Shown piece after piece: positions 1 to 64,000 of a DNA stretch of 64,000 nucleotides. The DNA is from an uncultured Rhodospirillaceae bacterium (GTDB taxonomy: Bacteria; Pseudomonadota; Alphaproteobacteria; Dongiales; Dongiaceae), in NCBI GenBank assembly GCA_902826565.1, contig CADEFF010000013.1, positions 1 through 64,000 of the forward strand, read 5' to 3'. The translations under genes were made by a program, and so were the position numbers. Below the pieces are notes generated by a model, which had not been told where the DNA came from, searched no databases, and saw only the letters and a list, made by a program, of their open reading frames with translations. How positions within the stretch are numbered: the stretch's first letter is position 1; each line of letters begins with the position of its first letter.

Positions 1-18
1 GGTCGAAAGGGGAGCTTG

Positions 19-996
<978 letters not shown>

Positions 997-1030
997 GCCG
1001 TCGCGCACCGGGCGCGCAGGGTCCGGGGCG

Positions 1031-2335
1031 TCACGGTCTACCGACGCTCGCATAGTGGATGCCAGCGGCACGCATGTCGGCGGGGTTGTAGACGTTCCGC
1101 AAGTCGATCACGACGGGGCTGCGCAGCAGCGCCTTGATGCGCTGCGGGTCGAGTGCCCGGAACTCGTTCCACTCCGTCAGCAGCAGCAGCGCGTCCGCCC
1201 CGCTCATCGCCTCCTCCGCGCTGCCGCAATAGACCACCTCCGGCATTAGCTTCCGCGCCTCCTCCATCCCCTCCGGGTCGAATGCCGCCAGCTCCGCTCC
1301 CGCCGCTCGCAGCGCCGGCAGGATTGCCAGGCTCGGGCTGTCCCGCATGTCGTCCGTATTCGGCTTGAAGGTCAGACCGAGCACCGCTATCCGCTTGCTC
1401 CGCACCGTACCCCCGCAAGCCCGCACAACCGCCTCCGCCATCCGCTCTTTACGCCGCTCGTTCGCTGACACCACCGCCTCGATGATGCTCAGCGGCGCAC
1501 CCGCATCCTGCGCCGTCTTCACCAGCGCCAGCGTATCCTTTGGGAAGCAAGACCCCCCATAGCCTGGCCCGGGATGCAGGAACTTCCGCCCGATCCGCCC
1601 GTCCAGCCCGATGCCCCGTGCCACATCATGCACGTCCGCGCCCACCCTCTCGCACAGGTCCGCGATCTCGTTGATGAAGGTGATCTTCGCTGCCAGGAAA
1701 CTGTTCGCCGCATACTTTATCAGTTCCGACGTTTCCAGATCCGTGAACACGATCGGCGTCTCGATCAGATACAGCGGCCGGTAAAGACGCCGCATGACCT
1801 CCCGCGCCTGCTCCGACTGCGTTCCGATCACGATCCGGTCGGGACGCATGAAGTCGTTGATCGCCGAGCCCTCGCGCAGAAACTCGGGATTCGACACCAT
1901 ATCGAACTTCAGATCCGGCCGCGCTTCGGCGATGATCCGCCCGACCTCGCGGCCTGTTCCCACCGGCACCGTCGACTTCGTCACCACCGTCAGATAGCCC
2001 GTCATCGCCGCCGCGATCTCTCGCGCCGCCTGATACACGTGGCTCAAGTCCGCATGCCCGTCCCCACGGCGGCTCGGCGTTCCCACCGCGATGAACACCG
2101 CATCCGCCTTGGCCACAGTTGGCGCAAGTTCAGTCGTGAAGGACAGCCGGCCATCCCTCACGTTCCCCCGCACCAGGTTCTCCAGCCCCGGTTCGAAAAT
2201 CGGCATCCGCCCTTCGCGAAGCTCTCCGATCCGGCCCTCGTCCTTGTCCACGCACACCACATCCACGCCGAACTCCGAGAAGCACGCCCCAGATACCAGC
2301 CCGACATAGCCGGCTCCGATCATCACCACCTTCAT
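1031..2335 (-). CDS. ugd: UDP-glucose 6-dehydrogenase
   Basis: NAD-dependent enzyme that oxidises UDP-glucose to UDP-glucuronate. The 434-residue protein opens with the nucleotide-binding motif GAGYVG (residues 7-12) and carries the catalytic-cysteine motif GYGGSCFPKDT near residue 260, followed by the C-terminal UDP-binding domain (GLTFKPNTDDMRDSPS). All three domains of the UDPG/MGDP dehydrogenase family are present. Its start overlaps the galU stop by 4 bp, so the two are probably translationally coupled. It is the last gene of a minus-strand run: Wza-like protein, barrel, BY-kinase, galU, ugd. Confidence 0.97.
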   Translation of the reverse strand: MKVVMIGAGYVGLVSGACFSEFGVDVVCVDKDEGRIGELREGRMPIFEPGLENLVRGNVRDGRLSFTTELAPTVAKADAVFIAVGTPSRRGDGHADLSHVYQAAREIAAAMTGYLTVVTKSTVPVGTGREVGRIIAEARPDLKFDMVSNPEFLREGSAINDFMRPDRIVIGTQSEQAREVMRRLYRPLYLIETPIVFTDLETSELIKYAANSFLAAKITFINEIADLCERVGADVHDVARGIGLDGRIGRKFLHPGPGYGGSCFPKDTLALVKTAQDAGAPLSIIEAVVSANERRKERMAEAVVRACGGTVRSKRIAVLGLTFKPNTDDMRDSPSLAILPALRAAGAELAAFDPEGMEEARKLMPEVVYCGSAEEAMSGADALLLLTEWNEFRALDPQRIKALLRSPVVIDLRNVYNPADMRAAGIHYASVGRP

Positions 2336-3339
2336 CCCGGCGTCCCCTTCTCGCCCGCAGCCGGACCTCGTCCGGTCGCATGCCGCAGCTCGTCTCGATC
2401 CGCATTCTCGGCTCGTCCCGACGGACGGCGCCGCCGCGGGCCCGATAACGGCCGGTCCCGCTCGAGTCCCTCGGCAAAGCGCCGTACCATGTCGCTCGAC
2501 GCCTTTCCGATCGTCTCGTGCTCCAGCGCATAGGCGATCGTCGCCTCGACGAACCCCGCCTTGTCTCCGCAGTCGAAGCGCCGGCCCGCGAACCGGAAGC
2601 CGTGGAACGGCTGCCGCCCGATCAGCTGCGCCATCGCATCCGTTAGCTGAATCTCGTTCCCCGCCCCCCGCTCCTGGTGTGCGAGCTCCGCGAAGATCGC
2701 CGGCTGCAGGATATAGCGCCCGATGACCGCCAGCGTCGACGGCGCCTTCGCCGGCGGCGGTTTCTCCACAAGCCCTCCGACCTCGACGAGCCGGCCCCTC
2801 GTCTCTCCCGGCGACAGAATCCCGTACCTGTCCGTATGCGGCTTCGGCACGTCCATGACCGCCACCAGGTTGCCTCCCACTTGGCGGTGGGCCTCCATCA
2901 TTTGACCCAGACAGGGCTGCTCCGACTTCACCAGGTCGTCCGCCAGCAGCACAGCCACCGGCTCGTCACCCACAAGATGCCGCGCGCACCAGACGGCATG
3001 ACCGAGCCCCATCGGCTGCTGCTGGCGCAGATAGGCGATCTGCCCAGGTTCCGGAAGGAGCTCCGAGATCATCGACAGTTCCGTCTGCCTGGCCCGCTTC
3101 CCCAGCGTCTTCTCGAGCTCGAACGAGCGGTCGAAATGGTCCTCGATCGCGCTCTTTCCCCGCCCCGTCACGAAGATGAACTGCTCGATCCCCGCTGCCT
3201 TCGCCTCCTCGACCGCATACTGGATCAGCGGACGATCCACCACAGGCAGCAACTCCTTCGGCATCGCCTTCGTCGCAGGCAGAAACCTCACCCCCAAGCC
3301 GCCGACAGGAAATATCGCCTTGCGAATGCGCGGATGCAT
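2332..3339 (-). CDS. galU: UTP-glucose-1-phosphate uridylyltransferase
   Basis: Makes UDP-glucose from UTP and glucose-1-phosphate, feeding Ugd, UXS and GalE. The nucleotidyltransferase signature is at residues 9-37 (FPVGGLGVRFLPATKAMPKE, then LLPVVDRP). The internal motifs VLLADDLV and VEKPPP fit bacterial GalU. At 335 residues it is slightly longer than usual. The last 45 or so residues are Arg/Pro rich and look like a disordered tail. The gene lies 29 bp downstream of the BY-kinase gene and overlaps ugd by 4 bp, so it is very likely in one operon with them. Confidence 0.96.
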   Translation of the reverse strand: MHPRIRKAIFPVGGLGVRFLPATKAMPKELLPVVDRPLIQYAVEEAKAAGIEQFIFVTGRGKSAIEDHFDRSFELEKTLGKRARQTELSMISELLPEPGQIAYLRQQQPMGLGHAVWCARHLVGDEPVAVLLADDLVKSEQPCLGQMMEAHRQVGGNLVAVMDVPKPHTDRYGILSPGETRGRLVEVGGLVEKPPPAKAPSTLAVIGRYILQPAIFAELAHQERGAGNEIQLTDAMAQLIGRQPFHGFRFAGRRFDCGDKAGFVEATIAYALEHETIGKASSDMVRRFAEGLERDRPLSGPRRRRPSGRAENADRDELRHATGRGPAAGEKGTPG

Positions 3340-3368
3340 CGGCTTTCGAACGATTCCTGGCGGGGAGG

Positions 3369-5645
3369 CTAGCCGGTGTAGTAGCGCTTGTACGCGCCGG
3401 TGAAACTCTCGGAATCGCTGAAGGAGTATTTCCGGTTCCGCCGGATGTCCACGAGCGTGAGCGCGACGCCCGCGAGGTCGGCGCCGGCATCCACGAGCTG
3501 ATGCAGGGCAAGGCGCACCACATGCCGCGAGGTGCTGTTCCAGCGGACCACGAACAGCGTCTTTCCGGCGAAGCGCGCGATCAGCCGCGTATCCGCGATG
3601 GCGAGAACCGGCGAAGCGTCCAGCACCACGAGATCGTATGTGCGACTGAGCTCACCGAAGAGCTCCTCGAGATGCGACGAGCGCAGCAGCTCGGCGAAAT
3701 TGCCGACCCGCCGGCCCGCCACGACGTACTCGAGGCCGGAATCCGGCTCCCGCTGGATGACCTCCGAGAGCGCCGCCTGGCCGGTGAGGTAGTCGATGAC
3801 GCCACGCTCGTGCGCCGGCTTGACCCGCCGGTGGACCTCCGGCTTGCGCAAATCCAGATCGAGCAGGATCGTGCGGCGTCCGCCGACCGCGTTGAGGCGC
3901 GCCATCGAGATCGACAGCGCCGTCTTGCCCTCGTTGGGTCGTGCCGACGTGACCACGACGACGTTCGCTCTCGTTTCCCGGTCGGAGAGCAGGACGCCGG
4001 TGCGCACCGTGCGGATCGCTTCCGCGACCGCTGAGAGCGGATGTTTGAGGACGTAGTCCTCCGGCGACTGCCCGCGCAGCCGCAGGCGCGAGATCGTCGG
4101 CACAAGCCCGAGGCAGGACTGCCGAAGGAACCGATGGACCTCCTCGGCGCTCCGCAGACCCCGCTCCATTTGCTCGCGGAGGAGCACGACAAAGAACCCG
4201 AGCAGCAGGGCGAAGACAGTCGAGAGCGCGATCAGGATTGGCTTGTTCGGCGAGGCCGGCCGCACCGGCACGTCAGCACGGGAGATGATTCGCGCGTCGG
4301 ACTGCTGGATAGACTCCTGGTCCTCGGTCTCCTTGAAACGCGAGAGGAACGTGTCATAGAGAAGCTGGTTGGTTTCCGCCTCGCGCTCCAGCACCCGCAG
4401 CTCGGCACCCTTGGAATTGAGCGAGGACACGGTCGCCTCGAGCTGCGCAAGGCTCTGCTCGGTCGAGGATTCCTCGGCCCGCACCACCGCGACTTCGCTG
4501 CGCAGCCCCGAGACGACCTTGGAGATCTCCACCTTGATGCGCGCCGTGAGGTCGGCTTCCTCGGCCCGTGCGCGGATCAACTCCGGATGATTTTCGCCCA
4601 CGGAGGCAGCGAGGTCGGCGACCTTTCGGGTGACAGTCGCCTCCTGGGCGAGCAGATTCTGGACCAGCGGCGACTGCAGCACGTCGCTCGCCGCCGCAGC
4701 GCCCACGGGCGAGAACAGCAGGGTTTCGGCCTGCCGGAGCCTCGCTTCCAGCTCCGCGCGGCGAGCGCGAATCGTGACGAGCTGCGTGTTCACCGTCGAG
4801 ATCTGCTGTTGGGCGAGCGTGGTGTCCCCGCCGGCCTGCAGCAGCCCGGCCGTGCTCCGGTAGGCTTCCACCGCACCCTCGGACCGCTCGACGTCGGCGC
4901 GCAGGTCCGCCAGGCGTTGCGTCAGCCAGTCGGCGGCTCGCTTGGTGGATTCGTACTTCGCCTCGAGCTGGTCCACGAGATAGAGCGACGCCATCTCGTT
5001 CGCGATGCGGGCCGCCTGCACCGGCGATTCCGAGGTGACCGTGATGTCGATGACCCACGAGCTCGGCTGCTGCAGGACCTTCACTTTGCTGAGCAGCACG
5101 TTGATGATGCGCACCCGCTCGCGATCCGCCTGCTCCTCGACCGAGGAAACGCTCGCGGGTGGCGGGCTGCGGAAGGGCGACGCGAGGGCCGACACCACGC
5201 CCTTGATGGCGGCGATCACCTCGTCGCCGAAGCTCTGCTGCCGAAGCGCAGGATTGAATTCCGGCTCGTCGTATAGCCCCAGCTCCTGGATCACCCTCGC
5301 CGCGAAGTCGCGAGACAGCAGGATGGCGATCTGGCTCTGGATCGTCTCGGCGCCGGCGGGCAAGCCCGTCAACATTGTACCCAGCGTCGCGTCCTTCCGG
5401 TCGTCGACATCGACCAAGACCGAGCTGGTGGACTCGAACTGCGGGGTGATCGAGTTCACGATTGCCATCGCGAGGCCCGTGATGACGACGGTGGGGCCGA
5501 TGATCCACCATTTCCGACGGCGGATCGCGCCGAGCAAGTCCCGGAAATCCAGCGGCGGCAGCGGAACCCGTTCCCAACGCGTGTCGCCGCGGCCGGGCCC
5601 GGGGCCAGGGCCGGTGCCTGATCGATCGAATTGCTCGATTGCCAT
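3369..5645 (-). CDS. Wzz-type polysaccharide co-polymerase with BY-kinase domain
   Basis: Inner-membrane protein that controls chain length and export of exopolysaccharide and autophosphorylates on tyrosine. It resembles the ExoP/Wzc family. The 758 residues comprise a proline/glycine-rich N-terminus, a first membrane segment near residues 48-66 (WWIIGPTVVITGLAMAIV), a long periplasmic coiled-coil Wzz region, a second membrane segment (ILIALSTVFALLLGFFVVLL) and a cytoplasmic kinase. The kinase has Walker A at about 567-575 (ARPNEGKTA), Walker A' at about 593-600 (ILLDLDLR) and Walker B near 672-677 (LVVLDA). Tyrosines near 740, 752, 755 and 756 form the C-terminal phosphorylation cluster. It lies between the outer-membrane barrel gene and galU on the minus strand. 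Confidence 0.95.
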   Translation of the reverse strand: MAIEQFDRSGTGPGPGPGRGDTRWERVPLPPLDFRDLLGAIRRRKWWIIGPTVVITGLAMAIVNSITPQFESTSSVLVDVDDRKDATLGTMLTGLPAGAETIQSQIAILLSRDFAARVIQELGLYDEPEFNPALRQQSFGDEVIAAIKGVVSALASPFRSPPPASVSSVEEQADRERVRIINVLLSKVKVLQQPSSWVIDITVTSESPVQAARIANEMASLYLVDQLEAKYESTKRAADWLTQRLADLRADVERSEGAVEAYRSTAGLLQAGGDTTLAQQQISTVNTQLVTIRARRAELEARLRQAETLLFSPVGAAAASDVLQSPLVQNLLAQEATVTRKVADLAASVGENHPELIRARAEEADLTARIKVEISKVVSGLRSEVAVVRAEESSTEQSLAQLEATVSSLNSKGAELRVLEREAETNQLLYDTFLSRFKETEDQESIQQSDARIISRADVPVRPASPNKPILIALSTVFALLLGFFVVLLREQMERGLRSAEEVHRFLRQSCLGLVPTISRLRLRGQSPEDYVLKHPLSAVAEAIRTVRTGVLLSDRETRANVVVVTSARPNEGKTALSISMARLNAVGGRRTILLDLDLRKPEVHRRVKPAHERGVIDYLTGQAALSEVIQREPDSGLEYVVAGRRVGNFAELLRSSHLEELFGELSRTYDLVVLDASPVLAIADTRLIARFAGKTLFVVRWNSTSRHVVRLALHQLVDAGADLAGVALTLVDIRRNRKYSFSDSESFTGAYKRYYTG

Positions 5646-5776
5646 TTCACTCGTTCGGTCGTTGTGCCGAGCTATCCATTTCAGATTGTCGCTGCGTCCG
5701 CCCGATCAAGCGATCGCGGTGCCAGCCTCGGACCAAGCAAGCTTTGCCCAGGTCCGCAATCAGCATACTGGTTTCT

Positions 5777-7075
5777 TCAATATTGGAGACGTCCCCCGAT
5801 CACGACTACATTTCGCGTGAAGTCGAACTCGGATTCGTTCGAATTCCTGTTCTCGTACTCGTAATCGGCCGTCAGCGAGAAGTTGCGGTTGATCAGGAAC
5901 TCGCTCCCAAGCCCGGCCCGGAACCGGTCGTCCGTCCGGTTTGCGTCGTCGAACTTCTCGTTCCGGTAATCGGCGGATCCGTAAACCAGAAGGTTCTCGA
6001 GGAGCTCGTGCTCGATCCGCAGGCCGCCGCCCGTGTCGACGCGCGCGGAAGAGCCGGACAGGGTCGAGACGGACTCTCGACGGAATGCATCGGCGATAAT
6101 CGAGGTGAGCGGCGTGACGTTCCAGGTCAGTTGTCCGGATACGGTCGGGATTGTGCTCGAATCGAGGCTCGGATCCTCGAAATCGGTGTGCGACACGCCG
6201 ACGGCGAATTCGCCCAGCAGGATCTCCGTGATCAGCACCCTGCCGCCGATCGCGGCGTTGACCTGGGTCGCATCGCGGTCGACACCCGTGTCGTCGACAC
6301 GGTCGTCGAAATTGGTCTCGGTGTAGCCGCCCTGGATGAAGGGGGTGAAGCGCGGCGCCAGCGCGTAGGTTACCCGCGTGCCGACGTTCCACTCGACGCG
6401 GTCGCGATCCTTGTTGTCGTCCTGGACGTAGTCGACCTTCTCGGCACCGCCGTTCACACGCACGTTGACGCGCGCGAACTGGTGCGCGTAGCCGAGCCTG
6501 GCGGTCGACCGATTGAAGTCGGCCACACCGTCATCCTGGTTTTCCGGATCGGAGCGGCCTTCGGTTCCGCGCTCGAAGCCGAGCGATCCGAAAAGCGTAT
6601 CGATGCTCGTGATGTCCAGACGCCCGTACGCCGTAGCCCGGCCCTGATCGCGGTCTTCGCTCGTTTCGTCCAGATAGTGTTGAAACATGCCGTTAGTCTC
6701 GAGGCCGACCATGTGGTTCGACCAATCGCTCTGCAGACGGAGGGCCGGCGAGAGAATTCCGAATCCATCGCCGGTCTTGCCGCTGTCCGACGCGAACACG
6801 TTGTCGTTGTAACCGAGGCCGAAGCCGAGCTGGGAATCGAGGATGAAGCTGCCCAGCGTGATGCCGAGCGAGTCGTAGTTCGGCCGCGGCCGCTGATAGA
6901 CGCTCGGCATGTTCGGTACGAAGACCCAGTCGGCCGTCCCGACGCCGCGCGGCCCGTAGTCCGGCCGGCGATAGTCGGGCAGCGTCTCCTGTGCAACCGC
7001 CGGAAGAATTTCGGCACCCCATGCGGCCATCATGAGGATAGCCACTGCCAATAACCGAACTGCCACCACTCTCAT
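5777..7075 (-). CDS. Outer-membrane beta-barrel protein (BBP2-like)
   Basis: Predicted secreted barrel of 432 residues. The N-terminus is a signal peptide (hydrophobic LLAVAILMMAAWG, then ILPAVAQE as the likely cleavage region). The rest alternates short amphipathic beta strands with acidic turns and ends in an aromatic residue (GGRLQY), as expected for BAM-inserted proteins. ATG at 7075 is preferred over the GTG one codon upstream because the purine-rich gaggggga stretch is well placed. Its position between the export lipoprotein and the BY-kinase suggests a role in moving the polymer across or onto the outer membrane, as proposed for similar barrels in exo loci of alphaproteobacteria. The family assignment rests on pattern only. 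Confidence 0.82.
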   Translation of the reverse strand: MRVVAVRLLAVAILMMAAWGAEILPAVAQETLPDYRRPDYGPRGVGTADWVFVPNMPSVYQRPRPNYDSLGITLGSFILDSQLGFGLGYNDNVFASDSGKTGDGFGILSPALRLQSDWSNHMVGLETNGMFQHYLDETSEDRDQGRATAYGRLDITSIDTLFGSLGFERGTEGRSDPENQDDGVADFNRSTARLGYAHQFARVNVRVNGGAEKVDYVQDDNKDRDRVEWNVGTRVTYALAPRFTPFIQGGYTETNFDDRVDDTGVDRDATQVNAAIGGRVLITEILLGEFAVGVSHTDFEDPSLDSSTIPTVSGQLTWNVTPLTSIIADAFRRESVSTLSGSSARVDTGGGLRIEHELLENLLVYGSADYRNEKFDDANRTDDRFRAGLGSEFLINRNFSLTADYEYENRNSNESEFDFTRNVVVIGGRLQY

Positions 7076-7204
7076 CACGTTCCCCCTCAGATGGGTGCGC
7101 GGCTACCACCGCGCACTGCCACCACCGTTCGGCGCGAACTCGATCTCAACGCGGTAGCCTGTGCAATCTGCGAGATGCCGTGGCCAGATTCAGCAATCGA
7201 GCGG

Positions 7205-7774
7205 CTAGAGCACTCGCTCCTGGACGTAAACGACGTCGCCAGGCTTCAGCAAGGTGTTCCGCTGCGCACGCTCCTCGATGATCTGGTCGCCGACCCGACG
7301 AGTGATCGTGAAGCCGTCCGAATCCGCGCGCGCCGTAAAGCCCCCGGCCATCGCTACCCCGGCCAGCACGGTCATGTTCTCCAGGAACACGAACTGCCCG
7401 GGCTGGGCAACCTGCCCCAGAATGTAGAAGGGCCGGTGCGTCAGGATCTGAACATTCGCGCTCGGCTCCTTAAGGAATCCCTGATCGATCAGCTGCTGCC
7501 CGATGTCCTGCTCGAGTTGCTGGGCGGTTCGTCCCCTCGCCTGGACCTGGGCGATGAGGGGTAGCGACACGAAGCCGGCCCCGTTAACGACATAGTCGCC
7601 CGCCATTTCTTCCTGACCGAACACCGTAACGCGCAACTGGTCGCCGGTATCGAGTGTGTAGGGCTCGGCTTCCGGAACCGTCACCGGCTGCGCGATGTCG
7701 GGCGCACAGCCACCAACCATGGTCAGAACCACCAGAGAAACAACTCCCATTGCAGATCTAAGATACCGCGTCAT
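7205..7774 (-). CDS. Polysaccharide export lipoprotein (Wza/ExoF-like, short form)
   Basis: Periplasmic outer-membrane lipoprotein with a Poly_export domain. The signal peptide ends in lipobox VGGC near residue 23. The domain starts at YTLDTGDQLRVTVFGQ and is followed by a soluble-ligand-binding beta-grasp segment (FYILGQVAQPGQFVFLENMT). At 189 residues it has a single SLBB-like repeat and lacks the C-terminal alpha-helical pore of E. coli Wza, so the separate barrel downstream may supply the outer-membrane passage. A ggtgaagcg purine tract precedes ATG 7774. It heads the minus-strand export and nucleotide-sugar operon. A candidate CtrA box lies about 120 bp upstream. Confidence 0.93.
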   Translation of the reverse strand: MTRYLRSAMGVVSLVVLTMVGGCAPDIAQPVTVPEAEPYTLDTGDQLRVTVFGQEEMAGDYVVNGAGFVSLPLIAQVQARGRTAQQLEQDIGQQLIDQGFLKEPSANVQILTHRPFYILGQVAQPGQFVFLENMTVLAGVAMAGGFTARADSDGFTITRRVGDQIIEERAQRNTLLKPGDVVYVQERVL

Positions 7775-7896
7775 CGCTTCACCCTACCCCTGTGAATGGT
7801 CGTCCGGAATCCTGAAACCCCTATTATGCTGGTGTCGACATCTACCGAGAATGCGCACCAAAACACGTTAAGCGATCAGCAAGAAATATGAAATGG

Positions 7897-7911
7897 TTAA
7901 TGCTTGGTTAA
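7897..7911 (-). promoter_or_regulatory. Candidate CtrA-binding site (TTAA-N7-TTAA)
   Basis: On the minus strand the sequence reads TTAACCAAGCATTAACCAT. This is a full TTAA-N7-TTAA box that also contains TTAACCAT, the classic CtrA half-site of Caulobacter. It lies in the AT-rich divergent intergenic region between the Wza-like export gene and the peptidoglycan-binding-domain gene, about 123 bp upstream of the former. Binding is inferred from sequence alone. Confidence 0.5.
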
Positions 7912-8012
7912 CCGCATTGTGAGAGATAGAAGCGTCAGCATATTGTGACATTTGTTCGCAAGCTTCCGGCTCATCCGGAAGAACCGGGAATTATACGAGA
8001 AAACTCAGTACA

Positions 8013-8876
8013 ATGGCGCGAAGCCCGACTGACATCCGCTCCTGGCGAACGTATCTCTCTCATCTGGAATCCGCGTTCTGGGATGTTGTGGAACTACTCT
8101 TGGGGGTGCGGTTCGTGGCTATGTCTTTTCCTGCCCGTGCATCACGACATGGATCGGCCCGGCATGCGCTCGTGCGGAGCACGCTGGCCGTTTTGTGCCT
8201 GATAGCTATAACTCCCGCGGGTGCTTCCTTGTTCCTTGCCGGCACAACGAATGCGCGTGCCGAGGCATATCTGCAGATTGCCCAGTCGGAAAGCCAAGCT
8301 TGGCGGCCGACACGGAATCAGACAATCGAGATGCAGGCACTCCTGAAGGAACTCGGCTTCGATCCCGGGCGCGCGGATGGAAACATCGGTCCACGCACGA
8401 CCGCCGCGATCCGGAGCTATCAGGAATCGATCGGCGCGTCCGCCGACGGTGTCCTGACGGAGGCGCTCTTCCGGCACCTCACCGGACCCGAGCCAGCAGC
8501 GAGCTTCGCACCGACGACCCTGCAGGCGGCCCAGCCCGTTCCGAGCTTGGGCGATTGCGTGCCGAGGCCCGGCGAGCTCTGGAGCTTCCGCGACGATACC
8601 GGAAGCAGCTTCGATCTGACCCTGAAGGAGAACGGCGAGGTCGAGGGCCCGACCTATCCCGGGCACTGGCGATGGACGCCGAAGAGCGGCGGCGTCGAGA
8701 TCGTCTACGATAACGGCATGGGGCTGAAAGTCATTCGCGTTGGCCACCTTGAAGGTGCCGACCGGATGACGGGCGAGGCGACCGACTCTCGAGGAGGCTA
8801 CTGGAACTGGAACGCGTCTCGGGCGCTACTTGCTTCCAACGTCGACCGCTGCGGAGCTTGGAACGTCGCGCCATGA
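8013..8876 (+). CDS. Secreted or membrane-anchored protein with peptidoglycan-binding domain
   Basis: A PG_binding_1-type domain is visible around residues 109-162 (MQALLKELGFDPGRADGNIG, then TTAAIRSYQ and the closing DGVLTEALFRHL). It is followed by about 100 residues of beta-rich sequence (FDLTLKENGEVEG, WRWTPKSGGVEIVYDNG) that I do not recognise. A hydrophobic stretch at about residues 55-78 (STLAVLCLIAITPAGASLFL) probably serves as signal peptide or anchor. If it is a signal peptide, the real start is likely ATG 8121, since the first 36 residues add nothing recognisable and ATG 8013 has no clear ribosome site. It is divergent from the export operon and may sense or bind the cell wall near the export machine. 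The function is unknown. Confidence 0.75.
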   Translation: MARSPTDIRSWRTYLSHLESAFWDVVELLLGVRFVAMSFPARASRHGSARHALVRSTLAVLCLIAITPAGASLFLAGTTNARAEAYLQIAQSESQAWRPTRNQTIEMQALLKELGFDPGRADGNIGPRTTAAIRSYQESIGASADGVLTEALFRHLTGPEPAASFAPTTLQAAQPVPSLGDCVPRPGELWSFRDDTGSSFDLTLKENGEVEGPTYPGHWRWTPKSGGVEIVYDNGMGLKVIRVGHLEGADRMTGEATDSRGGYWNWNASRALLASNVDRCGAWNVAP

Positions 8877-8993
8877 GGGCAACCGGCGGGCGCTCAAGCG
8901 ACCGGTCGCGAATTGGATAACACGACCAAAGACCAAAGCCACCGCTATGCCAACAGCCAGCCAGGCTACAACTACGCCCAGGATCACGCTCAT
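8826..8993 (-). CDS. Small single-span membrane protein, hypothetical
   Basis: 55-residue protein with one strong membrane helix at residues 2-25 (SVILGVVVAWLAVGIAVALV, then FGRVI) and a basic cytoplasmic tail. ATG 8993 has a good gggag ribosome site about 10 bases upstream, which favours it over ATG 9014. Its 3' end overlaps the 3' end of the peptidoglycan-binding protein gene on the opposite strand by about 50 bp. No family is recognised. A candidate CtrA box lies upstream, between it and the divergent WecG-type gene. It could be a spurious reading, but the helix plus ribosome site argue for a gene. Confidence 0.45.
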   Translation of the reverse strand: MSVILGVVVAWLAVGIAVALVFGRVIQFATGRLSARRLPSWRDVPSSAAVDVGSK

Positions 8994-9050
8994 GCCCGTA
9001 TCTCCCGCACGCATTTACTCTCGCCTACGGACGAAACTAGGCCGAGTCGG

Positions 9051-9065
9051 TTAACATGTCGTTAA
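9051..9065 (-). promoter_or_regulatory. Candidate CtrA-binding site (TTAA-N7-TTAA)
   Basis: The sequence TTAACATGTCGTTAA is a perfect TTAA-N7-TTAA box, and the minus strand continues as TTAACC. It sits in the divergent gap between the small membrane protein (start 8993) and the WecG-type glycosyltransferase (start 9256). It is the second exact match to the CtrA pattern in the window, and both lie between genes. Confidence 0.42.
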
Positions 9066-9255
9066 GGCTTTTGGTCCGGACGTCGTCGGCAAAGCTTTTT
9101 GCGGGCCGATTCGCGACACCCGCCTGCAGCCCGCGACTCGGCGATTTTGCTGGCGCGGGCGGTCGCGTGCCTGCCAGAAATGGATACGAATGAGAATTTG
9201 CCTCGATCCTATTTTTTTAAAGGGCGGGTAACCAGCCCGTCAGCGCCTGGAATTG

Positions 9256-10050
9256 ATGCGCAGCAACCCCGTTTCCGAAGCAGCGCCGACGATCGCCCGC
9301 ACGAACATCCTCGGCGTCGGCGTAAGCGCGGTGAACATGCCGATGGCGATCGCCGAGATCGATTCCCTGATCGCGGCGCGCAAGCCGGGTTATGTCTGCG
9401 TGAGGGACGCGCACGGCATCATTCAATGCCAGGACGACGAGGCACTGCGTCTCATCCACAACCGCGCCTCGCTGGTGACGCCGGACGGGATGCCGCTCGT
9501 CTGGCTGTCGCGATGGCAAGGCAAGAAGCATGTGTCACGGGTCTATGGCCCCGACCTCATGCTGGCGCTCTGCGAGCATTCCATTTCGCGCGGCTATCGC
9601 CATTTCTTCTTCGGCGGCGCCCCTTGTGTCCCCAATCAGCTCGCGGCCGCCCTTTCGGCGCGCTTTCCGGGACTGATCGTCGCCGGAACCTATTCCCCGC
9701 CTTTCCGACCGCTCACTGAAATCGAGGACCGCGCGCTCGTCGAACGGCTCAATGCGGCGCGGCCGGACATCGTTTGGGTCGGGCTCAGCACGCCCAAGCA
9801 AGAGCACTGGATGGCTGCCCATCGCGACAGGATCGAGGCGCCGATCATGATCGGCGTCGGTGCAGCCTTCGACTTTCACGCCGGGATCAAGGCGCAGGCA
9901 CCGCGATGGATCCAGCGAAGCGGCCTCGAGTGGCTCTTCCGACTTCTTTCCGAGCCGCGCCGGCTCGGGCGGCGCTATCTCCATATCGTGCCCAAGTTCG
10001 CCGTTCTCATCCTGTTGCAGGAACTCGGGCTTCGCCGCAAGCCACTCTAG
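9256..10050 (+). CDS. WecG/TagA/CpsF-family glycosyltransferase (GT26)
   Basis: Cytoplasmic, membrane-associated transferase that typically adds the second sugar to an undecaprenyl-linked intermediate. The 264-residue protein shows the GT26 pattern throughout: GVGVSAVNM near the start, the TPDGMPLVW motif, RVYGPDLM, FFFGGAP, the PDIVWVGLSTPKQE motif and GVGAAFDFHAG. The C-terminal basic helix with LEWLFRLLSEPRRLGRRY is the membrane-association element of the family. ATG 9256 is preferred over the TTG one codon before. A short inverted repeat (cgggtaaccagcccg, near 9229-9243) lies in the leader. Confidence 0.93.
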   Translation: MRSNPVSEAAPTIARTNILGVGVSAVNMPMAIAEIDSLIAARKPGYVCVRDAHGIIQCQDDEALRLIHNRASLVTPDGMPLVWLSRWQGKKHVSRVYGPDLMLALCEHSISRGYRHFFFGGAPCVPNQLAAALSARFPGLIVAGTYSPPFRPLTEIEDRALVERLNAARPDIVWVGLSTPKQEHWMAAHRDRIEAPIMIGVGAAFDFHAGIKAQAPRWIQRSGLEWLFRLLSEPRRLGRRYLHIVPKFAVLILLQELGLRRKPL

Positions 10051-10390
10051 ACAGCGCGGGCCGGGCTCGAACGATCAAGTCGGCGCATCGATCCGAACCC
10101 TCAGCGCGGGCCAGTCCGCCGGCAGCCGCAGGATGGCCCGGGCCGCCGCGTGTTGCGTCGGCTCGGCCGGCGCAAGCAGGCGGACTTTAGTACTGCTGTG
10201 AGATCGGCAATCTCGGTTTCTACTGCACCGGATCGGTGAGTGGGACTCGAGAAAGAATACTCGGCACGCGCAACCCAAAAAGCGAATCTTGCCGTCGCCA
10301 GATCAGAATCCGCAGCGCCGCCTCGTCCTGTCCGATCGGTCAGCCAGGAAACGCCGTCATCGGGCCCGATGCTGGCGCAACGATGGCGAC
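10051..10390. other. Convergent intergenic gap, no gene supported
   Basis: About 340 bases between the stops of the WecG-type gene and the asparagine-synthetase-like gene. A minus-strand reading that ends near 10,075 (residues RAILRLPADWPALRVRID) looks mildly protein-like but has no ribosome site or known family. It may be the tail of a decayed gene. No T-rich terminator hairpin is evident. Confidence 0.3.
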
Positions 10391-12217
10391 TTACGCGCTG
10401 CCCATATGGATCCAGGTGGTCAGCGAGATCAGCGACCAGAGCCGCCAGCTATTGTCCGCGGTGCCGTCAAGGTGCTCCTTCACCAAACGCTGGACGACGG
10501 CGGGCTGAAAGAGGTCGGCTGGCAGATTCTGCGGAGAGAGCCGGTCGCGAACGAGATCGCGCAAGGGGCCGCGGAACCAGTGCCCGATCGGAATCTCCTG
10601 CGGGGACTTCGGCGCGTTGGCAACCTCCGGCGGCAGAAACGTCGAGGCGAAATCGCGCAGATGCTGCTTTGCGGATTCGGCGGCCGGGAGCAGATAGAAG
10701 AAATCACGCATGTCGCGATCGCAGTAAGGATGGCGGATGCGCAGGTTGTAGGAACGCTGCCAGATCGACGTCCAGAACAGCGACCCCTCGCTGTTGAGGA
10801 ACCGGTCGTCGAGCAGGCGCGCCTGATCGTAGGGATCCTCGTCCGCCAGCTCCTCGAGCGCCGCCTTGAACAGGCGTTCGCTGGCCTGCGCGCCGGCGCT
10901 GGCCCAGCGCGGCTCCATGTAGATTTCCTGGCGGAGCGTCTCTCCGAGGATGCTCGAATGCACGAACTGCGGCGGGATCCCGCTCCGCTCCGTCCGGAAA
11001 ATGGCCGTTGCGGCGCGATCGTATTTGGGCAGCACCGAGCGCGCGACGGGCCAGGCCGCGCGAGCGAGCGAGCGGGCCGCGCCGGGCAGGCTGCGGAAGC
11101 GGATGGCGGTGCGGTCGAGGCTCCGCAGGTTCCATTCCGGCTCGGTGCCGGTCAGGATCACATCGATGTCGGGACGCGCCATGCTGCGCAGCATGAAACT
11201 GTGCAGGCCCCAGGCGAGCGGCTCGCCATACTCTTTCAGAATCTTGGGCAGGCCCTCGGCGATATCCGTCGGCCCGTAACCGATCGTCTCGTGTTTGATG
11301 CCGAGATGCTCCGCGAGCTTGCGGGCCGGACCTTCCTCGTTGAAATGGCCCTCGTAGTCGGCGTAGCGGAAGGTAAAGGCTTGGGCCGGCGCTCCCACGA
11401 GCTTCACCAACGATCCCACCACGAGCATGGAGTCGATGCCGCCGGAGACGAGCACCGAAGTGGTGCTGGAGGGCTCGACGCGGCGGCGCAGCGATTGCGT
11501 CATAAGCGCGCGGATCCGCTCGTTGCGCTCCTCGCGGCCGATGCGCATCTTTGGCCGCGTCGCCTGCCGGTAATACCGCGCAATCGTCGTGGCGACGCCC
11601 GGCCGACAGGACAGCATATGGCCCGGCGGGATCTTCCGGACCCCTTCGATGAAGGTCCAGGGCGCCGGCGCATAGCCCTTGCTCAGATAGTAATCGACGG
11701 TGTTCCGATCGACGCGACGGTCGACGCCGGATGCGAGCAGCGTCTCCATCTCGGACGAGAAGGTCAGATTCCCGTCCTGCGTCGCATAGAAGGTCGTCAC
11801 CACGCCCGACGCGTCGCGATAGAGCCGCAGTTCTCGCTGCGCCGCGTCCCAGAAGATCATGGCGGCGGCGGCATCGACGCGCGCCATGCCGGCATCGCCC
11901 TTCTTCCTGTGCAGCTGGAACAGATGTTCCAGCTCCGCATCGGAGACCGCGCCGGGAGACTCCACGGAGACCCCGTCGCCGAAATCGTAGATCTCGCCAT
12001 CCAGCACGACGAAAGATCCGTCGGGCGCGCACCAGCATCGGATCTCGGGACGGCGCGCCTCGGCAACGACGATGCCGACGACCGGCTGGTCGGTCGGAAA
12101 GGCGATGATTTTGAAGGTCCCCGGCGGGAACGTCCTGAAGCGTTCCGAGGTCGCGCGCAAAAATTCAGCAACCGCCTCTGGGCGAGTGCTGACCACTCCC
12201 GCAATGCGAGAAAGCAT
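10391..12217 (-). CDS. Asparagine-synthetase-like protein without glutaminase cysteine
   Basis: Two-domain Asn-synthetase-fold protein of 608 residues. The N-terminal part keeps the Ntn-type fold pattern (LDGEIYDFGD, a degenerate form of FNGEIYN) but begins MLSRIAGV instead of MCGI, so the catalytic Cys2 is missing and it should not hydrolyse glutamine. The synthetase part has an intact PP-loop (SVLVSGGIDSMLVVGSLV). The later GDGGDELF loop is replaced by LTGTEPEWNL, so ATP/Mg handling may differ. The C-terminus keeps the PYCDRDMRDF equivalent of the usual PFLDRDLVEF. ATG 12217 is chosen for its agggag ribosome site. It may form an amide or ester with another nitrogen source, or be non-catalytic. 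Confidence 0.85.
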   Translation of the reverse strand: MLSRIAGVVSTRPEAVAEFLRATSERFRTFPPGTFKIIAFPTDQPVVGIVVAEARRPEIRCWCAPDGSFVVLDGEIYDFGDGVSVESPGAVSDAELEHLFQLHRKKGDAGMARVDAAAAMIFWDAAQRELRLYRDASGVVTTFYATQDGNLTFSSEMETLLASGVDRRVDRNTVDYYLSKGYAPAPWTFIEGVRKIPPGHMLSCRPGVATTIARYYRQATRPKMRIGREERNERIRALMTQSLRRRVEPSSTTSVLVSGGIDSMLVVGSLVKLVGAPAQAFTFRYADYEGHFNEEGPARKLAEHLGIKHETIGYGPTDIAEGLPKILKEYGEPLAWGLHSFMLRSMARPDIDVILTGTEPEWNLRSLDRTAIRFRSLPGAARSLARAAWPVARSVLPKYDRAATAIFRTERSGIPPQFVHSSILGETLRQEIYMEPRWASAGAQASERLFKAALEELADEDPYDQARLLDDRFLNSEGSLFWTSIWQRSYNLRIRHPYCDRDMRDFFYLLPAAESAKQHLRDFASTFLPPEVANAPKSPQEIPIGHWFRGPLRDLVRDRLSPQNLPADLFQPAVVQRLVKEHLDGTADNSWRLWSLISLTTWIHMGSA

Positions 12218-12557
12218 GAAGCCGACTCCCTGTCGGGCATGACCTTGGGCCACTGCCGCCGCGCCGGAACGATGCCGCACGTTTCCGGCAAGCGCCCGGA
12301 GGGGTTTCCACAACCTCCGGTTTCCTAATTCTCTACGCCAGTCGAACTAGAAAAGGGCCCTGATCGAGACTATACCGTTGTGGCATCCAGCGTTCAATAA
12401 ATGTCGAGACGAGAGGAATCATTCCGGCGCGATTAAGACGCGTGCGCGAGCGCCGATTTCCATTCCTGACGACCGAGTTAGCTTCCAGACGCGAATCCGG
12501 TCGCCCCCCTCCGCGGATTTCATCGTCTTCAAGGAACGCGCAGGTCCGTTCCGCGGG
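12218..12557. other. Intergenic region upstream of asparagine-synthetase-like gene
   Basis: About 340 bases between two minus-strand genes. It includes a moderately AT-rich stretch around 12,345-12,420 (gaactagaaaag, ttcaataaatg) that could hold a promoter for the 10,391-12,217 gene. No coding sequence or clear terminator is seen. Confidence 0.3.
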
Positions 12558-13637
12558 TCAAACCACGCCGTAAGACTTGTAAAAGCGCAGAACTCGAGGA
12601 TCGGCCAGCAGCGGCTGATGCGCCTGGTTCGGCCACAGGCCGGGAAAGTGATTGCCCTCAATCAGCTTGGAACCGTTCTCGGTAACCACGATGTCCCAGC
12701 CGATGTATCGCAAATAGGGAATCCGGCGACAGACCTCCTCCATCTCGGAGAGCAGTTTCTGCCAGCGCGGGATCACCATCCCTTCGATCCGCGCGCCCGT
12801 GTCGGGATGGTTGGCATACCAGATCGCTTGGCCGGTGTGGCGCGGGAAGCTGACAGCCTTGCTGACTTGTCCGGTCGCAAGATCGATGCCGGCGGCGATC
12901 CCGCCCTTGAGGCCATTATCGACCGGGATCGAGGCGCGCGTGCCGATGCGAAGGACGGCCGACGCCACGAATGGGCCGTCCGCGTCCCACATGGTGAGCA
13001 GCCTGATGGTGTTCGTGGTGTGCGGAAAGAAATGCGCGAGCTCCGGCGCTTGCGTCACGAAATCGGTAAGGAGGTTGTTTTCGAGCGCCCCGAGCCAGGC
13101 GGCGAGCTCTGCGGCGGATACGACTTCTTGATTGAGCGCGTAGGCGTTGCCGCGCCGCTCGATGAACACGATACCCGCGCCGCCGCCGCCGACAACGGGC
13201 TTGAACACGAGGCGTTCCCGGTCTTTCAGAAGGTCTGAGATGTATCCGACCAGGTCTTGGGAGGCGCCGCAGTTGCCATAAAGGAGCTTGCCCCGGTCCA
13301 CCACGCCATGTGTCGGAATATGCAGCGCAGGGAAGAGCTGGGTCATCAGGTCGAAGAGCAGCTTGTCCTTCACCAGCACGCGATAGACGCCGTTGATGTC
13401 GGGCGTCTTCACCGAGGCCTGATAGTCGGACACAAACAGATGCCGGTTCTCGGCGTTCAGCTTGTACAAGAGCACCGACTGGCTGAGATAGCCGTGACGC
13501 AGCTCGCGCAGTCTTTGCCAGAGCGGAACGGTCGCGCGCGATTTCAATTCCTCGGTAAAAAGTCGAAACAGACGGTCGCTCCGGCGCATGGGCAGTTCGA
13601 GCGCCATCGCGACACTCATCATGGCTTTACGAAGCAT
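12558..13637 (-). CDS. Sugar-transfer-associated ATP-grasp protein
   Basis: 359-residue protein of the ATP-grasp fold, most like the group found in polysaccharide clusters and named for that association. Visible elements are the glycine-rich ATP loop in LVFKPVVGGGGAGIVFIE, a middle region with FVTQAPELAHFFPHTTNTIR, and the Mg-binding end GWDIVVTENGSKLIEGNHFPG with the E-x-N pair. ATP-grasp enzymes join a carboxylate to an amine or thiol, so it may attach an amino acid to a sugar or uronic acid. No specific substrate can be read from the sequence. ATG 13637 (MLRKAMM) is preferred over an upstream start that adds 22 unconvincing residues. Confidence 0.82.
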   Translation of the reverse strand: MLRKAMMSVAMALELPMRRSDRLFRLFTEELKSRATVPLWQRLRELRHGYLSQSVLLYKLNAENRHLFVSDYQASVKTPDINGVYRVLVKDKLLFDLMTQLFPALHIPTHGVVDRGKLLYGNCGASQDLVGYISDLLKDRERLVFKPVVGGGGAGIVFIERRGNAYALNQEVVSAAELAAWLGALENNLLTDFVTQAPELAHFFPHTTNTIRLLTMWDADGPFVASAVLRIGTRASIPVDNGLKGGIAAGIDLATGQVSKAVSFPRHTGQAIWYANHPDTGARIEGMVIPRWQKLLSEMEEVCRRIPYLRYIGWDIVVTENGSKLIEGNHFPGLWPNQAHQPLLADPRVLRFYKSYGVV

Positions 13638-14230
13638 CTTTGGGCCCCCGGCGGATTCGCCACTGTCAGCCGCGACGGCGACGCGGCATTCCGCCTGCGC
13701 CACCGTCGCGGCTGTCGAGCTGAATTCGTTATCCTTGGACTACCGCCCTCCCGCACAGGATGGCTGAGACGAAGTATATATCGTTCGGCCGGCGGGTATA
13801 TGACGCTATTTTACTCGGCGCGCCCGCAGCCCATTAACCTTATTGTTCCGTGATCCGTGTACAGACCTCTTTGATCTCGACATTCAGTGGGGTTGTTCCT
13901 GGCGTGAGGCTGGCCTCGCGCGCCTGCTCGACGCCCCCGCAAAACCCCCGGCCTCGCTTCGTCCGAAGCCGTACTGCGGCCAGTTTGCAACCGACCAAGG
14001 CGATCGGCGTCGAGCGCCGGCGGACGCATCCGACGAGATTGTTTCGCCGGTCGCCCTCCTGTAAGACTCCCGGCAGCGCGGCTTTACTGCCGGTCGCCGT
14101 CATGGAATCAATTGCGCATCGACCCTTAGTCAGCCGGCGTTCCGGGCTTGCTCCGCTGTCGGGCTGAGGCGGCGCAGGCGCATCACCCCGGTTTCGGACA
14201 AGCGTTCATGTCGAGGGATCACTGACTCCC
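13638..14230. other. Divergent intergenic region, about 590 bases
   Basis: It separates the ATP-grasp gene (minus) from galE (plus). AT-rich segments around 13,770-13,850 (gtatatatcg, gggtatatgacgctattttac, cattaaccttattg) probably hold promoters. A minus-strand reading from 14,103 to 13,840 (87 codons, ending in CTRITEQ) has no ribosome site and no known family, so it is not called. A gagggatc purine tract just before 14,231 serves galE. Confidence 0.35.
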
Positions 14231-15220
14231 ATGCCCGACGCGATACTGGTGACCGGAGGGGCCGGCTATATCGGCAGCCAGGTAAGCAAGCACCTCGCCC
14301 AGCGCGGCTTCGCGCCGGTCGCCTACGACAATCTGTCCCGCGGCAACGATTGGGCCGTGAAATGGGGGCCGCTCGAGCGCGGCGACATCACCGATCCGGT
14401 GCGGCTCGAGGCAGTCATGCGGAAGCACCGGCCGGTGGCGATCATGCATTTCGCCGCCTATTGCTATGTCGGCGAGTCCGTGGCGGACCCGCTGCTCTAC
14501 TATCGGAACAACGTGCTCGGTACGCTTACGCTGCTTGAAGCCGCCCGGCGGTGCGGCATCGGGAAGTTCGTTCTGTCCAGCACCTGCGCCACCTATGGCG
14601 ACCCGCGGGCTCCGACCATCGCCGAGGACCACCCCCAGAATCCGACCAGTCCCTATGGTGCCAGCAAGCTCATGGTCGAGCGCATGGTGCGCGACGCGGC
14701 GGCCGCCTACGATCTCGCCTGGGCATCCCTGCGATACTTCAATGCGGCTGGCGCTGATCCCGACGGAGAGGCGGGCGAGGCGCACGAGCCCGAGACGCGG
14801 CTTGTCCCGCTTGCCATCCGGGCCGCGCTCGGCGGGGCGCCGCTGACGGTCTTCGGCACCGACTATCCGACGCCGGACGGAACTGCGATCCGCGACTACA
14901 TCCATGTCGCCGATCTCGCGGGCGCCCATGTGCTGGCGCTGCAGCATCTGCTGTCGGGAGGCGAGAGCCTCGCCGCCAATCTGGGAACCGGCGAGGGCCA
15001 TTCGGTGTTGGAGGTGGTCACTGCAGTGGAACGTGTCGGCGGGCGCAAGGTCCCGATCAGATACGGTCCGCGGCGCCCAGGGGATCCTTCCAGCATGATT
15101 GCGGATGCCAGGACGGCCGGACGGACGTTGGGCTGGAAGCCGGACTTTCCCGATATCCAGACCATCGTCGAAACGGCCTGGCGTTGGCATTCCTCGCGCG
15201 CGCACCCGGCAGCAGGATGA
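14231..15220 (+). CDS. galE: UDP-glucose 4-epimerase
   Basis: Interconverts UDP-glucose and UDP-galactose (or the N-acetyl forms), supplying galactose-type donors. The 329-residue protein has the N-terminal NAD motif TGGAGYIGS (residues 8-16), the HFAAYCYVGESV motif typical of GalE, the catalytic Ser/Thr in SSTCATYGDP, and the YxxxK pair in SPYGASKLM. The C-terminal substrate domain includes TPDGTAIRDYIHVADLA and LGTGEGHSVLEV. The stop codon overlaps the flippase start as ATGA, so the two genes are co-transcribed and probably coupled. Confidence 0.95.
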   Translation: MPDAILVTGGAGYIGSQVSKHLAQRGFAPVAYDNLSRGNDWAVKWGPLERGDITDPVRLEAVMRKHRPVAIMHFAAYCYVGESVADPLLYYRNNVLGTLTLLEAARRCGIGKFVLSSTCATYGDPRAPTIAEDHPQNPTSPYGASKLMVERMVRDAAAAYDLAWASLRYFNAAGADPDGEAGEAHEPETRLVPLAIRAALGGAPLTVFGTDYPTPDGTAIRDYIHVADLAGAHVLALQHLLSGGESLAANLGTGEGHSVLEVVTAVERVGGRKVPIRYGPRRPGDPSSMIADARTAGRTLGWKPDFPDIQTIVETAWRWHSSRAHPAAG

Positions 15221-16527
15221 CGGAAATTTCGATCCGGAATCGAGCGACAGCACTGATCCATAACGGCAAATGGGGCCGCTGGATCAATCGCGGCGTCTGG
15301 ACGGTGACCGACCGCGGCCTGTTCGCCCTCGCCAATTTCGGGCTCAACGTGGTGCTGGCGCGATGGATGAGCCTTGAGGCGTACGGCACTTTCGCCCTGG
15401 CGTTCTCCGTCTTCATTATCATCGGCTCGATCCAGACCGCGCTGGTGAGCCAGCCTGTACTGATCCTTGGGCCGGGGCGCTACAGCGGCCGCTACGAGAC
15501 CTACCTCGGGGTCGTAGTCAAATGGCAGTTCGTGGTCTGCTGGATCGCGTCGCTGGGCATCGCGGTAACGGGCGCCGGATTTATCGAATGGGGAAAGCGC
15601 GACACCGGGATCGTCCTGCTCGCGCTCGCGGTCGCCGGACCCTTCATCCTGCTGATGTGGCTGATGCGGAAGACGGGATACGCCAAGCTACAGGCGAAGG
15701 GTGCCGCAATCTCGGGCGCCGTCTACATGGTCCTGATCCTCGCCGGCACCTATCTGCTCAATCTGCTCGACGTCCTGACACCGGCGACCGCCCTGCTCAT
15801 GATGGCCGCGGCCAGCCTGCCCGTGGCGATCAGGCTTGGCATCCGCCAGGGCGTGAAGCTTTTCGAAGAACGGCTGAGCGGGCCGTTCGGGCGCGAGGTC
15901 GCCCGCGAGCACTGGCGCTATGCGCGATGGACGATCCCGGCCAAGATCCTCGCCGACATAGTCACGAACGCCTTCGTCTTCGCCCTTCCGATCTGGGTGA
16001 GTCTGGAGGCGACGGGCGCGTTCCGAGCTCTTATCAACCTCGTCCTGCCGATGTCGTTCATGGCATCGTCGCTGAGCGTAATTCTCGTTCCCATCATGGT
16101 CCGCGCGCGCGTCAACAACACCATGCCTGAGAAGCTTTTGGTTTCGCTCGCATTCTTCATGCTGACGGCTATCGGCTATTCGGCGGCGTTGATCCTGTTC
16201 GACGACGAGATCGTGCGGCTGCTCTACTCCGACAAATACGCCGCCTATAGCAACCTGGTCTGGCTCATCGCCCTGCTTCCGATCGTGCAGGCGCCCTCCA
16301 ACGCGCTCAGCGCAGGCCTTTTCGCGATGGAGAAGCCTCGCGACGTGTTCTGGATAACCCTCGCCGGCGCCAGCGTGGCCATGACCATCGGCCTCGGCGC
16401 GACCTACGCCTTCGGGTTGGCGGGCGCAATCGCCGGAAACGTGCTGTCCTATCTGACCATGACGGTGCTGCTGGCGCTGTTCCTGCGGTCAGTCCTTCGC
16501 AAGGAGAGGCAACATCCTCCTTCCTAG
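15217..16527 (+). CDS. Polysaccharide flippase (Wzx/MATE-like)
   Basis: Integral inner-membrane protein of 436 residues with about 12 hydrophobic segments. It probably flips the lipid-linked repeat unit to the periplasm. The N-terminus has the family feel of GVWTVTDRGLFALANFGLNV followed by LARWMSLEAYGTFALAF. Further spans include PFILLMWLMRK, AVYMVLILAGTYLLNLL and VLSYLTMTVLLALFL. ATG 15217 overlaps the galE stop by 4 bp, which fixes the start better than an upstream ATG at 15184. The gene sits next to several glycosyltransferases. It is the only clear Wzx candidate in the window. Confidence 0.88.
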   Translation: MTEISIRNRATALIHNGKWGRWINRGVWTVTDRGLFALANFGLNVVLARWMSLEAYGTFALAFSVFIIIGSIQTALVSQPVLILGPGRYSGRYETYLGVVVKWQFVVCWIASLGIAVTGAGFIEWGKRDTGIVLLALAVAGPFILLMWLMRKTGYAKLQAKGAAISGAVYMVLILAGTYLLNLLDVLTPATALLMMAAASLPVAIRLGIRQGVKLFEERLSGPFGREVAREHWRYARWTIPAKILADIVTNAFVFALPIWVSLEATGAFRALINLVLPMSFMASSLSVILVPIMVRARVNNTMPEKLLVSLAFFMLTAIGYSAALILFDDEIVRLLYSDKYAAYSNLVWLIALLPIVQAPSNALSAGLFAMEKPRDVFWITLAGASVAMTIGLGATYAFGLAGAIAGNVLSYLTMTVLLALFLRSVLRKERQHPPS

Positions 16528-16587
16528 CCTCGCGCGCCTGCAGACGCCGTCCGGAGCGGTCGTCCATCGGCGCTCCCGCAGGTCGGA

Positions 16588-17715
16588 ATGCGTGTAGCGC
16601 ACGTCGGCAACTACAAGCCCGATAGCCCGAACGGCGTCGACAAGACGATCGTCGGGCTCGTTCGCCATCTTGGCGCGCAGAAGGTCGAGGTCGAGGTCTG
16701 GCATCCGAGCCGACATGTCGATCGCACGGTCGAGCGCTGCGAGGACGGCATCCGGATCGTCGATCTGCCGGTCAGCCGGACACTGAAAGGAATCTGCCGT
16801 TTCGGAGAGGGCGTCGCCGGCTTCCTCAAGAGCCGCGTCGGCCCCGTCGATCTGCTGCATTTCCATTCCGTGTTCCAGCAGGAGAACCTGAAGCTCGCGC
16901 ACCTTGGCATTCCCTATGTCGTGACGCCGAATGGCGGTTACGATAGGCTGGTCCTCGCCGGCCGCAATCGCGTTGCGAAGTCGATCTGGATGGCGCTGTG
17001 GGAACGTCCCTACCTCAAGCGTGCCCGGCTGATCCAGGCGGTCAGCGCGCCCGAGCTCGCAACCATCGAAAGTCTCAGCCTGCCCACGCCGGTGCGCTTC
17101 ATTCCGAACGGCATCGACGAGACGGTCTTCCATCGCCCCGTGGAGCCGCCTTCGCGGCTTAATTACTTCCTGTTCCTCGGCCGGCTCGCCATCGACCAGA
17201 AGGGCCTCGACCTTCTCCTTGAAGGCTACGCGAAGGCCTTCGCCCGATTGCCGACAATGCCGCGTCTCGTGTTGGCAGGCCCCGATTTCCGTGGCGGCCG
17301 TGAGCAACTCGCCGCCTTCGCCCGCAAGCTCGGAATCGCGGCGCAGGTCGCCTTCCCCGGCGCGGTCCAGGGAGAGGCGAAGTGGGGGCTGCTCGCCGGC
17401 GCACGGCTGTTCGTCCATACCTCGCGCTGGGAAGGGATGCCTTTCGCGCTTCTCGAGGCGCTCGCGCTCGGGCGGCCGGTGCTGGTCACGCCCGCTACCA
17501 ACCTTGCCGCAGATGTCGGCGAGGCGGCGGCCGGAGTCGTGGTGGCGTCCGAGGTCGACGCGATAGCCGACGGGCTGTTGGAGGCGGCTGCCCTGTCCGA
17601 CGAGCGCCTCGATCGCATGGGCGGGAATGCCCGGTCGATGGCGCAAGCCAAGTTTGCTTGGCAGAATATCGCGCGCGCGCTGAGCCGGGACTACCGGTCC
17701 ATCGCGTTGCGCTGA
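16588..17715 (+). CDS. Glycosyltransferase family 4
   Basis: GT-B transferase of 375 residues. The N-terminal acceptor domain begins with MRVAHVGNYKPDSPNGVDKT. The C-terminal nucleotide-sugar domain has FLFLGRLAIDQKGLDLLLEGY, then the GT4 motif region SRWEGMPFALLEALALGRPV with the E-x7-E pattern. No membrane span is seen, so it is a cytoplasmic or peripheral enzyme working on the lipid-linked intermediate. It follows the flippase by 60 bp on the same strand. Donor and linkage cannot be told from sequence. Confidence 0.93.
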   Translation: MRVAHVGNYKPDSPNGVDKTIVGLVRHLGAQKVEVEVWHPSRHVDRTVERCEDGIRIVDLPVSRTLKGICRFGEGVAGFLKSRVGPVDLLHFHSVFQQENLKLAHLGIPYVVTPNGGYDRLVLAGRNRVAKSIWMALWERPYLKRARLIQAVSAPELATIESLSLPTPVRFIPNGIDETVFHRPVEPPSRLNYFLFLGRLAIDQKGLDLLLEGYAKAFARLPTMPRLVLAGPDFRGGREQLAAFARKLGIAAQVAFPGAVQGEAKWGLLAGARLFVHTSRWEGMPFALLEALALGRPVLVTPATNLAADVGEAAAGVVVASEVDAIADGLLEAAALSDERLDRMGGNARSMAQAKFAWQNIARALSRDYRSIALR

Positions 17716-17758
17716 CGCCTGACCGATGCCGCCATGGCTTTGGAGTGCCGCTGAGCCG

Positions 17759-18694
17759 ATGCCGAACGCCCTGAGAAAGCAGTTTTACGAGTTTTTCGCT
17801 CGAAAGGCGAAGGAGGCCGGCATCGCCTGGGCCGTGCTGAGCGGGATCGAGGGCTATCCGGCCGATATCGGCCGGGATCTCGACGTCGCCTGCCGGGATT
17901 CGCAGGAAGCCCAGCGGTTACGCGACCTCTTCGTGGTCTGCCTGCGGCAGCGGGGGTTCCGCTGGATCGTCTATCCGAGTCCGATCTGGGGACGGCGCAT
18001 CCTTGGGATCACGGAGGACTACGCCGCCGTTGAGCTGCATATCGTGTCGCCGGTGCGGATCGGCAGCATCAGCCTCGTCCCCGCCTGGGACAGGCTCGAC
18101 ATGATTGAAGGCCTGTTCCCGGTCGATCCTCTGCTGCGCTACTTCAAGCGTTGCCTCATGCCGGCGCTTACCCGCAACGAGGCATGGCGCCGCAAATGCG
18201 CGGAAACCGCCGTGCCGGCGCGTATGCCTTGGTGGATTCAGCCGACCGCGCGCCGAATCGCGCGAGGGGAGGAGCTGGCGCGCGCGGACAGCCTCAAGCT
18301 CTCCGCCCTCTATTTCGTCGCCCATCCGGCGGCAGCCATCGCCAACCTGGTGCGCTGGCGGTTCCGTCGGGGGGTGCGGCGCAGCTATCCGGCGGCGCCG
18401 GTCTATCAGCTCGCGGACGCCACGAGCAGCGAGTATTTCCTCGCGCTCGCCCGGACATCGCTCGCGCAGATCTTTACCGGCTTCATCTGCGTCGACGACG
18501 TGGGATCGAGGCGGATTAATGCGCTGCAGGCGATCCAGAACCTCACCTTCCTGACCCGGTCGCGGCCAGACGTCCGCGACGTCCGGGTCATACCGGGAAC
18601 GGTTTCGGGGGATCGTGAACTCCTCACAACCATCGTCGAGGCGTTCGTGGCATTCAACGAGCGCTGGAAGCCGAAGGAGCCGGACACACATTGA
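17759..18694 (+). CDS. Nucleotidyltransferase-like protein, unknown function
   Basis: 311-residue protein with an N-terminal segment resembling minimal nucleotidyltransferases: AWAVLSGIEGYPADIGRDLDVAC, where G-(x)-D-x-D would be the metal site (about residues 35-39). The rest is helical and basic and is not recognised. Its stop overlaps the start of the thymidylate-kinase-like gene (TTGA), so the pair is coupled. In some polysaccharide loci such domains occur fused to a kinase domain, so this looks like a split version. The start is uncertain: ATG 17726 is in frame upstream, and neither has a strong ribosome site. Confidence 0.7.
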   Translation: MPNALRKQFYEFFARKAKEAGIAWAVLSGIEGYPADIGRDLDVACRDSQEAQRLRDLFVVCLRQRGFRWIVYPSPIWGRRILGITEDYAAVELHIVSPVRIGSISLVPAWDRLDMIEGLFPVDPLLRYFKRCLMPALTRNEAWRRKCAETAVPARMPWWIQPTARRIARGEELARADSLKLSALYFVAHPAAAIANLVRWRFRRGVRRSYPAAPVYQLADATSSEYFLALARTSLAQIFTGFICVDDVGSRRINALQAIQNLTFLTRSRPDVRDVRVIPGTVSGDRELLTTIVEAFVAFNERWKPKEPDTH

Positions 18695-19287
18695 TCGTTG
18701 TAATTCTCGGGGTGGACGGGTGCGGCAAAAGCAGCGTGGTGGAGATGCTGGAGCGCCGCTTCGCAAGGGTCTTTCGCGAGGTCCGGGTTCTGCTTTTGCG
18801 CCCCATGCTCGGCCGCGGCGGGGCACGGGAGGGCGCACCGGTCACCGATCCGCACCGGCTGCCCCCGCGCGGCCTGCTCGGCTCGATCGCGAAGCTGTTC
18901 TACCTGCTGGTGGACTACAGCACGATTTATCCCTGGAAATGGCGTCAGCGCGGTGCCCCCAAGGATCGCGGGATCATCATCTTCGACCGGTATTATCACG
19001 ATCTACTCGTCGACCCGCGGCGCTACCGCTACGGCGCTCCGCTCTGGCTTGCCCGCTGGATCGGCAATCTCGTGCCGAGCCCGGATCTCTGGATCTTGCT
19101 CGACGCGCCGCCGGACGTGATCCTCGCCCGCAAGCAGGAAGTCTCGAGGGACGAGCTGGCTCGCCAGCGGAAGGCCTATTTCGCCTTTGCCGGCGATCGC
19201 GACAACGCCTTCACGATAGACGCGACGAAGCCGCTCGAGGACGTGACGCAGGGCGTCGAAAACCTCATCCTCGACCGCCTGCGCTAA
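18691..19287 (+). CDS. Thymidylate-kinase-like P-loop kinase
   Basis: 198-residue P-loop protein of the thymidylate/nucleoside-monophosphate kinase superfamily. Walker A is GVDGCGKSS (residues 7-15). The DRY-like motif FDRYYHDLLVDPRRYRYG and a LID-like ARQRKAYFAF segment follow. The start is TTG overlapping the TGA of the preceding gene. A housekeeping Tmk is unlikely, because the gene is embedded in a glycan locus and the sequence diverges from Tmk in the substrate region (LLLRPMLGRGGAREG). It may phosphorylate a sugar or lipid carrier intermediate together with the nucleotidyltransferase-like partner. Confidence 0.78.
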   Translation: MIVVILGVDGCGKSSVVEMLERRFARVFREVRVLLLRPMLGRGGAREGAPVTDPHRLPPRGLLGSIAKLFYLLVDYSTIYPWKWRQRGAPKDRGIIIFDRYYHDLLVDPRRYRYGAPLWLARWIGNLVPSPDLWILLDAPPDVILARKQEVSRDELARQRKAYFAFAGDRDNAFTIDATKPLEDVTQGVENLILDRLR

Positions 19288-19293
19288 CGCAGC

Positions 19294-21708
19294 TCACTTC
19301 GGTATCGCGTCACCCGCCAGCAGGATCCACTGGAACACCGGCTCCTCGCTCGAGATGTGGATGCTCCGGCTCGCATCCTCGACGGCGCCGAGCTGCTTCA
19401 GGTCGAAGTCGCGCTTGAGCAGAACCCTGCCGGAGAGCTCAGGAAGCACGACGTCACCGCCCATGCGCTGGACGACCACCGGCAGTCCGCCTTCGCTGAT
19501 CACCGCCCGGCGCCATCCCGTCACGCTGCGCGGGTCGCGGCTCAGCTTCGAGGGGTCGATTTCGAACCCGGAATTGTCGCTGGTCTGGACGAGGCTGAGG
19601 AACACGCGATCCGACGTCGCGATCGGCGCATCGGTGTCCGAGGCGAGGATGAAGAAGCCCCAGGGGCGATTGAGATTCTCGATGGTGATACCGTCGCGAA
19701 AGCGGTAACGGCGATCCGCCGGGAACTCGCCCGCATAGATCTTTACGTAAGGCGTGTCGACAACCAGCCGGCCATTCGGCCAGTCCCAGTCGATGGCGCC
19801 GTCATCGAGCGCGACAGGCTCGGTGAAGTCTCCCGCCTGCACCGGACCCGCGACACGGCGTCCGAAAGGCGCGTTCGGCTCGAAGTCGAGCGCGGCGCCG
19901 TATTTGAACGCGGTCCGCGCTATCGTCTGCCAATCTCCGGCTTCCATGCCGCCGTCGCGCCCGTCATAGAGCGCCTCGCAGCCGAATTCGAACTCGGTCG
20001 GCGTGGGCGCCGTCGGGATGCCCAGATTCCGGAACGCCGCTCCGGCCGCCCAAGTCGCCGACAGCATGACCTCGTCGCGCGCGAAACCCGGCGACGAACC
20101 GTACTCGCTCACCGTGGCGTAGCGCAGCTCGCCGCGATACCACATCAGATCCTCGGAATGAGGCCGGATCGGATACTGGTAGAAGAAATAGCCGCCGTGA
20201 TTTTGCCAGGACCCGAAAACAGCCTGGATGATCGGATACTCGGCCTTGAAGATGTTCGGCGTCATCGTCATGCCTTCGTACATGACGAGCGGCTGCCCCT
20301 TGATGCGGCCGATCTCCATGTTCATCGGCGCCTGGTGGAATGCCTCCGGCGGGTAGCCGTGCGGTGCCGGCGGAAGCGACAGCATAGACACATAGGGATA
20401 GTGGGGATGCTGCGCGTCGTTAAGTAGCGTATAGTGATGATGCACATAGCCATTGCCGGCGTTGAACCCGCCCCGCGCGACGCCGAAGGCGGTCGACAGG
20501 CTGTCGCCGTCGCCCGAGATGCTGTCGAGGTTGATCGGCACGACATTGGCGCCGACGCCGGGCGGCGCGGTCGAGCGGATCGCATCGGTCAGCATCCGAT
20601 AGGCCTTGAGATAGTGGTCGAGCACGAAGCGCGTGAAGTCGCGCCGACGGGCGTCGCCAGACCCCGATTCCTCCGTCGCCGCGCCGAGCGCGACCGATCC
20701 GTCAGCCAGGCTCTCGCCCGGCTTCAGATAGCCCTCCGGCAACGCGGCGTCGTCCCCGTAGAGAGCGCCGAGATAGGCGTTCCACTCCGCGCGATACTGT
20801 CGCTTGAAGTAGTCCGGCATGCCGCCGCGCTTGCGCCCCGTCACCGGTTTGTCGAGTTCGCCCCCCAGAATCCGCTCGACGAATCGTACCTCGTTGTTCA
20901 GCTCGTAAAGGGCGAAGACCTGGTCCTCGTAGTAGTGCTTCTCCGTCCATTTGTTGAAATGACGCAACACCCGTTGGGCGTTGCGTATCTTGATCTCCCT
21001 CCAGGTCCCGTCGACGAGGAAGGCCTGATCGATCACATACGGCCAGCCATAGTCGTCGCTCGCCGCTTTCCATTCGTCGAACTCGGATTCCGGTCCCGCG
21101 AAAGCTCGGCTGATCTCGCGGCTCTGTGGCCCGAAGAGATTAAGGGACATGTAGGCATGCATGCCTTCCTGCTTCAGCCGGAACAGGAAATAGTCGAACT
21201 TGTCGATTAGCGAACCGTCGTTCTTCGCATAGTCGACGTCCTCGCCCGACGCGAGATTGCCGAACATGTAGCTGCTCGGCGGGAATATCCGCACGGCGTT
21301 GAAGCCCAGCGCCTTGAGCCTCGAGACGAAGGCGTCGAGATCCGCGTGGCTGAGGGCGGCGTGGCTGTCGCCGCCGCCCTTCCAGGCACCCCCCCATCCC
21401 ATGTTGACGCCCCAAAAACGGATCGGCGCTCCGTCCAGATAAAAGGCTCCGCCGGCCGAATAGACGAACCCCGGCGCGGCCTTCGCGCCGACTGGACTCG
21501 TCTGATTTTCGAGCGAAGGTTGCAACTCGCCGGCGAGCAGCGCATCGGCGGCCCGGCTGTATGCGGCGCTGTTGCAGCTAGCAGCCTCGCTACCGGCGGC
21601 GGGAGGGGCGCCTCCGACAAGCGCCCACGCTACGACGGCCGCGAGCAATGTTCCCGACCGTACCCAACAAGGGCTTGCGCAGAAATTATCCAACCACCAA
21701 CATGTCAC
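19294..21708 (-). CDS. Secreted GH5-like glycoside hydrolase, large
   Basis: About 804-residue exported protein with a TIM-barrel resembling glycoside hydrolase family 5 and relatives. A signal peptide (TLLAAVVAWALVGG, then PPAAGS) is followed by FYLDGAPIRFWGVNMGW and LGFNAVRIFPPSS, which are typical early-barrel motifs. The probable acid/base is the glutamate in YELNNEVRF and the nucleophile that in VMYEGMTM. The C-terminal 200 residues look like a beta-sandwich. GTG 21708 gives a normal signal peptide; an in-frame TTG at 21798 is also open. Within a polysaccharide locus it may trim or release polymer in the periplasm, as known for hydrolases in other exo clusters. Confidence 0.83.
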   Translation of the reverse strand: MTCWWLDNFCASPCWVRSGTLLAAVVAWALVGGAPPAAGSEAASCNSAAYSRAADALLAGELQPSLENQTSPVGAKAAPGFVYSAGGAFYLDGAPIRFWGVNMGWGGAWKGGGDSHAALSHADLDAFVSRLKALGFNAVRIFPPSSYMFGNLASGEDVDYAKNDGSLIDKFDYFLFRLKQEGMHAYMSLNLFGPQSREISRAFAGPESEFDEWKAASDDYGWPYVIDQAFLVDGTWREIKIRNAQRVLRHFNKWTEKHYYEDQVFALYELNNEVRFVERILGGELDKPVTGRKRGGMPDYFKRQYRAEWNAYLGALYGDDAALPEGYLKPGESLADGSVALGAATEESGSGDARRRDFTRFVLDHYLKAYRMLTDAIRSTAPPGVGANVVPINLDSISGDGDSLSTAFGVARGGFNAGNGYVHHHYTLLNDAQHPHYPYVSMLSLPPAPHGYPPEAFHQAPMNMEIGRIKGQPLVMYEGMTMTPNIFKAEYPIIQAVFGSWQNHGGYFFYQYPIRPHSEDLMWYRGELRYATVSEYGSSPGFARDEVMLSATWAAGAAFRNLGIPTAPTPTEFEFGCEALYDGRDGGMEAGDWQTIARTAFKYGAALDFEPNAPFGRRVAGPVQAGDFTEPVALDDGAIDWDWPNGRLVVDTPYVKIYAGEFPADRRYRFRDGITIENLNRPWGFFILASDTDAPIATSDRVFLSLVQTSDNSGFEIDPSKLSRDPRSVTGWRRAVISEGGLPVVVQRMGGDVVLPELSGRVLLKRDFDLKQLGAVEDASRSIHISSEEPVFQWILLAGDAIPK

Positions 21709-21865
21709 AATATTGCCCCAAGGTAGATTTTTGACCGCCCCGTCAGTGATTTTGCGCGACGTGGCGCCGCTCGCTTGTTGCGGCAGACGCGGCCTCAAGG
21801 ATCGCCCTTCGCGGTGGCGTATCTCGCTATTGCTCGCGCACTGTCCGGAATTTTTTCCCCGGAAG

Positions 21866-21905
21866 ATGGTTAACGATTAGTAAGCGGTTAACGGTTAGTA
21901 AACGG
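21866..21905. promoter_or_regulatory. Tandem 18-bp repeats with CtrA-like half-sites
   Basis: Two adjacent 18-bp units (21870-21887 and 21888-21905; the pattern is ttaacg, then a/g, ttagtaa, g/a, cgg) differ at only two positions. The left edge reads TTAACCAT on the minus strand. They lie between the divergent hydrolase and initiating-transferase genes, so they are candidate operator sites. A near-match TTAA-N7-CTAA lies at 21973-21987. Confidence 0.4.
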
Positions 21906-22021
21906 CAGGATCACTTTTTAGGGAACTGTTCACAGTGTGAAGTGTTTCACTAACGCCGAGACGCATCCTCGCTTAAGATATCACTAAATTCGGCGCGGAA
22001 CCGAAGGGGCCTGGCAACAAT

Positions 22022-22075
22022 TTAAACCGATCGCCCAGTCGGATGAAGTTAAACCGATCGCCCAGTCGGATGAAG
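22022..22075. repeat. Perfect 27-bp tandem duplication in leader of initiating transferase
   Basis: Two identical 27-bp copies (22022-22048 and 22049-22075). Each contains an interrupted inverted repeat CCGA-N8-TCGG. They end 37 bases before TTG 22113, so they may be operator sites or a recent slippage duplication in the untranslated leader. Confidence 0.75.
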
Positions 22076-22112
22076 CGAGATGCGTCACCACTTAGAGCGG
22101 AACGCATAACTT

Positions 22113-23627
22113 TTGGTCCCTACCGTGACAGCACCCCAGGCCTCGCAGCAGGCGTCATTTCGCGTCGAGAGAAGCTCGTTCGAATGGCTGCCAGCCGTGA
22201 CTGGCGGGATCGTTCGCGCTGTGGACGCGGCGTTCCTCATCATCGGTGCCACGATCGCCTACTGGATCTATATCGACAGCGTGCTCGCTGTGGACGATGT
22301 GACGGGATCGGCCGAGCCGATCCGGCAGTTCTACATTGCGCTCGTCGCGGTCGCAGTGGTGCTGCAGCTCAACATCTTTCATATGGCGGGCCTCTATAAA
22401 TTTTCCCGGCTCACCGATACGAGCTTCCAGATCCGCCGCTCCTTCGGCGCCATCGTGATCCTCTTCGCGGTGGTGATATTCTTTCTCTACATCGAGAAGA
22501 TGTCCGCAACCTATTCGCGAGGCTGGATGTTGCTCTGGTTCAGCCTGACCGCGAGCGGCATCATGTGCACTCGGGTTGTGCTGCGCCCGGTGATGGAGCA
22601 GTGGATCAAGCAGGGCTTGGCGACCACCCGCGTGGCAGTGGTGGGTTCCGGCGAGGCGGCGACGCGGCTTGCCCACTATCTTCTCGGTCTCCGCGACGTG
22701 TCGGTCGAGTTCTGCGGGATTTTCGACGATCGCGCCCGGTCGCGCCGGGACGAAACGATGCCGGAGTCGGACATCGTCGAGATGCCGCGCACGGGCAACA
22801 TCCGGCAACTCTGCGAGCTCGCCCGCACCCAGAAGCTCGACCAGATCATCCTGGCGACCCCGGAGATTTCCCAGAAGCGCCTGACCGAGCTTCTCAAGCG
22901 GATGCGGTCCCTGCCGGTCGACGTACGGCTGTGCCGGGATTCGCTCGAGTACTTCCTGCCGCAATCCTCCTACGAGTTCTGCGGCATCCTCCCGTTGCTT
23001 CGGCTCTACGACAAGCCGATCTCGGGATGGGGCAAGCTCGTCAAGCGAATCGAGGACCAGGTCCTCGCACTGACGCTGCTCGCCATGATGGCGCCCGTCC
23101 TGCTGACCATCGCCGCGCTCATCAAGCTGGATAGCCGCGGTCCGGTGCTGTTCAAACAGGGGCGCTACGGCTTCAACAATCGCGTCATTACCGTCTTCAA
23201 ATTCCGGACGATGTATCACGATCGGGCGGATTTCGGCGGCGAGCAGCAGATCACGGAGAACGATCCCCGCGTGACGCGCGTCGGACAGGTGTTGCGCCGC
23301 TGGAGCCTGGACGAACTGCCGCAACTCCTGAACGTGTTGCTCGGCGACATGTCGGTTGTCGGTCCCCGGCCGCACCCGCTGCGCTGCGGCGTGGACGGGC
23401 GCCTCTTCGAGGAAGTGGTCGAGGAATATGCCGAGCGCCATCGGGTGAAGCCGGGCATTACCGGATGGGCCCAGGTGCATGGCTGGCACGGCGCGGCCGA
23501 CACGCAGGAGAAGATTCGCGAGCGGGTCAAGCACGACCTCCACTACATCGACAATTGGTCGGTCCTTCTCGATCTCAAGATTCTGGCAATGACGACCTAC
23601 ATCGTCCTCAAGCGGACCGACGCCTGA
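22113..23627 (+). CDS. Undecaprenyl-phosphate glucose phosphotransferase (WcaJ/ExoY-type)
   Basis: Polyisoprenyl-phosphate hexose-1-phosphate transferase that starts the repeat unit on undecaprenyl phosphate in the inner membrane. The 504 residues contain four N-terminal membrane helices, a Rossmann-like central domain ([20 protein letters not shown]), a fifth membrane helix ([20 protein letters not shown]) and the conserved catalytic end: [49 protein letters not shown] 22113 and GTG 22125 are both possible starts, and no strong ribosome site decides. It is probably controlled by the repeat-rich region upstream. It is the only initiating transferase seen in the window. Confidence 0.95.
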
Positions 23628-23764
23628 GGTCGGGCTGGTGGCGGGTTTTTCTTCACCGCGCTTCAGCTGCCCTCGCGGACTCCGGTCCTATCCTCTCCGG
23701 CGCGTGCCGGGTGCCGACGGACGATGAAGGTGCCGATCGCCGACCTGTGCCGAGCGACCCTCGG

Positions 23765-25231
23765 ATGATGATCGTCACCGTCCTGACCCTTGGCGTCGGC
23801 TTTTGTTCGCTGCTGATCTTCGGCAACATCTATGTTGCGCTCGCCGGCGTGGGCGTGCTGCTCATCGCCAACATCGCGATGGTCCTCGCCGGGCGCGATG
23901 CGTTCCACAAGAAGAGCGTGCTGTTAGTGCTCTGGTTTATCCTGCTGTCGCATCGCGCGCTGGTGCCACGGACCAAGGTCGACGAATCGGGATCGCTGTT
24001 CTTTGTCGAGGTCGGCGCCACGCTCGCCGTCCTCGCTATCGGTTCGCTCTACTTCATTGGGTCGGTCAGCAATCTGAAGATCCGGCCATTCGAAGGCCGA
24101 TTCTGGCTCCTGGTCTATACCGTCCTGGCCGGGATTTCCCTGCTCTGGACACCGGATCCGATCTACTCGGGCTTCTGGTTCCTGCGCCTGACCTGCGTCG
24201 CCGTCCTGCTCCTGGTCTATTTCGCCGAAGCCGATGTCGATGATTGTCGCAAGTTTTTCATCGTCACGCTGGTCGGCAGCGCGCCGGTCATCCTGCTGCC
24301 CATCATTGGCTACATGGTGGGCGTGAGCCATGCGCTGGTCGGTGCCCAGCGCGTAGTCGGATTCTGGGTGCATCCCGGCGTCGTCACCATCGTCGCCTTC
24401 TCGGTGGCAGCCGCGGCATTCGCCGCGATCCTCCAGGGCCGAGGCGGCCGCAGCCGGAGCGAGCACCTCATGTACTGGATCCTCTTCGGTCTCGGTTGCG
24501 TCAGCGGGTTCCTTGCGGCGGGCAAGACGGGCGCCATCGGCGCCGGCATCGCCGTGGCGGTTATGCTGCTGATCGCCAGACGAATCCGGTTCCTCATCGG
24601 CATGCTGGCGATCGCCGCCGTCGGTTTCGTGGTCTATGACGAGGTCGCGAAGGGCATGGAGGTCGGTCTGATCGCCCATATGAGCTCGTACAATTTCGAG
24701 CGGCTGGGAACCGTGCAGGGACGGTTCAACCTCTGGGTTTCGGCGCTCGGTGCCTGGAGCGAATCCGTGCAGACGACCCTGCTCGGGCGAGGCTTCACCT
24801 CCTTCCGCAGCGCCCATATCGCGGCGGAGAACGGGTGGGACCCGGGCCACGCCCATAACTCCTACCTGAATGTGCTGGTCGACATGGGGATCGTCGGCGC
24901 CTTTGCCTATATCGCGATGCTCTGGCAGGCGACCCGAAACACGGTCGCCATGGCGAAAAGGCGAGGACGGGACTTCAGCCACACCACCGCCTTCATCGGC
25001 TTCGTGGCGCTCGTCAGCCTCCTCATCGGCGCCACAATGGACGATGTGTTCGGCGGAACGCTGCAACCGACCAGCTACCTGCTGCTTGGCATCGCCATCA
25101 CGCTCGACCGTCTCGCTTTCCTCGACCGGCACACCGTCACGGATTTGCCCGAACCAGCCCGGGCTTATTCGCCGATGCATCCCGGCTCGAGGCTCGCCTC
25201 CCCTCTCGTACCGCCTGCGTTTCGCGGCTGA
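23765..25231 (+). CDS. O-antigen ligase/polymerase-like membrane protein (Wzy/WaaL family)
   Basis: 488-residue polytopic membrane protein with about 10-12 hydrophobic segments (for example LTLGVGFCSLLIFGNIYVAL, VLLIANIAMVLAG, MLLIARRIRFLIGMLAIAAVG). The large periplasmic loop before the last spans includes the family-typical LGRGFTSFRS and GHAHNSYLNVLVDMGIVGAFAY. The histidine in AHNSY matches the conserved H of O-antigen ligases. In this context a Wzy polymerase role is most likely. The ATG pair at 23765/23768 starts the conserved part; a long in-frame upstream extension is hydrophilic and not membrane-like. It lies 137 bp after the initiating transferase. Confidence 0.87.
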   Translation: MMIVTVLTLGVGFCSLLIFGNIYVALAGVGVLLIANIAMVLAGRDAFHKKSVLLVLWFILLSHRALVPRTKVDESGSLFFVEVGATLAVLAIGSLYFIGSVSNLKIRPFEGRFWLLVYTVLAGISLLWTPDPIYSGFWFLRLTCVAVLLLVYFAEADVDDCRKFFIVTLVGSAPVILLPIIGYMVGVSHALVGAQRVVGFWVHPGVVTIVAFSVAAAAFAAILQGRGGRSRSEHLMYWILFGLGCVSGFLAAGKTGAIGAGIAVAVMLLIARRIRFLIGMLAIAAVGFVVYDEVAKGMEVGLIAHMSSYNFERLGTVQGRFNLWVSALGAWSESVQTTLLGRGFTSFRSAHIAAENGWDPGHAHNSYLNVLVDMGIVGAFAYIAMLWQATRNTVAMAKRRGRDFSHTTAFIGFVALVSLLIGATMDDVFGGTLQPTSYLLLGIAITLDRLAFLDRHTVTDLPEPARAYSPMHPGSRLASPLVPPAFRG

Positions 25232-25414
25232 TGGCTTCGCCGTCGGGAAACTTAAGCCCTCGGGGCATGTCGAGGGCCATTTGCGGCGTCGACTGCCAGC
25301 GCGCTGGAGCGGCGCAGATTCGTCCGGGACGGGTGGCGTTCCCGGAAGCTACGATGACAACGTTCAGGCGTCGCGGCCCCCTCGGACCGGCGACGGTGTT
25401 CGAGGATCAGACCA

Positions 25415-26242
25415 ATGAAAAGCGTGCTTATTTTCACGGTGCATAAGGCAGGGTCGATGTTCGTGCATCGTCTCACCGACTACCTGACGCACCAGCTCCA
25501 CATGCCGTACTACTCGCCGAACAACGGCAATTTCCCGGACATGCCGGTTCTTGTGGGCGACAGCTCCTACTTCAACGGCAAGTCCGGATGCTTCGGACCG
25601 CTTCGCCAATACTGCCCGGTCGAGCATATCGAGAACTATGAGGTGATCCTGCACCTGCGCGATCCTCGGGACATGCTGGTATCGCGCTTCTTCATGGTAA
25701 CGCACAAGAATCCAGGGCCGAAGCGATGGCTACGCAACGCCATGCGCGCCTACCCCTACCGGTCGGTCTGGGCGACCTCTCCGAAGGAGCTGTTCCATAT
25801 CGGCGTCCTCCAGATGAAGCGGCTTAGCCATCTGGGACGCTACAAGAGGATGCGTCAGAGGGCGGCAAGTCTGGCCGATGGCGGCATCGACAGCTACGTC
25901 ATGAGCGAAGCAGAAGAGTATTACTCGCGCTACGCGGCCTATTGCGAGAAGCTGGTCGGCAAGAAGAACGTCGCGCTGCTCCGCTACGAGGACATGGTCA
26001 CCGACTTCGACCGGTGGTATTCGGAATTCACCAAGCCATTCGGCCCCGGGGCGGAGACCGCCATCGGCGGCAGCATGATGGAGACTCTGCGCTCGCAGTT
26101 CCAGATGAAGGGCGAGGATCGCGCATCTCACAAGCGCAGGGTCACGCCGGGCGACCATCGCGACAAGCTGCGGCCGGAAACAATCCAGGTGCTGAACGAG
26201 AAGTTTTCGGACGTGCTCAAGGCGCTGAACTACCCGGTATGA
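25415..26242 (+). CDS. Sulfotransferase domain protein
   Basis: PAPS-dependent sulfotransferase-fold enzyme of 275 residues. The 5'-phosphosulfate loop appears as FTVHKAGSMFVHRL (residues 6-19) and the 3'-phosphate-binding motif as LHLRDPRDMLVSRFF (near residues 73-87). A C-terminal tail with HKRRVTPGDHRDKL probably closes the active site, as in bacterial members. A cgaggatc ribosome site precedes ATG 25415. It probably adds sulfate to the polymer, though whether in the cytoplasm on a lipid-linked unit or elsewhere is unclear. A second, unrelated-looking sulfotransferase lies at 51,995-52,843. Confidence 0.85.
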   Translation: MKSVLIFTVHKAGSMFVHRLTDYLTHQLHMPYYSPNNGNFPDMPVLVGDSSYFNGKSGCFGPLRQYCPVEHIENYEVILHLRDPRDMLVSRFFMVTHKNPGPKRWLRNAMRAYPYRSVWATSPKELFHIGVLQMKRLSHLGRYKRMRQRAASLADGGIDSYVMSEAEEYYSRYAAYCEKLVGKKNVALLRYEDMVTDFDRWYSEFTKPFGPGAETAIGGSMMETLRSQFQMKGEDRASHKRRVTPGDHRDKLRPETIQVLNEKFSDVLKALNYPV

Positions 26243-26319
26243 GGGGCGGCGGTTCCGACCCGCCACGCCAAGCTGTAGCTGACGCCGACGGACGGACGAG
26301 CCATTTTGGATGAGCGGCG

Positions 26320-27498
26320 ATGCGCGTTGTGCTGGTCCACAATCGATACAGGCAGCGCGGTGGAGAGGATATGGTCCTGGCCGCGGAGGCGGCGCTGCTC
26401 CGCGGTCATGGCCACGAGGTACGGGAGTTTCTCAAGGACAACAAAGAAATTCAGAATGGCGGCCGGCTGGGCCTGCTGCGCGACACGATATGGTCCTCGC
26501 GCTCCTACGCCGAGCTCGCCGCGCTGATCGGCTCGTTCCATCCCGATCTCGTCCATTTTCACAACACGCTTCCCCTGGTGTCGCCGGCGGCGATCCACGC
26601 CGCCAAGTCACGAGGGCTTCCGACGGTGCAGACCCTGCACAACTACCGTCTCGCCTGTCCGAACGGGCTGATGTTCCGCAGCGGCCGCGTCTGCGAGGAT
26701 TGCCTCGGCAGGTCGGTGGCCTGGCCCGGTGTGCTGCACGCTTGTTATCGCCACAGCCGGGTCGCGAGCGCGGCGGTGGCAGCGATGCTCGCCACCCACA
26801 AATTCATGGGGACATGGCGCGACAAGATCGACATGCACATCGCCCTCACTGAATTCGTCCGGGGCAAGTATGTTGAATCCGGCATCCCGGCCGAGCGCAT
26901 CGCGGTCAAGCCGAACTTCCTCGCGGACGATCCCGGTCCCGGCAATGGTCGAGGCGGGTTCGCGCTCTTCGTCGGCCGGCTGACGCCGGAGAAGGGCGTC
27001 GAGACGCTGCTGGCGGCCTGGCCGCGCATCCCCGGCGCGGTGCCGCTCAAGATCGTGGGCGACGGTCCGCTTTCGGGCGTTGTGGCCGACGCCGCTGGCC
27101 GCGTTCCGGGGGTGTCATGGCTCGGCGAGCGGCGGCACGAGGAGGTGCTCGCCCTCATGGGCGAGGCGACCTTCCTGCTGGTTCCCTCGCTATGGTACGA
27201 GCCCTTCGGCCTCACCATCATCGAGGCCTTCGCCAGGGGCACACCTGTGATCGGCGCCGATATCGGGTCGATCGGGACGCTGATCCGGCATGGGCGGAGC
27301 GGCCTCCTCCATCGTCCGGCGGACGCGGAGGACCTGGCGGAAAAGATCACCTGGTTCCTGTCAAACCCCGACACCGTCGCGCCCATGCGGCGTGCAGCTC
27401 GGCAAGCCTTCGAGGAGAATTACAACGCGCCGCGCAACTACGAGCGGTTGATGGAAATTTACGCGCTTGCCATCGATCGCAACGCACGGCGCGGTTGA
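26320..27498 (+). CDS. Glycosyltransferase family 4
   Basis: 392-residue GT-B enzyme. It opens with MRVVLVHNRYRQRGGEDMVL, a frequent start of GT4 proteins from exopolysaccharide loci. The middle holds an AHxxxx-type Cys-rich insert (CPNGLMFRSGRVCEDCLG), common in this subgroup. The C-terminal donor domain has FALFVGRLTPEKGVETLL and LVPSLWYEPFGLTIIEAFARG with the E-x7-E pattern. It converges with the asnB gene downstream, with about 28 bp and a G/C-rich hairpin (gcgcc/ggcgc) between. Confidence 0.93.
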   Translation: MRVVLVHNRYRQRGGEDMVLAAEAALLRGHGHEVREFLKDNKEIQNGGRLGLLRDTIWSSRSYAELAALIGSFHPDLVHFHNTLPLVSPAAIHAAKSRGLPTVQTLHNYRLACPNGLMFRSGRVCEDCLGRSVAWPGVLHACYRHSRVASAAVAAMLATHKFMGTWRDKIDMHIALTEFVRGKYVESGIPAERIAVKPNFLADDPGPGNGRGGFALFVGRLTPEKGVETLLAAWPRIPGAVPLKIVGDGPLSGVVADAAGRVPGVSWLGERRHEEVLALMGEATFLLVPSLWYEPFGLTIIEAFARGTPVIGADIGSIGTLIRHGRSGLLHRPADAEDLAEKITWFLSNPDTVAPMRRAARQAFEENYNAPRNYERLMEIYALAIDRNARRG

Positions 27499-27525
27499 GG
27501 CTCGCGCCGGCCCGGGCGCCGGTGG

Positions 27526-29481
27526 TTATCGCAGATACTCGCGCCACCACCAGGCGAGCATCGTAAGGGCGGCGATCTGGCGCGAGCGTTGCTTCGGACG
27601 ATGCCGACGCAGCAGCCATATCTTCTGCGCCTTCGGCACCTCTGTGCGGCGTTCGAAGAGGTCCATCACCTCGTCCCGGTCGAAGAGATCGGTGCTGCGG
27701 CAGAATTCCTCCACGACGCTCCGGCATTCCTCCCCGAACTGCCCGAAATACCAATCATGGAGCGGCAGTCCGAAGCCTTGCTTCTTGCGGTCGATGATCT
27801 CGTCGGGAACGATCCCGCGGATGGCTTTCTTGTGGAGATAGCGCAGCGTTCCATCGGGGAATTTCACCGATTGCGGAATGCTCATCACATATTCGACAAC
27901 GTTGTGATCGAGGAAAGGCGGCCTCGCCTCGAGCCCCACACCCATCGCCATCCGATCCCAGCGCATCAGGATGACCTCCGGCAGTCGCAGCCGGGTATCG
28001 ACATAGGTCATCCAGTTGAGCGGCGATTGCTCGGCGGCCTTCTCCTCGAAATCCTGGCGGAGCGGACGAATGACCTCCCAGGACGTGACGTCGCGGAACT
28101 TCTTCCGCATGCGTTCGGAAAGCAGGCGGTGCTTCTCGGCATTGGTGAACATCTCGCTCCCGCTCCAATAGGGCACCTGGCCCTTCACGGCCCTGCTGAG
28201 CCGCTCGTAGGGGAACGCTTCGCCGTTGCCGAGGAGCCGCATGCCGGCGAGCCCAAGCCGCTTGATCCCGCGCGGGATGGGCCAGTCGTTGAGGCGCTGG
28301 AGCTTGATCTGCTCGGCCCAGTGCGGATAGCCGCAAAAGAGCTCGTCGCCGCCGTCCCCGATATGACCAACGATGACGCCGTTGTCGCGGGCGAGCTTGC
28401 AAGCGAAGTAGGTCGGGACCGAGGTCATCTCGGCCACGACGTCATCCTGCAGACGTAGGACCAAGGGCAGGATTTCGGTGACGTCCTCCGGAGAGAGCAG
28501 GCGCTCGTGATACTCGGCACCGATCTTCGACGCCATCAGCCGCGCATAGGGCGTCTCGTTCGCGAAGTGGCGAAACTCGCCGCGCGATCCGATCGTGGCC
28601 GTCTTGATCGGCTGCGTCTCGCCTTCTGCGTAAAGCGCCGCCAGCGTGCTCGAATCCGTGCCGCCGGAAAGGAACACGCCGGTTTGCCGGTCGCTCATTT
28701 TTTGCAGGCTCACAGCGCTCCGGAGATGCGCCATTAACCCGTCGATGATCTCGGCTTCGCTTTTGCCGGCAAGGTCGAAGCGCCTGTCGAGGCAGTCCCA
28801 GTAGCGGCGACTCTGCACCTCGCCGTGTTGATCGATTTTCACCCATACGCCGGCCGGTATCTTGCTGATGCCCTTGAACATCGTGAGCGGCGGCGGTGCG
28901 GCGAGAAAGGACAGATAGTGGTAGAGCGCGTGCTCGTCGATCGTCCGCTCCTGCCCCGGGTCTTCGAGCAGGGCCTTGATCTCCGAGGCGAAAGTCACTC
29001 TTCCGTTATGGATCGAGTAGCAGAGGGGTTTGATCCCCATCCGGTCGCGCACGAGCCATAGCTCCTTCCGGCGCGCGTCCCAGATCGCGAAGGCGAACAT
29101 GCCGTTGAAGCGCTGCAGGCAGTCGATGCCCCATTGCGAGAAGGCGTGGAGGATCGTCTCCGTGTCGCAGTGATCGGTCTTCCACCGGTAGCCGCCGATG
29201 CGCTCGAGATCGGCGCGGATCTCCGCGTGGTTATAGATCTCGCCGTTGAACACGATCCAGAGCGACTGATCCTCGTTGCTCATCGGCTGGCCCGCGGCCT
29301 CCGAGAGGTCGACGATGGAGAGCCGCCGGTGGGCAAGCCCGAGCCGGCCGTCGGGAGAAATCCAGTTGCCGGCGCCATCCGGACCGCGATGGTCCATGGT
29401 GTCGCGCATCTTTGTCAGATAGGGATCGGTGATACGGAAGTCGCCGCCCGAGAACACCATCGCACCGGCTATCCCGCACAT
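27526..29481 (-). CDS. asnB: Glutamine-dependent asparagine synthetase-type amidotransferase
   Basis: Canonical two-domain enzyme of 651 residues. The catalytic Cys2 is present (MCGIAGAM), with HRGPDG, the glutamine-binding FNGEIYN, an intact PP-loop (FLSGGTDSSTLAAL) and GDGGDELFCGY. The C-terminus adds about 25 residues rich in Arg. In glycan loci such enzymes often amidate a uronic acid rather than make free asparagine, and this locus makes UDP-GlcA, so uronamide formation is plausible. A gaaaggggg ribosome site sits before ATG 29481. It is convergent with the GT4 gene. Confidence 0.94.
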   Translation of the reverse strand: MCGIAGAMVFSGGDFRITDPYLTKMRDTMDHRGPDGAGNWISPDGRLGLAHRRLSIVDLSEAAGQPMSNEDQSLWIVFNGEIYNHAEIRADLERIGGYRWKTDHCDTETILHAFSQWGIDCLQRFNGMFAFAIWDARRKELWLVRDRMGIKPLCYSIHNGRVTFASEIKALLEDPGQERTIDEHALYHYLSFLAAPPPLTMFKGISKIPAGVWVKIDQHGEVQSRRYWDCLDRRFDLAGKSEAEIIDGLMAHLRSAVSLQKMSDRQTGVFLSGGTDSSTLAALYAEGETQPIKTATIGSRGEFRHFANETPYARLMASKIGAEYHERLLSPEDVTEILPLVLRLQDDVVAEMTSVPTYFACKLARDNGVIVGHIGDGGDELFCGYPHWAEQIKLQRLNDWPIPRGIKRLGLAGMRLLGNGEAFPYERLSRAVKGQVPYWSGSEMFTNAEKHRLLSERMRKKFRDVTSWEVIRPLRQDFEEKAAEQSPLNWMTYVDTRLRLPEVILMRWDRMAMGVGLEARPPFLDHNVVEYVMSIPQSVKFPDGTLRYLHKKAIRGIVPDEIIDRKKQGFGLPLHDWYFGQFGEECRSVVEEFCRSTDLFDRDEVMDLFERRTEVPKAQKIWLLRRHRPKQRSRQIAALTMLAWWWREYLR

Positions 29482-29703
29482 CGGAACCCCCTTTCGGTCG
29501 AACGCGCCGGGCGTTTACGGCCGCAGGGAGAAGCGAGCGGAACGGCCGAACCCGCGTGACACGGAGCTTGAGGAATGAAGGAAAGCGGATCGCCGCGATA
29601 CAACGCTTTGTCAGCTACCCTATGACTCGTAGGCAGGCAGGCAACTCGGCGCAGATTTTCCTCCCGGGAGCATCCGTCGACGGCGTCGCTATCGACGGAA
29701 TTG

Positions 29704-31248
29704 TCAGCTTTGCACCACGCTGGCGATCGGCGCCCCATCGATGCGCGGGAGCTTTACTCCGAGCAGCGCGGCGAAGGTGGGCGCGAAATCTACCACGGAT
29801 ACGCTACCACTGAGCTTGCCTTGGCGAACCGTCGGCCCTGTGGCCAAAAAAAGGCCGAGCGCCTTGTGGTCGCCCGTGCGAACGCTCAGATGCCGGTTCT
29901 CGACGAGCCCGATCTTCGGCGAGCTTGCGCGATGGATGGGATGAGAGCGGTTCCATTGCACCAGGAGGTCCGGCAGCCGGTTGAGGCGCTCCCCGTGATA
30001 GATCCGATCCGTGCGGATCACCTCGTTGACGAGTGGCTCCCCCGTGTCGGCGTTCAGCATCTCGCGAAGGTCGGCGCTAAGCTTGTCGCACACCTCGTCA
30101 TAGTCGGACCCCGGGCGCACAATGCCGTGCGCCTCGCGCCCGACGAGATTGATCCGCACGCCTCCGGTCGCGTTGTTGGTCTTCATCTCGAAGAAGCGCC
30201 GCGTCGAGCGCTGTGGCACGACGGCGTTCTGGTAGATCGGCTCCCAGACATCCTTGCGCAGCGGCATGAGGAGCTTGCGCACCTCAAGCGGCGTGGCGCG
30301 CCAGACGTTCCGCATGAGGTCGGTGGCGCGCTTCTTGAGCGTCTCGGTACCCCGGCCCTCGAGACGGAGCAGGATCTGGTCCAGCAGGTCGGTGCCGCTG
30401 TAATGCGGTCCGATGCCGAAGCTACAGTAAGCGATGACCGTCGTATCGGCGTCGACGTTCGACAGCAGGCGACCGAGGGCCTTGTCGATGCCGATATAGA
30501 TGTCCTTCACCGGATCGCCGATCTCCTCGGCAATGGCTTCTTCGTGATGCAGATGCGACTTATCGTGGATGTGCCAACAGTGATGTCCGACGCAGTGGGT
30601 TTCGCAGAAGACCGTCAGGAACAGGTCCCATTCCGCGCTGCGCATAAGATGCTCGGAGAGTGCAGCCTTGCGCTCCATGCGGTCGAGCAGCTTGCCGCGG
30701 AAGGCCCGATACTCCGCGAGCGTGCCGGGCGGCTCCTGGTCGCAGGGCGAACCGCGCTCGGTCCCGAGCGGATCGCTTCCGAACTTCGCCTCGAGGTCTT
30801 CGGCGAGCGCGGCGGGCCAGGTGCGCGGCTTGCGGTCGTAGAACCGGACATGTGTGCCCCAGTCCATGACATGGATGCCCTTGATGTTCTCGGCGAGGAA
30901 GGAGTAGGGCGCATCCACCACGACTGTGCGCTTCCCGCCGCGATCGAGAAGCTCCCAGACCGGGCTGAAGCTCACGTCCGCCTTGCGATAGGTCGCATAG
31001 CGGTAGTTTTCGGTGTCGAAATGATCGTAGGCATCATACTGCCCATGCCGATCCGGAAGGACGCCCGTATAGAACGAACTCCAGGTCCCGCCCGAGACGA
31101 GGCCGACCGGATTTTCGATCAGGCCCCAGCTCGATCGTTCGAGAAGCTGCTTGAAGTTGGGAAGCAGCCCGGCCGCGGCCCATTCTAGGATCAGGTCCTT
31201 CTCCATGGAGTCGAACCCGATCACGAGCACCCTATTGGACGCAGACAT
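29704..31248 (-). CDS. Type I phosphodiesterase/nucleotide pyrophosphatase-family protein
   Basis: 514-residue protein of the alkaline-phosphatase superfamily. Metal-site residues appear in IGFDSMEKDLI (about residues 8-18) and the nucleophile region in SGGTWSSFYTGVLPDRHG. Further metal ligands lie in FCETHCVGHHCWH and the C-terminal GDHKALGLFLATG. There is no signal peptide, so it appears cytoplasmic. Related proteins in glycan clusters are annotated as phosphodiesterases or phosphotransferases acting on nucleotide sugars or glycolipids. The exact substrate is unknown. It is followed on the minus strand by asnB after a 222-bp gap. Confidence 0.82.
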   Translation of the reverse strand: MSASNRVLVIGFDSMEKDLILEWAAAGLLPNFKQLLERSSWGLIENPVGLVSGGTWSSFYTGVLPDRHGQYDAYDHFDTENYRYATYRKADVSFSPVWELLDRGGKRTVVVDAPYSFLAENIKGIHVMDWGTHVRFYDRKPRTWPAALAEDLEAKFGSDPLGTERGSPCDQEPPGTLAEYRAFRGKLLDRMERKAALSEHLMRSAEWDLFLTVFCETHCVGHHCWHIHDKSHLHHEEAIAEEIGDPVKDIYIGIDKALGRLLSNVDADTTVIAYCSFGIGPHYSGTDLLDQILLRLEGRGTETLKKRATDLMRNVWRATPLEVRKLLMPLRKDVWEPIYQNAVVPQRSTRRFFEMKTNNATGGVRINLVGREAHGIVRPGSDYDEVCDKLSADLREMLNADTGEPLVNEVIRTDRIYHGERLNRLPDLLVQWNRSHPIHRASSPKIGLVENRHLSVRTGDHKALGLFLATGPTVRQGKLSGSVSVVDFAPTFAALLGVKLPRIDGAPIASVVQS

Positions 31249-31449
31249 CTTGCTCCTCGCTTGAAACTGCGCCGGCGCGCGGCTGCGACAGCCGAACGCA
31301 GCGTTCTAGGATACGATGGAATAGCTTTCGAAGCATTGCTGAAATGATTGGGCCTGGTCGATTGCTACGTTACTCAGCCGAGTCAAATAACCGTAACGTC
31401 CGGTGAAACTCGATCGCTCTCGGAAGCAAGGTTCATCTCCGGTATACGA

Positions 31450-32703
31450 CTATTGCGAGGCTGGCGCCGGTCCATCGCGCCCGAGAAGTCTGCCGTACAT
31501 CTGGCTCATCTCGGCGCATTTGGACGGCCAGGCGAGGCGCGTCACCACGAGCTCGCGGCCAGCTTCGCCCATGCGCATGCGCAGGGACCGATCCACGGCC
31601 AGGCGCTTCATCGCCTCGGCGATATCCGCCACCACCTGCTGATCCGAATTCGCTGCAACCTTGATGCCCGCCTCGTTGCTCACGAGAGCCCCCGGGCCCG
31701 CATGGTCGAGGCAGATTACCGGACGGCGCGCGGCCATCGCCTCGAGACAGACCCAGCCCCCGGAATCGTGCAAGCTCGGATGCACCAGCACATGGCACTG
31801 GCCGAGCTTCGCGAAAGCCTCCTTTCGCGGCAGCTCGCCCCAGAAGATGACCGACGATCCGATACCCCGATCCGCCGCCAGCTTGCGAAGACCCGCATCC
31901 TCCGGACCCGCGCCGGCGATCCACAGTTCGGCATCGGGAAGGGCGGCCCGGGCGAAGGCTTCGATCGCAAGTCCGATTCCCTTCCAGCCCAGCAGGCGGC
32001 CGATGAAAATGAACCGTACCCGGTCGTCGGCGGGCGCGCCGAGCGCACCGAGATGGGCGATGTCATGGTCGTCCAGCGCAATCGCCGGCCGGATCTCAAT
32101 TTGCCGCGCCCCGAGCAGGCGCATGCGCTCCCTCGAATCCGCGGTCGTCGCGTAGGCGATGGCACTGCGCCGCGCGGTGAGGCGCACGAACGGATCCCTC
32201 TCGCCGATCCATCGCGCGAGGTTGCGGACCATCTCGTAGAAGCGGCCGCGCAAGTCGAAATGGGAGGAGAAGTTGTGTGGCGTTGACTCCCCGCCGCCCA
32301 CCGGGCCCCAGACGAACGGTGCGTCCAGCATGCAAAGGAAGGACGGCATCCAGTATTTGCCGAACGTGTAGTGATGCACGAGATCGAAACTGCAGTCCCG
32401 ATGAAGCTTGCGGCCGCGGAAGTAGGCGCCGATCTGCCATAGGTAGTAGTAGACCTGCACACCTCGCTGCCCGCGCTTCCAGAAGCTCACCCACCGCGGC
32501 AGGTCGTAATAGGTGAACCGAAGCCCGTCGATCGGGTTGTTGCGCATCGACGCCTCGATCGATTCCCGATTGTTCGCCCGCGTCAGTACGGAGACGTCGT
32601 GGTGCGCCGCCATGTGCGAAACGACGCGCCACCCTTTTCCGGCTTCGGACCCGCTCATCGGATCGCAGGCATAGGCGGAGAACAATACCTTGAGACGCGT
32701 CAT
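31450..32703 (-). CDS. Glycosyltransferase family 4
   Basis: 417-residue GT-B enzyme. The N-terminal motif RLKVLFSAYACDPMSGSEAGKGW is a hallmark of one GT4 subgroup. The donor domain contains FIFIGRLLGWKGIGLAIEAF and VHPSLHDSGGWVCLEAMAARRPVI, with GG-containing E-x7-E-like spacing. ATG 32703 (MTRLKVL) is preferred over the ATG six codons upstream. No membrane span is seen. It is divergent from the APH-like kinase gene across a 338-bp region. Confidence 0.92.
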   Translation of the reverse strand: MTRLKVLFSAYACDPMSGSEAGKGWRVVSHMAAHHDVSVLTRANNRESIEASMRNNPIDGLRFTYYDLPRWVSFWKRGQRGVQVYYYLWQIGAYFRGRKLHRDCSFDLVHHYTFGKYWMPSFLCMLDAPFVWGPVGGGESTPHNFSSHFDLRGRFYEMVRNLARWIGERDPFVRLTARRSAIAYATTADSRERMRLLGARQIEIRPAIALDDHDIAHLGALGAPADDRVRFIFIGRLLGWKGIGLAIEAFARAALPDAELWIAGAGPEDAGLRKLAADRGIGSSVIFWGELPRKEAFAKLGQCHVLVHPSLHDSGGWVCLEAMAARRPVICLDHAGPGALVSNEAGIKVAANSDQQVVADIAEAMKRLAVDRSLRMRMGEAGRELVVTRLAWPSKCAEMSQMYGRLLGRDGPAPASQ

Positions 32704-33041
32704 GGGAACCCGCGTCCCCACAGCAGCGCGCGGATGCGATGCGGCACCGTTCTGGCGGCCCGTGGGGCTCTCATCTTGGATCGGCGGTATGGGCCTTCAA
32801 TCAACCGACTTCATATTGCAGCTATCATGGATTGCTTCCTATAGTGATCCAGTGCCCTTGACTTGTCACGGCCGCTTTGGCCGGAAACACGGTTGTTTGA
32901 TCGGAAAGGAAGCAACCGAAACCCAAACGCAGTCACTGGCGGCCGCGTTCCCTATCCGGATGCAAGCCCTATGCCGACAAGCCGCTTTCCGCCTTCCTCT
33001 CTCGGTATCTGCGGGGGAGAATTGCAGGGTCCGGCCTGATC
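32704..33041. other. Divergent intergenic region with candidate promoter
   Basis: 338 bases between the GT4 gene (minus) and the kinase-like gene (plus). It is AT-richer around 32,800-32,850. No open frame with a ribosome site is convincing. A sigma-70-like pair is listed separately. Confidence 0.35.
32817..32845 (+). promoter_or_regulatory. Candidate sigma-70-type promoter
   Basis: TTGCAG (32817-32822) and TATAGT (32840-32845) are separated by 17 bp, facing the kinase-like gene at 33042. The match is good by eye but untested. Confidence 0.3.
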
Positions 33042-34199
33042 ATGCCGGCTGCTGCGCAATTCCGGTTCATGCCGCTCTCGGAGGGGCGGGAGCTGTTCCT
33101 GCCGCTCAGGCCGCCAGCGGCTACGGCGGGCGGCCTCGCCCTCTATGCGCCGATGCATCCGGCGGCGCGCGCCTATCGGGGCCTGATGGTCCGTGCCGTC
33201 CGCCGCGGCCTCGCGCCCTTCCTTCTCCGCAGTCGGCCGCTTTCCGACAAGGGCGGCCTGCCGCACCTGCATCATCATGGGCTGGTCGAGACGGTGAGGG
33301 CGGCGCTGAAGCGGCCTGATGCGGAGTTCGCGATCTATCAGGGCAAGGAAGCGGTCGTGCGAAAGCCGACCCTGCTCGCGATGGAACCGGACGGCCGTCC
33401 GATAGCCTATGCAAAAATTGGCTGGAACGAAGCTTCGCGACATCTGGTCGAGCAGGAGCACCAGGCCCTGGTCTTTCTCGGCCGGCAGGCGTTGCAGCAC
33501 GGGCGCGTCGCGCCGGTCCTCGGCTACCTCGATCTTGGCCACAGCAGGGTCCTGATCTCGACGCCGTTGCATCATGTGAACGCCGCCGCCGAGTTCGCGC
33601 TCACGCCGCTTCACGTCGCTTTCCTCCGCGAGGTCGGTTCGCGCGCGCTCACCCTCTCGCCGCTTGCGCAGAGCGCCTTCTGGACGCGGGCGAACGAGCG
33701 TCTGGGCAAGCTGCGCGCAAAGCTGACGCGGCGAGAGACAGAAATACTGGAGGCGGCGCTGCGAAGGCTTAGCGCGGGGTTCGGCGACGCGACGCTGCCC
33801 TGGACACTCCGGCTCGGCGACTTTCTTCCCTGGAACTTCGGTCTCGACAAGGCCGCGCAGCGCATCGACGTGGTGGACCTGGAGTTCGCCGAGAGGGGCA
33901 GCCCGCTCGGGTGGGACGTCTTCCATTTCCTGATCGGCATCAGGCAGCCCTTTCGGCCCGTCGATATCGCGGCGCAGGCCGAAGGTTCGCCCTTTCGCGA
34001 CTATTTCGCGCATTTCGGCATCGGATCCGAAAGGCTGCCTTACCTACAGCTCGCCTATCTCGTCGATCTCACGCTCTTCTTCCGATATATGTGGGGCGAT
34101 CAGACGCCCGTCGCGAGCGCCGAAAGGAACATGAGCATCAGGCTGGATGCGATCTCGACCGTCCTCCGCGAACTCGGCGAGGCGCCGGCAACACGGTAG
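33042..34199 (+). CDS. Aminoglycoside-phosphotransferase-like kinase-fold protein
   Basis: 385-residue protein with a protein-kinase-like fold seen in remote motifs. AYAKIGWNEAS (near residue 127) could supply the ATP-binding lysine. WTLRLGDFLPWNFGLD resembles the Brenner motif HGDFxPxN of APH/choline kinases. IDVVDLEFAERGSPLGWDVFHFLIG gives the DxE/D metal site. The Brenner His is a Leu here. It may phosphorylate a sugar or another small molecule in the glycan pathway, or be a pseudo-kinase. The 3' end overlaps the opposite-strand asparagine-synthetase-like gene by 100 bp. Confidence 0.7.
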   Translation: MPAAAQFRFMPLSEGRELFLPLRPPAATAGGLALYAPMHPAARAYRGLMVRAVRRGLAPFLLRSRPLSDKGGLPHLHHHGLVETVRAALKRPDAEFAIYQGKEAVVRKPTLLAMEPDGRPIAYAKIGWNEASRHLVEQEHQALVFLGRQALQHGRVAPVLGYLDLGHSRVLISTPLHHVNAAAEFALTPLHVAFLREVGSRALTLSPLAQSAFWTRANERLGKLRAKLTRRETEILEAALRRLSAGFGDATLPWTLRLGDFLPWNFGLDKAAQRIDVVDLEFAERGSPLGWDVFHFLIGIRQPFRPVDIAAQAEGSPFRDYFAHFGIGSERLPYLQLAYLVDLTLFFRYMWGDQTPVASAERNMSIRLDAISTVLRELGEAPATR

Positions 34200-35698
34200 C
34201 GCTCCTGCACCCTCGACAGGGCCCATATCAGCAAGGGCGTGAAATGCGGATGCGACGCGCCGAACACTGGCGACTCGATGCCGAAGAGACCCCTGCATAG
34301 GCCGGCGAGCGCAGTGCTCAGCCGGCCTTTGCGATCTATGCCGAGCAGCTTTCCGAGCTTGCGGACCACCCGGTAGAGATTCCGTCCGAAATCCCACCAG
34401 ACGATCTTCGCCTTCAGCCACGGCACGCTTTGTCCCTGGCTGCGCCAATGCTCCAGCACTTCCTGCTGCGTCCGGGCCGACAAGCGATTCCGCCCCTGGA
34501 ACAGCAGGATACTGGCGCCCACCTTCCGCCGTCCGAACACCGAGCGGGCGACGCCGGCTTCCTCCAGAAGCCGCCGCGGCACCGTGCGGTCATAGCCGGA
34601 ACCGGTCATGTAGGGCGCCATGTCGGCAGAGTTCGAGATCGCGCGGACGTCGCTGTGCCGCTGGATCCCGATGAAAGGCACCGGCAGATGCAGGAAGTTC
34701 ACGCGCAATCGGAACTCGCCGAGGCTGCAACCGCTGATGTCCGCTCGCCGAATGTCGGGATGGGGCGTGTCGGTCGTGCTCCAGATCTTGCCGCCCTGGA
34801 ACCCGGTGATCAGCATCCGCCCCGTCAGCTTCTCGCCGAACACACTATAGACCAGATCTTCGCCCTGCATGCCCGGCGCCAGGAACTCTGCCTCGAGTGC
34901 GGAGTCCGGCGGGGCGCTCCGCATCCGTTCGAAGTCGGTATGGCGCATGCCGAGCGCCTCGGCGGCTAGCCGTCCTGAGTCGGGCGTACCCACGCTCGAA
35001 GTCGCGAGGCTTATGGATTCCTCGCAACCGCAGGCATGCGCGATCGCCGAGGAGGCAGCCGAATCGTAGCCCGACGACAAGGTGGCGATCGGTCTATAGG
35101 CGCATTTGCGCTCCGGATGGCGTGCATTATCGAACACCGCCTGGACGGTCGAACGGAGACAGGACCGATAGCTTTCGAAATCGGGAAAGGTCGGCGGCTG
35201 CCGCTTGGGGGAGACCGCGATGCTGCCGTCGGGACGCAACACCGCATTATGATGGTAGAGAATGGTGAGCGACCCGCCCTTGAGGTCGATCTCCTTCGGC
35301 GTCTGGCTGAGGCCGTGGACGATTGAGGAGAAGATCCGGCCATAGCTGTCGTCGCGAGGATCGAGCGCCAGGCCGCTGCCCTCGAGCAGGAATGCGAACG
35401 AATTGGATACCGCTGCCAGCCGGTCGTTGCGCGCTATATAGAGCGGCTCGAGCGTGTGGGACGGACCGACGAACACGGCCCCTGCCTGCGACAAAACCCC
35501 GCCGGAGCCGAAGACGTTCGTCGCTTCGGCGAAAGCCGCCTCCGGAAAAGGGCCGTCCCAGGCGCCCTCGAAGAAACCGGTTGCGAATAGCTCGACGCCG
35601 CGGCCATGCGAGAGCTCGAGTGCATTGCCGCCTGTCGGCAGGCGCGCCATCCAGGCGAGCGGCGGCAGATCCTCCAGGCATTGCGCGATGAGTCTCAT
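34100..35698 (-). CDS. Degenerate asparagine-synthetase-like protein (A)
   Basis: 532-residue protein related to the synthetase half of AsnB. The PP-loop is recognisable as ATLSSGYDSAASSAIA (Gly-Gly to Ser-Gly-Tyr change), but the GDGGDE loop is replaced by LITGFQGGKIWS. The N-terminal domain starts MRLIAQCL without Cys2, yet retains the overall glutaminase-domain pattern (YIARNDRLAAVSNSFAFLLEG; SLTILYHHNAVL). The enzyme cannot be a normal glutaminase and may use another amine or be regulatory. Its C-terminal 33 codons overlap the APH-like gene on the other strand. It lies 72 bp downstream of a second such gene (35,771-37,606), so the two are probably co-transcribed. Confidence 0.8.
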   Translation of the reverse strand: MRLIAQCLEDLPPLAWMARLPTGGNALELSHGRGVELFATGFFEGAWDGPFPEAAFAEATNVFGSGGVLSQAGAVFVGPSHTLEPLYIARNDRLAAVSNSFAFLLEGSGLALDPRDDSYGRIFSSIVHGLSQTPKEIDLKGGSLTILYHHNAVLRPDGSIAVSPKRQPPTFPDFESYRSCLRSTVQAVFDNARHPERKCAYRPIATLSSGYDSAASSAIAHACGCEESISLATSSVGTPDSGRLAAEALGMRHTDFERMRSAPPDSALEAEFLAPGMQGEDLVYSVFGEKLTGRMLITGFQGGKIWSTTDTPHPDIRRADISGCSLGEFRLRVNFLHLPVPFIGIQRHSDVRAISNSADMAPYMTGSGYDRTVPRRLLEEAGVARSVFGRRKVGASILLFQGRNRLSARTQQEVLEHWRSQGQSVPWLKAKIVWWDFGRNLYRVVRKLGKLLGIDRKGRLSTALAGLCRGLFGIESPVFGASHPHFTPLLIWALSRVQERYRVAGASPSSRRTVEIASSLMLMFLSALATGV

Positions 35699-35770
35699 GG
35701 CTCCCGAACGTTTCCTGTCGAAATCGAACTGCGGTCTCTGGCCGCGGAGGAAGAACTCATATCCTGCGGC

Positions 35771-37606
35771 TCATGCGGCGCCACGGAAAGCGCGGGACGA
35801 GGCCGTCCCACCCAGAAAATCCGCCATGCAGAGAAGATTCATGATGAGAAATTCGCGGCCGGGCGACCGGTCGAAGTCGTTGTAGGTTAAACGCCGGACG
35901 AAGCGCTGCCGGTCTTCGATGAAACGGCTGGCGGCGAACAACCGCTTTGCGGTCTTCTTGAGTTCGTGCCTGATGCCACCGCCGCTGCGACGCTCCGTCT
36001 GCCGCATTCTCAGATCGAAATCCCGAACGATCGAAGCGAGGACCTCGCCGTCAAACAAGCCCGGAATACCCCACCGATCCGCCGCGATCGCTCGCTCGAG
36101 CGCGTCGCGCGATGCCGCGATCTCTTGACCGAAATCGGGATGCAACTGGCCGCGCGTGGCGCGCGGCATCCGGAACAGGTCTGGCAGGAACTTCCGTCCC
36201 ATGATCTTGAAGAGCCGTTTGTCCACCCTCAGCTCCGTCGGCACGGCAGCCATGAAATCGAGAATCTCCCGTCCAAGGAAAGGCGTCGCGACCGGAAACC
36301 AATTGCCGGCCACGAAGCCGCGCAGCGGGAGCAGCGAGAACTGGATACGCTGATCAAGATAGAGGAAGTCCTTTCGGTCGTCGGGGTTGTCGAAGTCCGG
36401 CCCCCGCCGCCGCAGTGCGTCATAGTCCGCTTCCAGCGCCGCGCGCATTGTTTCAACGGCCTCGTCTCCGGCAAAAGGCTTGAATATGTCGAGAAGCGAT
36501 GGGCTCTTCATGTTGATCGCCCCCAGGAGATCGTTGGCGTCGCGGAGACGATAGCTACCCCAGCCAAAGCATTCGTCCCCGAACAGCATGATCCGGTCAT
36601 CCCCCGGACCGACGCGCCGGGCAAGGTCCGGGAAGGCTTCGATCTCGTAGGAGGGAGAGCGCAACCCCTCCCCGATCGTTGCATTGCCGTCGAGCATCGC
36701 CGGCAAATCGCCCGAATAGCTGTCCACGACGACATGCGGATACCCGTAGAGCGCCGCCTGCCGGGCCGCGACTTCCGCATCCGAACCCGGCTTCGGCGGG
36801 CCGTAGCAGTAGGAGAAGCAGGTGATGGCGGGATGCCTGAGCTGCGCGCCCAATATACCGAGCAACACACCGGAATCGTATCCGCCGCTGAGCGCCAGCA
36901 ATACCTGCTTGCCGCGCGTCGCGCGATCCACCGATTGCACGACAAGTTCCCAGAGCGCTTCGGTGCCCTCACGAATCGACCGGGATTTGCGGGGCGCCGT
37001 CCCCGGGTGATAGTGCCAATAGGAAGTCCGGGTTTCGCCTTCGGCGGCGAACTCGTGGATCGAAGCGCGCTCGAGGCACCGGAAGTCGCGGAATGCTGTC
37101 CGGTTGTTGATGCAGTTGCCGTTAATCACATAGGAGGCGATCGCGCCCGGATCCGGTGCGAGTTCGCCGCGCGGGAGCAGCGACAGCTTCGATGAGATCA
37201 CATGCGCCGTGCCGATCCGGCCGCGGAACAGCTTTGCCGCGTTAAGTGGATCGGTGACGGCGACGAGCCGCCCGGCTTCCTTGTCCAGAATGAGGAAGGC
37301 ACTGCCCGCGGCGTCGGGCGCGCTGCAGACCCGCCGAAGCGCTTCTCCGCCGCCCGCGGCCTCGATTGCGCGCAGGAGGGATCCCGCCGGCCGATGCACC
37401 CCGAGCGCCCACACCCAGAAGCGGGGATTCTCGATCGTGCAGGCCTTCTCGGCATGGACGATTCCGAGGTCCCGGCCGTTCCAGAGATCGAACTGGCGGA
37501 ACACGCTTCCCGGACGCGTGGCGATCAGTCGTTGCAGATAGGCGTCGGGGGCGCCTTTCGATTCCGCAGAGCGCTCGATACCGATGAGCCAGTTCTCATA
37601 GTGCAT
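35771..37606 (-). CDS. Degenerate asparagine-synthetase-like protein (B)
   Basis: 611-residue protein with Asn-synthetase fold. The first residues are MHYENWLIGIERS, with no catalytic cysteine at position 2. The domain pattern continues (GSAFLILDKEAGRLVAVTDP; FRGRIGTAHVISSKLSLL). The synthetase PP-loop is intact (VLLALSGGYDSGVLLGIL), and the second ATP motif survives as MLFGDECFGWGSYR. The C-terminus has FLGREILDFMAAVP, like the PFLD motif. The ATP-binding chemistry may therefore be active without a glutamine supply. It is paired with protein A downstream. Confidence 0.83.
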   Translation of the reverse strand: MHYENWLIGIERSAESKGAPDAYLQRLIATRPGSVFRQFDLWNGRDLGIVHAEKACTIENPRFWVWALGVHRPAGSLLRAIEAAGGGEALRRVCSAPDAAGSAFLILDKEAGRLVAVTDPLNAAKLFRGRIGTAHVISSKLSLLPRGELAPDPGAIASYVINGNCINNRTAFRDFRCLERASIHEFAAEGETRTSYWHYHPGTAPRKSRSIREGTEALWELVVQSVDRATRGKQVLLALSGGYDSGVLLGILGAQLRHPAITCFSYCYGPPKPGSDAEVAARQAALYGYPHVVVDSYSGDLPAMLDGNATIGEGLRSPSYEIEAFPDLARRVGPGDDRIMLFGDECFGWGSYRLRDANDLLGAINMKSPSLLDIFKPFAGDEAVETMRAALEADYDALRRRGPDFDNPDDRKDFLYLDQRIQFSLLPLRGFVAGNWFPVATPFLGREILDFMAAVPTELRVDKRLFKIMGRKFLPDLFRMPRATRGQLHPDFGQEIAASRDALERAIAADRWGIPGLFDGEVLASIVRDFDLRMRQTERRSGGGIRHELKKTAKRLFAASRFIEDRQRFVRRLTYNDFDRSPGREFLIMNLLCMADFLGGTASSRAFRGAA

Positions 37607-37868
37607 AGGACTTCATCGCTTCTAGCCCGGCCCGGCGCACGCCGGATCCGGAATTTCCAAAGCCCCGCCGCAAAGTCCCAGGCCTGTTATCCTTACGCTG
37701 CCGGGGCCGCCGCACCTGTCGACCGGCGGTACGCCGGCCGGCAGCCGCGACGGAACAGGGCACCCGGGAGATCGGCGCATTTGCAGCGGTTCCGGATAGG
37801 TCTCCGGCCCTGCCGGATAACCGTGTAGCATCCATTCATCCTGCTAGCCATCCTTCGCGCGAGCCTGC

Positions 37869-38660
37869 ATGCAACCTTTGACCTTCTCCGTTGTTATTCC
37901 TGCGTACAACGCCGCGTTCAGTATTGGGGAAACAGTTGAAAGCGTGCTCGCCCAGAGCTGGAAGGGCTTCGAGCTCCTGGTGGTCGATGACGGGTCGACG
38001 GACGATACGCCACGGATCGTCCGTGCGATCGCGGACCGGGATTCGCGCGTCCGTCTCGTCGCCGGCCCGCGCTTCGGCCTCCCCGCCGGACCCCGCAATC
38101 TCGGGATGCGGGAAAGCAAGGGCGACTACATCGCCTTCCTTGACGCCGACGATCTCTGGAAGCCGGACAAGCTCGCCAACGATGCGGACTATTTGGCCAG
38201 CGATGCCGCGGATTTCCTCTATAGCGGCTGCGATTACTTCGTGGGGAACACCGCTCACATCATCGCACAGCTCGACCCCGCCCCGATCGGCCGACCGATC
38301 CTGTTCCGCAACCTGATCATGATCCAGACTGTGTGCGTCCGACGCCAGACCTATGCCACCCGCAGGCTGCAGTTCGACGAAGACCCGCGGCTGCGCGGCA
38401 TCGAGGACTATCATTTCATCCTCGAAACCTATTTCTCCGGCCTTCGCATGGCGCGCCGTCCCGGCACCGACGTGCTCTATCGTTCGCATTCGCCGACGTC
38501 GATCTACCCGCGCGGAAACCTGCCGCTGCTGCTCCGGCGGCACGTCTGGAACCTGCGAAAGATCCGGGAGAAATACCGGCGCCCGATGGTCGAGTATCTC
38601 TCCTTCCTCGCCCTGACGACCGCCTACAAATCGGCACAATGGGCCTTGCGGCGCGCCTGA
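37869..38660 (+). CDS. Glycosyltransferase family 2
   Basis: 263-residue GT-A enzyme with N-terminal SVVIPAYNAAFSIGETVESV (residues 7-26), VVDDGSTDDTP and the metal-binding FLDADDLW (near residues 91-98). The acceptor region includes RGIEDYHFILETYFSGL, equivalent to the ED of the usual catalytic loop. There is no membrane span, so it is a cytoplasmic inverting transferase. It is divergent from the degenerate Asn-synthetase pair and is followed after only 5 bp by the lipoprotein gene, so both are on one transcript. Confidence 0.94.
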   Translation: MQPLTFSVVIPAYNAAFSIGETVESVLAQSWKGFELLVVDDGSTDDTPRIVRAIADRDSRVRLVAGPRFGLPAGPRNLGMRESKGDYIAFLDADDLWKPDKLANDADYLASDAADFLYSGCDYFVGNTAHIIAQLDPAPIGRPILFRNLIMIQTVCVRRQTYATRRLQFDEDPRLRGIEDYHFILETYFSGLRMARRPGTDVLYRSHSPTSIYPRGNLPLLLRRHVWNLRKIREKYRRPMVEYLSFLALTTAYKSAQWALRRA

Positions 38661-38665
38661 CGACC

Positions 38666-39523
38666 ATGAATCGCGCGCCGGCACCATGCCCCAATCCTTC
38701 GGAGCGGGCCGCGCCACGCTCCAGCCTCGGTCGCGGGGGCCGCGTTCTTCTCGGACTCTGCCTGCTGCTGAGCGCTTGCTGCCAGGATTGCGAGCAGATG
38801 AGCCGCATCGGCGCCGTTTCGGGCGGCGGCGCGCGAATACCGGATGGGAATACGGGACTTGCGCCCCTCCTGTCGGCTGCGGATCCCTCGGTGCGGAGCG
38901 CTTCGGCCTCGCCCCCGATACCCCCCGTCGACGCCAAGATGGTGGCGACCGGTTTCTACATCAACGCCGCCGGCGACGTCCTTACCATCTGGCCGGAAAT
39001 CCAGGGTTGCCGCAGGATCTTGGTCCAGGACCGCTACGGCGTGCGCGAGGCGCAGGTCGCGGCCGGAAATGCCATCAGAAGCATGGCGATCCTCACCACC
39101 GGCGAGTCGGTCACGCGCTACGCGATCTTCCGGGAGAAGGATCCGGCGATGGGCGAGCTGGTCGTGGAATATGCCTATCCGCTCGTGGATACGGTGATGC
39201 TTCCGCTGACGCAGGGCAGCGGCGTCGTCCGCAGCAGAGCGAGTCCCGACGGCGTCCAGGGCGTGCTGCAGATTGCCATTCTCATCGACGGCCGTACACC
39301 GGGCGGACCTCTCGTCGGGCGCGACGGCAAGGTCGTGGCGATCGGAATCTCGAAGCTCGATCAGCGCTGGCCTGTGAATGCGAGCTACGCGATCGGGAGC
39401 GGGCTGATCCGGCGTTTTACCGCGGCAAGCGGCGTGACGGTTGACGCACGACCCGCCGCGGGAGTGGCATCAGCGCTCGGTTCGCCGGCTGACTATGTGG
39501 TGTCCGTGATCTGCTTCGGCTGA
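38666..39523 (+). CDS. Lipoprotein with degenerate trypsin-like fold (pseudo-protease)
   Basis: 285-residue predicted lipoprotein with lipobox LSAC at about residues 35-38. The second half follows the HtrA/trypsin pattern: GFYINAAGDVLTIWPEIQGC (residues 96-115), where active enzymes have VLTNHHVVEGC, so the catalytic His is Pro110. The Asp strand (MAILTTGES) lacks Asp. The Ser loop reads RTPGGPLVGRDGKVVAIGI, with Pro instead of Ser in GNSGGPL. All three catalytic residues are gone while the fold motifs remain, so it is probably a binding or scaffold protein. The start follows the GT2 stop by 5 bp; a longer in-frame reading upstream overlaps that gene and is rejected. Confidence 0.78.
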   Translation: MNRAPAPCPNPSERAAPRSSLGRGGRVLLGLCLLLSACCQDCEQMSRIGAVSGGGARIPDGNTGLAPLLSAADPSVRSASASPPIPPVDAKMVATGFYINAAGDVLTIWPEIQGCRRILVQDRYGVREAQVAAGNAIRSMAILTTGESVTRYAIFREKDPAMGELVVEYAYPLVDTVMLPLTQGSGVVRSRASPDGVQGVLQIAILIDGRTPGGPLVGRDGKVVAIGISKLDQRWPVNASYAIGSGLIRRFTAASGVTVDARPAAGVASALGSPADYVVSVICFG

Positions 39524-39543
39524 GACAGCGGCCGGGCCGGCCG

Positions 39544-39909
39544 CTAGCGCGCGGTGCGCCGCGCCCGAAGCCGGTGGCTCAGCAGCACCATGCCGAGCGC
39601 GGCGGCGGTACCCAGGGTATCGGCAATCCAGTCCGCCACCTCCGGAGTACGCCCCGGCACGAAATTCTGGGCAATCTCGATCGCCGCGCCATAGGCCGGC
39701 AGCAGAACACAGAGGACGAGCGGAGAGCGGTTCGAACGGAAGGCGAACGCACCGAGAAGCGCGAGCCAGGCGAAGGCCGAGAAATGCTGCGCCTTGTCCG
39801 AGAGGAAACTCAGCGAGCTCGGGGGTCCGGGGGGCGTCAGGGTCAGAAATGCGACGAGGAGGAGCGAGACACCGAAAAGAGCCTTCCAGACATAATTCAG
39901 CGATGCCAT
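39544..39909 (-). CDS. VanZ-like family membrane protein
   Basis: 121-residue inner-membrane protein with about four helices (LFGVSLLLVAFLTLTP; FSAFAWLALLGAFAF; LVLCVLLPAYGAAIEIAQNF; TLGTAAALGMVLLSH). The motif SDKAQHFSAFAWLALLG and EIAQNFVPGRTPEVADWIADTLG is the VanZ signature. Short VanZ proteins are frequent in exopolysaccharide loci; their function is not established. ATG 39909 (MASLNYVW) is chosen, since the upstream in-frame extension has no membrane or family character. Confidence 0.87.
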   Translation of the reverse strand: MASLNYVWKALFGVSLLLVAFLTLTPPGPPSSLSFLSDKAQHFSAFAWLALLGAFAFRSNRSPLVLCVLLPAYGAAIEIAQNFVPGRTPEVADWIADTLGTAAALGMVLLSHRLRARRTAR

Positions 39910-40298
39910 GCAATCACATTTCGATGCTGCGCGCGTGAACGCCTCGCTCAACGGAAGCGCCGGATCGTCCAAGACGATCCTGCCATAGTCTCGGCATTTT
40001 GGCGAAGCCGAGGCAATCTCAACGGGTAGTCTGACTACCGCTTCGTCCGCGACCATGAGGACGATAAGCATCGCACAGGCCGCCTGCGGTTTTCATGGAG
40101 CGATGAGGACATTCAGCTCTGGTCGGACGGGCCGGTGGCAGCTCGAATGACGGACTCGCAGCAACTCAAATCTGACCCCGCCGTCAGCATCGCGCACTTA
40201 CAAAGAACTCAACACCCGTATCCCGCTCGGCTGTAACCTGCACCGCCTTGTTGGTCGCCCGTCATTGCTTGAACGGCATCATGAGCGGGGAAGCAGTT
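39910..40298. other. Intergenic region before small ORF
   Basis: About 390 bases with no supported gene apart from the 54-codon in-frame upstream extension of the VanZ reading. No repeat or clear terminator is seen. Confidence 0.3.
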
Positions 40299-40517
40299 GT
40301 GAGACGTGATCTTCTCTATTCCTGCCGATTTTATGATTCGGCCGGATTCGTTTCCGCCCGCGTCATTCTGACGGCCGCCACTACCGTAGAGGCTCTTCAG
40401 ATGGTGTCGGCGATGGAGAAAGAACTACCCCCATGCTCCGGCTTCGAGATCTGGCGCGAAGATGTGCGCGTGTTCCGACGGAGCTACGGTACGGGTCTGA
40501 AAAGCAGTTCCACGTAA
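40299..40517 (+). CDS. Small hypothetical protein, about 72 residues
   Basis: Starts at GTG with a good ggggaag ribosome site about 6 bases upstream; ATG 40281 in the same frame is an alternative. The sequence reads YSCRFYDSAGFVSARVILTA, then ATTVEALQMVSAM and PPCSGFEIWREDVRVFRR. This beta-alpha-beta outline, ending in a hydrophobic/basic strand, resembles small single-domain proteins of about 70 residues common in alphaproteobacteria. I cannot name a family. It has no signal peptide and no neighbour within 350 bp on either side, so it is probably monocistronic. Confidence 0.55.
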   Translation: MRRDLLYSCRFYDSAGFVSARVILTAATTVEALQMVSAMEKELPPCSGFEIWREDVRVFRRSYGTGLKSSST

Positions 40518-40917
40518 GACTTGCCAGGAATTTCGGCTGAGCCTGGTGATTCCCGATGCTCGATGCACGGGACAGGAATCCACAAAATGGGAGAATTCGG
40601 GATTTCCCCCGCGCCGCTTTGAAGGCGGGATCGTCACCGCGCACGGAGTGCAAGTGATCTTGTTCCGAACCCGTTTACATCTTTTGTCGAATAGCCGCGG
40701 GCGCCGCCGCTGACAGTGCTAGTTCGAACGATCAGACAGATTCCGTTGCGCAGAAACTGACTCATGCGACGATTCTAACCGCGCGCTCAAGTAACGAGAC
40801 TTGCGTCGCAACTCGCAAGCACGGAATACTGATAATCGGAAGTAAGGCCCAAGCTATCGTGAGCGAACGCTCCTCGGCCACCGGAGCGGACGAGAGGCTG
40901 TTGGCGGGGCAGAACCG
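40518..40917. other. Intergenic region, 400 bases
   Basis: Mixed composition, with AT-richer stretches near 40,730-40,860. A minus-strand reading across 40,381-40,653 overlaps the small plus-strand gene and is not supported. No RNA gene or repeat is recognised. Confidence 0.3.
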
Positions 40918-41061
40918 ATGCTAAGGGACTGTATCGTTCTACTGGTCCTCTGGGCGCTTGTACTCGGGATCTTGCCTATAATTGTCAGAGAGATTGGTGA
41001 CACGGATTGCGGCCCGGCGTTCTACAAATGCATAGTGGCAATATTCGCGCAGAGCGAGTAG
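40918..41061 (+). CDS. Candidate 47-residue membrane protein
   Basis: A small frame from ATG 40918 to TAG 41061. It encodes one hydrophobic helix at residues 6-24 (IVLLVLWALVLGILPIIV), then a polar segment with two cysteines (DTDCGPAFYKCIVAIFAQSE). A ggcgggg purine tract sits about 10 bases upstream. The pattern of start site, helix and polar tail suggests a real small membrane protein, but there is no family match and the open frame is short enough to arise by chance. Confidence 0.4.
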   Translation: MLRDCIVLLVLWALVLGILPIIVREIGDTDCGPAFYKCIVAIFAQSE

Positions 41062-41370
41062 GGCGGACCTCCTCCTGTAATACTCATCATGGATCTGCAC
41101 TGCTCAGGGACGATGATTACGCCAGCGGCGATTTCTGTCCCCACTGATCTGAAGGCGCCGGCCAGAGGCGATCTTCCTGTCCGCCGCGCCAAGTCCAGCT
41201 CCGGCAGCAAGCAAGCTGGTGGCCGAGTTCCGGAGCGATTTCAGTGGGGCCGATCTCATCCATCCTCTGGTGGCCGTGGGGCGGCGACATTAATCACACT
41301 GAACTATACGAATATATCTTCGATTTCTTGCAGAGTAGATTGTCGAGTGTGGGTTCCTGGGGGGTTCTCG
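41062..41370. other. AT-richer leader region before small secreted protein
   Basis: 309 bases. The segment 41,290-41,345 is AT-rich (attaatcacactg, then a small inverted repeat cgaatatatcttcg) and probably carries the promoter of the 41,371 gene. Nothing else is recognised. Confidence 0.3.
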
Positions 41371-41571
41371 ATGCGCAAACTCTTGGTCGTGGGACTGGCC
41401 GGTGCGGCAGCCATTGGTTCCTTCTTGCTTATTGAAGGAAGACCACAGGCGAATGCGTGCAGAGGAAATTACTGGAACCTCGGAGACGCGCATGCTGCCG
41501 GCGAGCGGCATCAAAATGCCGTCGTAACCTTCGAGCGCAACACACCAGGTATGGCCGGCAAGGACAACTAG
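41371..41571 (+). CDS. Small secreted protein, hypothetical
   Basis: 66-residue protein with a clear signal peptide (MRKLLVVGLAGAAAIGSFLL, then IEGRPQANA and a probable cleavage before C). The mature part is only about 37 residues (RGNYWNLGDAHAAGERHQNA, then VVTFERN) and is not recognised. The ggggg run 6-10 bases before ATG 41371 is a strong ribosome site and supports this start over a longer reading that begins at 41,089. A short G/C hairpin (gggcc-tat-ggccc, 41578-41590) follows the stop. Confidence 0.55.
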   Translation: MRKLLVVGLAGAAAIGSFLLIEGRPQANACRGNYWNLGDAHAAGERHQNAVVTFERNTPGMAGKDN

Positions 41572-41576
41572 CGACA

Positions 41577-41592
41577 GGGGCCTATGGCCCTT
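41577..41592 (+). terminator. Weak hairpin after small secreted protein gene
   Basis: GGGCC-TAT-GGCCC stem-loop beginning a few bases after the stop at 41571, followed only by ttcg and not a T run. It could be a factor-dependent or weak terminator. Confidence 0.22.
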
Positions 41593-41767
41593 CGCAGCGA
41601 TGAACGAAGCTCATTCGCGCGAGGCCGGCTAGCGGCAAGGGTCCGATCGCACGCCGCCTCCCTGCCCGCAGCATCCGGGAGATGCCCACGGAACACCGCT
41701 ATCCCTTGCCGGCGCAGCGTCGCGGGAGATACTCGAGACCCCCGCCGGGCGGTAAGCGCGTTTCGAA

Positions 41768-42874
41768 TTACGGCCGTGCAACATCCCTGTCATGAGGCAT
41801 TCGACCGGGTGATGGTCCTCGATCGCGGCGGGCACAACTGCGACCCGCCAACGCGCGCACCCTGGGCCAATCGCGCCATTCTGCGGGTGCTGCTCGGAGA
41901 TATCGCTCCAATCGAGAAGCATACTCGGCCGTCGCGCTCTTCTGCGCGTCCCGCCTGGAATGTTCCCGGTCGATCGGCAGAGGCTCATCGACCACGATGC
42001 GAAAGCCGCCATTGACGGATTCCCGCGTGACGAAAACCGGCATGAGCCTGGCGCCGGTTTTCCACGCCAGACTCGGAGCCCCCGTCGCGATGCGCAAGCG
42101 CACGCGCAGGATGCGGACATCGGCGACATGAGTGCCCCAGGGCTCGACCGCGATCGACACGATTCCTTTCTTCGCGAGCACGCGCTGAAGACGCCGCAGC
42201 GCGCCGCTCGGCGCCGCGTCGTTCACGATCACACGTTCGGCGAGATACCGGTCTTCCATACGCCGTTGCAGCGGATTGAGCCAGCGTATGCCGAACCGGG
42301 AATGCGAAAAGCCGTGGTTGGTGCGCGACAAATGCACGGGCGAGTAACCCGCGGAGGCGAGACCGATCTTCGCGATCGTGTCTGCAAAGGCGCATCTGCT
42401 GATCCAAAGGATCACGCCGCGCCCGTCGGCGACGGCGGAAGCCAACCGATCGGCACCGTCGAGCCGGACGGCCGGGCGCCAGTTCGGTCGCAGAAGGCCT
42501 CGGAGAACTTGAAGGCCAAGCTCGAACCGTTGGGCCTCGAGCTGTTCGCAGATCCTGTCGACGGTAGCCCCGTCGACCGAGTCATCGCCGGCAAATGCCT
42601 TCTCAACGCCGGTTCGGACGGACTTGCGTCGCGTCCGACCGACGGGGGACAGGCGGGCGAAAACACGACAGATGGCGGGCCAGTACCGTGTATCGACGAA
42701 CGCGGCTATTGGAACCAGCCCGGGTAGCGAGAGTAAAAAATAAAGATCGTGCGGGACGAAAGCGGGCGTCGGATTCGCGCGGATCGACTGCGACGATAGC
42801 TCAACCTTGTCAATCACGCAGGATTCGACGGTTCGATCAGGCGGCTCGACGGGCGCGCGTGTTTCGATTGTCAT
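41768..42874 (-). CDS. Lipid A acyltransferase-like (LpxL/HtrB family) protein
   Basis: 368-residue protein of the lysophospholipid/lipid A acyltransferase family. The central pattern is recognisable: DGRGVILWISRCAFADTIAK, HLSRTNHGFS, RRLQRVLAKKGIVSIAVEPWG, MPVFVTRESVNGGFRIVVDEPLP and a C-terminal YLRAAPAEWRDW. The usual HX4(D/E) catalytic motif reads R-CAFA-D, so the His is replaced by Arg. It may be inactive, or may use another residue such as the nearby His in TNHGFS. ATG 42874 is chosen; GTG 42910 is an in-frame alternative. It may acylate a lipid or polysaccharide anchor. Confidence 0.75.
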   Translation of the reverse strand: MTIETRAPVEPPDRTVESCVIDKVELSSQSIRANPTPAFVPHDLYFLLSLPGLVPIAAFVDTRYWPAICRVFARLSPVGRTRRKSVRTGVEKAFAGDDSVDGATVDRICEQLEAQRFELGLQVLRGLLRPNWRPAVRLDGADRLASAVADGRGVILWISRCAFADTIAKIGLASAGYSPVHLSRTNHGFSHSRFGIRWLNPLQRRMEDRYLAERVIVNDAAPSGALRRLQRVLAKKGIVSIAVEPWGTHVADVRILRVRLRIATGAPSLAWKTGARLMPVFVTRESVNGGFRIVVDEPLPIDREHSRRDAQKSATAEYASRLERYLRAAPAEWRDWPRVRALAGRSCARRDRGPSPGRMPHDRDVARP

Positions 42875-43814
42875 TCGCCGAAAAGACCTCTGCGCGAGTT
42901 TTACCGACACTCTGCTTTCGAGGGGTCAATCCGAGTGAGTCATTCGGACATTGTCCGCTTCTGCGTCTTGGACAGCAAGGCCGGCCTCGGGGCCGGCTTC
43001 CGATAGACACGCCAGGATCGCGACGGCGAGCAGGGCCCCGGCTCGAGCCGAGAGCTTCTGCTTTGCTCTGCGCTCGCGCCTCGCCAACGGAGACCGGGAA
43101 GTGAGCAAGGGAAGAGAGAGCCGGCCGACGCGGGGCATTCCTGACAATTCGCCCGTGGTCAGGGGCACAATTAGCGCCTCGCCGGAGTACATCTAGCAGA
43201 AGCAAGGCCGTGCCAGACAGGCGCAAGGCTTTCCAGGACATCGCAACCTGGAAATTGGGCGGCGAATGGCGGCAGGGGTGGCTTCCCTACCCTGTTTTCC
43301 GCGAGGCCAACATCTTGCAGATGCGCCCGGCCGCCTTCCCTTACCCGCCCCCTTGCCCGCCTTCCCTTGCATTGTCGACGACCCCGTGAGCCGGCTTGCA
43401 GCTCATGTCCTTCCGCTCGGAGGCGTCGGCAGGCTTCCGCGACCCGCTCGAGGTCAACCGCACCGGTCACTTAGTTGTTACCAACTTAGTTTGCAGTACC
43501 TTCAATGCAACTGACGCTTTTAGAGTGTAATTAATTGATATTGATAGATAAAACTTGCAACCTCGAATCGGCGGGGATGGCTTCGAAGGCAGGACCCTTA
43601 CCTCGCCCAGCCGCCAGGCCTCCCCTCCTTCCGTCGGCGCGCGCACCGGGAACGGCGCGGATTTGCGCTTTGCGCTTCGCGCGCGCCACGGCTAGAACGG
43701 CGCTGGCGACGACGACGCCCGGGACCGGGGCCGCCGGAACCTCCTCAGACCTCGATGCCGCTCGCAGCAGACCCGGCCGCCGGCGAGCGAGGCCCCGCAA
43801 GGAACCGTGCAAGG
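42875..43814. other. Gene-poor boundary region between the two glycan loci
   Basis: About 940 bases without a supported gene. A minus-strand reading ending at 42,926 (hydrophobic AGALLAVAILACLSEAG, 70-88 codons) lies just upstream of the acyltransferase gene. It might be a small lipoprotein, but it lacks a properly spaced ribosome site. An AT-rich island at about 43,465-43,560 contains a palindrome and direct repeat (listed separately). The composition changes on the two sides, so this may be the junction of separately acquired loci. Confidence 0.35.
43469..43491. promoter_or_regulatory. Palindrome with 8-bp direct repeat in AT-rich island
   Basis: AGTTG-TTAC-CAACT forms a 5-bp-arm palindrome (43473-43486). 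ACTTAGTT occurs twice with a 15-bp period (43469-43476 and 43484-43491). The AT-rich DNA continues to about 43,560, ahead of the GT2 gene at 43815. It is a candidate operator. Confidence 0.3.
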
Positions 43815-44810
43815 ATGAGCGACAGCAAGCTGCCCCCGGTCACCATTCTCATCGAATGGGAAAACGCCCAGGACGTCGAAGATCTCTGGGTGCGCCGGGC
43901 GATGACGGCGCTCCAGGACGAGCTCGAGCGGCAGCATAATCGCTGCGCGGAGCCGCCGCTGGTCATGTATCTGTTCGACCGCGACAAGGTCGCCGAAGGC
44001 GACATCCGCAAGGAGATCGTCGCGGTCGCACCGAAGCTCGAGCGCTTCTGCGAGCTCCGTTTCGTGCCGACGCCGGGCCTCACCTACTACAAGCTCAAGA
44101 ACCACGGTGTCGGCCTCACCCGGACCGACTTCGTCATCATGCTGGACAGCGACGCCGGGCCGCAGCCCGGATGGCTGCCGGCGCTGCTGAAGCCTTTCGA
44201 GCGTCCCGAGGTGATGGCGGTCGGCGGCTTCACCATGCTCGGCTACAACAACCTTGTCTCCAAGGTCATGGCGCTCACCTGGATCTTCAACCTCAAGAGC
44301 GAGCGGGACCGCACCGAGAAGCGGCACAAGATCCACGCCAACAACTGCGCCTTCCGGACCGCGTTCTTCCAGGCCAATCCCTGGCCGGACCTGCCCGCCT
44401 TCAAGAAGCAGTGCGGCTTCTGGATCCGCGACATCGAGGCGCGCGGCATCCCGTGGGTGCGCACGGCGGACGCGGTCACCATCCATGCGCCGCAGCCGGG
44501 CATCCCGTTCCTCACCTGGCGCGCCTGGACGGCCGGGCTCGACCGCGACTATCAGGGCGCCCAGACCATCAGCCAGTCGAGGCTCCGGCGCCTCCTCTTC
44601 GCCTTCGAGTTCTGGCTGAAGAAGAGCTGGCGCGCGACGCGGCGCATCGTCGGCAAGGGCCACGAGGTCGATCTACCGGTCTGGCAGATGCCGGCCGCGC
44701 TTTTCCTCGCCTATGGCTATTACCTGATCCTGCTGGCGGGGCAGCTCTACGCGGCGTCAACCCGCCGTTACGAGCCGTTGCGCCCGCTGCGCGAGGTATC
44801 GCAGCACTAG
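43815..44810 (+). CDS. Glycosyltransferase family 2, membrane-linked
   Basis: 331-residue GT-A enzyme. The start is VTILIEWENAQDVEDLW, and the metal motif is VIMLDSDAGPQPGW (DSD near residue 113). A downstream FWIRDIEARGIPWVRT region carries the ED-like catalytic pair. A C-terminal hydrophobic helix (AALFLAYGYYLILLAGQLYA) anchors it. ATG 43815 has an aagga ribosome site 11 bases upstream, whereas the longer upstream reading is Ala/Arg-rich. The stop region overlaps the opposite-strand GT2 gene by 54 bp. Confidence 0.86.
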   Translation: MSDSKLPPVTILIEWENAQDVEDLWVRRAMTALQDELERQHNRCAEPPLVMYLFDRDKVAEGDIRKEIVAVAPKLERFCELRFVPTPGLTYYKLKNHGVGLTRTDFVIMLDSDAGPQPGWLPALLKPFERPEVMAVGGFTMLGYNNLVSKVMALTWIFNLKSERDRTEKRHKIHANNCAFRTAFFQANPWPDLPAFKKQCGFWIRDIEARGIPWVRTADAVTIHAPQPGIPFLTWRAWTAGLDRDYQGAQTISQSRLRRLLFAFEFWLKKSWRATRRIVGKGHEVDLPVWQMPAALFLAYGYYLILLAGQLYAASTRRYEPLRPLREVSQH

Positions 44811-45653
44811 CCGCCAGGGCGTGCGCCCGAGCGCGCCCCATTCCCGGTAGCGCGCGAGGTCCTTCCGGACCGTGCCGAAATCGCCGGCCGCGATGAGCCG
44901 CCAGAAATGGCGGCCGACATCGCGCTCGAGCCCCTGCCGGTAGCCGGGTTCCGTCAGATAGTCCGGATGGCGGCGGCAGACCTCGATCGCGGCGGCGAGG
45001 AAGGTGTTGCGTTTGGCCGAGATCGAGCTTTCCGTCCAATGCTTGATCCAGAGCACGCGGTCGGTCGAGAGGCAGCGATGCGCGCGGCAGAGCCGCAGCA
45101 GCAGGTCCATGTCCTGGCGGCGCTTCAGCGTTTCGTCGAACATGCCGATCTCGAGGAGCGCCTTGCGCCGCGCGCTGATCGCCGGCGTCGCCTTGTAGAG
45201 CTTTCGCGCGAAGACGGCCCGGCGGAACAGTTCCGGGTCGTCGATCACCGGATTGCGCCGCGGCGACGGCTTGCGTCCGCTCTCCGCCGGGTAGCGGAGC
45301 TCGAAGGAATCGACGAGGCCGTCGATGTCGGGACGGCTGGCGAAGATTTCCGCCACGACGGCGAGCTTCTCCGGCAGGAACTCGTCGTCGCTGTCGATGA
45401 AGCTCACGATCTCGCCGGTCGCCCGCTCGAGTCCGCGGTTGCGCGCCCAGTTGCTGCCGTGATTGCGCCCGTCGCCGAGCAGGATCACCCGCTCGCCATA
45501 GCCCCTGACGCGGGCCGGCGTCCCGTCGGTCGAGCCGTCATCGACCACGATGAGCTCGACGTCCGGATGCGTCTGGCCGAGCACGCTCTCGATCGCCCGG
45601 CCGATCGCGTCGGCGCGGTTATAGGCCGGCATGACCACGGAAATCCTCGTCAT
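44757..45653 (-). CDS. Glycosyltransferase family 2
   Basis: 298-residue GT-A enzyme that begins MTRISVVMPAYNRADAIGRA and has VVDDGSTDGTPARV, then SFIDSDDEFLPEKL as the metal site (near residues 86-91). KRRQDMDLLLRLCRAHR follows, with the aspartate of the catalytic ED equivalent. ATG 45653 is chosen over an upstream in-frame start that adds 24 polar residues. It converges with the preceding GT2 gene (54-bp overlap) and is divergent from the surface-carbohydrate gene (98 bp). Confidence 0.93.
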   Translation of the reverse strand: MTRISVVMPAYNRADAIGRAIESVLGQTHPDVELIVVDDGSTDGTPARVRGYGERVILLGDGRNHGSNWARNRGLERATGEIVSFIDSDDEFLPEKLAVVAEIFASRPDIDGLVDSFELRYPAESGRKPSPRRNPVIDDPELFRRAVFARKLYKATPAISARRKALLEIGMFDETLKRRQDMDLLLRLCRAHRCLSTDRVLWIKHWTESSISAKRNTFLAAAIEVCRRHPDYLTEPGYRQGLERDVGRHFWRLIAAGDFGTVRKDLARYREWGALGRTPWRLVLRYLAQRAQRLVTAG

Positions 45654-45751
45654 GGCCCCGTAGATAACAAGCGGCGGCGGGCCGGTCCAGCGACCCCGCC
45701 GGCCCCGGAAAACCGCTTCTTCCACCGCGGAGGGGAGGCTATAAGCGCGCC

Positions 45752-47113
45752 ATGGCGAGCCCGGTGCCCGACAGCCTCCTGCTGCCGATCGAGACGCTGA
45801 ACCGCGAGTTCGACGGCAAGCTGCTGGTCGCGCTCGCGGCGGCCGAGCGCGGCTTCAGGCCGATCATCGGCGGCCGCGCGGCGATCCACGACAGCCTGCC
45901 GGCGCTGCCGCGCTCGATCTATCTCTCGAAGGGCGTGCGCTCCGGCAGCCGCCCCATCTTCAGCCTCCTGGAGCGGTTCGGCCACAGCATCGCCGCGGTG
46001 GACGAGGAGGCGCTCGTCCGGTTCTCCGACGAGCTCTTCCTCATGAAGCTCGACCCGGACGCCTTCCCGCGCGTGCGCATCCTGTTCGCCTGGGGCGACG
46101 ACAATGCCGAGCTCTGGCGCCGCTCGCAGTGGTATGCGGGCGCGCCGATCCTCGCTTCCGGCAACCCGCGCACCGACATGATGCGGCCCGAGCTCAGGCC
46201 GTTCCATCAGCCGGAAGTCGACGCGATCCGTGCACAATTCGGCGATTTTGCGCTCTTCAACAGCAATTTTAGCGTCGTAAACCACTTCATCCCGAACAAA
46301 ACGCGCTTCAAAGTGGCCGATTGGGTGACGCCGGAAGCCTCGGACCAGTTCCGCAGCGGCATGCTCGCCCACAAGCAGGCGCTCTTCGAACGCTTCCTCG
46401 AGGCGATGCCCGCCCTCGCCAGGGCGATCGCGCCCCGCCACCTCGTGATCCGGCCGCATCCCTCGGAGAACGCCGATGCCTGGCGGCAGGCGACCGCCGG
46501 GATCGCCAACGCGACCGTGCTGCATGAAGGCGCCGTGGTGCCCTGGCTCATCGCCGCGCGCGTGCTCGTCCATAACGGCTGCTCGAGCGCGGTCGAGGCG
46601 GCGGCGATCGGCACGCCCGCCCTCGCCTATGCGCCGCTCGCGTCGCAGGAGTTCGATATCTGGCTGCCGAACGCGCTCAGCCGCCTCTGCCCCGATCCCG
46701 AGACCCTGGCGGAAGCGACGCGCCAGAGCCTCGGCGGCGATGCCCCGCCGCCCGGCAACGAGCACAAGACGCTGCTGCATCACCATCTCGCCGGGCTCGA
46801 GGGCGCCCTCTGCAGCGAACGCATCGCCGCGGGGCTCATCGAGCACAGGACGGCGCTCGCCGAGGCGCCCGGCACCGACCCGATCCGCTGGGCGGGCGCG
46901 TGGCTCAAGCACCGGCAGCGCTTACGCAAGCGACGCCGGCGCGATCGCGCCGAGGCGGGGGCGGCCTCGAGCTACATCCAGCACAAGTTTCCGGGGATCG
47001 AGCCCGACTGGATGGAGCAGCGCATCCAGCGCTTCCGCCGCGCACTCGGGCGCTTCGAGAATGTCCGGTCGCGGCAGATCCGGCGCGACATCTTCGCCAT
47101 CGAGCGTCGCTAG
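45752..47113 (+). CDS. Surface carbohydrate biosynthesis protein (GT-B fold)
   Basis: 453-residue protein resembling the family annotated as surface carbohydrate biosynthesis proteins, which have the fold of UDP-sugar epimerases and capsule transferases. Features are FDGKLLVALAAAERGF at the start, LASGNPRTDMMRPEL, VIRPHPSENADAWRQA and the C-terminal LVHNGCSSAVEAAAIGTPALAY, which is a GT-B donor-site pattern. It may be the transferase for the nonulosonic acid made by the nearby neuABC genes, since no standard sialyltransferase is present. That link is inference. It is convergent with the methyltransferase gene downstream. Confidence 0.8.
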   Translation: MASPVPDSLLLPIETLNREFDGKLLVALAAAERGFRPIIGGRAAIHDSLPALPRSIYLSKGVRSGSRPIFSLLERFGHSIAAVDEEALVRFSDELFLMKLDPDAFPRVRILFAWGDDNAELWRRSQWYAGAPILASGNPRTDMMRPELRPFHQPEVDAIRAQFGDFALFNSNFSVVNHFIPNKTRFKVADWVTPEASDQFRSGMLAHKQALFERFLEAMPALARAIAPRHLVIRPHPSENADAWRQATAGIANATVLHEGAVVPWLIAARVLVHNGCSSAVEAAAIGTPALAYAPLASQEFDIWLPNALSRLCPDPETLAEATRQSLGGDAPPPGNEHKTLLHHHLAGLEGALCSERIAAGLIEHRTALAEAPGTDPIRWAGAWLKHRQRLRKRRRRDRAEAGAASSYIQHKFPGIEPDWMEQRIQRFRRALGRFENVRSRQIRRDIFAIERR

Positions 47114-47132
47114 CGACGCCGCCTCGCGGGCG

Positions 47133-47843
47133 CTACTTGATCGCGAGGAAGCCCTCGAAGCAGACATATTTGAAGATCGTCATCACGTCCTGGAAGCCGG
47201 CGCGCTTCGCGAGATCGATGTTGGCCTGGCTCGAGAACGGCTCGAGCACGCCCTTCAGGCTGCGCGACTTGCCGACGATCTCGTCCGCGTCGTATCCGAC
47301 ATCGAGCTTATAGTCGGTATAGATCAGGGACATCATGTCCTGGAACCGCGCGTCCGGCGCGCGCACCTTCTCGAAGAACACGAAGCCGCCGCCCCAGTTC
47401 AGCGCTTCGAACACTTTGTCGAAGAGCTCCTGCCGCCGGCGCGGCCGCACGAACTGGATCGTGTAGTAGGAGGTCACGAGGTCGGCCTTCTCCAGCGCGA
47501 CGTCGAAGAGATCGGCCTGCTCGATCGTGATGCTGTCGAAGGGCGCGGCGCGGATGCGCGCCTGCTCGACCATGCCCTGCTCCGGCTCGATGCCGACCAG
47601 CCGCACCTGCTTCTCCCGGTTGCGCTCGGCGAGGAGCGCCAGCAGCGTGCCGGTCGAGCAGCCGAAGTCGTAGGCGAGCGAGCCCTTGCTGAGGAAGAAG
47701 TCGGAGAGCTTCACCACGAGGTCGTGGCCCTGATGGTAGAGTGGCACCGACTTCGAGACATGGTCGTCGAAGGTCGCCGCCACCTGGCCGCCGAAGCTCC
47801 AATTGGCGTTGCCCGCCGAGATGCTGTCGCCGACCTTGGTCAT
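47133..47843 (-). CDS. SAM-dependent methyltransferase
   Basis: 236-residue class I methyltransferase. Motif I appears as AYDFGCSTGTLLALLAE (SAM loop), motif II as RLVGIEPEQGMVEQAR, and a DLFDVALEKADLVTSYYTIQFV stretch forms the post-loop. ATG 47843 (MTKVGDSIS) is chosen; an ATG five codons upstream would overlap the asnB stop by 4 bp. It is the last gene of the minus-strand nonulosonate operon. Its target (sugar hydroxyl, amine or carboxyl) cannot be deduced. Confidence 0.88.
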   Translation of the reverse strand: MTKVGDSISAGNANWSFGGQVAATFDDHVSKSVPLYHQGHDLVVKLSDFFLSKGSLAYDFGCSTGTLLALLAERNREKQVRLVGIEPEQGMVEQARIRAAPFDSITIEQADLFDVALEKADLVTSYYTIQFVRPRRRQELFDKVFEALNWGGGFVFFEKVRAPDARFQDMMSLIYTDYKLDVGYDADEIVGKSRSLKGVLEPFSSQANIDLAKRAGFQDVMTIFKYVCFEGFLAIK

Positions 47844-47854
47844 CCGCGGGTTCC

Positions 47855-49660
47855 TCAAGGGGTTGTGCGGTCGAGTATCGAGCCGCGTCCCTCGGCGGTC
47901 AACAACCGCGGCAGGAAGTCGGCCTCCTTCTCGAAGAACAGGCGGTAATGCATCTCGAGATTGATCAGCTTGAACAGAAGCTTCGGCGCCGGCGCCGGCG
48001 GCAGGGCCAGGTTGCCGCCGATCGCGAAGGCGCCGAGGTTCCAGTATTCGGGCTTCGAGATCGCCATCGAATAGTTCCGCGTGCCTTCCTTCTCGACGTT
48101 GACGAAGCCGCCGAGTCGCCGCTCCGCCAGCTCGCGGAACAGGATCTTGTTCCGGTGTCCCGAGCCATGCCGGCCGAACTTCCGGCGCCCCGGCTGGTTG
48201 ACGACGTAGCGCACCAGATCGAAATCCAGCAGCGGATTGCGAAGCTCGACCGACGACGCCATGGAATAGGCGTCGCTATGCGGCAGGTTGCAGGCTTGGA
48301 GGAACATGGCGGTGTCCTGCAGCAGGGTCGCCTGCAGCAGGGTCTCCCGCCCGTCTCCGAGATCGCCCAGATGATCGAGGATCTGCCGACGCAGATCGCT
48401 CTGGGCTGCGCGGAAGCGCGCGCCGCCGGGCCCGAGATCGCCCATGCGCCCGTCGAGCTCGAGGATCGCGTGGAGCCTGGCGATGTCGCCGTCGAAGCCG
48501 TCGATGAGCGGCTCCAGGGTCCGGTAGCCGGCCGCATATTCGTCGACGCCGTCGCCGCTCAGCAGCACGATGGTCTTCAACTGTCGTGCGGCGTCGCAGA
48601 GCGCCTTCATGGGCGGCCCGCCGCCCCAGCGCGAGGGAAACTGCGAAGCCGCCACGAAATCGACCAGCCGCGCCGTGTAGGAATCCGGCGTCTCCAGCCG
48701 GAAATAGGCGTTGGCCGGGCGCTTCCCGAGCAAGGGGGGTACGATGGCCATCGGGATCGATTCGATCCCCGGGCTGACCTTGGTGAAGGTGGTGAGCTTC
48801 GACGAGGCCTCGCCCGTGTACCAGAAGACCAGCGAGGAATCGATGCCGCCGCTCAGCATGACGCCGACCGGCACGTCGCTGACGAGATGCCGCTCCACCG
48901 CCTGGCGGAGCGCCGCTTCCAGCCCTTCGACGGCATCGTCGTCCGAGGCGCGCCCGGCCGCGTCATAGGCATCATGATCGAAGAGCGACCAGGCCGAGAA
49001 ATAATGCTTCAGCGTCAGCGCCTCCGGCGGCCCCTCCAGATAGGCGCCGGCCGGGATCGCCCTGATGCCGTCGAAGAAGGTGTCCTCCGGCAGCAGAATC
49101 CCGAGCGACGCCAGATAGACGGGCCAGGCCTCGGGATTTGGCGCAACACTCGGCTTCACCGCCAGCAGCGCGCGGATATCCGAGGCGAGCGCCGTGATCC
49201 CCGCTTCTTGAAAGTAATAAAGCGGCTTCTGCCCGAAATGATCGCGCGCCGCCACCAGCCGGCCGGTTTCCCGGTCGAACAGCAGGAAGGCGAACATGCC
49301 GCGCACCCGGGCGAGCGTCGGCTCGACGCCGTCGCGCAGCAGCAGCTCCAGCAGCACCTCGGTGTCGGACGAGGTGCGCAGCGCGACGCCGCGCTTCAGG
49401 AGCCCGTCCCGCAGCTCGCGGTAGTTATAGATCTCGCCATTGTAGGTGAGGCTCCAGCGCCCGCTGCGGTCCTCGAAGGGCTGGTTCGCCGCGGCGCTCA
49501 GATCGATGATCGAGAGCCGCGCATGGGCGATGGCGTAGGTCTCGTGCCGCTCGATCGCCTGATGGTCGGGCCCGCGATGCCGCAGCGCCACCAAGGCCGC
49601 GTCGAGCGCTGCCGGCGGTGGCGGCCGGGACTTCCAGGCGCAGAAGAAGATCCCGCACAC
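47855..49660 (-). CDS. asnB: Glutamine-dependent asparagine synthetase-type amidotransferase
   Basis: 601-residue canonical enzyme: MCGIFFCAWKS with Cys2, RHRGPDHQ, YNGEIYNYREL, FLLFDRETGRLVAARDHFGQ, then PP-loop MLSGGIDSSLVFWYTG and LLSGDGVDEYAAGY as the second ATP motif. The C-terminal PLLDFDLVRYV motif is present. All glutaminase and synthetase elements are intact, unlike three other members in the window. It probably amidates the carboxyl group of the acidic sugar made by the cluster. It sits 12 bp downstream of one methyltransferase gene and 11 bp upstream of another. Confidence 0.93.
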   Translation of the reverse strand: MCGIFFCAWKSRPPPPAALDAALVALRHRGPDHQAIERHETYAIAHARLSIIDLSAAANQPFEDRSGRWSLTYNGEIYNYRELRDGLLKRGVALRTSSDTEVLLELLLRDGVEPTLARVRGMFAFLLFDRETGRLVAARDHFGQKPLYYFQEAGITALASDIRALLAVKPSVAPNPEAWPVYLASLGILLPEDTFFDGIRAIPAGAYLEGPPEALTLKHYFSAWSLFDHDAYDAAGRASDDDAVEGLEAALRQAVERHLVSDVPVGVMLSGGIDSSLVFWYTGEASSKLTTFTKVSPGIESIPMAIVPPLLGKRPANAYFRLETPDSYTARLVDFVAASQFPSRWGGGPPMKALCDAARQLKTIVLLSGDGVDEYAAGYRTLEPLIDGFDGDIARLHAILELDGRMGDLGPGGARFRAAQSDLRRQILDHLGDLGDGRETLLQATLLQDTAMFLQACNLPHSDAYSMASSVELRNPLLDFDLVRYVVNQPGRRKFGRHGSGHRNKILFRELAERRLGGFVNVEKEGTRNYSMAISKPEYWNLGAFAIGGNLALPPAPAPKLLFKLINLEMHYRLFFEKEADFLPRLLTAEGRGSILDRTTP

Positions 49661-49672
49661 CGGCCGGCGGCC

Positions 49673-50704
49673 CTACGATGCCCGACGCAGCACGATGTGA
49701 TAGATCCCGCTGAATAGCTCCTCGCACCCGACATTGGGATAGAGCGAGCGCTGGATATCCCAAAACCCCTCGACCTCGTCGATGAAGGGCTGCACCTTCG
49801 CGAGATAGCGCGGCGGCTCGATCACCAGCCCGACCACCGCCCAGCCATGATCGCGCCCGATCCGCAGCATGTCGGAGACCGAGTAGCGCGGATAGGCGAG
49901 GCCCTTGAAGAAGAACTCGATCATCGGCTTGGCGCGATGCCGATGGTGCTCCTCCGCGAAACGACGGAACTCCGCATCGCTCAGCAGCGCATGGCCCCAG
50001 GGGATGTTGGTGCTCGCATAGCGATGCGGCCCGAGATAGCTGAAGAAGGGCCGGTGCTTGAAATAGACCACCGCGCCCGGCATCGCCGCCTCGGTCATGG
50101 AGGCGAAGGCGCCCGGCCAGTCGGGGATATGCTCGATCGCCTTGCAATAGAAGAGGTCGAATTTCTCGCCCAGGTTCTGCATGTCGTGTGCGCCGACTTG
50201 GGCGAAACGATAGCGCTTGCTCGTCTGCGGCGCGACCGGAACGTCGCCCGGCCGCAGGGTGAAGTTCTCGTGGCCGAGCAGCTCGCGATAGGCCGCGAGG
50301 TCGAAGCGCCCGCCCATGCGCTCCCGGAAAAAGCGCTTCAGGTCCTGCAGCGCCTCGTCATGGTCGTGCGGCTGCCAGCTCGTCTTGTGCTCGCCGTCGA
50401 GGAACGGGTCGGCGCCGACCGCTTCCGCGATCCCGCTATATTCCAGCATGAGCCGCGGCACCATGCCGTTGCCGGTGCCGATGTCGCAGAGCCGCTTGCC
50501 TTCGAGATCGACGCCGAACGAGGCCAGAAGATCGATGAGCTGATGGATCTGCAGCAGGACGCGGGCGCGTTGCCGCTCGTTGATCTTGCCGGGCGGCGGC
50601 GGATCCCAATAGTGGGTGCCGGCCGAGGTCGGTGACAGGATCGGCAGAAGATACCGGTCATCGACCGGCAGCCGGCGCCCATCATCCTTCACGAACCATT
50701 TCAT
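49673..50704 (-). CDS. SAM-dependent methyltransferase-like protein
   Basis: 343-residue protein with a class I SAM motif LCDIGTGNGMVPRLMLEYSG (near residues 67-86), followed by AVGADPFLDGE as the acidic loop. The later FDLFYCKAIEHIPDWPGAFASM is a typical post-loop of methyltransferases. The start overlaps the stop of the upstream methyltransferase by 4 bp (ATGA), so the two are coupled. The N-terminus (VKDDGRRLPVDDRYLLPILS) suggests it acts on a substrate held in a separate pocket. No specific target is known. Confidence 0.85.
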   Translation of the reverse strand: MKWFVKDDGRRLPVDDRYLLPILSPTSAGTHYWDPPPPGKINERQRARVLLQIHQLIDLLASFGVDLEGKRLCDIGTGNGMVPRLMLEYSGIAEAVGADPFLDGEHKTSWQPHDHDEALQDLKRFFRERMGGRFDLAAYRELLGHENFTLRPGDVPVAPQTSKRYRFAQVGAHDMQNLGEKFDLFYCKAIEHIPDWPGAFASMTEAAMPGAVVYFKHRPFFSYLGPHRYASTNIPWGHALLSDAEFRRFAEEHHRHRAKPMIEFFFKGLAYPRYSVSDMLRIGRDHGWAVVGLVIEPPRYLAKVQPFIDEVEGFWDIQRSLYPNVGCEELFSGIYHIVLRRAS

Positions 50705-51765
50705 AGAGCGGCGGTCTCGCGTTCGAAGCCGTCCGCGACCCGCTTGTGCCGTTCGGTCCCCGCCATGGGCATGATCGATATCTCGAAGCTGTGCAGCATG
50801 TAGAGCCGGGTGAGGGAACGGGCGAGCCGGGCCCGGTCCGCCGTTTTCGCCTTCGCCCGGAACCGTTCGAAGGCGGTCAAGCTTTCCGCCGTATAGCCGA
50901 GGTCGCGGGCGAGCGCCAGATCGTCCTCGCCCGCATGGTAGTCCAGCTTAGCGGCGAGGCCACGCGCATCTTCGTGATGGGCGTCCTTTCGCAGCCAATA
51001 CTGGATGTGCTCTTCCTTCTCCGGCAGGTCGGGATAGCGGATATCATGGTCGACCGGCGGCCAGCCGCGCCGCCGCGGCCAGGTCGGGGTGAGGCCGGCC
51101 CGCGCGAAGTCGCGCTCCACCACCGCGGCGCTCGCGGTGTGCATATAGGGCACGAAGAAGTCGTCGAGCAGCGCACCGGTCCGGTTCTGCGGTACCGCCT
51201 CTGCATCCATCGCGGCGATCATCTCTTCGGCCGTCACCAGCGGGGCCAGCTTCCGGAAAAGCTTTACGCCGTAATAGTAGTAGGTGCCGGCGCGATAGGC
51301 GTTGAGATGGAGATAGCCGCCCCGCCGACACCAGCGCGCATAGCGTGCGAGCCCGAGCGCCGGATCGGCAAGATGATGCCACACACCGCGCGAGCGCACG
51401 ACATCGAAGGAGCCCGCCGGCAGGTCGACCTCGAGCAGGTCGCCGTGATGCGAGGTCAGGTTCGCGATGCCGTTGTCGCTCGCGAACGCCTGCAGGCGCC
51501 GGACATTGTCGGCCGAAAGATCGACATGCGTGACATGCTTCGCGCCCAGCCTGATCCAGCCGAGCGCGTCGCGGCCGGTGCCGCCGCATTCGAGCACGGA
51601 CCAGTCGCGGACCATGCGGGGATCGAGGCCCATGGCGATGAGCTGCGAGCGGTGGGTATCGCAGACCATTTCGATACCCGCATCCGCCAATTGACGGTTG
51701 CGGGGATGCACTTGCTGCCCGTAAAGCGTGCCGGCAGTCACGTCGGTCATTGCAGTCGATGCCAT
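50701..51765 (-). CDS. SAM-dependent methyltransferase
   Basis: 354-residue methyltransferase. Motif I lies in WSVLECGGTGRDALGWIRLG (near residues 47-66), with VTHVDLSADNVRRLQAF as the second motif and VVRSRGVWHHLADPALGLARY as the post-loop. ATG 51765 starts a reasonable protein; a longer upstream reading is improbable because its first 80 residues are Arg/Ser-rich. The start is preceded by a 12-bp tandem repeat. It is coupled to the next methyltransferase by a 4-bp overlap and separated from the sulfotransferase by a 229-bp gap that might hold a promoter. Confidence 0.86.
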   Translation of the reverse strand: MASTAMTDVTAGTLYGQQVHPRNRQLADAGIEMVCDTHRSQLIAMGLDPRMVRDWSVLECGGTGRDALGWIRLGAKHVTHVDLSADNVRRLQAFASDNGIANLTSHHGDLLEVDLPAGSFDVVRSRGVWHHLADPALGLARYARWCRRGGYLHLNAYRAGTYYYYGVKLFRKLAPLVTAEEMIAAMDAEAVPQNRTGALLDDFFVPYMHTASAAVVERDFARAGLTPTWPRRRGWPPVDHDIRYPDLPEKEEHIQYWLRKDAHHEDARGLAAKLDYHAGEDDLALARDLGYTAESLTAFERFRAKAKTADRARLARSLTRLYMLHSFEISIMPMAGTERHKRVADGFERETAAL

Positions 51766-51768
51766 TAT

Positions 51769-51792
51769 GTATGCCCGTATGTATGCCCGTAT
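51769..51792. repeat. 12-bp tandem repeat upstream of methyltransferase gene
   Basis: gtatgcccgtat is present twice in immediate succession (51769-51780 and 51781-51792), directly upstream of ATG 51765 on the minus strand. It falls in the leader of the gene, so copy number could alter translation or be a slippage product. Confidence 0.5.
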
Positions 51793-51994
51793 GTTCGGAA
51801 TTGAACGAGAGAGCGGAAAGGCGAGACGGTTGGCGTTCGCGCGCGAGTCGACCGCCGCGGTAATCGTCGGGGAAGAAAGATTAACGAAAGATTTCGAAGG
51901 GCGCGCAGCGGTGCGCATGCTCGAGCCGACACGGCCGGTCGCAAAGACTCTGTACCGCCCCAACCCGGCCCTTCGAGCCGGTCGGCGCAACGCC

Positions 51995-52843
51995 TCAATA
52001 GCCAATGGAGGGATCGAGCCTCGCTGCCATGACGCCCTCCAGCACGGCCACCTGGTCCGGCTGGAGATCTTCCTTGTAACCGCCCGACTTGCCCCGCCGG
52101 ACCTTGAAGGAGTTCTTGTCGTCGGGATCGGCCGGGCGGAGCGCCTTGTCGCTGTAGTAGCGATCGCGCTCCCGCTGCTGCAGGTTCTCGAACTTGCAGA
52201 ACTGCACGGCTTCGGAAATCTCGGTTTCGGTGAAGGAATCGCCGAAGAAATCCAGGAGCCGCTTCAGGGTCGCCTCCGGCGACCGCTTCAGCTCCTCATA
52301 GCGGACGACATGCGTGTTCGGCGTGGCGCCGACATAGCGCCACCAGCCGTTGATGTAGGCGATGATGTATTCGATGCCGCGGCCCTTCTCGGTCACGAAC
52401 TCGAAGAGCTCCATCCCGCGGGTTGCGTTCTCGCGCTTTCCCGCCTTGCGGTGCTTCAACTGATAGTAATGCGAGACGACGACGTCGCAAGGGTGGCGCA
52501 TCAGGAACACGACCTTGCGCCCCGCATAGTCCGCCTTGTCGTCGCGCAGGTCCCCGACGGCGCCGAGCGGATCGCAGGCATGGGTGAAAAGGATCTTGGG
52601 GATGGCGTCGTCGAGCCGATGCAGATTGTCGTGATCGACGAGCACGCCTTCGGGCAGGCCATGGCGGCGCTGGTAGAGCCGGGTCAGCAGGGCGCGGAGC
52701 CAGGTCTTTCCCGATTTCGGGAAGGAGACGATGATGAAATCGGCTTCGGCGATCAGTTTGCGCCGCTCGCGGTTCAGCCGGTGGACCTTGCGCTCCCATT
52801 TCGAGGTAAGGAGCCGGTAGATATGACGCAACGGTCGCCTCAA
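51995..52843 (-). CDS. Sulfotransferase domain protein
   Basis: 282-residue sulfotransferase fold protein. The 5'-PAPS loop is FIIVSFPKSGKTWLRALLTR (near residues 32-51) and the 3'-phosphate motif is VVFLMRHPCDVVVSHYY. The C-terminus (KVRRGKSGGYKEDL) carries the RxGxxG/K-type loop of cytosolic sulfotransferases. TTG 52843 is chosen because a gggagg ribosome site lies 7 bases upstream; longer in-frame readings run into neuC and have no start with support. It follows neuC by 85 bp. It could sulfate the nonulosonic acid or a partner sugar. Confidence 0.86.
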   Translation of the reverse strand: MRRPLRHIYRLLTSKWERKVHRLNRERRKLIAEADFIIVSFPKSGKTWLRALLTRLYQRRHGLPEGVLVDHDNLHRLDDAIPKILFTHACDPLGAVGDLRDDKADYAGRKVVFLMRHPCDVVVSHYYQLKHRKAGKRENATRGMELFEFVTEKGRGIEYIIAYINGWWRYVGATPNTHVVRYEELKRSPEATLKRLLDFFGDSFTETEISEAVQFCKFENLQQRERDRYYSDKALRPADPDDKNSFKVRRGKSGGYKEDLQPDQVAVLEGVMAARLDPSIGY

Positions 52844-52928
52844 CAGCCGCCTCCCGGAAGCCGAAAACCCGTCCGCATCGTCCTGCGGCCGAAGCCCACC
52901 TATCTCAAATCCCCGGCAACATTTCCAC

Positions 52929-54092
52929 TCAATAGGCGAGCCGCTTCTCGATGGTGAGCGGCGCCTTGGCCAGCACCTCGGCGATCCGGGGGCCGGCGCC
53001 GCCGTCCCCGTAGAGCAGGTCCGGCGCAAGCCGGCCCCGGCCGGCCTGCTTGCGGATCGCGGCGGCGATGGCACCCCGTTCATAGTCCACATCGAGGACG
53101 TTGCGACCGCGGTCGCGGCCGGCCTGGCGGCTGCCGATATTGACCGCCGGCACGCCTAGATAGGCGCATTCGCGAATCGCGACGCTCGAGTTGCCGACGA
53201 TGCAGAGGCCGTTATAGAGCAGCCGCAGGAAGGCCTCGGGCGGCATGTTCTTGAAGAAATGCACCTGCGGCAGCTTCTGCGTCTCGCGGAAGGCGCGGAT
53301 CCCCTTGGAGGTACCGTCGGAGCCCGCATCGACGTTCGGCCAGAACCAGAGCGTCGGCAAGCCGACCTCGGCGACCGCATGCAGCGTCTCGCCGATATGG
53401 ATGCGCGATTCGCCATATTCCGTCGTCACCGGATGCTGCATGACGACGATATAGCCCTTGCTGAGATCGAAGACGGTGCCGACGCCGCCGTAATGCTCGA
53501 AGAGGTCGGGATCGAGGCGCGGATCCCCGATCGCCGCCTTCGCCACATCGATCGAGGGACAGCCCGTCACATGCACGGTGTCGGGCTGCTCCCCCATGCG
53601 GATCACCCGCTCGGCGGCGCGGTCGGAGGCCACCAGATGCAGGTCCGCGAGCTTGGTGATGGCGTGGCGCACCTTCTCGTCGATCGAGCCGGTGATCTCG
53701 CCGCCCTGCACATGGGCAAGCGGCAGGTTCATGTAGGCGGCAGCCACGGCGGTCGCCATGGTCTCGAAACGGTCCGCGATGGTGACCACCACCTGCGGCG
53801 CAAGATCGGCGAGGACGCTCGCCATCTCCGAAAGGCCGATCCCGGTCGATTTGGCCGAGGTCACCAGATTCTCGCCTTCGAGGATCGAATAGACCTGCCG
53901 ATCGACCCGGAAGCCTTCCTTCTGGATGACGCCGACCGCGTTGCCGTAGCGGTCGAGCAGCGCGGACGCGGCCGCGACCACCTGCAGCTCGACGTCGTTC
54001 CGTTCGCCGAGCGCCGTCAGCGCCGAGCGGATGCGCGAGTAGCTCGGGCGCGCCGTGATGGCCACGCAAACTTTCCGCCTGGTCAATCGCAT
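52929..54092 (-). CDS. neuC: UDP-GlcNAc 2-epimerase (hydrolysing), NeuC-type
   Basis: 387-residue GT-B-fold enzyme that turns UDP-GlcNAc into ManNAc plus UDP, the first committed step of sialic acid synthesis. Sequence marks are KVCVAITARPSYSRIRSALT at the start, LADLAPQVVVTIADRFETM, LPLAHVQGGEITGSIDEKVR, VHVTGCPSIDVAK, and CIVGNSSVAIRECAYLGVPAVNIGSR. A homologue acting on UDP-diNAc-bacillosamine (legionaminate pathway) would look alike. No accompanying dehydratase/aminotransferase genes for that route are seen, which favours ManNAc. A ggggga ribosome site precedes ATG 54092. Confidence 0.93.
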   Translation of the reverse strand: MRLTRRKVCVAITARPSYSRIRSALTALGERNDVELQVVAAASALLDRYGNAVGVIQKEGFRVDRQVYSILEGENLVTSAKSTGIGLSEMASVLADLAPQVVVTIADRFETMATAVAAAYMNLPLAHVQGGEITGSIDEKVRHAITKLADLHLVASDRAAERVIRMGEQPDTVHVTGCPSIDVAKAAIGDPRLDPDLFEHYGGVGTVFDLSKGYIVVMQHPVTTEYGESRIHIGETLHAVAEVGLPTLWFWPNVDAGSDGTSKGIRAFRETQKLPQVHFFKNMPPEAFLRLLYNGLCIVGNSSVAIRECAYLGVPAVNIGSRQAGRDRGRNVLDVDYERGAIAAAIRKQAGRGRLAPDLLYGDGGAGPRIAEVLAKAPLTIEKRLAY

Positions 54093-54101
54093 TTCCCCCG
54101 G

Positions 54102-55139
54102 TCAGTCGAGATCGTCATCGGAAATCGGCGCATCGCGCGCCACCGCCCGCTTGAGACGGCGGCCCAGCAGCCGGGGCAGCGCCGAGGGCGCGAGCCCGGT
54201 GCCCGGCTTCTTCGCCGCGACATGCTCGCGGGCGAGCTGCGTGCCTTTCGGCAGGTCGGCGGCAGCCACGAGGCTCTTCATGAAGATGCGCCGCAGCGGC
54301 GCGAGCTCGGCCGCCACCGCCGCCTTGTCCACGGGGCTGGCCCGCATCGCCTCGATGAAGCGGACGCCGCGCACGAGCTCGGCCAGCTCCGCCGGCGTCA
54401 GCGAGGCCACCACGTCCGGCCCGAACATGTCGCGGCTGAGCGCGACATGCACCTCCAGCACTTCGATGCCGAGCGTCGCCGCGGCGAGGCCCGGGAAGAT
54501 CGTGGCCGAGTGATCGGAGAGCCCGACGGCGGCGCCGTAGCGCTCGCGATAATGCGGGATGAGATTGAGCCCGACCGCTTCCGGCGGGCAGGGATACATC
54601 GTCGCGCATTGCAGCACCGCCACCGGCAGCTTCGCCTGCCGGATCCGCGCCACGGCATCGTCGATCTCCGCGAAATCGCTCATGCCGGTGGAGAGGATCA
54701 TCGGCAGCCGGGTCGCGATCATCCGGTCCAGCATCTCGATGCTGCCGACCTCGCCGGAGGCCACCTTCCAGCCCGCGACGCCGACCCGCTTCAGGAGCTC
54801 GATCGCCTCGATCGAGAACGGCGAGCTCAGGAAGAGGAGGCCCTTCTCGGTCGCATGATCCTTCAGGCCTCGCCACTGCGCCTCGGTAAATTCCATCCGC
54901 TTCCAGTAATCGTAGCGGGTCTCGTCCTGCGGGCTGAAGCGCTTGCGCCACGGCTCCGCGGGCGTGCTCTCGGCGGCCGCGATATGGGTCTGGAACTTGA
55001 CCGCGGTGGCGCCGGCCGCGGCGATCGCGTCGATGAAGGCGTGCGCCGTGCCGAGGCTTCCGTCGTGGGCCTGGGCCACTTCGCCGATGATCGTGCAGGG
55101 CCGGCCGGGGGCCGGATCATGAAGCCAGGTCTCAACCAT
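54102..55139 (-). CDS. neuB: N-acetylneuraminate synthase-type enzyme
   Basis: 345-residue enzyme that condenses ManNAc (or a related sugar) with phosphoenolpyruvate. The TIM-barrel pattern is IIGEVAQAHDGSLGTAHAFI, then AVKFQTHIAAAES, a FLSSPFSIEAIELLKRVGV strand, VASGEVGSIEMLDRM, LSTGMSDFAEID and YGAAVGLSDHSATIFPGLAAA. The C-terminal antifreeze-like SAF domain (KSLVAAADLPKGTQLAREHV) is present. It lies 9 bp upstream of neuC. The exact nine-carbon product cannot be fixed from sequence alone. Confidence 0.95.
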   Translation of the reverse strand: MVETWLHDPAPGRPCTIIGEVAQAHDGSLGTAHAFIDAIAAAGATAVKFQTHIAAAESTPAEPWRKRFSPQDETRYDYWKRMEFTEAQWRGLKDHATEKGLLFLSSPFSIEAIELLKRVGVAGWKVASGEVGSIEMLDRMIATRLPMILSTGMSDFAEIDDAVARIRQAKLPVAVLQCATMYPCPPEAVGLNLIPHYRERYGAAVGLSDHSATIFPGLAAATLGIEVLEVHVALSRDMFGPDVVASLTPAELAELVRGVRFIEAMRASPVDKAAVAAELAPLRRIFMKSLVAAADLPKGTQLAREHVAAKKPGTGLAPSALPRLLGRRLKRAVARDAPISDDDLD

Positions 55140-55168
55140 GCGATGGGCGTGAATCTCGCAGATGACGC

Positions 55169-56083
55169 TCAGCAGCGAAGCAGCAGCCGTGACGGCTCGT
55201 CGAGCCCGCCGCGGAGACCATCGGTTACCGGACTCCAGTCGGTCGGCTCGAGCTTCGGCGCATAGTAATCCATAAATTGCACCAACAGCACGAGCCTTTC
55301 GGACCGATTGCCGCGGCTGCCGTAATGCAGGCAGCGCGAGGTATCGACGAAGACGCCGCTTCCGGCCGGGCCGGTGACCTGCACCACGTCCCGGGCGGCA
55401 CCCGCGGCCTCCACCGCGTCATCCTCCAGCCGCGCGCGGCGCCCTCCCACATAGCCCGTCGCCCGGGACACGACGGCCGAGCGATCCGCCGGCAGCAGGC
55501 TGAAGGGGCCGGACTCGGGCGTCACGTCATGGATGTTCACGAACAGCTTGAGCTGCCGGTAGTCCTCGGTATCGAAGTGGAATTTCTGGCTCTTCAGCAT
55601 CGTCTCGTTGGCGGGCGTCCAGAGCAGCTCCAGTGCCGAGAGGATCGGCACCCGGTCGAAATAGCGCGCCGCGATGCCGAGCAGCGGGGCGGAGAGCACG
55701 AAGCGCCGGATCGCCGGCTCGGCGAGCAGCATCGTGCCCGTCTCGCAGACCGGCACCAGGAACCGCTTCGATGCGTCCCCGACCTGGCGATCGAGCTCGC
55801 CCGTCGCGCGCGCGGCCTCGAAGAGCCGGCGGCAGGTTTCGAGCAGCGGCGCAGTGCCCGGCAGCTCGTTCTGGCGCAACAGCCTGTATCCCGCCGCGTC
55901 AGGCACCGCGACATCGCGGTTTGCCGCCGCAAGCAGCGGCTTCGCCGCCGCGCGCCGGCGGACCGCCGGGCGCGGCTCCAGAAGACGGGTCAGGCCCTTG
56001 ACGAACGCCGTCACCAGGCCGCGCGGCAGCCGCAGCTTGTTCAGCAGGAAGAGATAGAGGCGGCGGCGAAGCGGATAATCCAT
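55169..56083 (-). CDS. Phytanoyl-CoA dioxygenase-family (PhyH) oxygenase
   Basis: 304-residue Fe(II)/2-oxoglutarate oxygenase fold protein. The first metal pair lies in SQKFHFDTEDYRQLKLFVNI (H-x-D), and the second histidine with the 2OG-binding arginine lies in FVDTSRCLHYGSRGNRSERLV. These match the conserved HxD...H...R set. PhyH proteins hydroxylate or desaturate sugars and amino compounds in many pathways. Between neuB and neuA it may modify a nonulosonic acid or another donor; no such role is proved here. It is tightly packed on the minus strand (14 bp after neuA). Confidence 0.82.
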   Translation of the reverse strand: MDYPLRRRLYLFLLNKLRLPRGLVTAFVKGLTRLLEPRPAVRRRAAAKPLLAAANRDVAVPDAAGYRLLRQNELPGTAPLLETCRRLFEAARATGELDRQVGDASKRFLVPVCETGTMLLAEPAIRRFVLSAPLLGIAARYFDRVPILSALELLWTPANETMLKSQKFHFDTEDYRQLKLFVNIHDVTPESGPFSLLPADRSAVVSRATGYVGGRRARLEDDAVEAAGAARDVVQVTGPAGSGVFVDTSRCLHYGSRGNRSERLVLLVQFMDYYAPKLEPTDWSPVTDGLRGGLDEPSRLLLRC

Positions 56084-56097
56084 GAGGCGAGATATCC

Positions 56098-56835
56098 CTA
56101 ACCGCCGGACCGATCAACGGTCGCCTTGCCTTCGAGCAGCCGGCGCGCGAGAGCGAGATCCTCGGGGTCATCGATATTGACGATCGGCCCTTCCACCAGG
56201 ACGGCGCGGGGGGCCGTGCCGAGCACGCCGTGTCCCGCGTCGAGCGCCGCGACCCGCACGGCGTAGCAGAGCCCGTTGCGCACATAGGTTGGCCGCAGTT
56301 CCTGGCGGTTGACGACCTTGCCGGCCGCAGGATGGGCATGGCGCGCCATGCCGCGCTCGTCGAGCTCGAACTGCTTCAGCGGATGGAAGCGCAGGGGCGC
56401 CTCGCTCACCGTGACGGCCGCATCGGCGCCCTCGGATTCCGCGGCCTCGACGGTGCGGCGGAGAATCTCGGGCGTGCGCATCGGCGAGGTCGGCTCCAGC
56501 AGCGCGACGAGGTGGAAGGGCGCTTCGCCCGCGGCCTGCAGCCGCGCGAGCGCGTCGCGGATCGCGTCGATCACCGCCGCCTTGTCGCCGGCGAGCGCAT
56601 CCGGACGAAGGAACGGCACCGAGGCGCCCGCGCGCCTGCCCTCCTCCGCGATGGCCGCATCGTCGGTCGAAACCAGCACATAGTCGAAGAGCCCGCTCTC
56701 TTTCGCGCAACCGACGGCGCGCGCGAGAAGGGAGAGGCCGCCCACGATCGCGAGATTCTTGCCGGGCAGGCCCTTGCTGCCGCCGCGCGCCGGCACGATG
56801 GCGATGCGTCGGCGCCGCGTCGCGGACCCGCTCAT
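56098..56835 (-). CDS. neuA: CMP-N-acylneuraminate cytidylyltransferase
   Basis: 245-residue enzyme that activates the nonulosonic acid with CTP. The N-terminal motif IVPARGGSKGLPGKN is characteristic. DYVLVSTDDAAIAEEGRRAGA, LVALLEPTSPMRTPE and LYAxRV-type strands follow (here LCYAVRVAAL), and the C-terminus has IVNIDDPEDLALARRLLEG, the DxxxD-type metal site. With neuB and neuC it completes a CMP-sugar pathway. It lies second in the operon, 22 bp after a methyltransferase gene. Confidence 0.95.
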   Translation of the reverse strand: MSGSATRRRRIAIVPARGGSKGLPGKNLAIVGGLSLLARAVGCAKESGLFDYVLVSTDDAAIAEEGRRAGASVPFLRPDALAGDKAAVIDAIRDALARLQAAGEAPFHLVALLEPTSPMRTPEILRRTVEAAESEGADAAVTVSEAPLRFHPLKQFELDERGMARHAHPAAGKVVNRQELRPTYVRNGLCYAVRVAALDAGHGVLGTAPRAVLVEGPIVNIDDPEDLALARRLLEGKATVDRSGG

Positions 56836-56857
56836 CGTCCGAGGTCCCGCTTCCCGT

Positions 56858-57706
56858 TCAGCCCGGCTCGCGGAGATGGGCCGGCTTGTGGAAATGGACC
56901 GCGTAGGCCATCGGGAAGGTGGTGTGCTTGCGCACCTGGTTGTCCCGATAGGCGTCGTCCCATGCCATCAGCTCCGGCATATGGCGCTCGTAGAACCAGC
57001 GCTGCATCTCGGCGCGTTTCTCGGCCGGGAAATATTCGAGCGCCTGGGTCCAGCAATAGCCGATTGCCTGGAAGGGGCCGCCTTCGGGCACGAAACGCTC
57101 ATAGACCATGCCGGCGTCGGCGATCTGCTTCTCGAAGCCCCAGGGGGTGTAGCGCAGATAGTCGTCCGGCGCCTGATGCAGCTCGCGCACCAGCGGCTCG
57201 AAGATATAGCCGCGCGCGCCCGGCTTCAGCAGCCGCGCCACCTCGGCGAAGAGACCGGACTGGTCGGGCACGTGATGCACGAGGTTCGGCACCATCACCA
57301 GATCGATGCTGCCCGCGGGAAGGCCGGTATGCGCCGGCGCCGCGCGCAGGGTGGTCGGCACCAGGAGGCAGCGCGCGTCGTCGACCATGCCCTTGTTGTA
57401 GGCGCCGCGCCCCTCGGCCGAGCCGGGGCTGCAATCGATCGAGACGAAGCGCTGACGATGGAAGAAGGGCGCGAAGAGGCTGATGCCGCCATAGAGCAGG
57501 CTCCGCTCCATGCAGACCACCTGCGCCTCGGCCGGCAGATCGCGGGCGAGCTCGCGGATATCGGCGAGGAGTCGGCGGAAATGCGGCCATTTGGTCTCCA
57601 CCTGGAAGACCCGCTCCTCCAGCATGCGGAAATGCCCGTCGAGCTCGGCCTCGGTGAAATGCTGCCGCGTCTCTTCCTGGCTAGGTTTCCGCTCGGGCGC
57701 GCTCAT
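56858..57706 (-). CDS. SAM-dependent methyltransferase
   Basis: 282-residue protein, probably the first gene of the nonulosonate operon. RFVSIDCSPGSAEGRGAYNKGM is the acidic-loop region after a SAM-fold strand (VVCMERSLLYGGISLFAPF). DLVMVPNLVHHVPDQSGLFAEVARLLKPGARGYIFEPLV is a textbook post-motif of class I methyltransferases. The glycine-rich motif I is less evident. The kdp promoter region lies on the other side of its start. Its substrate is unknown. Confidence 0.83.
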   Translation of the reverse strand: MSAPERKPSQEETRQHFTEAELDGHFRMLEERVFQVETKWPHFRRLLADIRELARDLPAEAQVVCMERSLLYGGISLFAPFFHRQRFVSIDCSPGSAEGRGAYNKGMVDDARCLLVPTTLRAAPAHTGLPAGSIDLVMVPNLVHHVPDQSGLFAEVARLLKPGARGYIFEPLVRELHQAPDDYLRYTPWGFEKQIADAGMVYERFVPEGGPFQAIGYCWTQALEYFPAEKRAEMQRWFYERHMPELMAWDDAYRDNQVRKHTTFPMAYAVHFHKPAHLREPG

Positions 57707-57954
57707 TTCTGCTCCAGACCTGCCGATTTTCGCGTATAGGCCGCATTATAGGCCACGGAATCGGCGAAAAACACCCGGCTCCGGGGCGGCCGAAGCCGGC
57801 CTTCCCCCGGCGCTCCTATGGGATTCCTATGGCCCGGGCTTTCGGCCCGCATGGCTTGCCTAGGTTCCCCTCGCCGGCCCCGTCTCGAATTCCACCTCTC
57901 CCATCCGCTTATCTGGGGAAACCGGCGCCGCCGGACCTCGTTCGGAGCCATTTC
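57707..57954. promoter_or_regulatory. Divergent promoter region of nonulosonate operon and kdp operon
   Basis: 248 bases between the methyltransferase gene (start 57706, minus) and the kdp operon. It contains a direct repeat TATAGGCC-N4-TATAGGCC at 57735-57742 and 57747-57754. The DNA just around it is AT-richer. The repeat could be a KdpE or other regulator site, but there is no consensus to prove it. Confidence 0.4.
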
Positions 57955-58038
57955 ATGCTCGACATCTTCGTGCTCGCCCTTGGCATCGGCGGCTTCGCCG
58001 CGCTCTGCGGCTATGTGCTGCTTTGCCAGAAGCTCTAG
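57955..58038 (+). CDS. 27-residue membrane microprotein upstream of kdpF
   Basis: ATG 57955 to TAG 58038 encodes MLDIFVLALGIGGFAALCGY, then VLLCQKL: one hydrophobic helix with a short positive tail. A ggag ribosome site lies about 8 bases before the ATG. The stop is 10 bp before kdpF, so it is in the same transcript. Similar small single-helix reading frames occur ahead of kdpF in other high-GC bacteria. A role as an extra small Kdp subunit or leader is possible but not shown. Confidence 0.6.
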   Translation: MLDIFVLALGIGGFAALCGYVLLCQKL

Positions 58039-58048
58039 GAGGCCGTTC

Positions 58049-58138
58049 GTGACGATCGACTACATCCTCGGCGCCATCGTGGCCCTCCTGCTGCTTGGCT
58101 ATCTCTTCTACGCGCTCGCGCGTCCCGAGCGTTTCTGA
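58049..58138 (+). CDS. kdpF: KdpF potassium-ATPase small subunit
   Basis: 29-residue single-helix protein ([20 protein letters not shown], then ARPERF) that matches the KdpF pattern of one membrane helix and a basic end. It starts at GTG with a taggagg ribosome site 7 bases upstream, and its stop lies 10 bp before kdpA. KdpF stabilises the KdpABC complex in the inner membrane. Confidence 0.9.
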
Positions 58139-58148
58139 GGCCGCCGCC

Positions 58149-59858
58149 ATGACCCTGCTCGGCTGGACCCAGATCGCGCTCTTCTGCCTGCTCGTCGTCG
58201 CGCTCACGCGGCCGCTCGGCGGCTATCTGACGCGGCTCCTCGCCGGCGAGCGGACGCTGCTCGCCCCGGCGCTCGGGCCGATCGAACGCGGGCTCTACCG
58301 GCTCGCCGGCATCGACCCGGCGAAGGAGCAGCATTGGACGAGCTACGCGCTCGCCTTGCTGGTCTTCAACGGGGCCGGCTTCCTGCTGCTGTTCCTGATC
58401 CAGCGCCTCCAGGGCGTGCTGCCGGTCAACCCCGCCGGGATGGGCGCGGTCGCGCCCGACCTCGCCTTCAACACCGCCGTCAGCTTCGTGACCAATACGA
58501 ACTGGCAGTCCTATGGCGGCGAAACCACCATGAGCCATCTCACCCAGATGCTGGGATTGACGGTGCAGAACTTCGTCTCGGCCGCGACCGGCATCGCGAT
58601 CGCCGTCGCGCTGGTGCGCGGCTTCGCGCGGCGGGCCATGGCCACAATCGGCAATTTCTGGGTCGATCTCACCCGGGCGACGCTCTATCTGCTGCTCCCG
58701 ATCGCGGCGATCGTCGCCCTCTTCCTCGTCTGGCAGGGCATACCGCAGAACCTCGAGGCCGCGGTGACGGCAACGACGCTCGAAGGCGCACAGCAGACCA
58801 TCGCCCAGGGTCCCGTCGCCTCGCAGATCGCGATCAAGATGCTCGGCACCAACGGCGGCGGCTTTTTCAACGCGAATGCTGCGCATCCTTACGAGAATCC
58901 GACGGCGCTCTCCAACCTCGTCCAGATGCTGATGATCTTCGCCATCGGCGCCGCGCTCACCAACCTCTTCGGCAGGATGGTCGGGGACGAGCGTCAGGGC
59001 TGGGCGATCTTCGCCGCCATGGGGCTCCTGTTCCTCGCCGGCGTTACCGTCGCCTACTGGCAGGAGGCTTCGCTCAACCCGGCCCTGACGGCGCTCGGCG
59101 TCGACCCCTCCGGCGGCAATATGGAAGGCAAGGAGGTCCGGTTCGGCCCGGCGCTCTCCGCCCTCTTCGCGGTCGTCACCACGGCGGCGAGCTGCGGCGC
59201 GGTCAATGCCATGCATGACAGCTTCATGCCGCTCGGCGGCATGGTGCCGCTCGTCAACATGATGCTGGGCGAGGTGATCGTCGGCGGCGTCGGCGCCGGG
59301 CTCTACGGCATGCTGCTCTTCGCCGTGATCGCGGTCTTCGTGGCGGGCCTCATGGTCGGCCGCACGCCCGAATATGTCGGCAAGAAGATCGAGGCGCGCG
59401 AGGTCAAGATGACCGTGCTCGCCATCCTCTGCGTGCCGCTCGCGATGCTGCTCTTCCTGTCGCTCGCGAGCGTGCTGCCGGCCGGCCTCGCCGGGCTGCA
59501 GGACAAGGGGCCGCACGGCTTCAGCGAGATGATGTATGCCTACACCTCGGCGGTCGCCAACAACGGCAGCGCCTTCGCGGGGCTCACGGCGAACTCCGTC
59601 TTCTACAACCTGACGCTCGGCGTCGCGATGCTGGTCGGGCGCTTCGCCATGATCGTGCCCTTGCTGGCGGTCGCGGGCTCGCTCGCCGGCAAGCGCATCG
59701 TTCCGGCTTCCGCCGGCACCTTCCCCACCAACAGCGCGCTCATCGTCGGGCTGCTGATCGGCGTGGTCGTCATCGTCGGCGGCCTCACCTACTTCCCGGC
59801 GCTCGCGCTCGGCCCCGTGGCGGAGCATCTCGCCCTGCAGGCCGGCCAACTCTTCTGA
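58149..59858 (+). CDS. kdpA: Potassium-transporting ATPase subunit A
   Basis: 569-residue polytopic subunit that binds and conducts K+ in the Kdp complex. The start [20 protein letters not shown] and motifs [61 protein letters not shown] and [22 protein letters not shown] are the four selectivity-filter-like regions. The ten or so helices and its length agree with family norms. ATG 58149 is chosen over upstream in-frame ATGs because it follows a gagg site and starts the conserved helix. Confidence 0.98.
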
Positions 59859-59870
59859 TCGGAGCCCCAC

Positions 59871-61925
59871 ATGGCCCAACGTCTCGACGCCCGTTCGCTG
59901 CTCGATCCGGCGCTCATCCTGCCGGCGCTCGGCGACTCGCTCCGCAAGCTCGATCCGCGCGGCATGATCCGCAATCCGGTGATGTTCACCGTGGAAGTCG
60001 TGGCGACGCTCGCGAGCCTCGCCCTCATCCGCGACATCGCGGTCGGCGCCGACCATATCGGCTTCTCGCTCCAGCTCGTGCTCTGGCTCTGGTTCACGGT
60101 GCTCTTCGCGAACTTCGCGGAGGCCGTGGCCGAAGGCCGCGGCAAGGCGCAAGCGGCGGCGCTCCGCAGGATGCGCACGGAAACCATGGCGAAACGGCTC
60201 GCGACGCTCGACGCCGCGACCTTCGACACGGTCCCGGCGCCCTGGCTCAAGATAGGCGACCTGGTGCTGGTCGAAATCGGCGACATCATCCCGAGCGACG
60301 GCGAGGTCGCCGAAGGCGTGGCGACGGTGGACGAATCCGCCATTACCGGCGAATCCGCCCCGGTCATCCGCGAGAGCGGCGGCGACCGCTCGGCCGTGAC
60401 CGGCGGCACCAAGGTGCTCTCGGACTGGATCAAGGTGCGGATCACCACGGCCACCGGCGGCACCTTCCTCGACCGCATGATCGCGCTCGTCGAGGGCGCC
60501 GCGCGCCAGAAGACGCCGAACGAGATCGCGCTCACCATCCTGCTCGCCGGCATGACCATCATCTTCGTCCTGCCGACTGCCTCGATCCCGAGCTTCGCTG
60601 CCTATGCCGGCGGCGCGGTGCCGATCGTCGTGCTGATCGCCCTCTTCGTCACCCTGATCCCGACCACGATCGGCGCGCTGCTCTCGGCCATCGGCATCGC
60701 CGGCATGAACCGGCTGGTCCGCTTCAACGTGCTCGCCATGTCCGGTCGTGCGGTGGAGGCGGCGGGCGACGTGGATACGCTGCTGCTGGACAAGACCGGC
60801 ACCATCACGCTCGGCAACCGCCAGGCGGCCGAGTTCCTGCCGCTGCCGGGCGTGACCGACCGCGAGCTCGCCGATGCCGCCCAGCTCGCGAGCCTCAGCG
60901 ACGAGACGCCCGAGGGACGGTCGATCGTGGTACTGGCGAAGGAACGTTACGGGCTCCGCGGCCGCGAAATGGCGCCGCTGCATGCGAGTTTCGTGCCCTT
61001 CACCGCCCAGACGCGGATGAGCGGCATCGATATCGGCGATGTGGTCATTCGCAAGGGCGCGGTCGATGCGGTGACCGAGCATCTCCGGCGCCAGAACCCC
61101 CATGCGGTCCTGCCGCGCGAGCTCCAGGCCACCGCCGAACGGGTGGCGAAGTCCGGCGGCACGCCGCTCGCGGTCGCGAGCGGCAACCGCGCGCTCGGCA
61201 TCGTACATCTGAAGGATACGGTCAAGGGCGGCATCCGCGAGCGTTTCGCCGAGCTGCGCGCCATGGGCATCCGCACGGTGATGATCACCGGCGACAATGC
61301 CATGACCGCGGCCGCGATCGCGGCCGAAGCCGGCGTCGACGACTTCCTCGCGCAGGCGACGCCGGAGGCGAAGCTGAAGCTCATCCGCGACGAGCAGGCC
61401 CGGGGCAAGCTGGTCGCCATGTGCGGCGACGGCACCAACGACGCGCCGGCCCTCGCCCAGGCCGATGTCGGCGTCGCCATGCAGACCGGAACCGCCGCCG
61501 CCCGCGAGGCCGGCAACATGGTCGATCTCGACAGCGATCCGACCAAGCTCATCGAGATCGTGGCGATCGGCAAGCAGCTCCTGATGACGCGCGGCGCCCT
61601 CACCACCTTCTCGATCGCGAACGACGTGGCCAAGTATTTCGCGATCATCCCGGCGATGTTCGTCGCCTTCTATCCGCAGCTCGATGCGCTCAACGTGATG
61701 CGGCTCGCCTCGCCCGAGAGCGCGATCCTGTCGGCGATCGTCTTCAACGCGCTCATCATCATCGCCCTCATCCCGCTGGCGCTGCGCGGCGTCCGGCAGC
61801 GCGCCCGCGGCGCGGCCGCGCTGCTCCGCCGCAACCTGCTGGTCTACGGGTTCGGCGGGCTCGTGGCGCCCTTCATCGGCATCAAGGCGATCGACATGCT
61901 CGTCTCGGCGCTCGGACTCGCTTGA
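59871..61925 (+). CDS. kdpB: Potassium-transporting ATPase subunit B
   Basis: 684-residue P-type ATPase. The phosphorylation motif DKTGTIT has its Asp at residue 307, the same number as in E. coli KdpB. TGES appears in the actuator domain ([10 protein letters not shown], near residue 160), and the hinge motif is [18 protein letters not shown]. The membrane helices and the nucleotide domain follow the family order. The start ATG has a ggag site. It is separated from kdpA by 12 bp and from kdpC by 11 bp. Confidence 0.98.
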
Positions 61926-61936
61926 GGAGACCCTCA

Positions 61937-62509
61937 ATGACCGGCCATCTTCGCCCCGCTCTCGTCCTGCTGCTCGCCTTCACGCTCATCACGGGGCTTG
62001 CCTATCCCCTCGCCATCGCCGGCATCGCCCGGCTGGCGTTCCCCGACCAGGCGAAGGGCAGCCTCGTCGAGCGCGACGGGCGGATCGTCGGCTCGGCCCT
62101 GATCGGACAGCGCTTCGCGAGCGAGCGCTATTTCCATTCGCGCCCTTCGGCCGCCGGCGCCGAGGGTTACGACGCGGCGGCCTCGAGCGGCTCCAATCTC
62201 GGGCCGACCAGCCAGGCGCTGATCGATCGCGCCCGGACGTCGGTAGCGGCGCTGCGCGCCGAAGGCGAGACCGGGCCGGTGCCGGTCGATCTCGTCACCG
62301 CCTCCGGCAGCGGCCTCGATCCCCACATCAGCCCGGCCGCAGCCGGCTTTCAGGCGGCGCGGGTCGCCAAGGCCCGCGGTCTTTCGGAAGCGGCCGTACG
62401 GGACCTCATTGCGCAACAGACCGAGACACCCCTCTTCGGCCTCATCGGCGAGCCGCGCATCAATCTGCTGGCGCTCAATCTGGCGCTCGACGCGCTCCCC
62501 GCGCAGTGA
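61937..62509 (+). CDS. kdpC: Potassium-transporting ATPase subunit C
   Basis: 190-residue KdpC with an N-terminal membrane helix ([20 protein letters not shown]) and the conserved periplasmic domain: [57 protein letters not shown] and LNLALDAL at the end. A gaggaga ribosome site precedes ATG 61937. The gene follows kdpB and is followed by kdpD, as in the standard kdpFABC-DE order. Confidence 0.97.
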
Positions 62510-62558
62510 AGCCCGGCCTCTGATGCCAAGCGGTCCCGTCCGATGATAGAATGGGGGC

Positions 62559-64000
62559 ATGGCCGCGCTTCCTGACGCCGACCGCCGTCCTTCGCCGGAG
62601 GCGCTGCTCGCCCTCGCCCGGCGCGAAGGTCGCGGCCAGCTCAAGATCTTTCTCGGCGCGGCGCCCGGCGTCGGCAAGACCTATGAAATGCTGCAGTCCG
62701 CGCGGCGCCGTCTGGCGGAAGGTGCCGACGTCGTCATCGGCGTGGTCGAGACCCATGGTCGGCAGGAGACCGAGGCGCTGCTCGCGGGTTTCGAGATCCT
62801 GCCGCGCCAGCGGGTGCCCTATCGTGGCCGTACCCTCGAGGAGATGGATGTCGATGCCATCCTGACGCGGCGTCCCGCGCTTGCGATCGTCGACGAGCTC
62901 GCCCACAGCAATGCCCCCGGCAGCCGCCATCCGAAGCGCTATCAGGATGTGGAGGAGCTGCTCGCGGCCGGCATCGACGTCTATACGACGCTCAACATCC
63001 AGCATGTCGAGAGCCTGAACGACGTCGTCGCCAAGATCACCCGGATCCGCGTGCGCGAGACCGTGCCGGACCGGATCCTCGACCGCGCGACGGACATCGA
63101 GGTCATCGACCTCACTCCCGCCGACCTGCTGCAGCGGCTGCGCGAGGGCAAGGTCTATGTGCGCGACGCGGCCCAGCGCGCGCTGCGGCACTATTTCTCG
63201 CCCGCCAATCTCACGGCGCTCCGGGAGCTGGCGCTTCGCCGCACCGCGCAGCGGGTCGACGACCAGATGCTCGAGATCATGCGCTCTCAGGCGATCCGCG
63301 GGCCCTGGGCGGCGGGCGAGCGGGTGCTGGTCTGCGTCGACGAGAAGCCGGACGCGGCCGAGGTGGTGCGCTATGCCAGGCGCCTCGCCGACCGGCTGCG
63401 TGCGCCCTGGCTTGCGGTCCATGTCGAGGGGCCGCGCCACGGCCGGCTCGGCGAGCGCGAGCGCGACCGCGTCGCCGCGGCGCTGCGGCTGGCCGAACAG
63501 CTCGGCGCGGAGACCCTGACGCTTCCCGGCGCCAGGACGGCGGACGAGCTCGTCGCCTATGCCCGCGAGAACAACGTGACGCAGATCGTGCTCGGCAAGA
63601 GCCGGCGCTCGCGCTGGTTCGAGCTGCTGCATGGCTCGGTCGTGCATGATCTCGTGGCGCGCGCCGGCTCGATCATCCTCCATGTCATTCCGGCCGACGC
63701 GTCTCGACCGCAACCGGCCGAGGCGCCGCGGCCGACGGAACGGCCGCCTTTCCGGATCGCGCCCTATCTGGCGAGCGCGCTCCTCGTCGCCGCCGCGACG
63801 GGAATCGGGAAGCTGCTCGACATCCTCATCGACGTGCCGAATCTGTCGATGATCTATCTCGTGGCGGTCCTGCTGAGCGCGATCGCCTTCGGCCTGCTGC
63901 CCTCGCTCGCGACCGCGCTGGTCAGCGTGCTCGTCTACAATTTTCTCTTCCTGCCGCCCCTCTACACCTTCACCATCACCGATCCGACCAATGTGATGTC
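62559..64000 (+). CDS. kdpD: KdpD sensor histidine kinase, 3' end outside the window
   Basis: N-terminal 480 codons of the osmo/K+ sensor kinase; the frame is open to the window edge. The KdpD-specific N-terminal domain has Walker A GAAPGVGKTYEML (residues 33-45), then VIGVVETHGRQET, VDELAHSNAPGSRHPKRYQD and YTTLNIQHVESLNDVV. A universal-stress-like domain follows (RVLVCVDEKPDAAEVVRYAR; TQIVLGKSRRSRWFELLHGS). Membrane segments start near residue 395. The histidine-kinase domain would be beyond 64,000. ATG 62559 has a weak gggggc site. Confidence 0.96.
   Translation, partial: MAALPDADRRPSPEALLALARREGRGQLKIFLGAAPGVGKTYEMLQSARRRLAEGADVVIGVVETHGRQETEALLAGFEILPRQRVPYRGRTLEEMDVDAILTRRPALAIVDELAHSNAPGSRHPKRYQDVEELLAAGIDVYTTLNIQHVESLNDVVAKITRIRVRETVPDRILDRATDIEVIDLTPADLLQRLREGKVYVRDAAQRALRHYFSPANLTALRELALRRTAQRVDDQMLEIMRSQAIRGPWAAGERVLVCVDEKPDAAEVVRYARRLADRLRAPWLAVHVEGPRHGRLGERERDRVAAALRLAEQLGAETLTLPGARTADELVAYARENNVTQIVLGKSRRSRWFELLHGSVVHDLVARAGSIILHVIPADASRPQPAEAPRPTERPPFRIAPYLASALLVAAATGIGKLLDILIDVPNLSMIYLVAVLLSAIAFGLLPSLATALVSVLVYNFLFLPPLYTFTITDPTNVM

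Follow-up and report, generated by a model that had tools for sequence, protein, structure and literature searches.

A predicted trypsin-fold lipoprotein without a catalytic triad in a polysaccharide locus of an uncultured Rhodospirillaceae bacterium

Introduction

In animals, pseudoproteases with a trypsin fold are a familiar class of proteins. Among bacteria, the best documented parallel to the protein analysed in this study (the target) is MamO of magnetotactic bacteria, a trypsin-fold pseudoprotease from a specialised gene cluster which has a degenerate triad and a residue other than Gly at position 193 (PMC4794232). The target likewise possesses a degenerate triad and a non-Gly residue at position 193, and its gene also lies in a specialised cluster. 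MamO, however, contains a TauE domain, and two of its His residues bind metal (PMC4794232), whereas the target has no transporter domain and no His at all; TauE gave no Pfam match, and a di-His metal site is absent.

The HtrA/Deg proteases, such as DegS and HtrA1, have the same protease-domain fold as the target, which differs from them in lacking the triad and a PDZ domain (no Pfam match at E<=10). The target is most closely related to protease modules that form the C-terminal part of larger alphaproteobacterial proteins and have two conserved Cys residues; these relatives often end in TVLVECWK or a similar sequence. The alphaproteobacterial Trypsin_2 (PF13365) proteins with this Cys motif correspond to the target in domain boundaries, order of the conserved blocks, the two invariant Cys and the C-terminal position of the domain. 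They differ in that His, Asp and Ser are intact and that most comprise 330-1260 amino acids, whereas the target consists of a bare lipoprotein anchor and a domain with a dead site.

Results and Discussion

The gene and its immediate flanks

The gene is located in the stretch of 64,000 nucleotides that was analysed (the window), and its surroundings are as follows.

37869..38660, plus strand: GT2-family glycosyltransferase (PF00535, E=1.4e-32), upstream partner in a putative two-gene operon
38666..39523, plus strand: target, trypsin-fold pseudoprotease lipoprotein of 285 amino acids (sequence, PF13365 match, alignment, AlphaFold/Foldseek)
39527..39545, no strand assigned: perfect 9-bp GC-rich inverted repeat with a 1-nt spacer, located where the target and VanZ-like genes converge

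An earlier reading made from the sequence only had given the coordinates, the frame and the 5-bp distance to the GT2 gene correctly: the GT2 stop codon (TGA) occupies 38658-38660 and the target ATG 38666-38668. Judged from the sequence, this spacing is operon-like and suggests co-expression. The exact start is ambiguous, as a second ATG in the same frame lies at 38639, within the GT2 gene, and no obvious Shine-Dalgarno sequence precedes either candidate ATG (38666 or 38639). The GC content at the three codon positions of the domain (0.65/0.49/0.83) is coding-like and similar to that of the adjoining genes. The VanZ-like gene follows directly downstream in convergent orientation, and the inverted repeat between both genes possibly forms a hairpin at the transcript end, though without a T-run.

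Domain organisation and predicted fold

The target is composed of the following parts.

38666..38776, plus strand: type II (lipoprotein) signal peptide, residues 1-37, with lipobox LLSA before C38
38777..38779, plus strand: C38, predicted lipidated Cys
38780..38935, plus strand: Gly/Pro/Ser-rich linker, residues 39-90, predicted disordered
38936..39520, plus strand: trypsin-like pseudoprotease domain, residues 91-285, with Trypsin_2 at 94-226
39008..39010, plus strand: C115, conserved Cys that probably forms a disulfide with C283
39512..39514, plus strand: C283, conserved C-terminal Cys

The N-terminus shows an n-region with several Arg residues and a hydrophobic stretch, followed by the lipobox (LSAC across the cleavage site) that had already been recognised. 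The residue at position +2 is Cys and not Asp, and according to the E. coli +2 rule the protein is most likely anchored at the outer membrane. Over the first 50 mature residues the pLDDT is about 40-55.

Trypsin_2 (PF13365) matched the target over the full profile with weak scores (E=1.6e-4 and 22.9 bits for the protein; 24.9 bits in the genome search), which are below the gathering cut-off of 27.6 bits. This weak similarity was nevertheless accepted because of three further results. A whole-genome search (E<=1e-3) detected relatives in 22 of the 96 genomes, the target's own counted (best E=2e-14), with additional ones in the class and phylum genome samples; phmmer against the PDB returned HTRA2/HtrA proteins (E about 1e-4); and an AlphaFold2 model gave a trypsin-like fold. 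The model has a mean pLDDT of 80.7, with 142 residues at 90 or more and values mostly of 80-98 within the domain, and it was guided by intact relatives, since the input alignment of 42 sequences consisted of relatives with intact triads. In agreement with the trypsin fold proposed earlier, the prediction is a two-beta-barrel structure, for which Foldseek found the protease domains of HtrA1 and DegS as top PDB matches (E=4e-9, prob 1.00).

Loss of the catalytic site

The positions of the catalytic residues are occupied in the target as listed here.

38993..38995, plus strand: P110 (CCG), at the position of the catalytic His
39080..39082, plus strand: S139 (AGC), at the position of the catalytic Asp
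39293..39301, plus strand: R210-T211-P212, replacing Gly193-Asn-Ser195 (oxyanion loop and nucleophile)

For comparison, genome contigs were scanned with an alignment of intact relatives, as an alignment containing the target was too diverse. In the resulting set, His and Asp (80/80 each), Gly, Asn or Ser, and Ser at the oxyanion-loop and nucleophile positions (80/80 each) and both Cys (80/80 each) were present throughout, counts that are biased because the scan patterns favour intact-like sequences and one of them ends at the oxyanion Gly. Relatives retrieved with the target itself as query also showed intact triads in the alignment, and the non-redundant relatives with intact triads number 107.

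These alignments bear out the replacement of His by Pro110 and of the nucleophilic Ser by Pro (P212), as stated in the sequence-only reading. The catalytic Asp, described there as missing, is indeed lost; its position is not absent, however, but occupied by S139. That reading had not mentioned that the equivalent of the oxyanion Gly193 is R210, nor the exchanges N108 to I and V111 to E close to the His position. The target possesses neither the His-Asp-Ser triad nor the Gly193 of an S1 serine peptidase (HtrA/S1C). Moreover, none of its 285 residues is His, while the mean of the open reading frames in the window is 2.4%. Without His, classical serine or cysteine catalysis by a Ser-His or Cys-His pair is excluded. 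Taken together, sequence, alignment and fold prediction provide good support for a catalytically dead trypsin-fold lipoprotein, i.e. a pseudoprotease.

What has been retained

Both marks of the family with a C-terminal Cys are present in the target, namely a Cys five residues past the His position (C115) and a Cys near the C-terminus (C283). C283 is found in 117/117 rows of the wider alignment, and apart from one gap both Cys occur in all 117 rows, the target included; a C115-C283 disulfide is therefore probable on sequence grounds. Strongly conserved columns number 44, of which 21 are kept in the target and 23 are lost, several of the latter outside the active site. In the catalytic loops 2 of 11 conserved columns are kept versus 19 of 33 elsewhere (Fisher p=0.036), a modest enrichment of losses at the active site that refers to hand-picked catalytic-loop columns. 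At columns which are hydrophobic in >=90% of the relatives, 42 of 49 residues are still hydrophobic. These data favour, with a modest effect, a protein in which the fold was retained and the active site discarded.

Origin and relatives

No orthologue of the target was found in the 96 related genomes or in the class and phylum samples, and a scan of genome contigs with the target alone as query yielded no relative. A tblastn search against plasmids gave one match, annotated as serine protease, with 28% identity. One relative (L034 in genome G314) is a nearly single-domain protein of 290 amino acids with an intact triad and a deletion in the stretch preceding the nucleophile. An origin by duplication within the genome and subsequent degeneration is not supported, since the other five PF13365 matches in the assembly as it stands are Deg-like or AAHC-type trypsins and do not belong to this subfamily.

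In the phylum sample, three further relatives without a triad were detected (L151, L153 and L156), all of them from one family, f23. A matching sequence occurs in 89 of the 101 f23 genomes searched, a number that counts all matches, including weaker, uninspected ones that may be intact paralogues. All 35 inspected copies (L151, L153, L156, L159-L162, L190-L217) are triad-less, with replacements of His-Asp-Ser such as E-G-A, A-G-V or Q-G-A, and the oxyanion Gly is retained in 34 of them. L135, which was scored '--S' from a partial aligned stretch, was excluded. We refer to this group as the Rhodobacterales-type clade, because a named example is Pseudorhodobacter turbinis (Rhodobacterales; NZ_CP039965, P0002). 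The proteins, to which L218:3001-3582 is also assigned, comprise about 600 amino acids with a C-terminal Trypsin_2 domain whose score clearly exceeds the Pfam cut-off (E=6e-16), and are liable to be annotated as serine proteases despite the lost triad. In the two full-length proteins scanned, SPOR-like and PG_binding_1 domains precede the trypsin domain; neither was detected in the target with Pfam. Literature searches on this clade returned nothing specific, and a paper on Dinoroseobacter vesicles gave no link.

The target resembles the clade in belonging to the same domain family, in the lost triad and in the two Cys, and differs from it in that the clade proteins are multi-domain, widespread in their family and show mostly E/A/Q/D-G-A/V/T replacements. 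In a tree calculated without the catalytic columns, the 35 clade sequences form one side of a branch with a support of 100/99. The branch of the target is the longest (4.4 changes per site versus a median of 0.7), and the target had no supported placement in free trees. A tree in which it was constrained to group with the clade was not rejected (AU p=0.886) and reached a higher lnL than the quick free tree, which may be due to long-branch attraction. A 3-residue deletion at target positions 125-127 is common to 35/35 clade members and occurs in 13/107 intact relatives, whereas it is absent in the target, and the diagnostic states of the target comprise 12 of the intact type, 6 of the clade type and 29 of neither. 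For these two reasons we assume, with low certainty, that the triad was probably lost at least twice and in the target independently of the clade.

The polysaccharide locus

The window contains many glycosyltransferase genes and the following genes of a Wzy-type locus.

3369-5645: Wzz/GNVR/AAA chain-length protein (Wzz/Wzc-like)
5777-7078: BBP2_2 porin
7205-7774: Poly_export protein
22113-23627: sugar transferase
23465-25231: Wzy_C protein
52929-56835: NeuB, UDP-GlcNAc 2-epimerase and cytidylyltransferase genes

The last set probably represents a nonulosonic (sialic-like) acid pathway. Genes for a sulfotransferase-like protein (25415-26242) and a type I phosphodiesterase-like protein (29704-31248) also lie inside the locus, suggesting a modified polymer. 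Four asparagine-synthase-like genes are present as well (10391-12313, 27526-29481, 35771-37606 and 47855-49660), of which the one at 35771-37606 has no detectable glutamine amidotransferase domain; the neighbouring open reading frame (34100-35698) gave no Pfam match.

The GT2 gene upstream of the target has no close counterpart among the 16 further genomes from the same family (best match 48% over 117 residues). The intact relatives from the same family that were examined are located in unrelated loci and not among polysaccharide genes; intact triads in otherwise identical loci, which had been named as evidence against the earlier proposal, were not seen. Literature searches for polysaccharide-linked trypsin pseudoproteases returned nothing specific. 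The target is linked to polysaccharide only by its position, 5 bp behind the GT2 gene and inside the Wzy-type locus; a role in which it binds or checks the polysaccharide or its export machine, as suggested in the sequence-only reading, is on these grounds just plausible.

Proposed function and alternative explanations

Our preferred reading, to which we assign a probability of roughly 0.45, is that the target is a dead trypsin/HtrA-type envelope lipoprotein retained for binding or as a scaffold, which most likely assists the surrounding polysaccharide machinery. There is precedent for retained dead forms, both in the 35 of 35 inspected f23 relatives and in MamO (PMC4794232). Localisation, disulfide, ligand binding and polysaccharide role are what we infer for the following sequence of steps. 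The protein would be exported by Sec and subsequently lipidated at C38. A flexible linker of roughly 50 residues would then hold the two-barrel domain, locked by the C115-C283 disulfide, on the periplasmic side, most likely of the outer membrane. What was once the substrate cleft, reshaped by W109-P110, S139 and R210-T211-P212, may take up a peptide, a loop or a glycan as ligand and leave it uncleaved, and the protein, presumably co-expressed with the adjoining GT2 gene, would assist the polysaccharide machinery encoded nearby. A narrower version, in which a lineage-specific pseudoprotease for polysaccharide assembly was recruited into the Wzy-type locus, binds the polymer or the export machine and arose independently of the Rhodobacterales-type clade, seems doubtful to us.

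The gene might instead be decaying: a protease module of the ordinary type that is no longer catalytic, serves no function and drifts in a polysaccharide locus that changes rapidly. The isolated occurrence of the target, its very long branch and the loss of more than half of the strongly conserved columns, also outside the active site, are consistent with this, whereas the frame is uninterrupted, the GC3 is coding-like, and the lipobox, the two Cys and the core of hydrophobic residues have been preserved; a long-neutral frame of 285 codons would be expected to gather stops or frameshifts. We regard decay as unlikely on the whole, and it stays a serious rival because no orthologue was found from which selection on the dead state could be gauged. 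Less likely still is a functional pseudoprotease with a general task in the envelope, for example as a scaffold in cell-wall or protein quality control, that came to lie next to the GT2 gene by chance. The PG_binding_1 and SPOR-like domains of the dead f23 relatives point to the cell wall rather than to exopolysaccharide, and the intact relatives from the same family are found in other loci; the target itself, however, has no PG-binding or SPOR domain, and the 5-bp spacing suggests co-expression with the GT2 gene. Hydrolysis by unconventional catalytic residues is very improbable: the fold and some Ser, Asp and Glu residues are available, but Pro occupies both the nucleophile and the His position and Arg lies in the oxyanion loop, and for a protein without His we rejected this explanation.

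Significance

As a binding or scaffold module the target would represent a possible second cellular context for bacterial trypsin-fold pseudoproteases, for which MamO is the worked example. The f23 group shows that a domain can pass the Trypsin_2 cut-off and yet cannot be a classical serine protease. It possibly deserves more attention than the target. The role of a dead protease domain at the cell wall is directly testable with this group.
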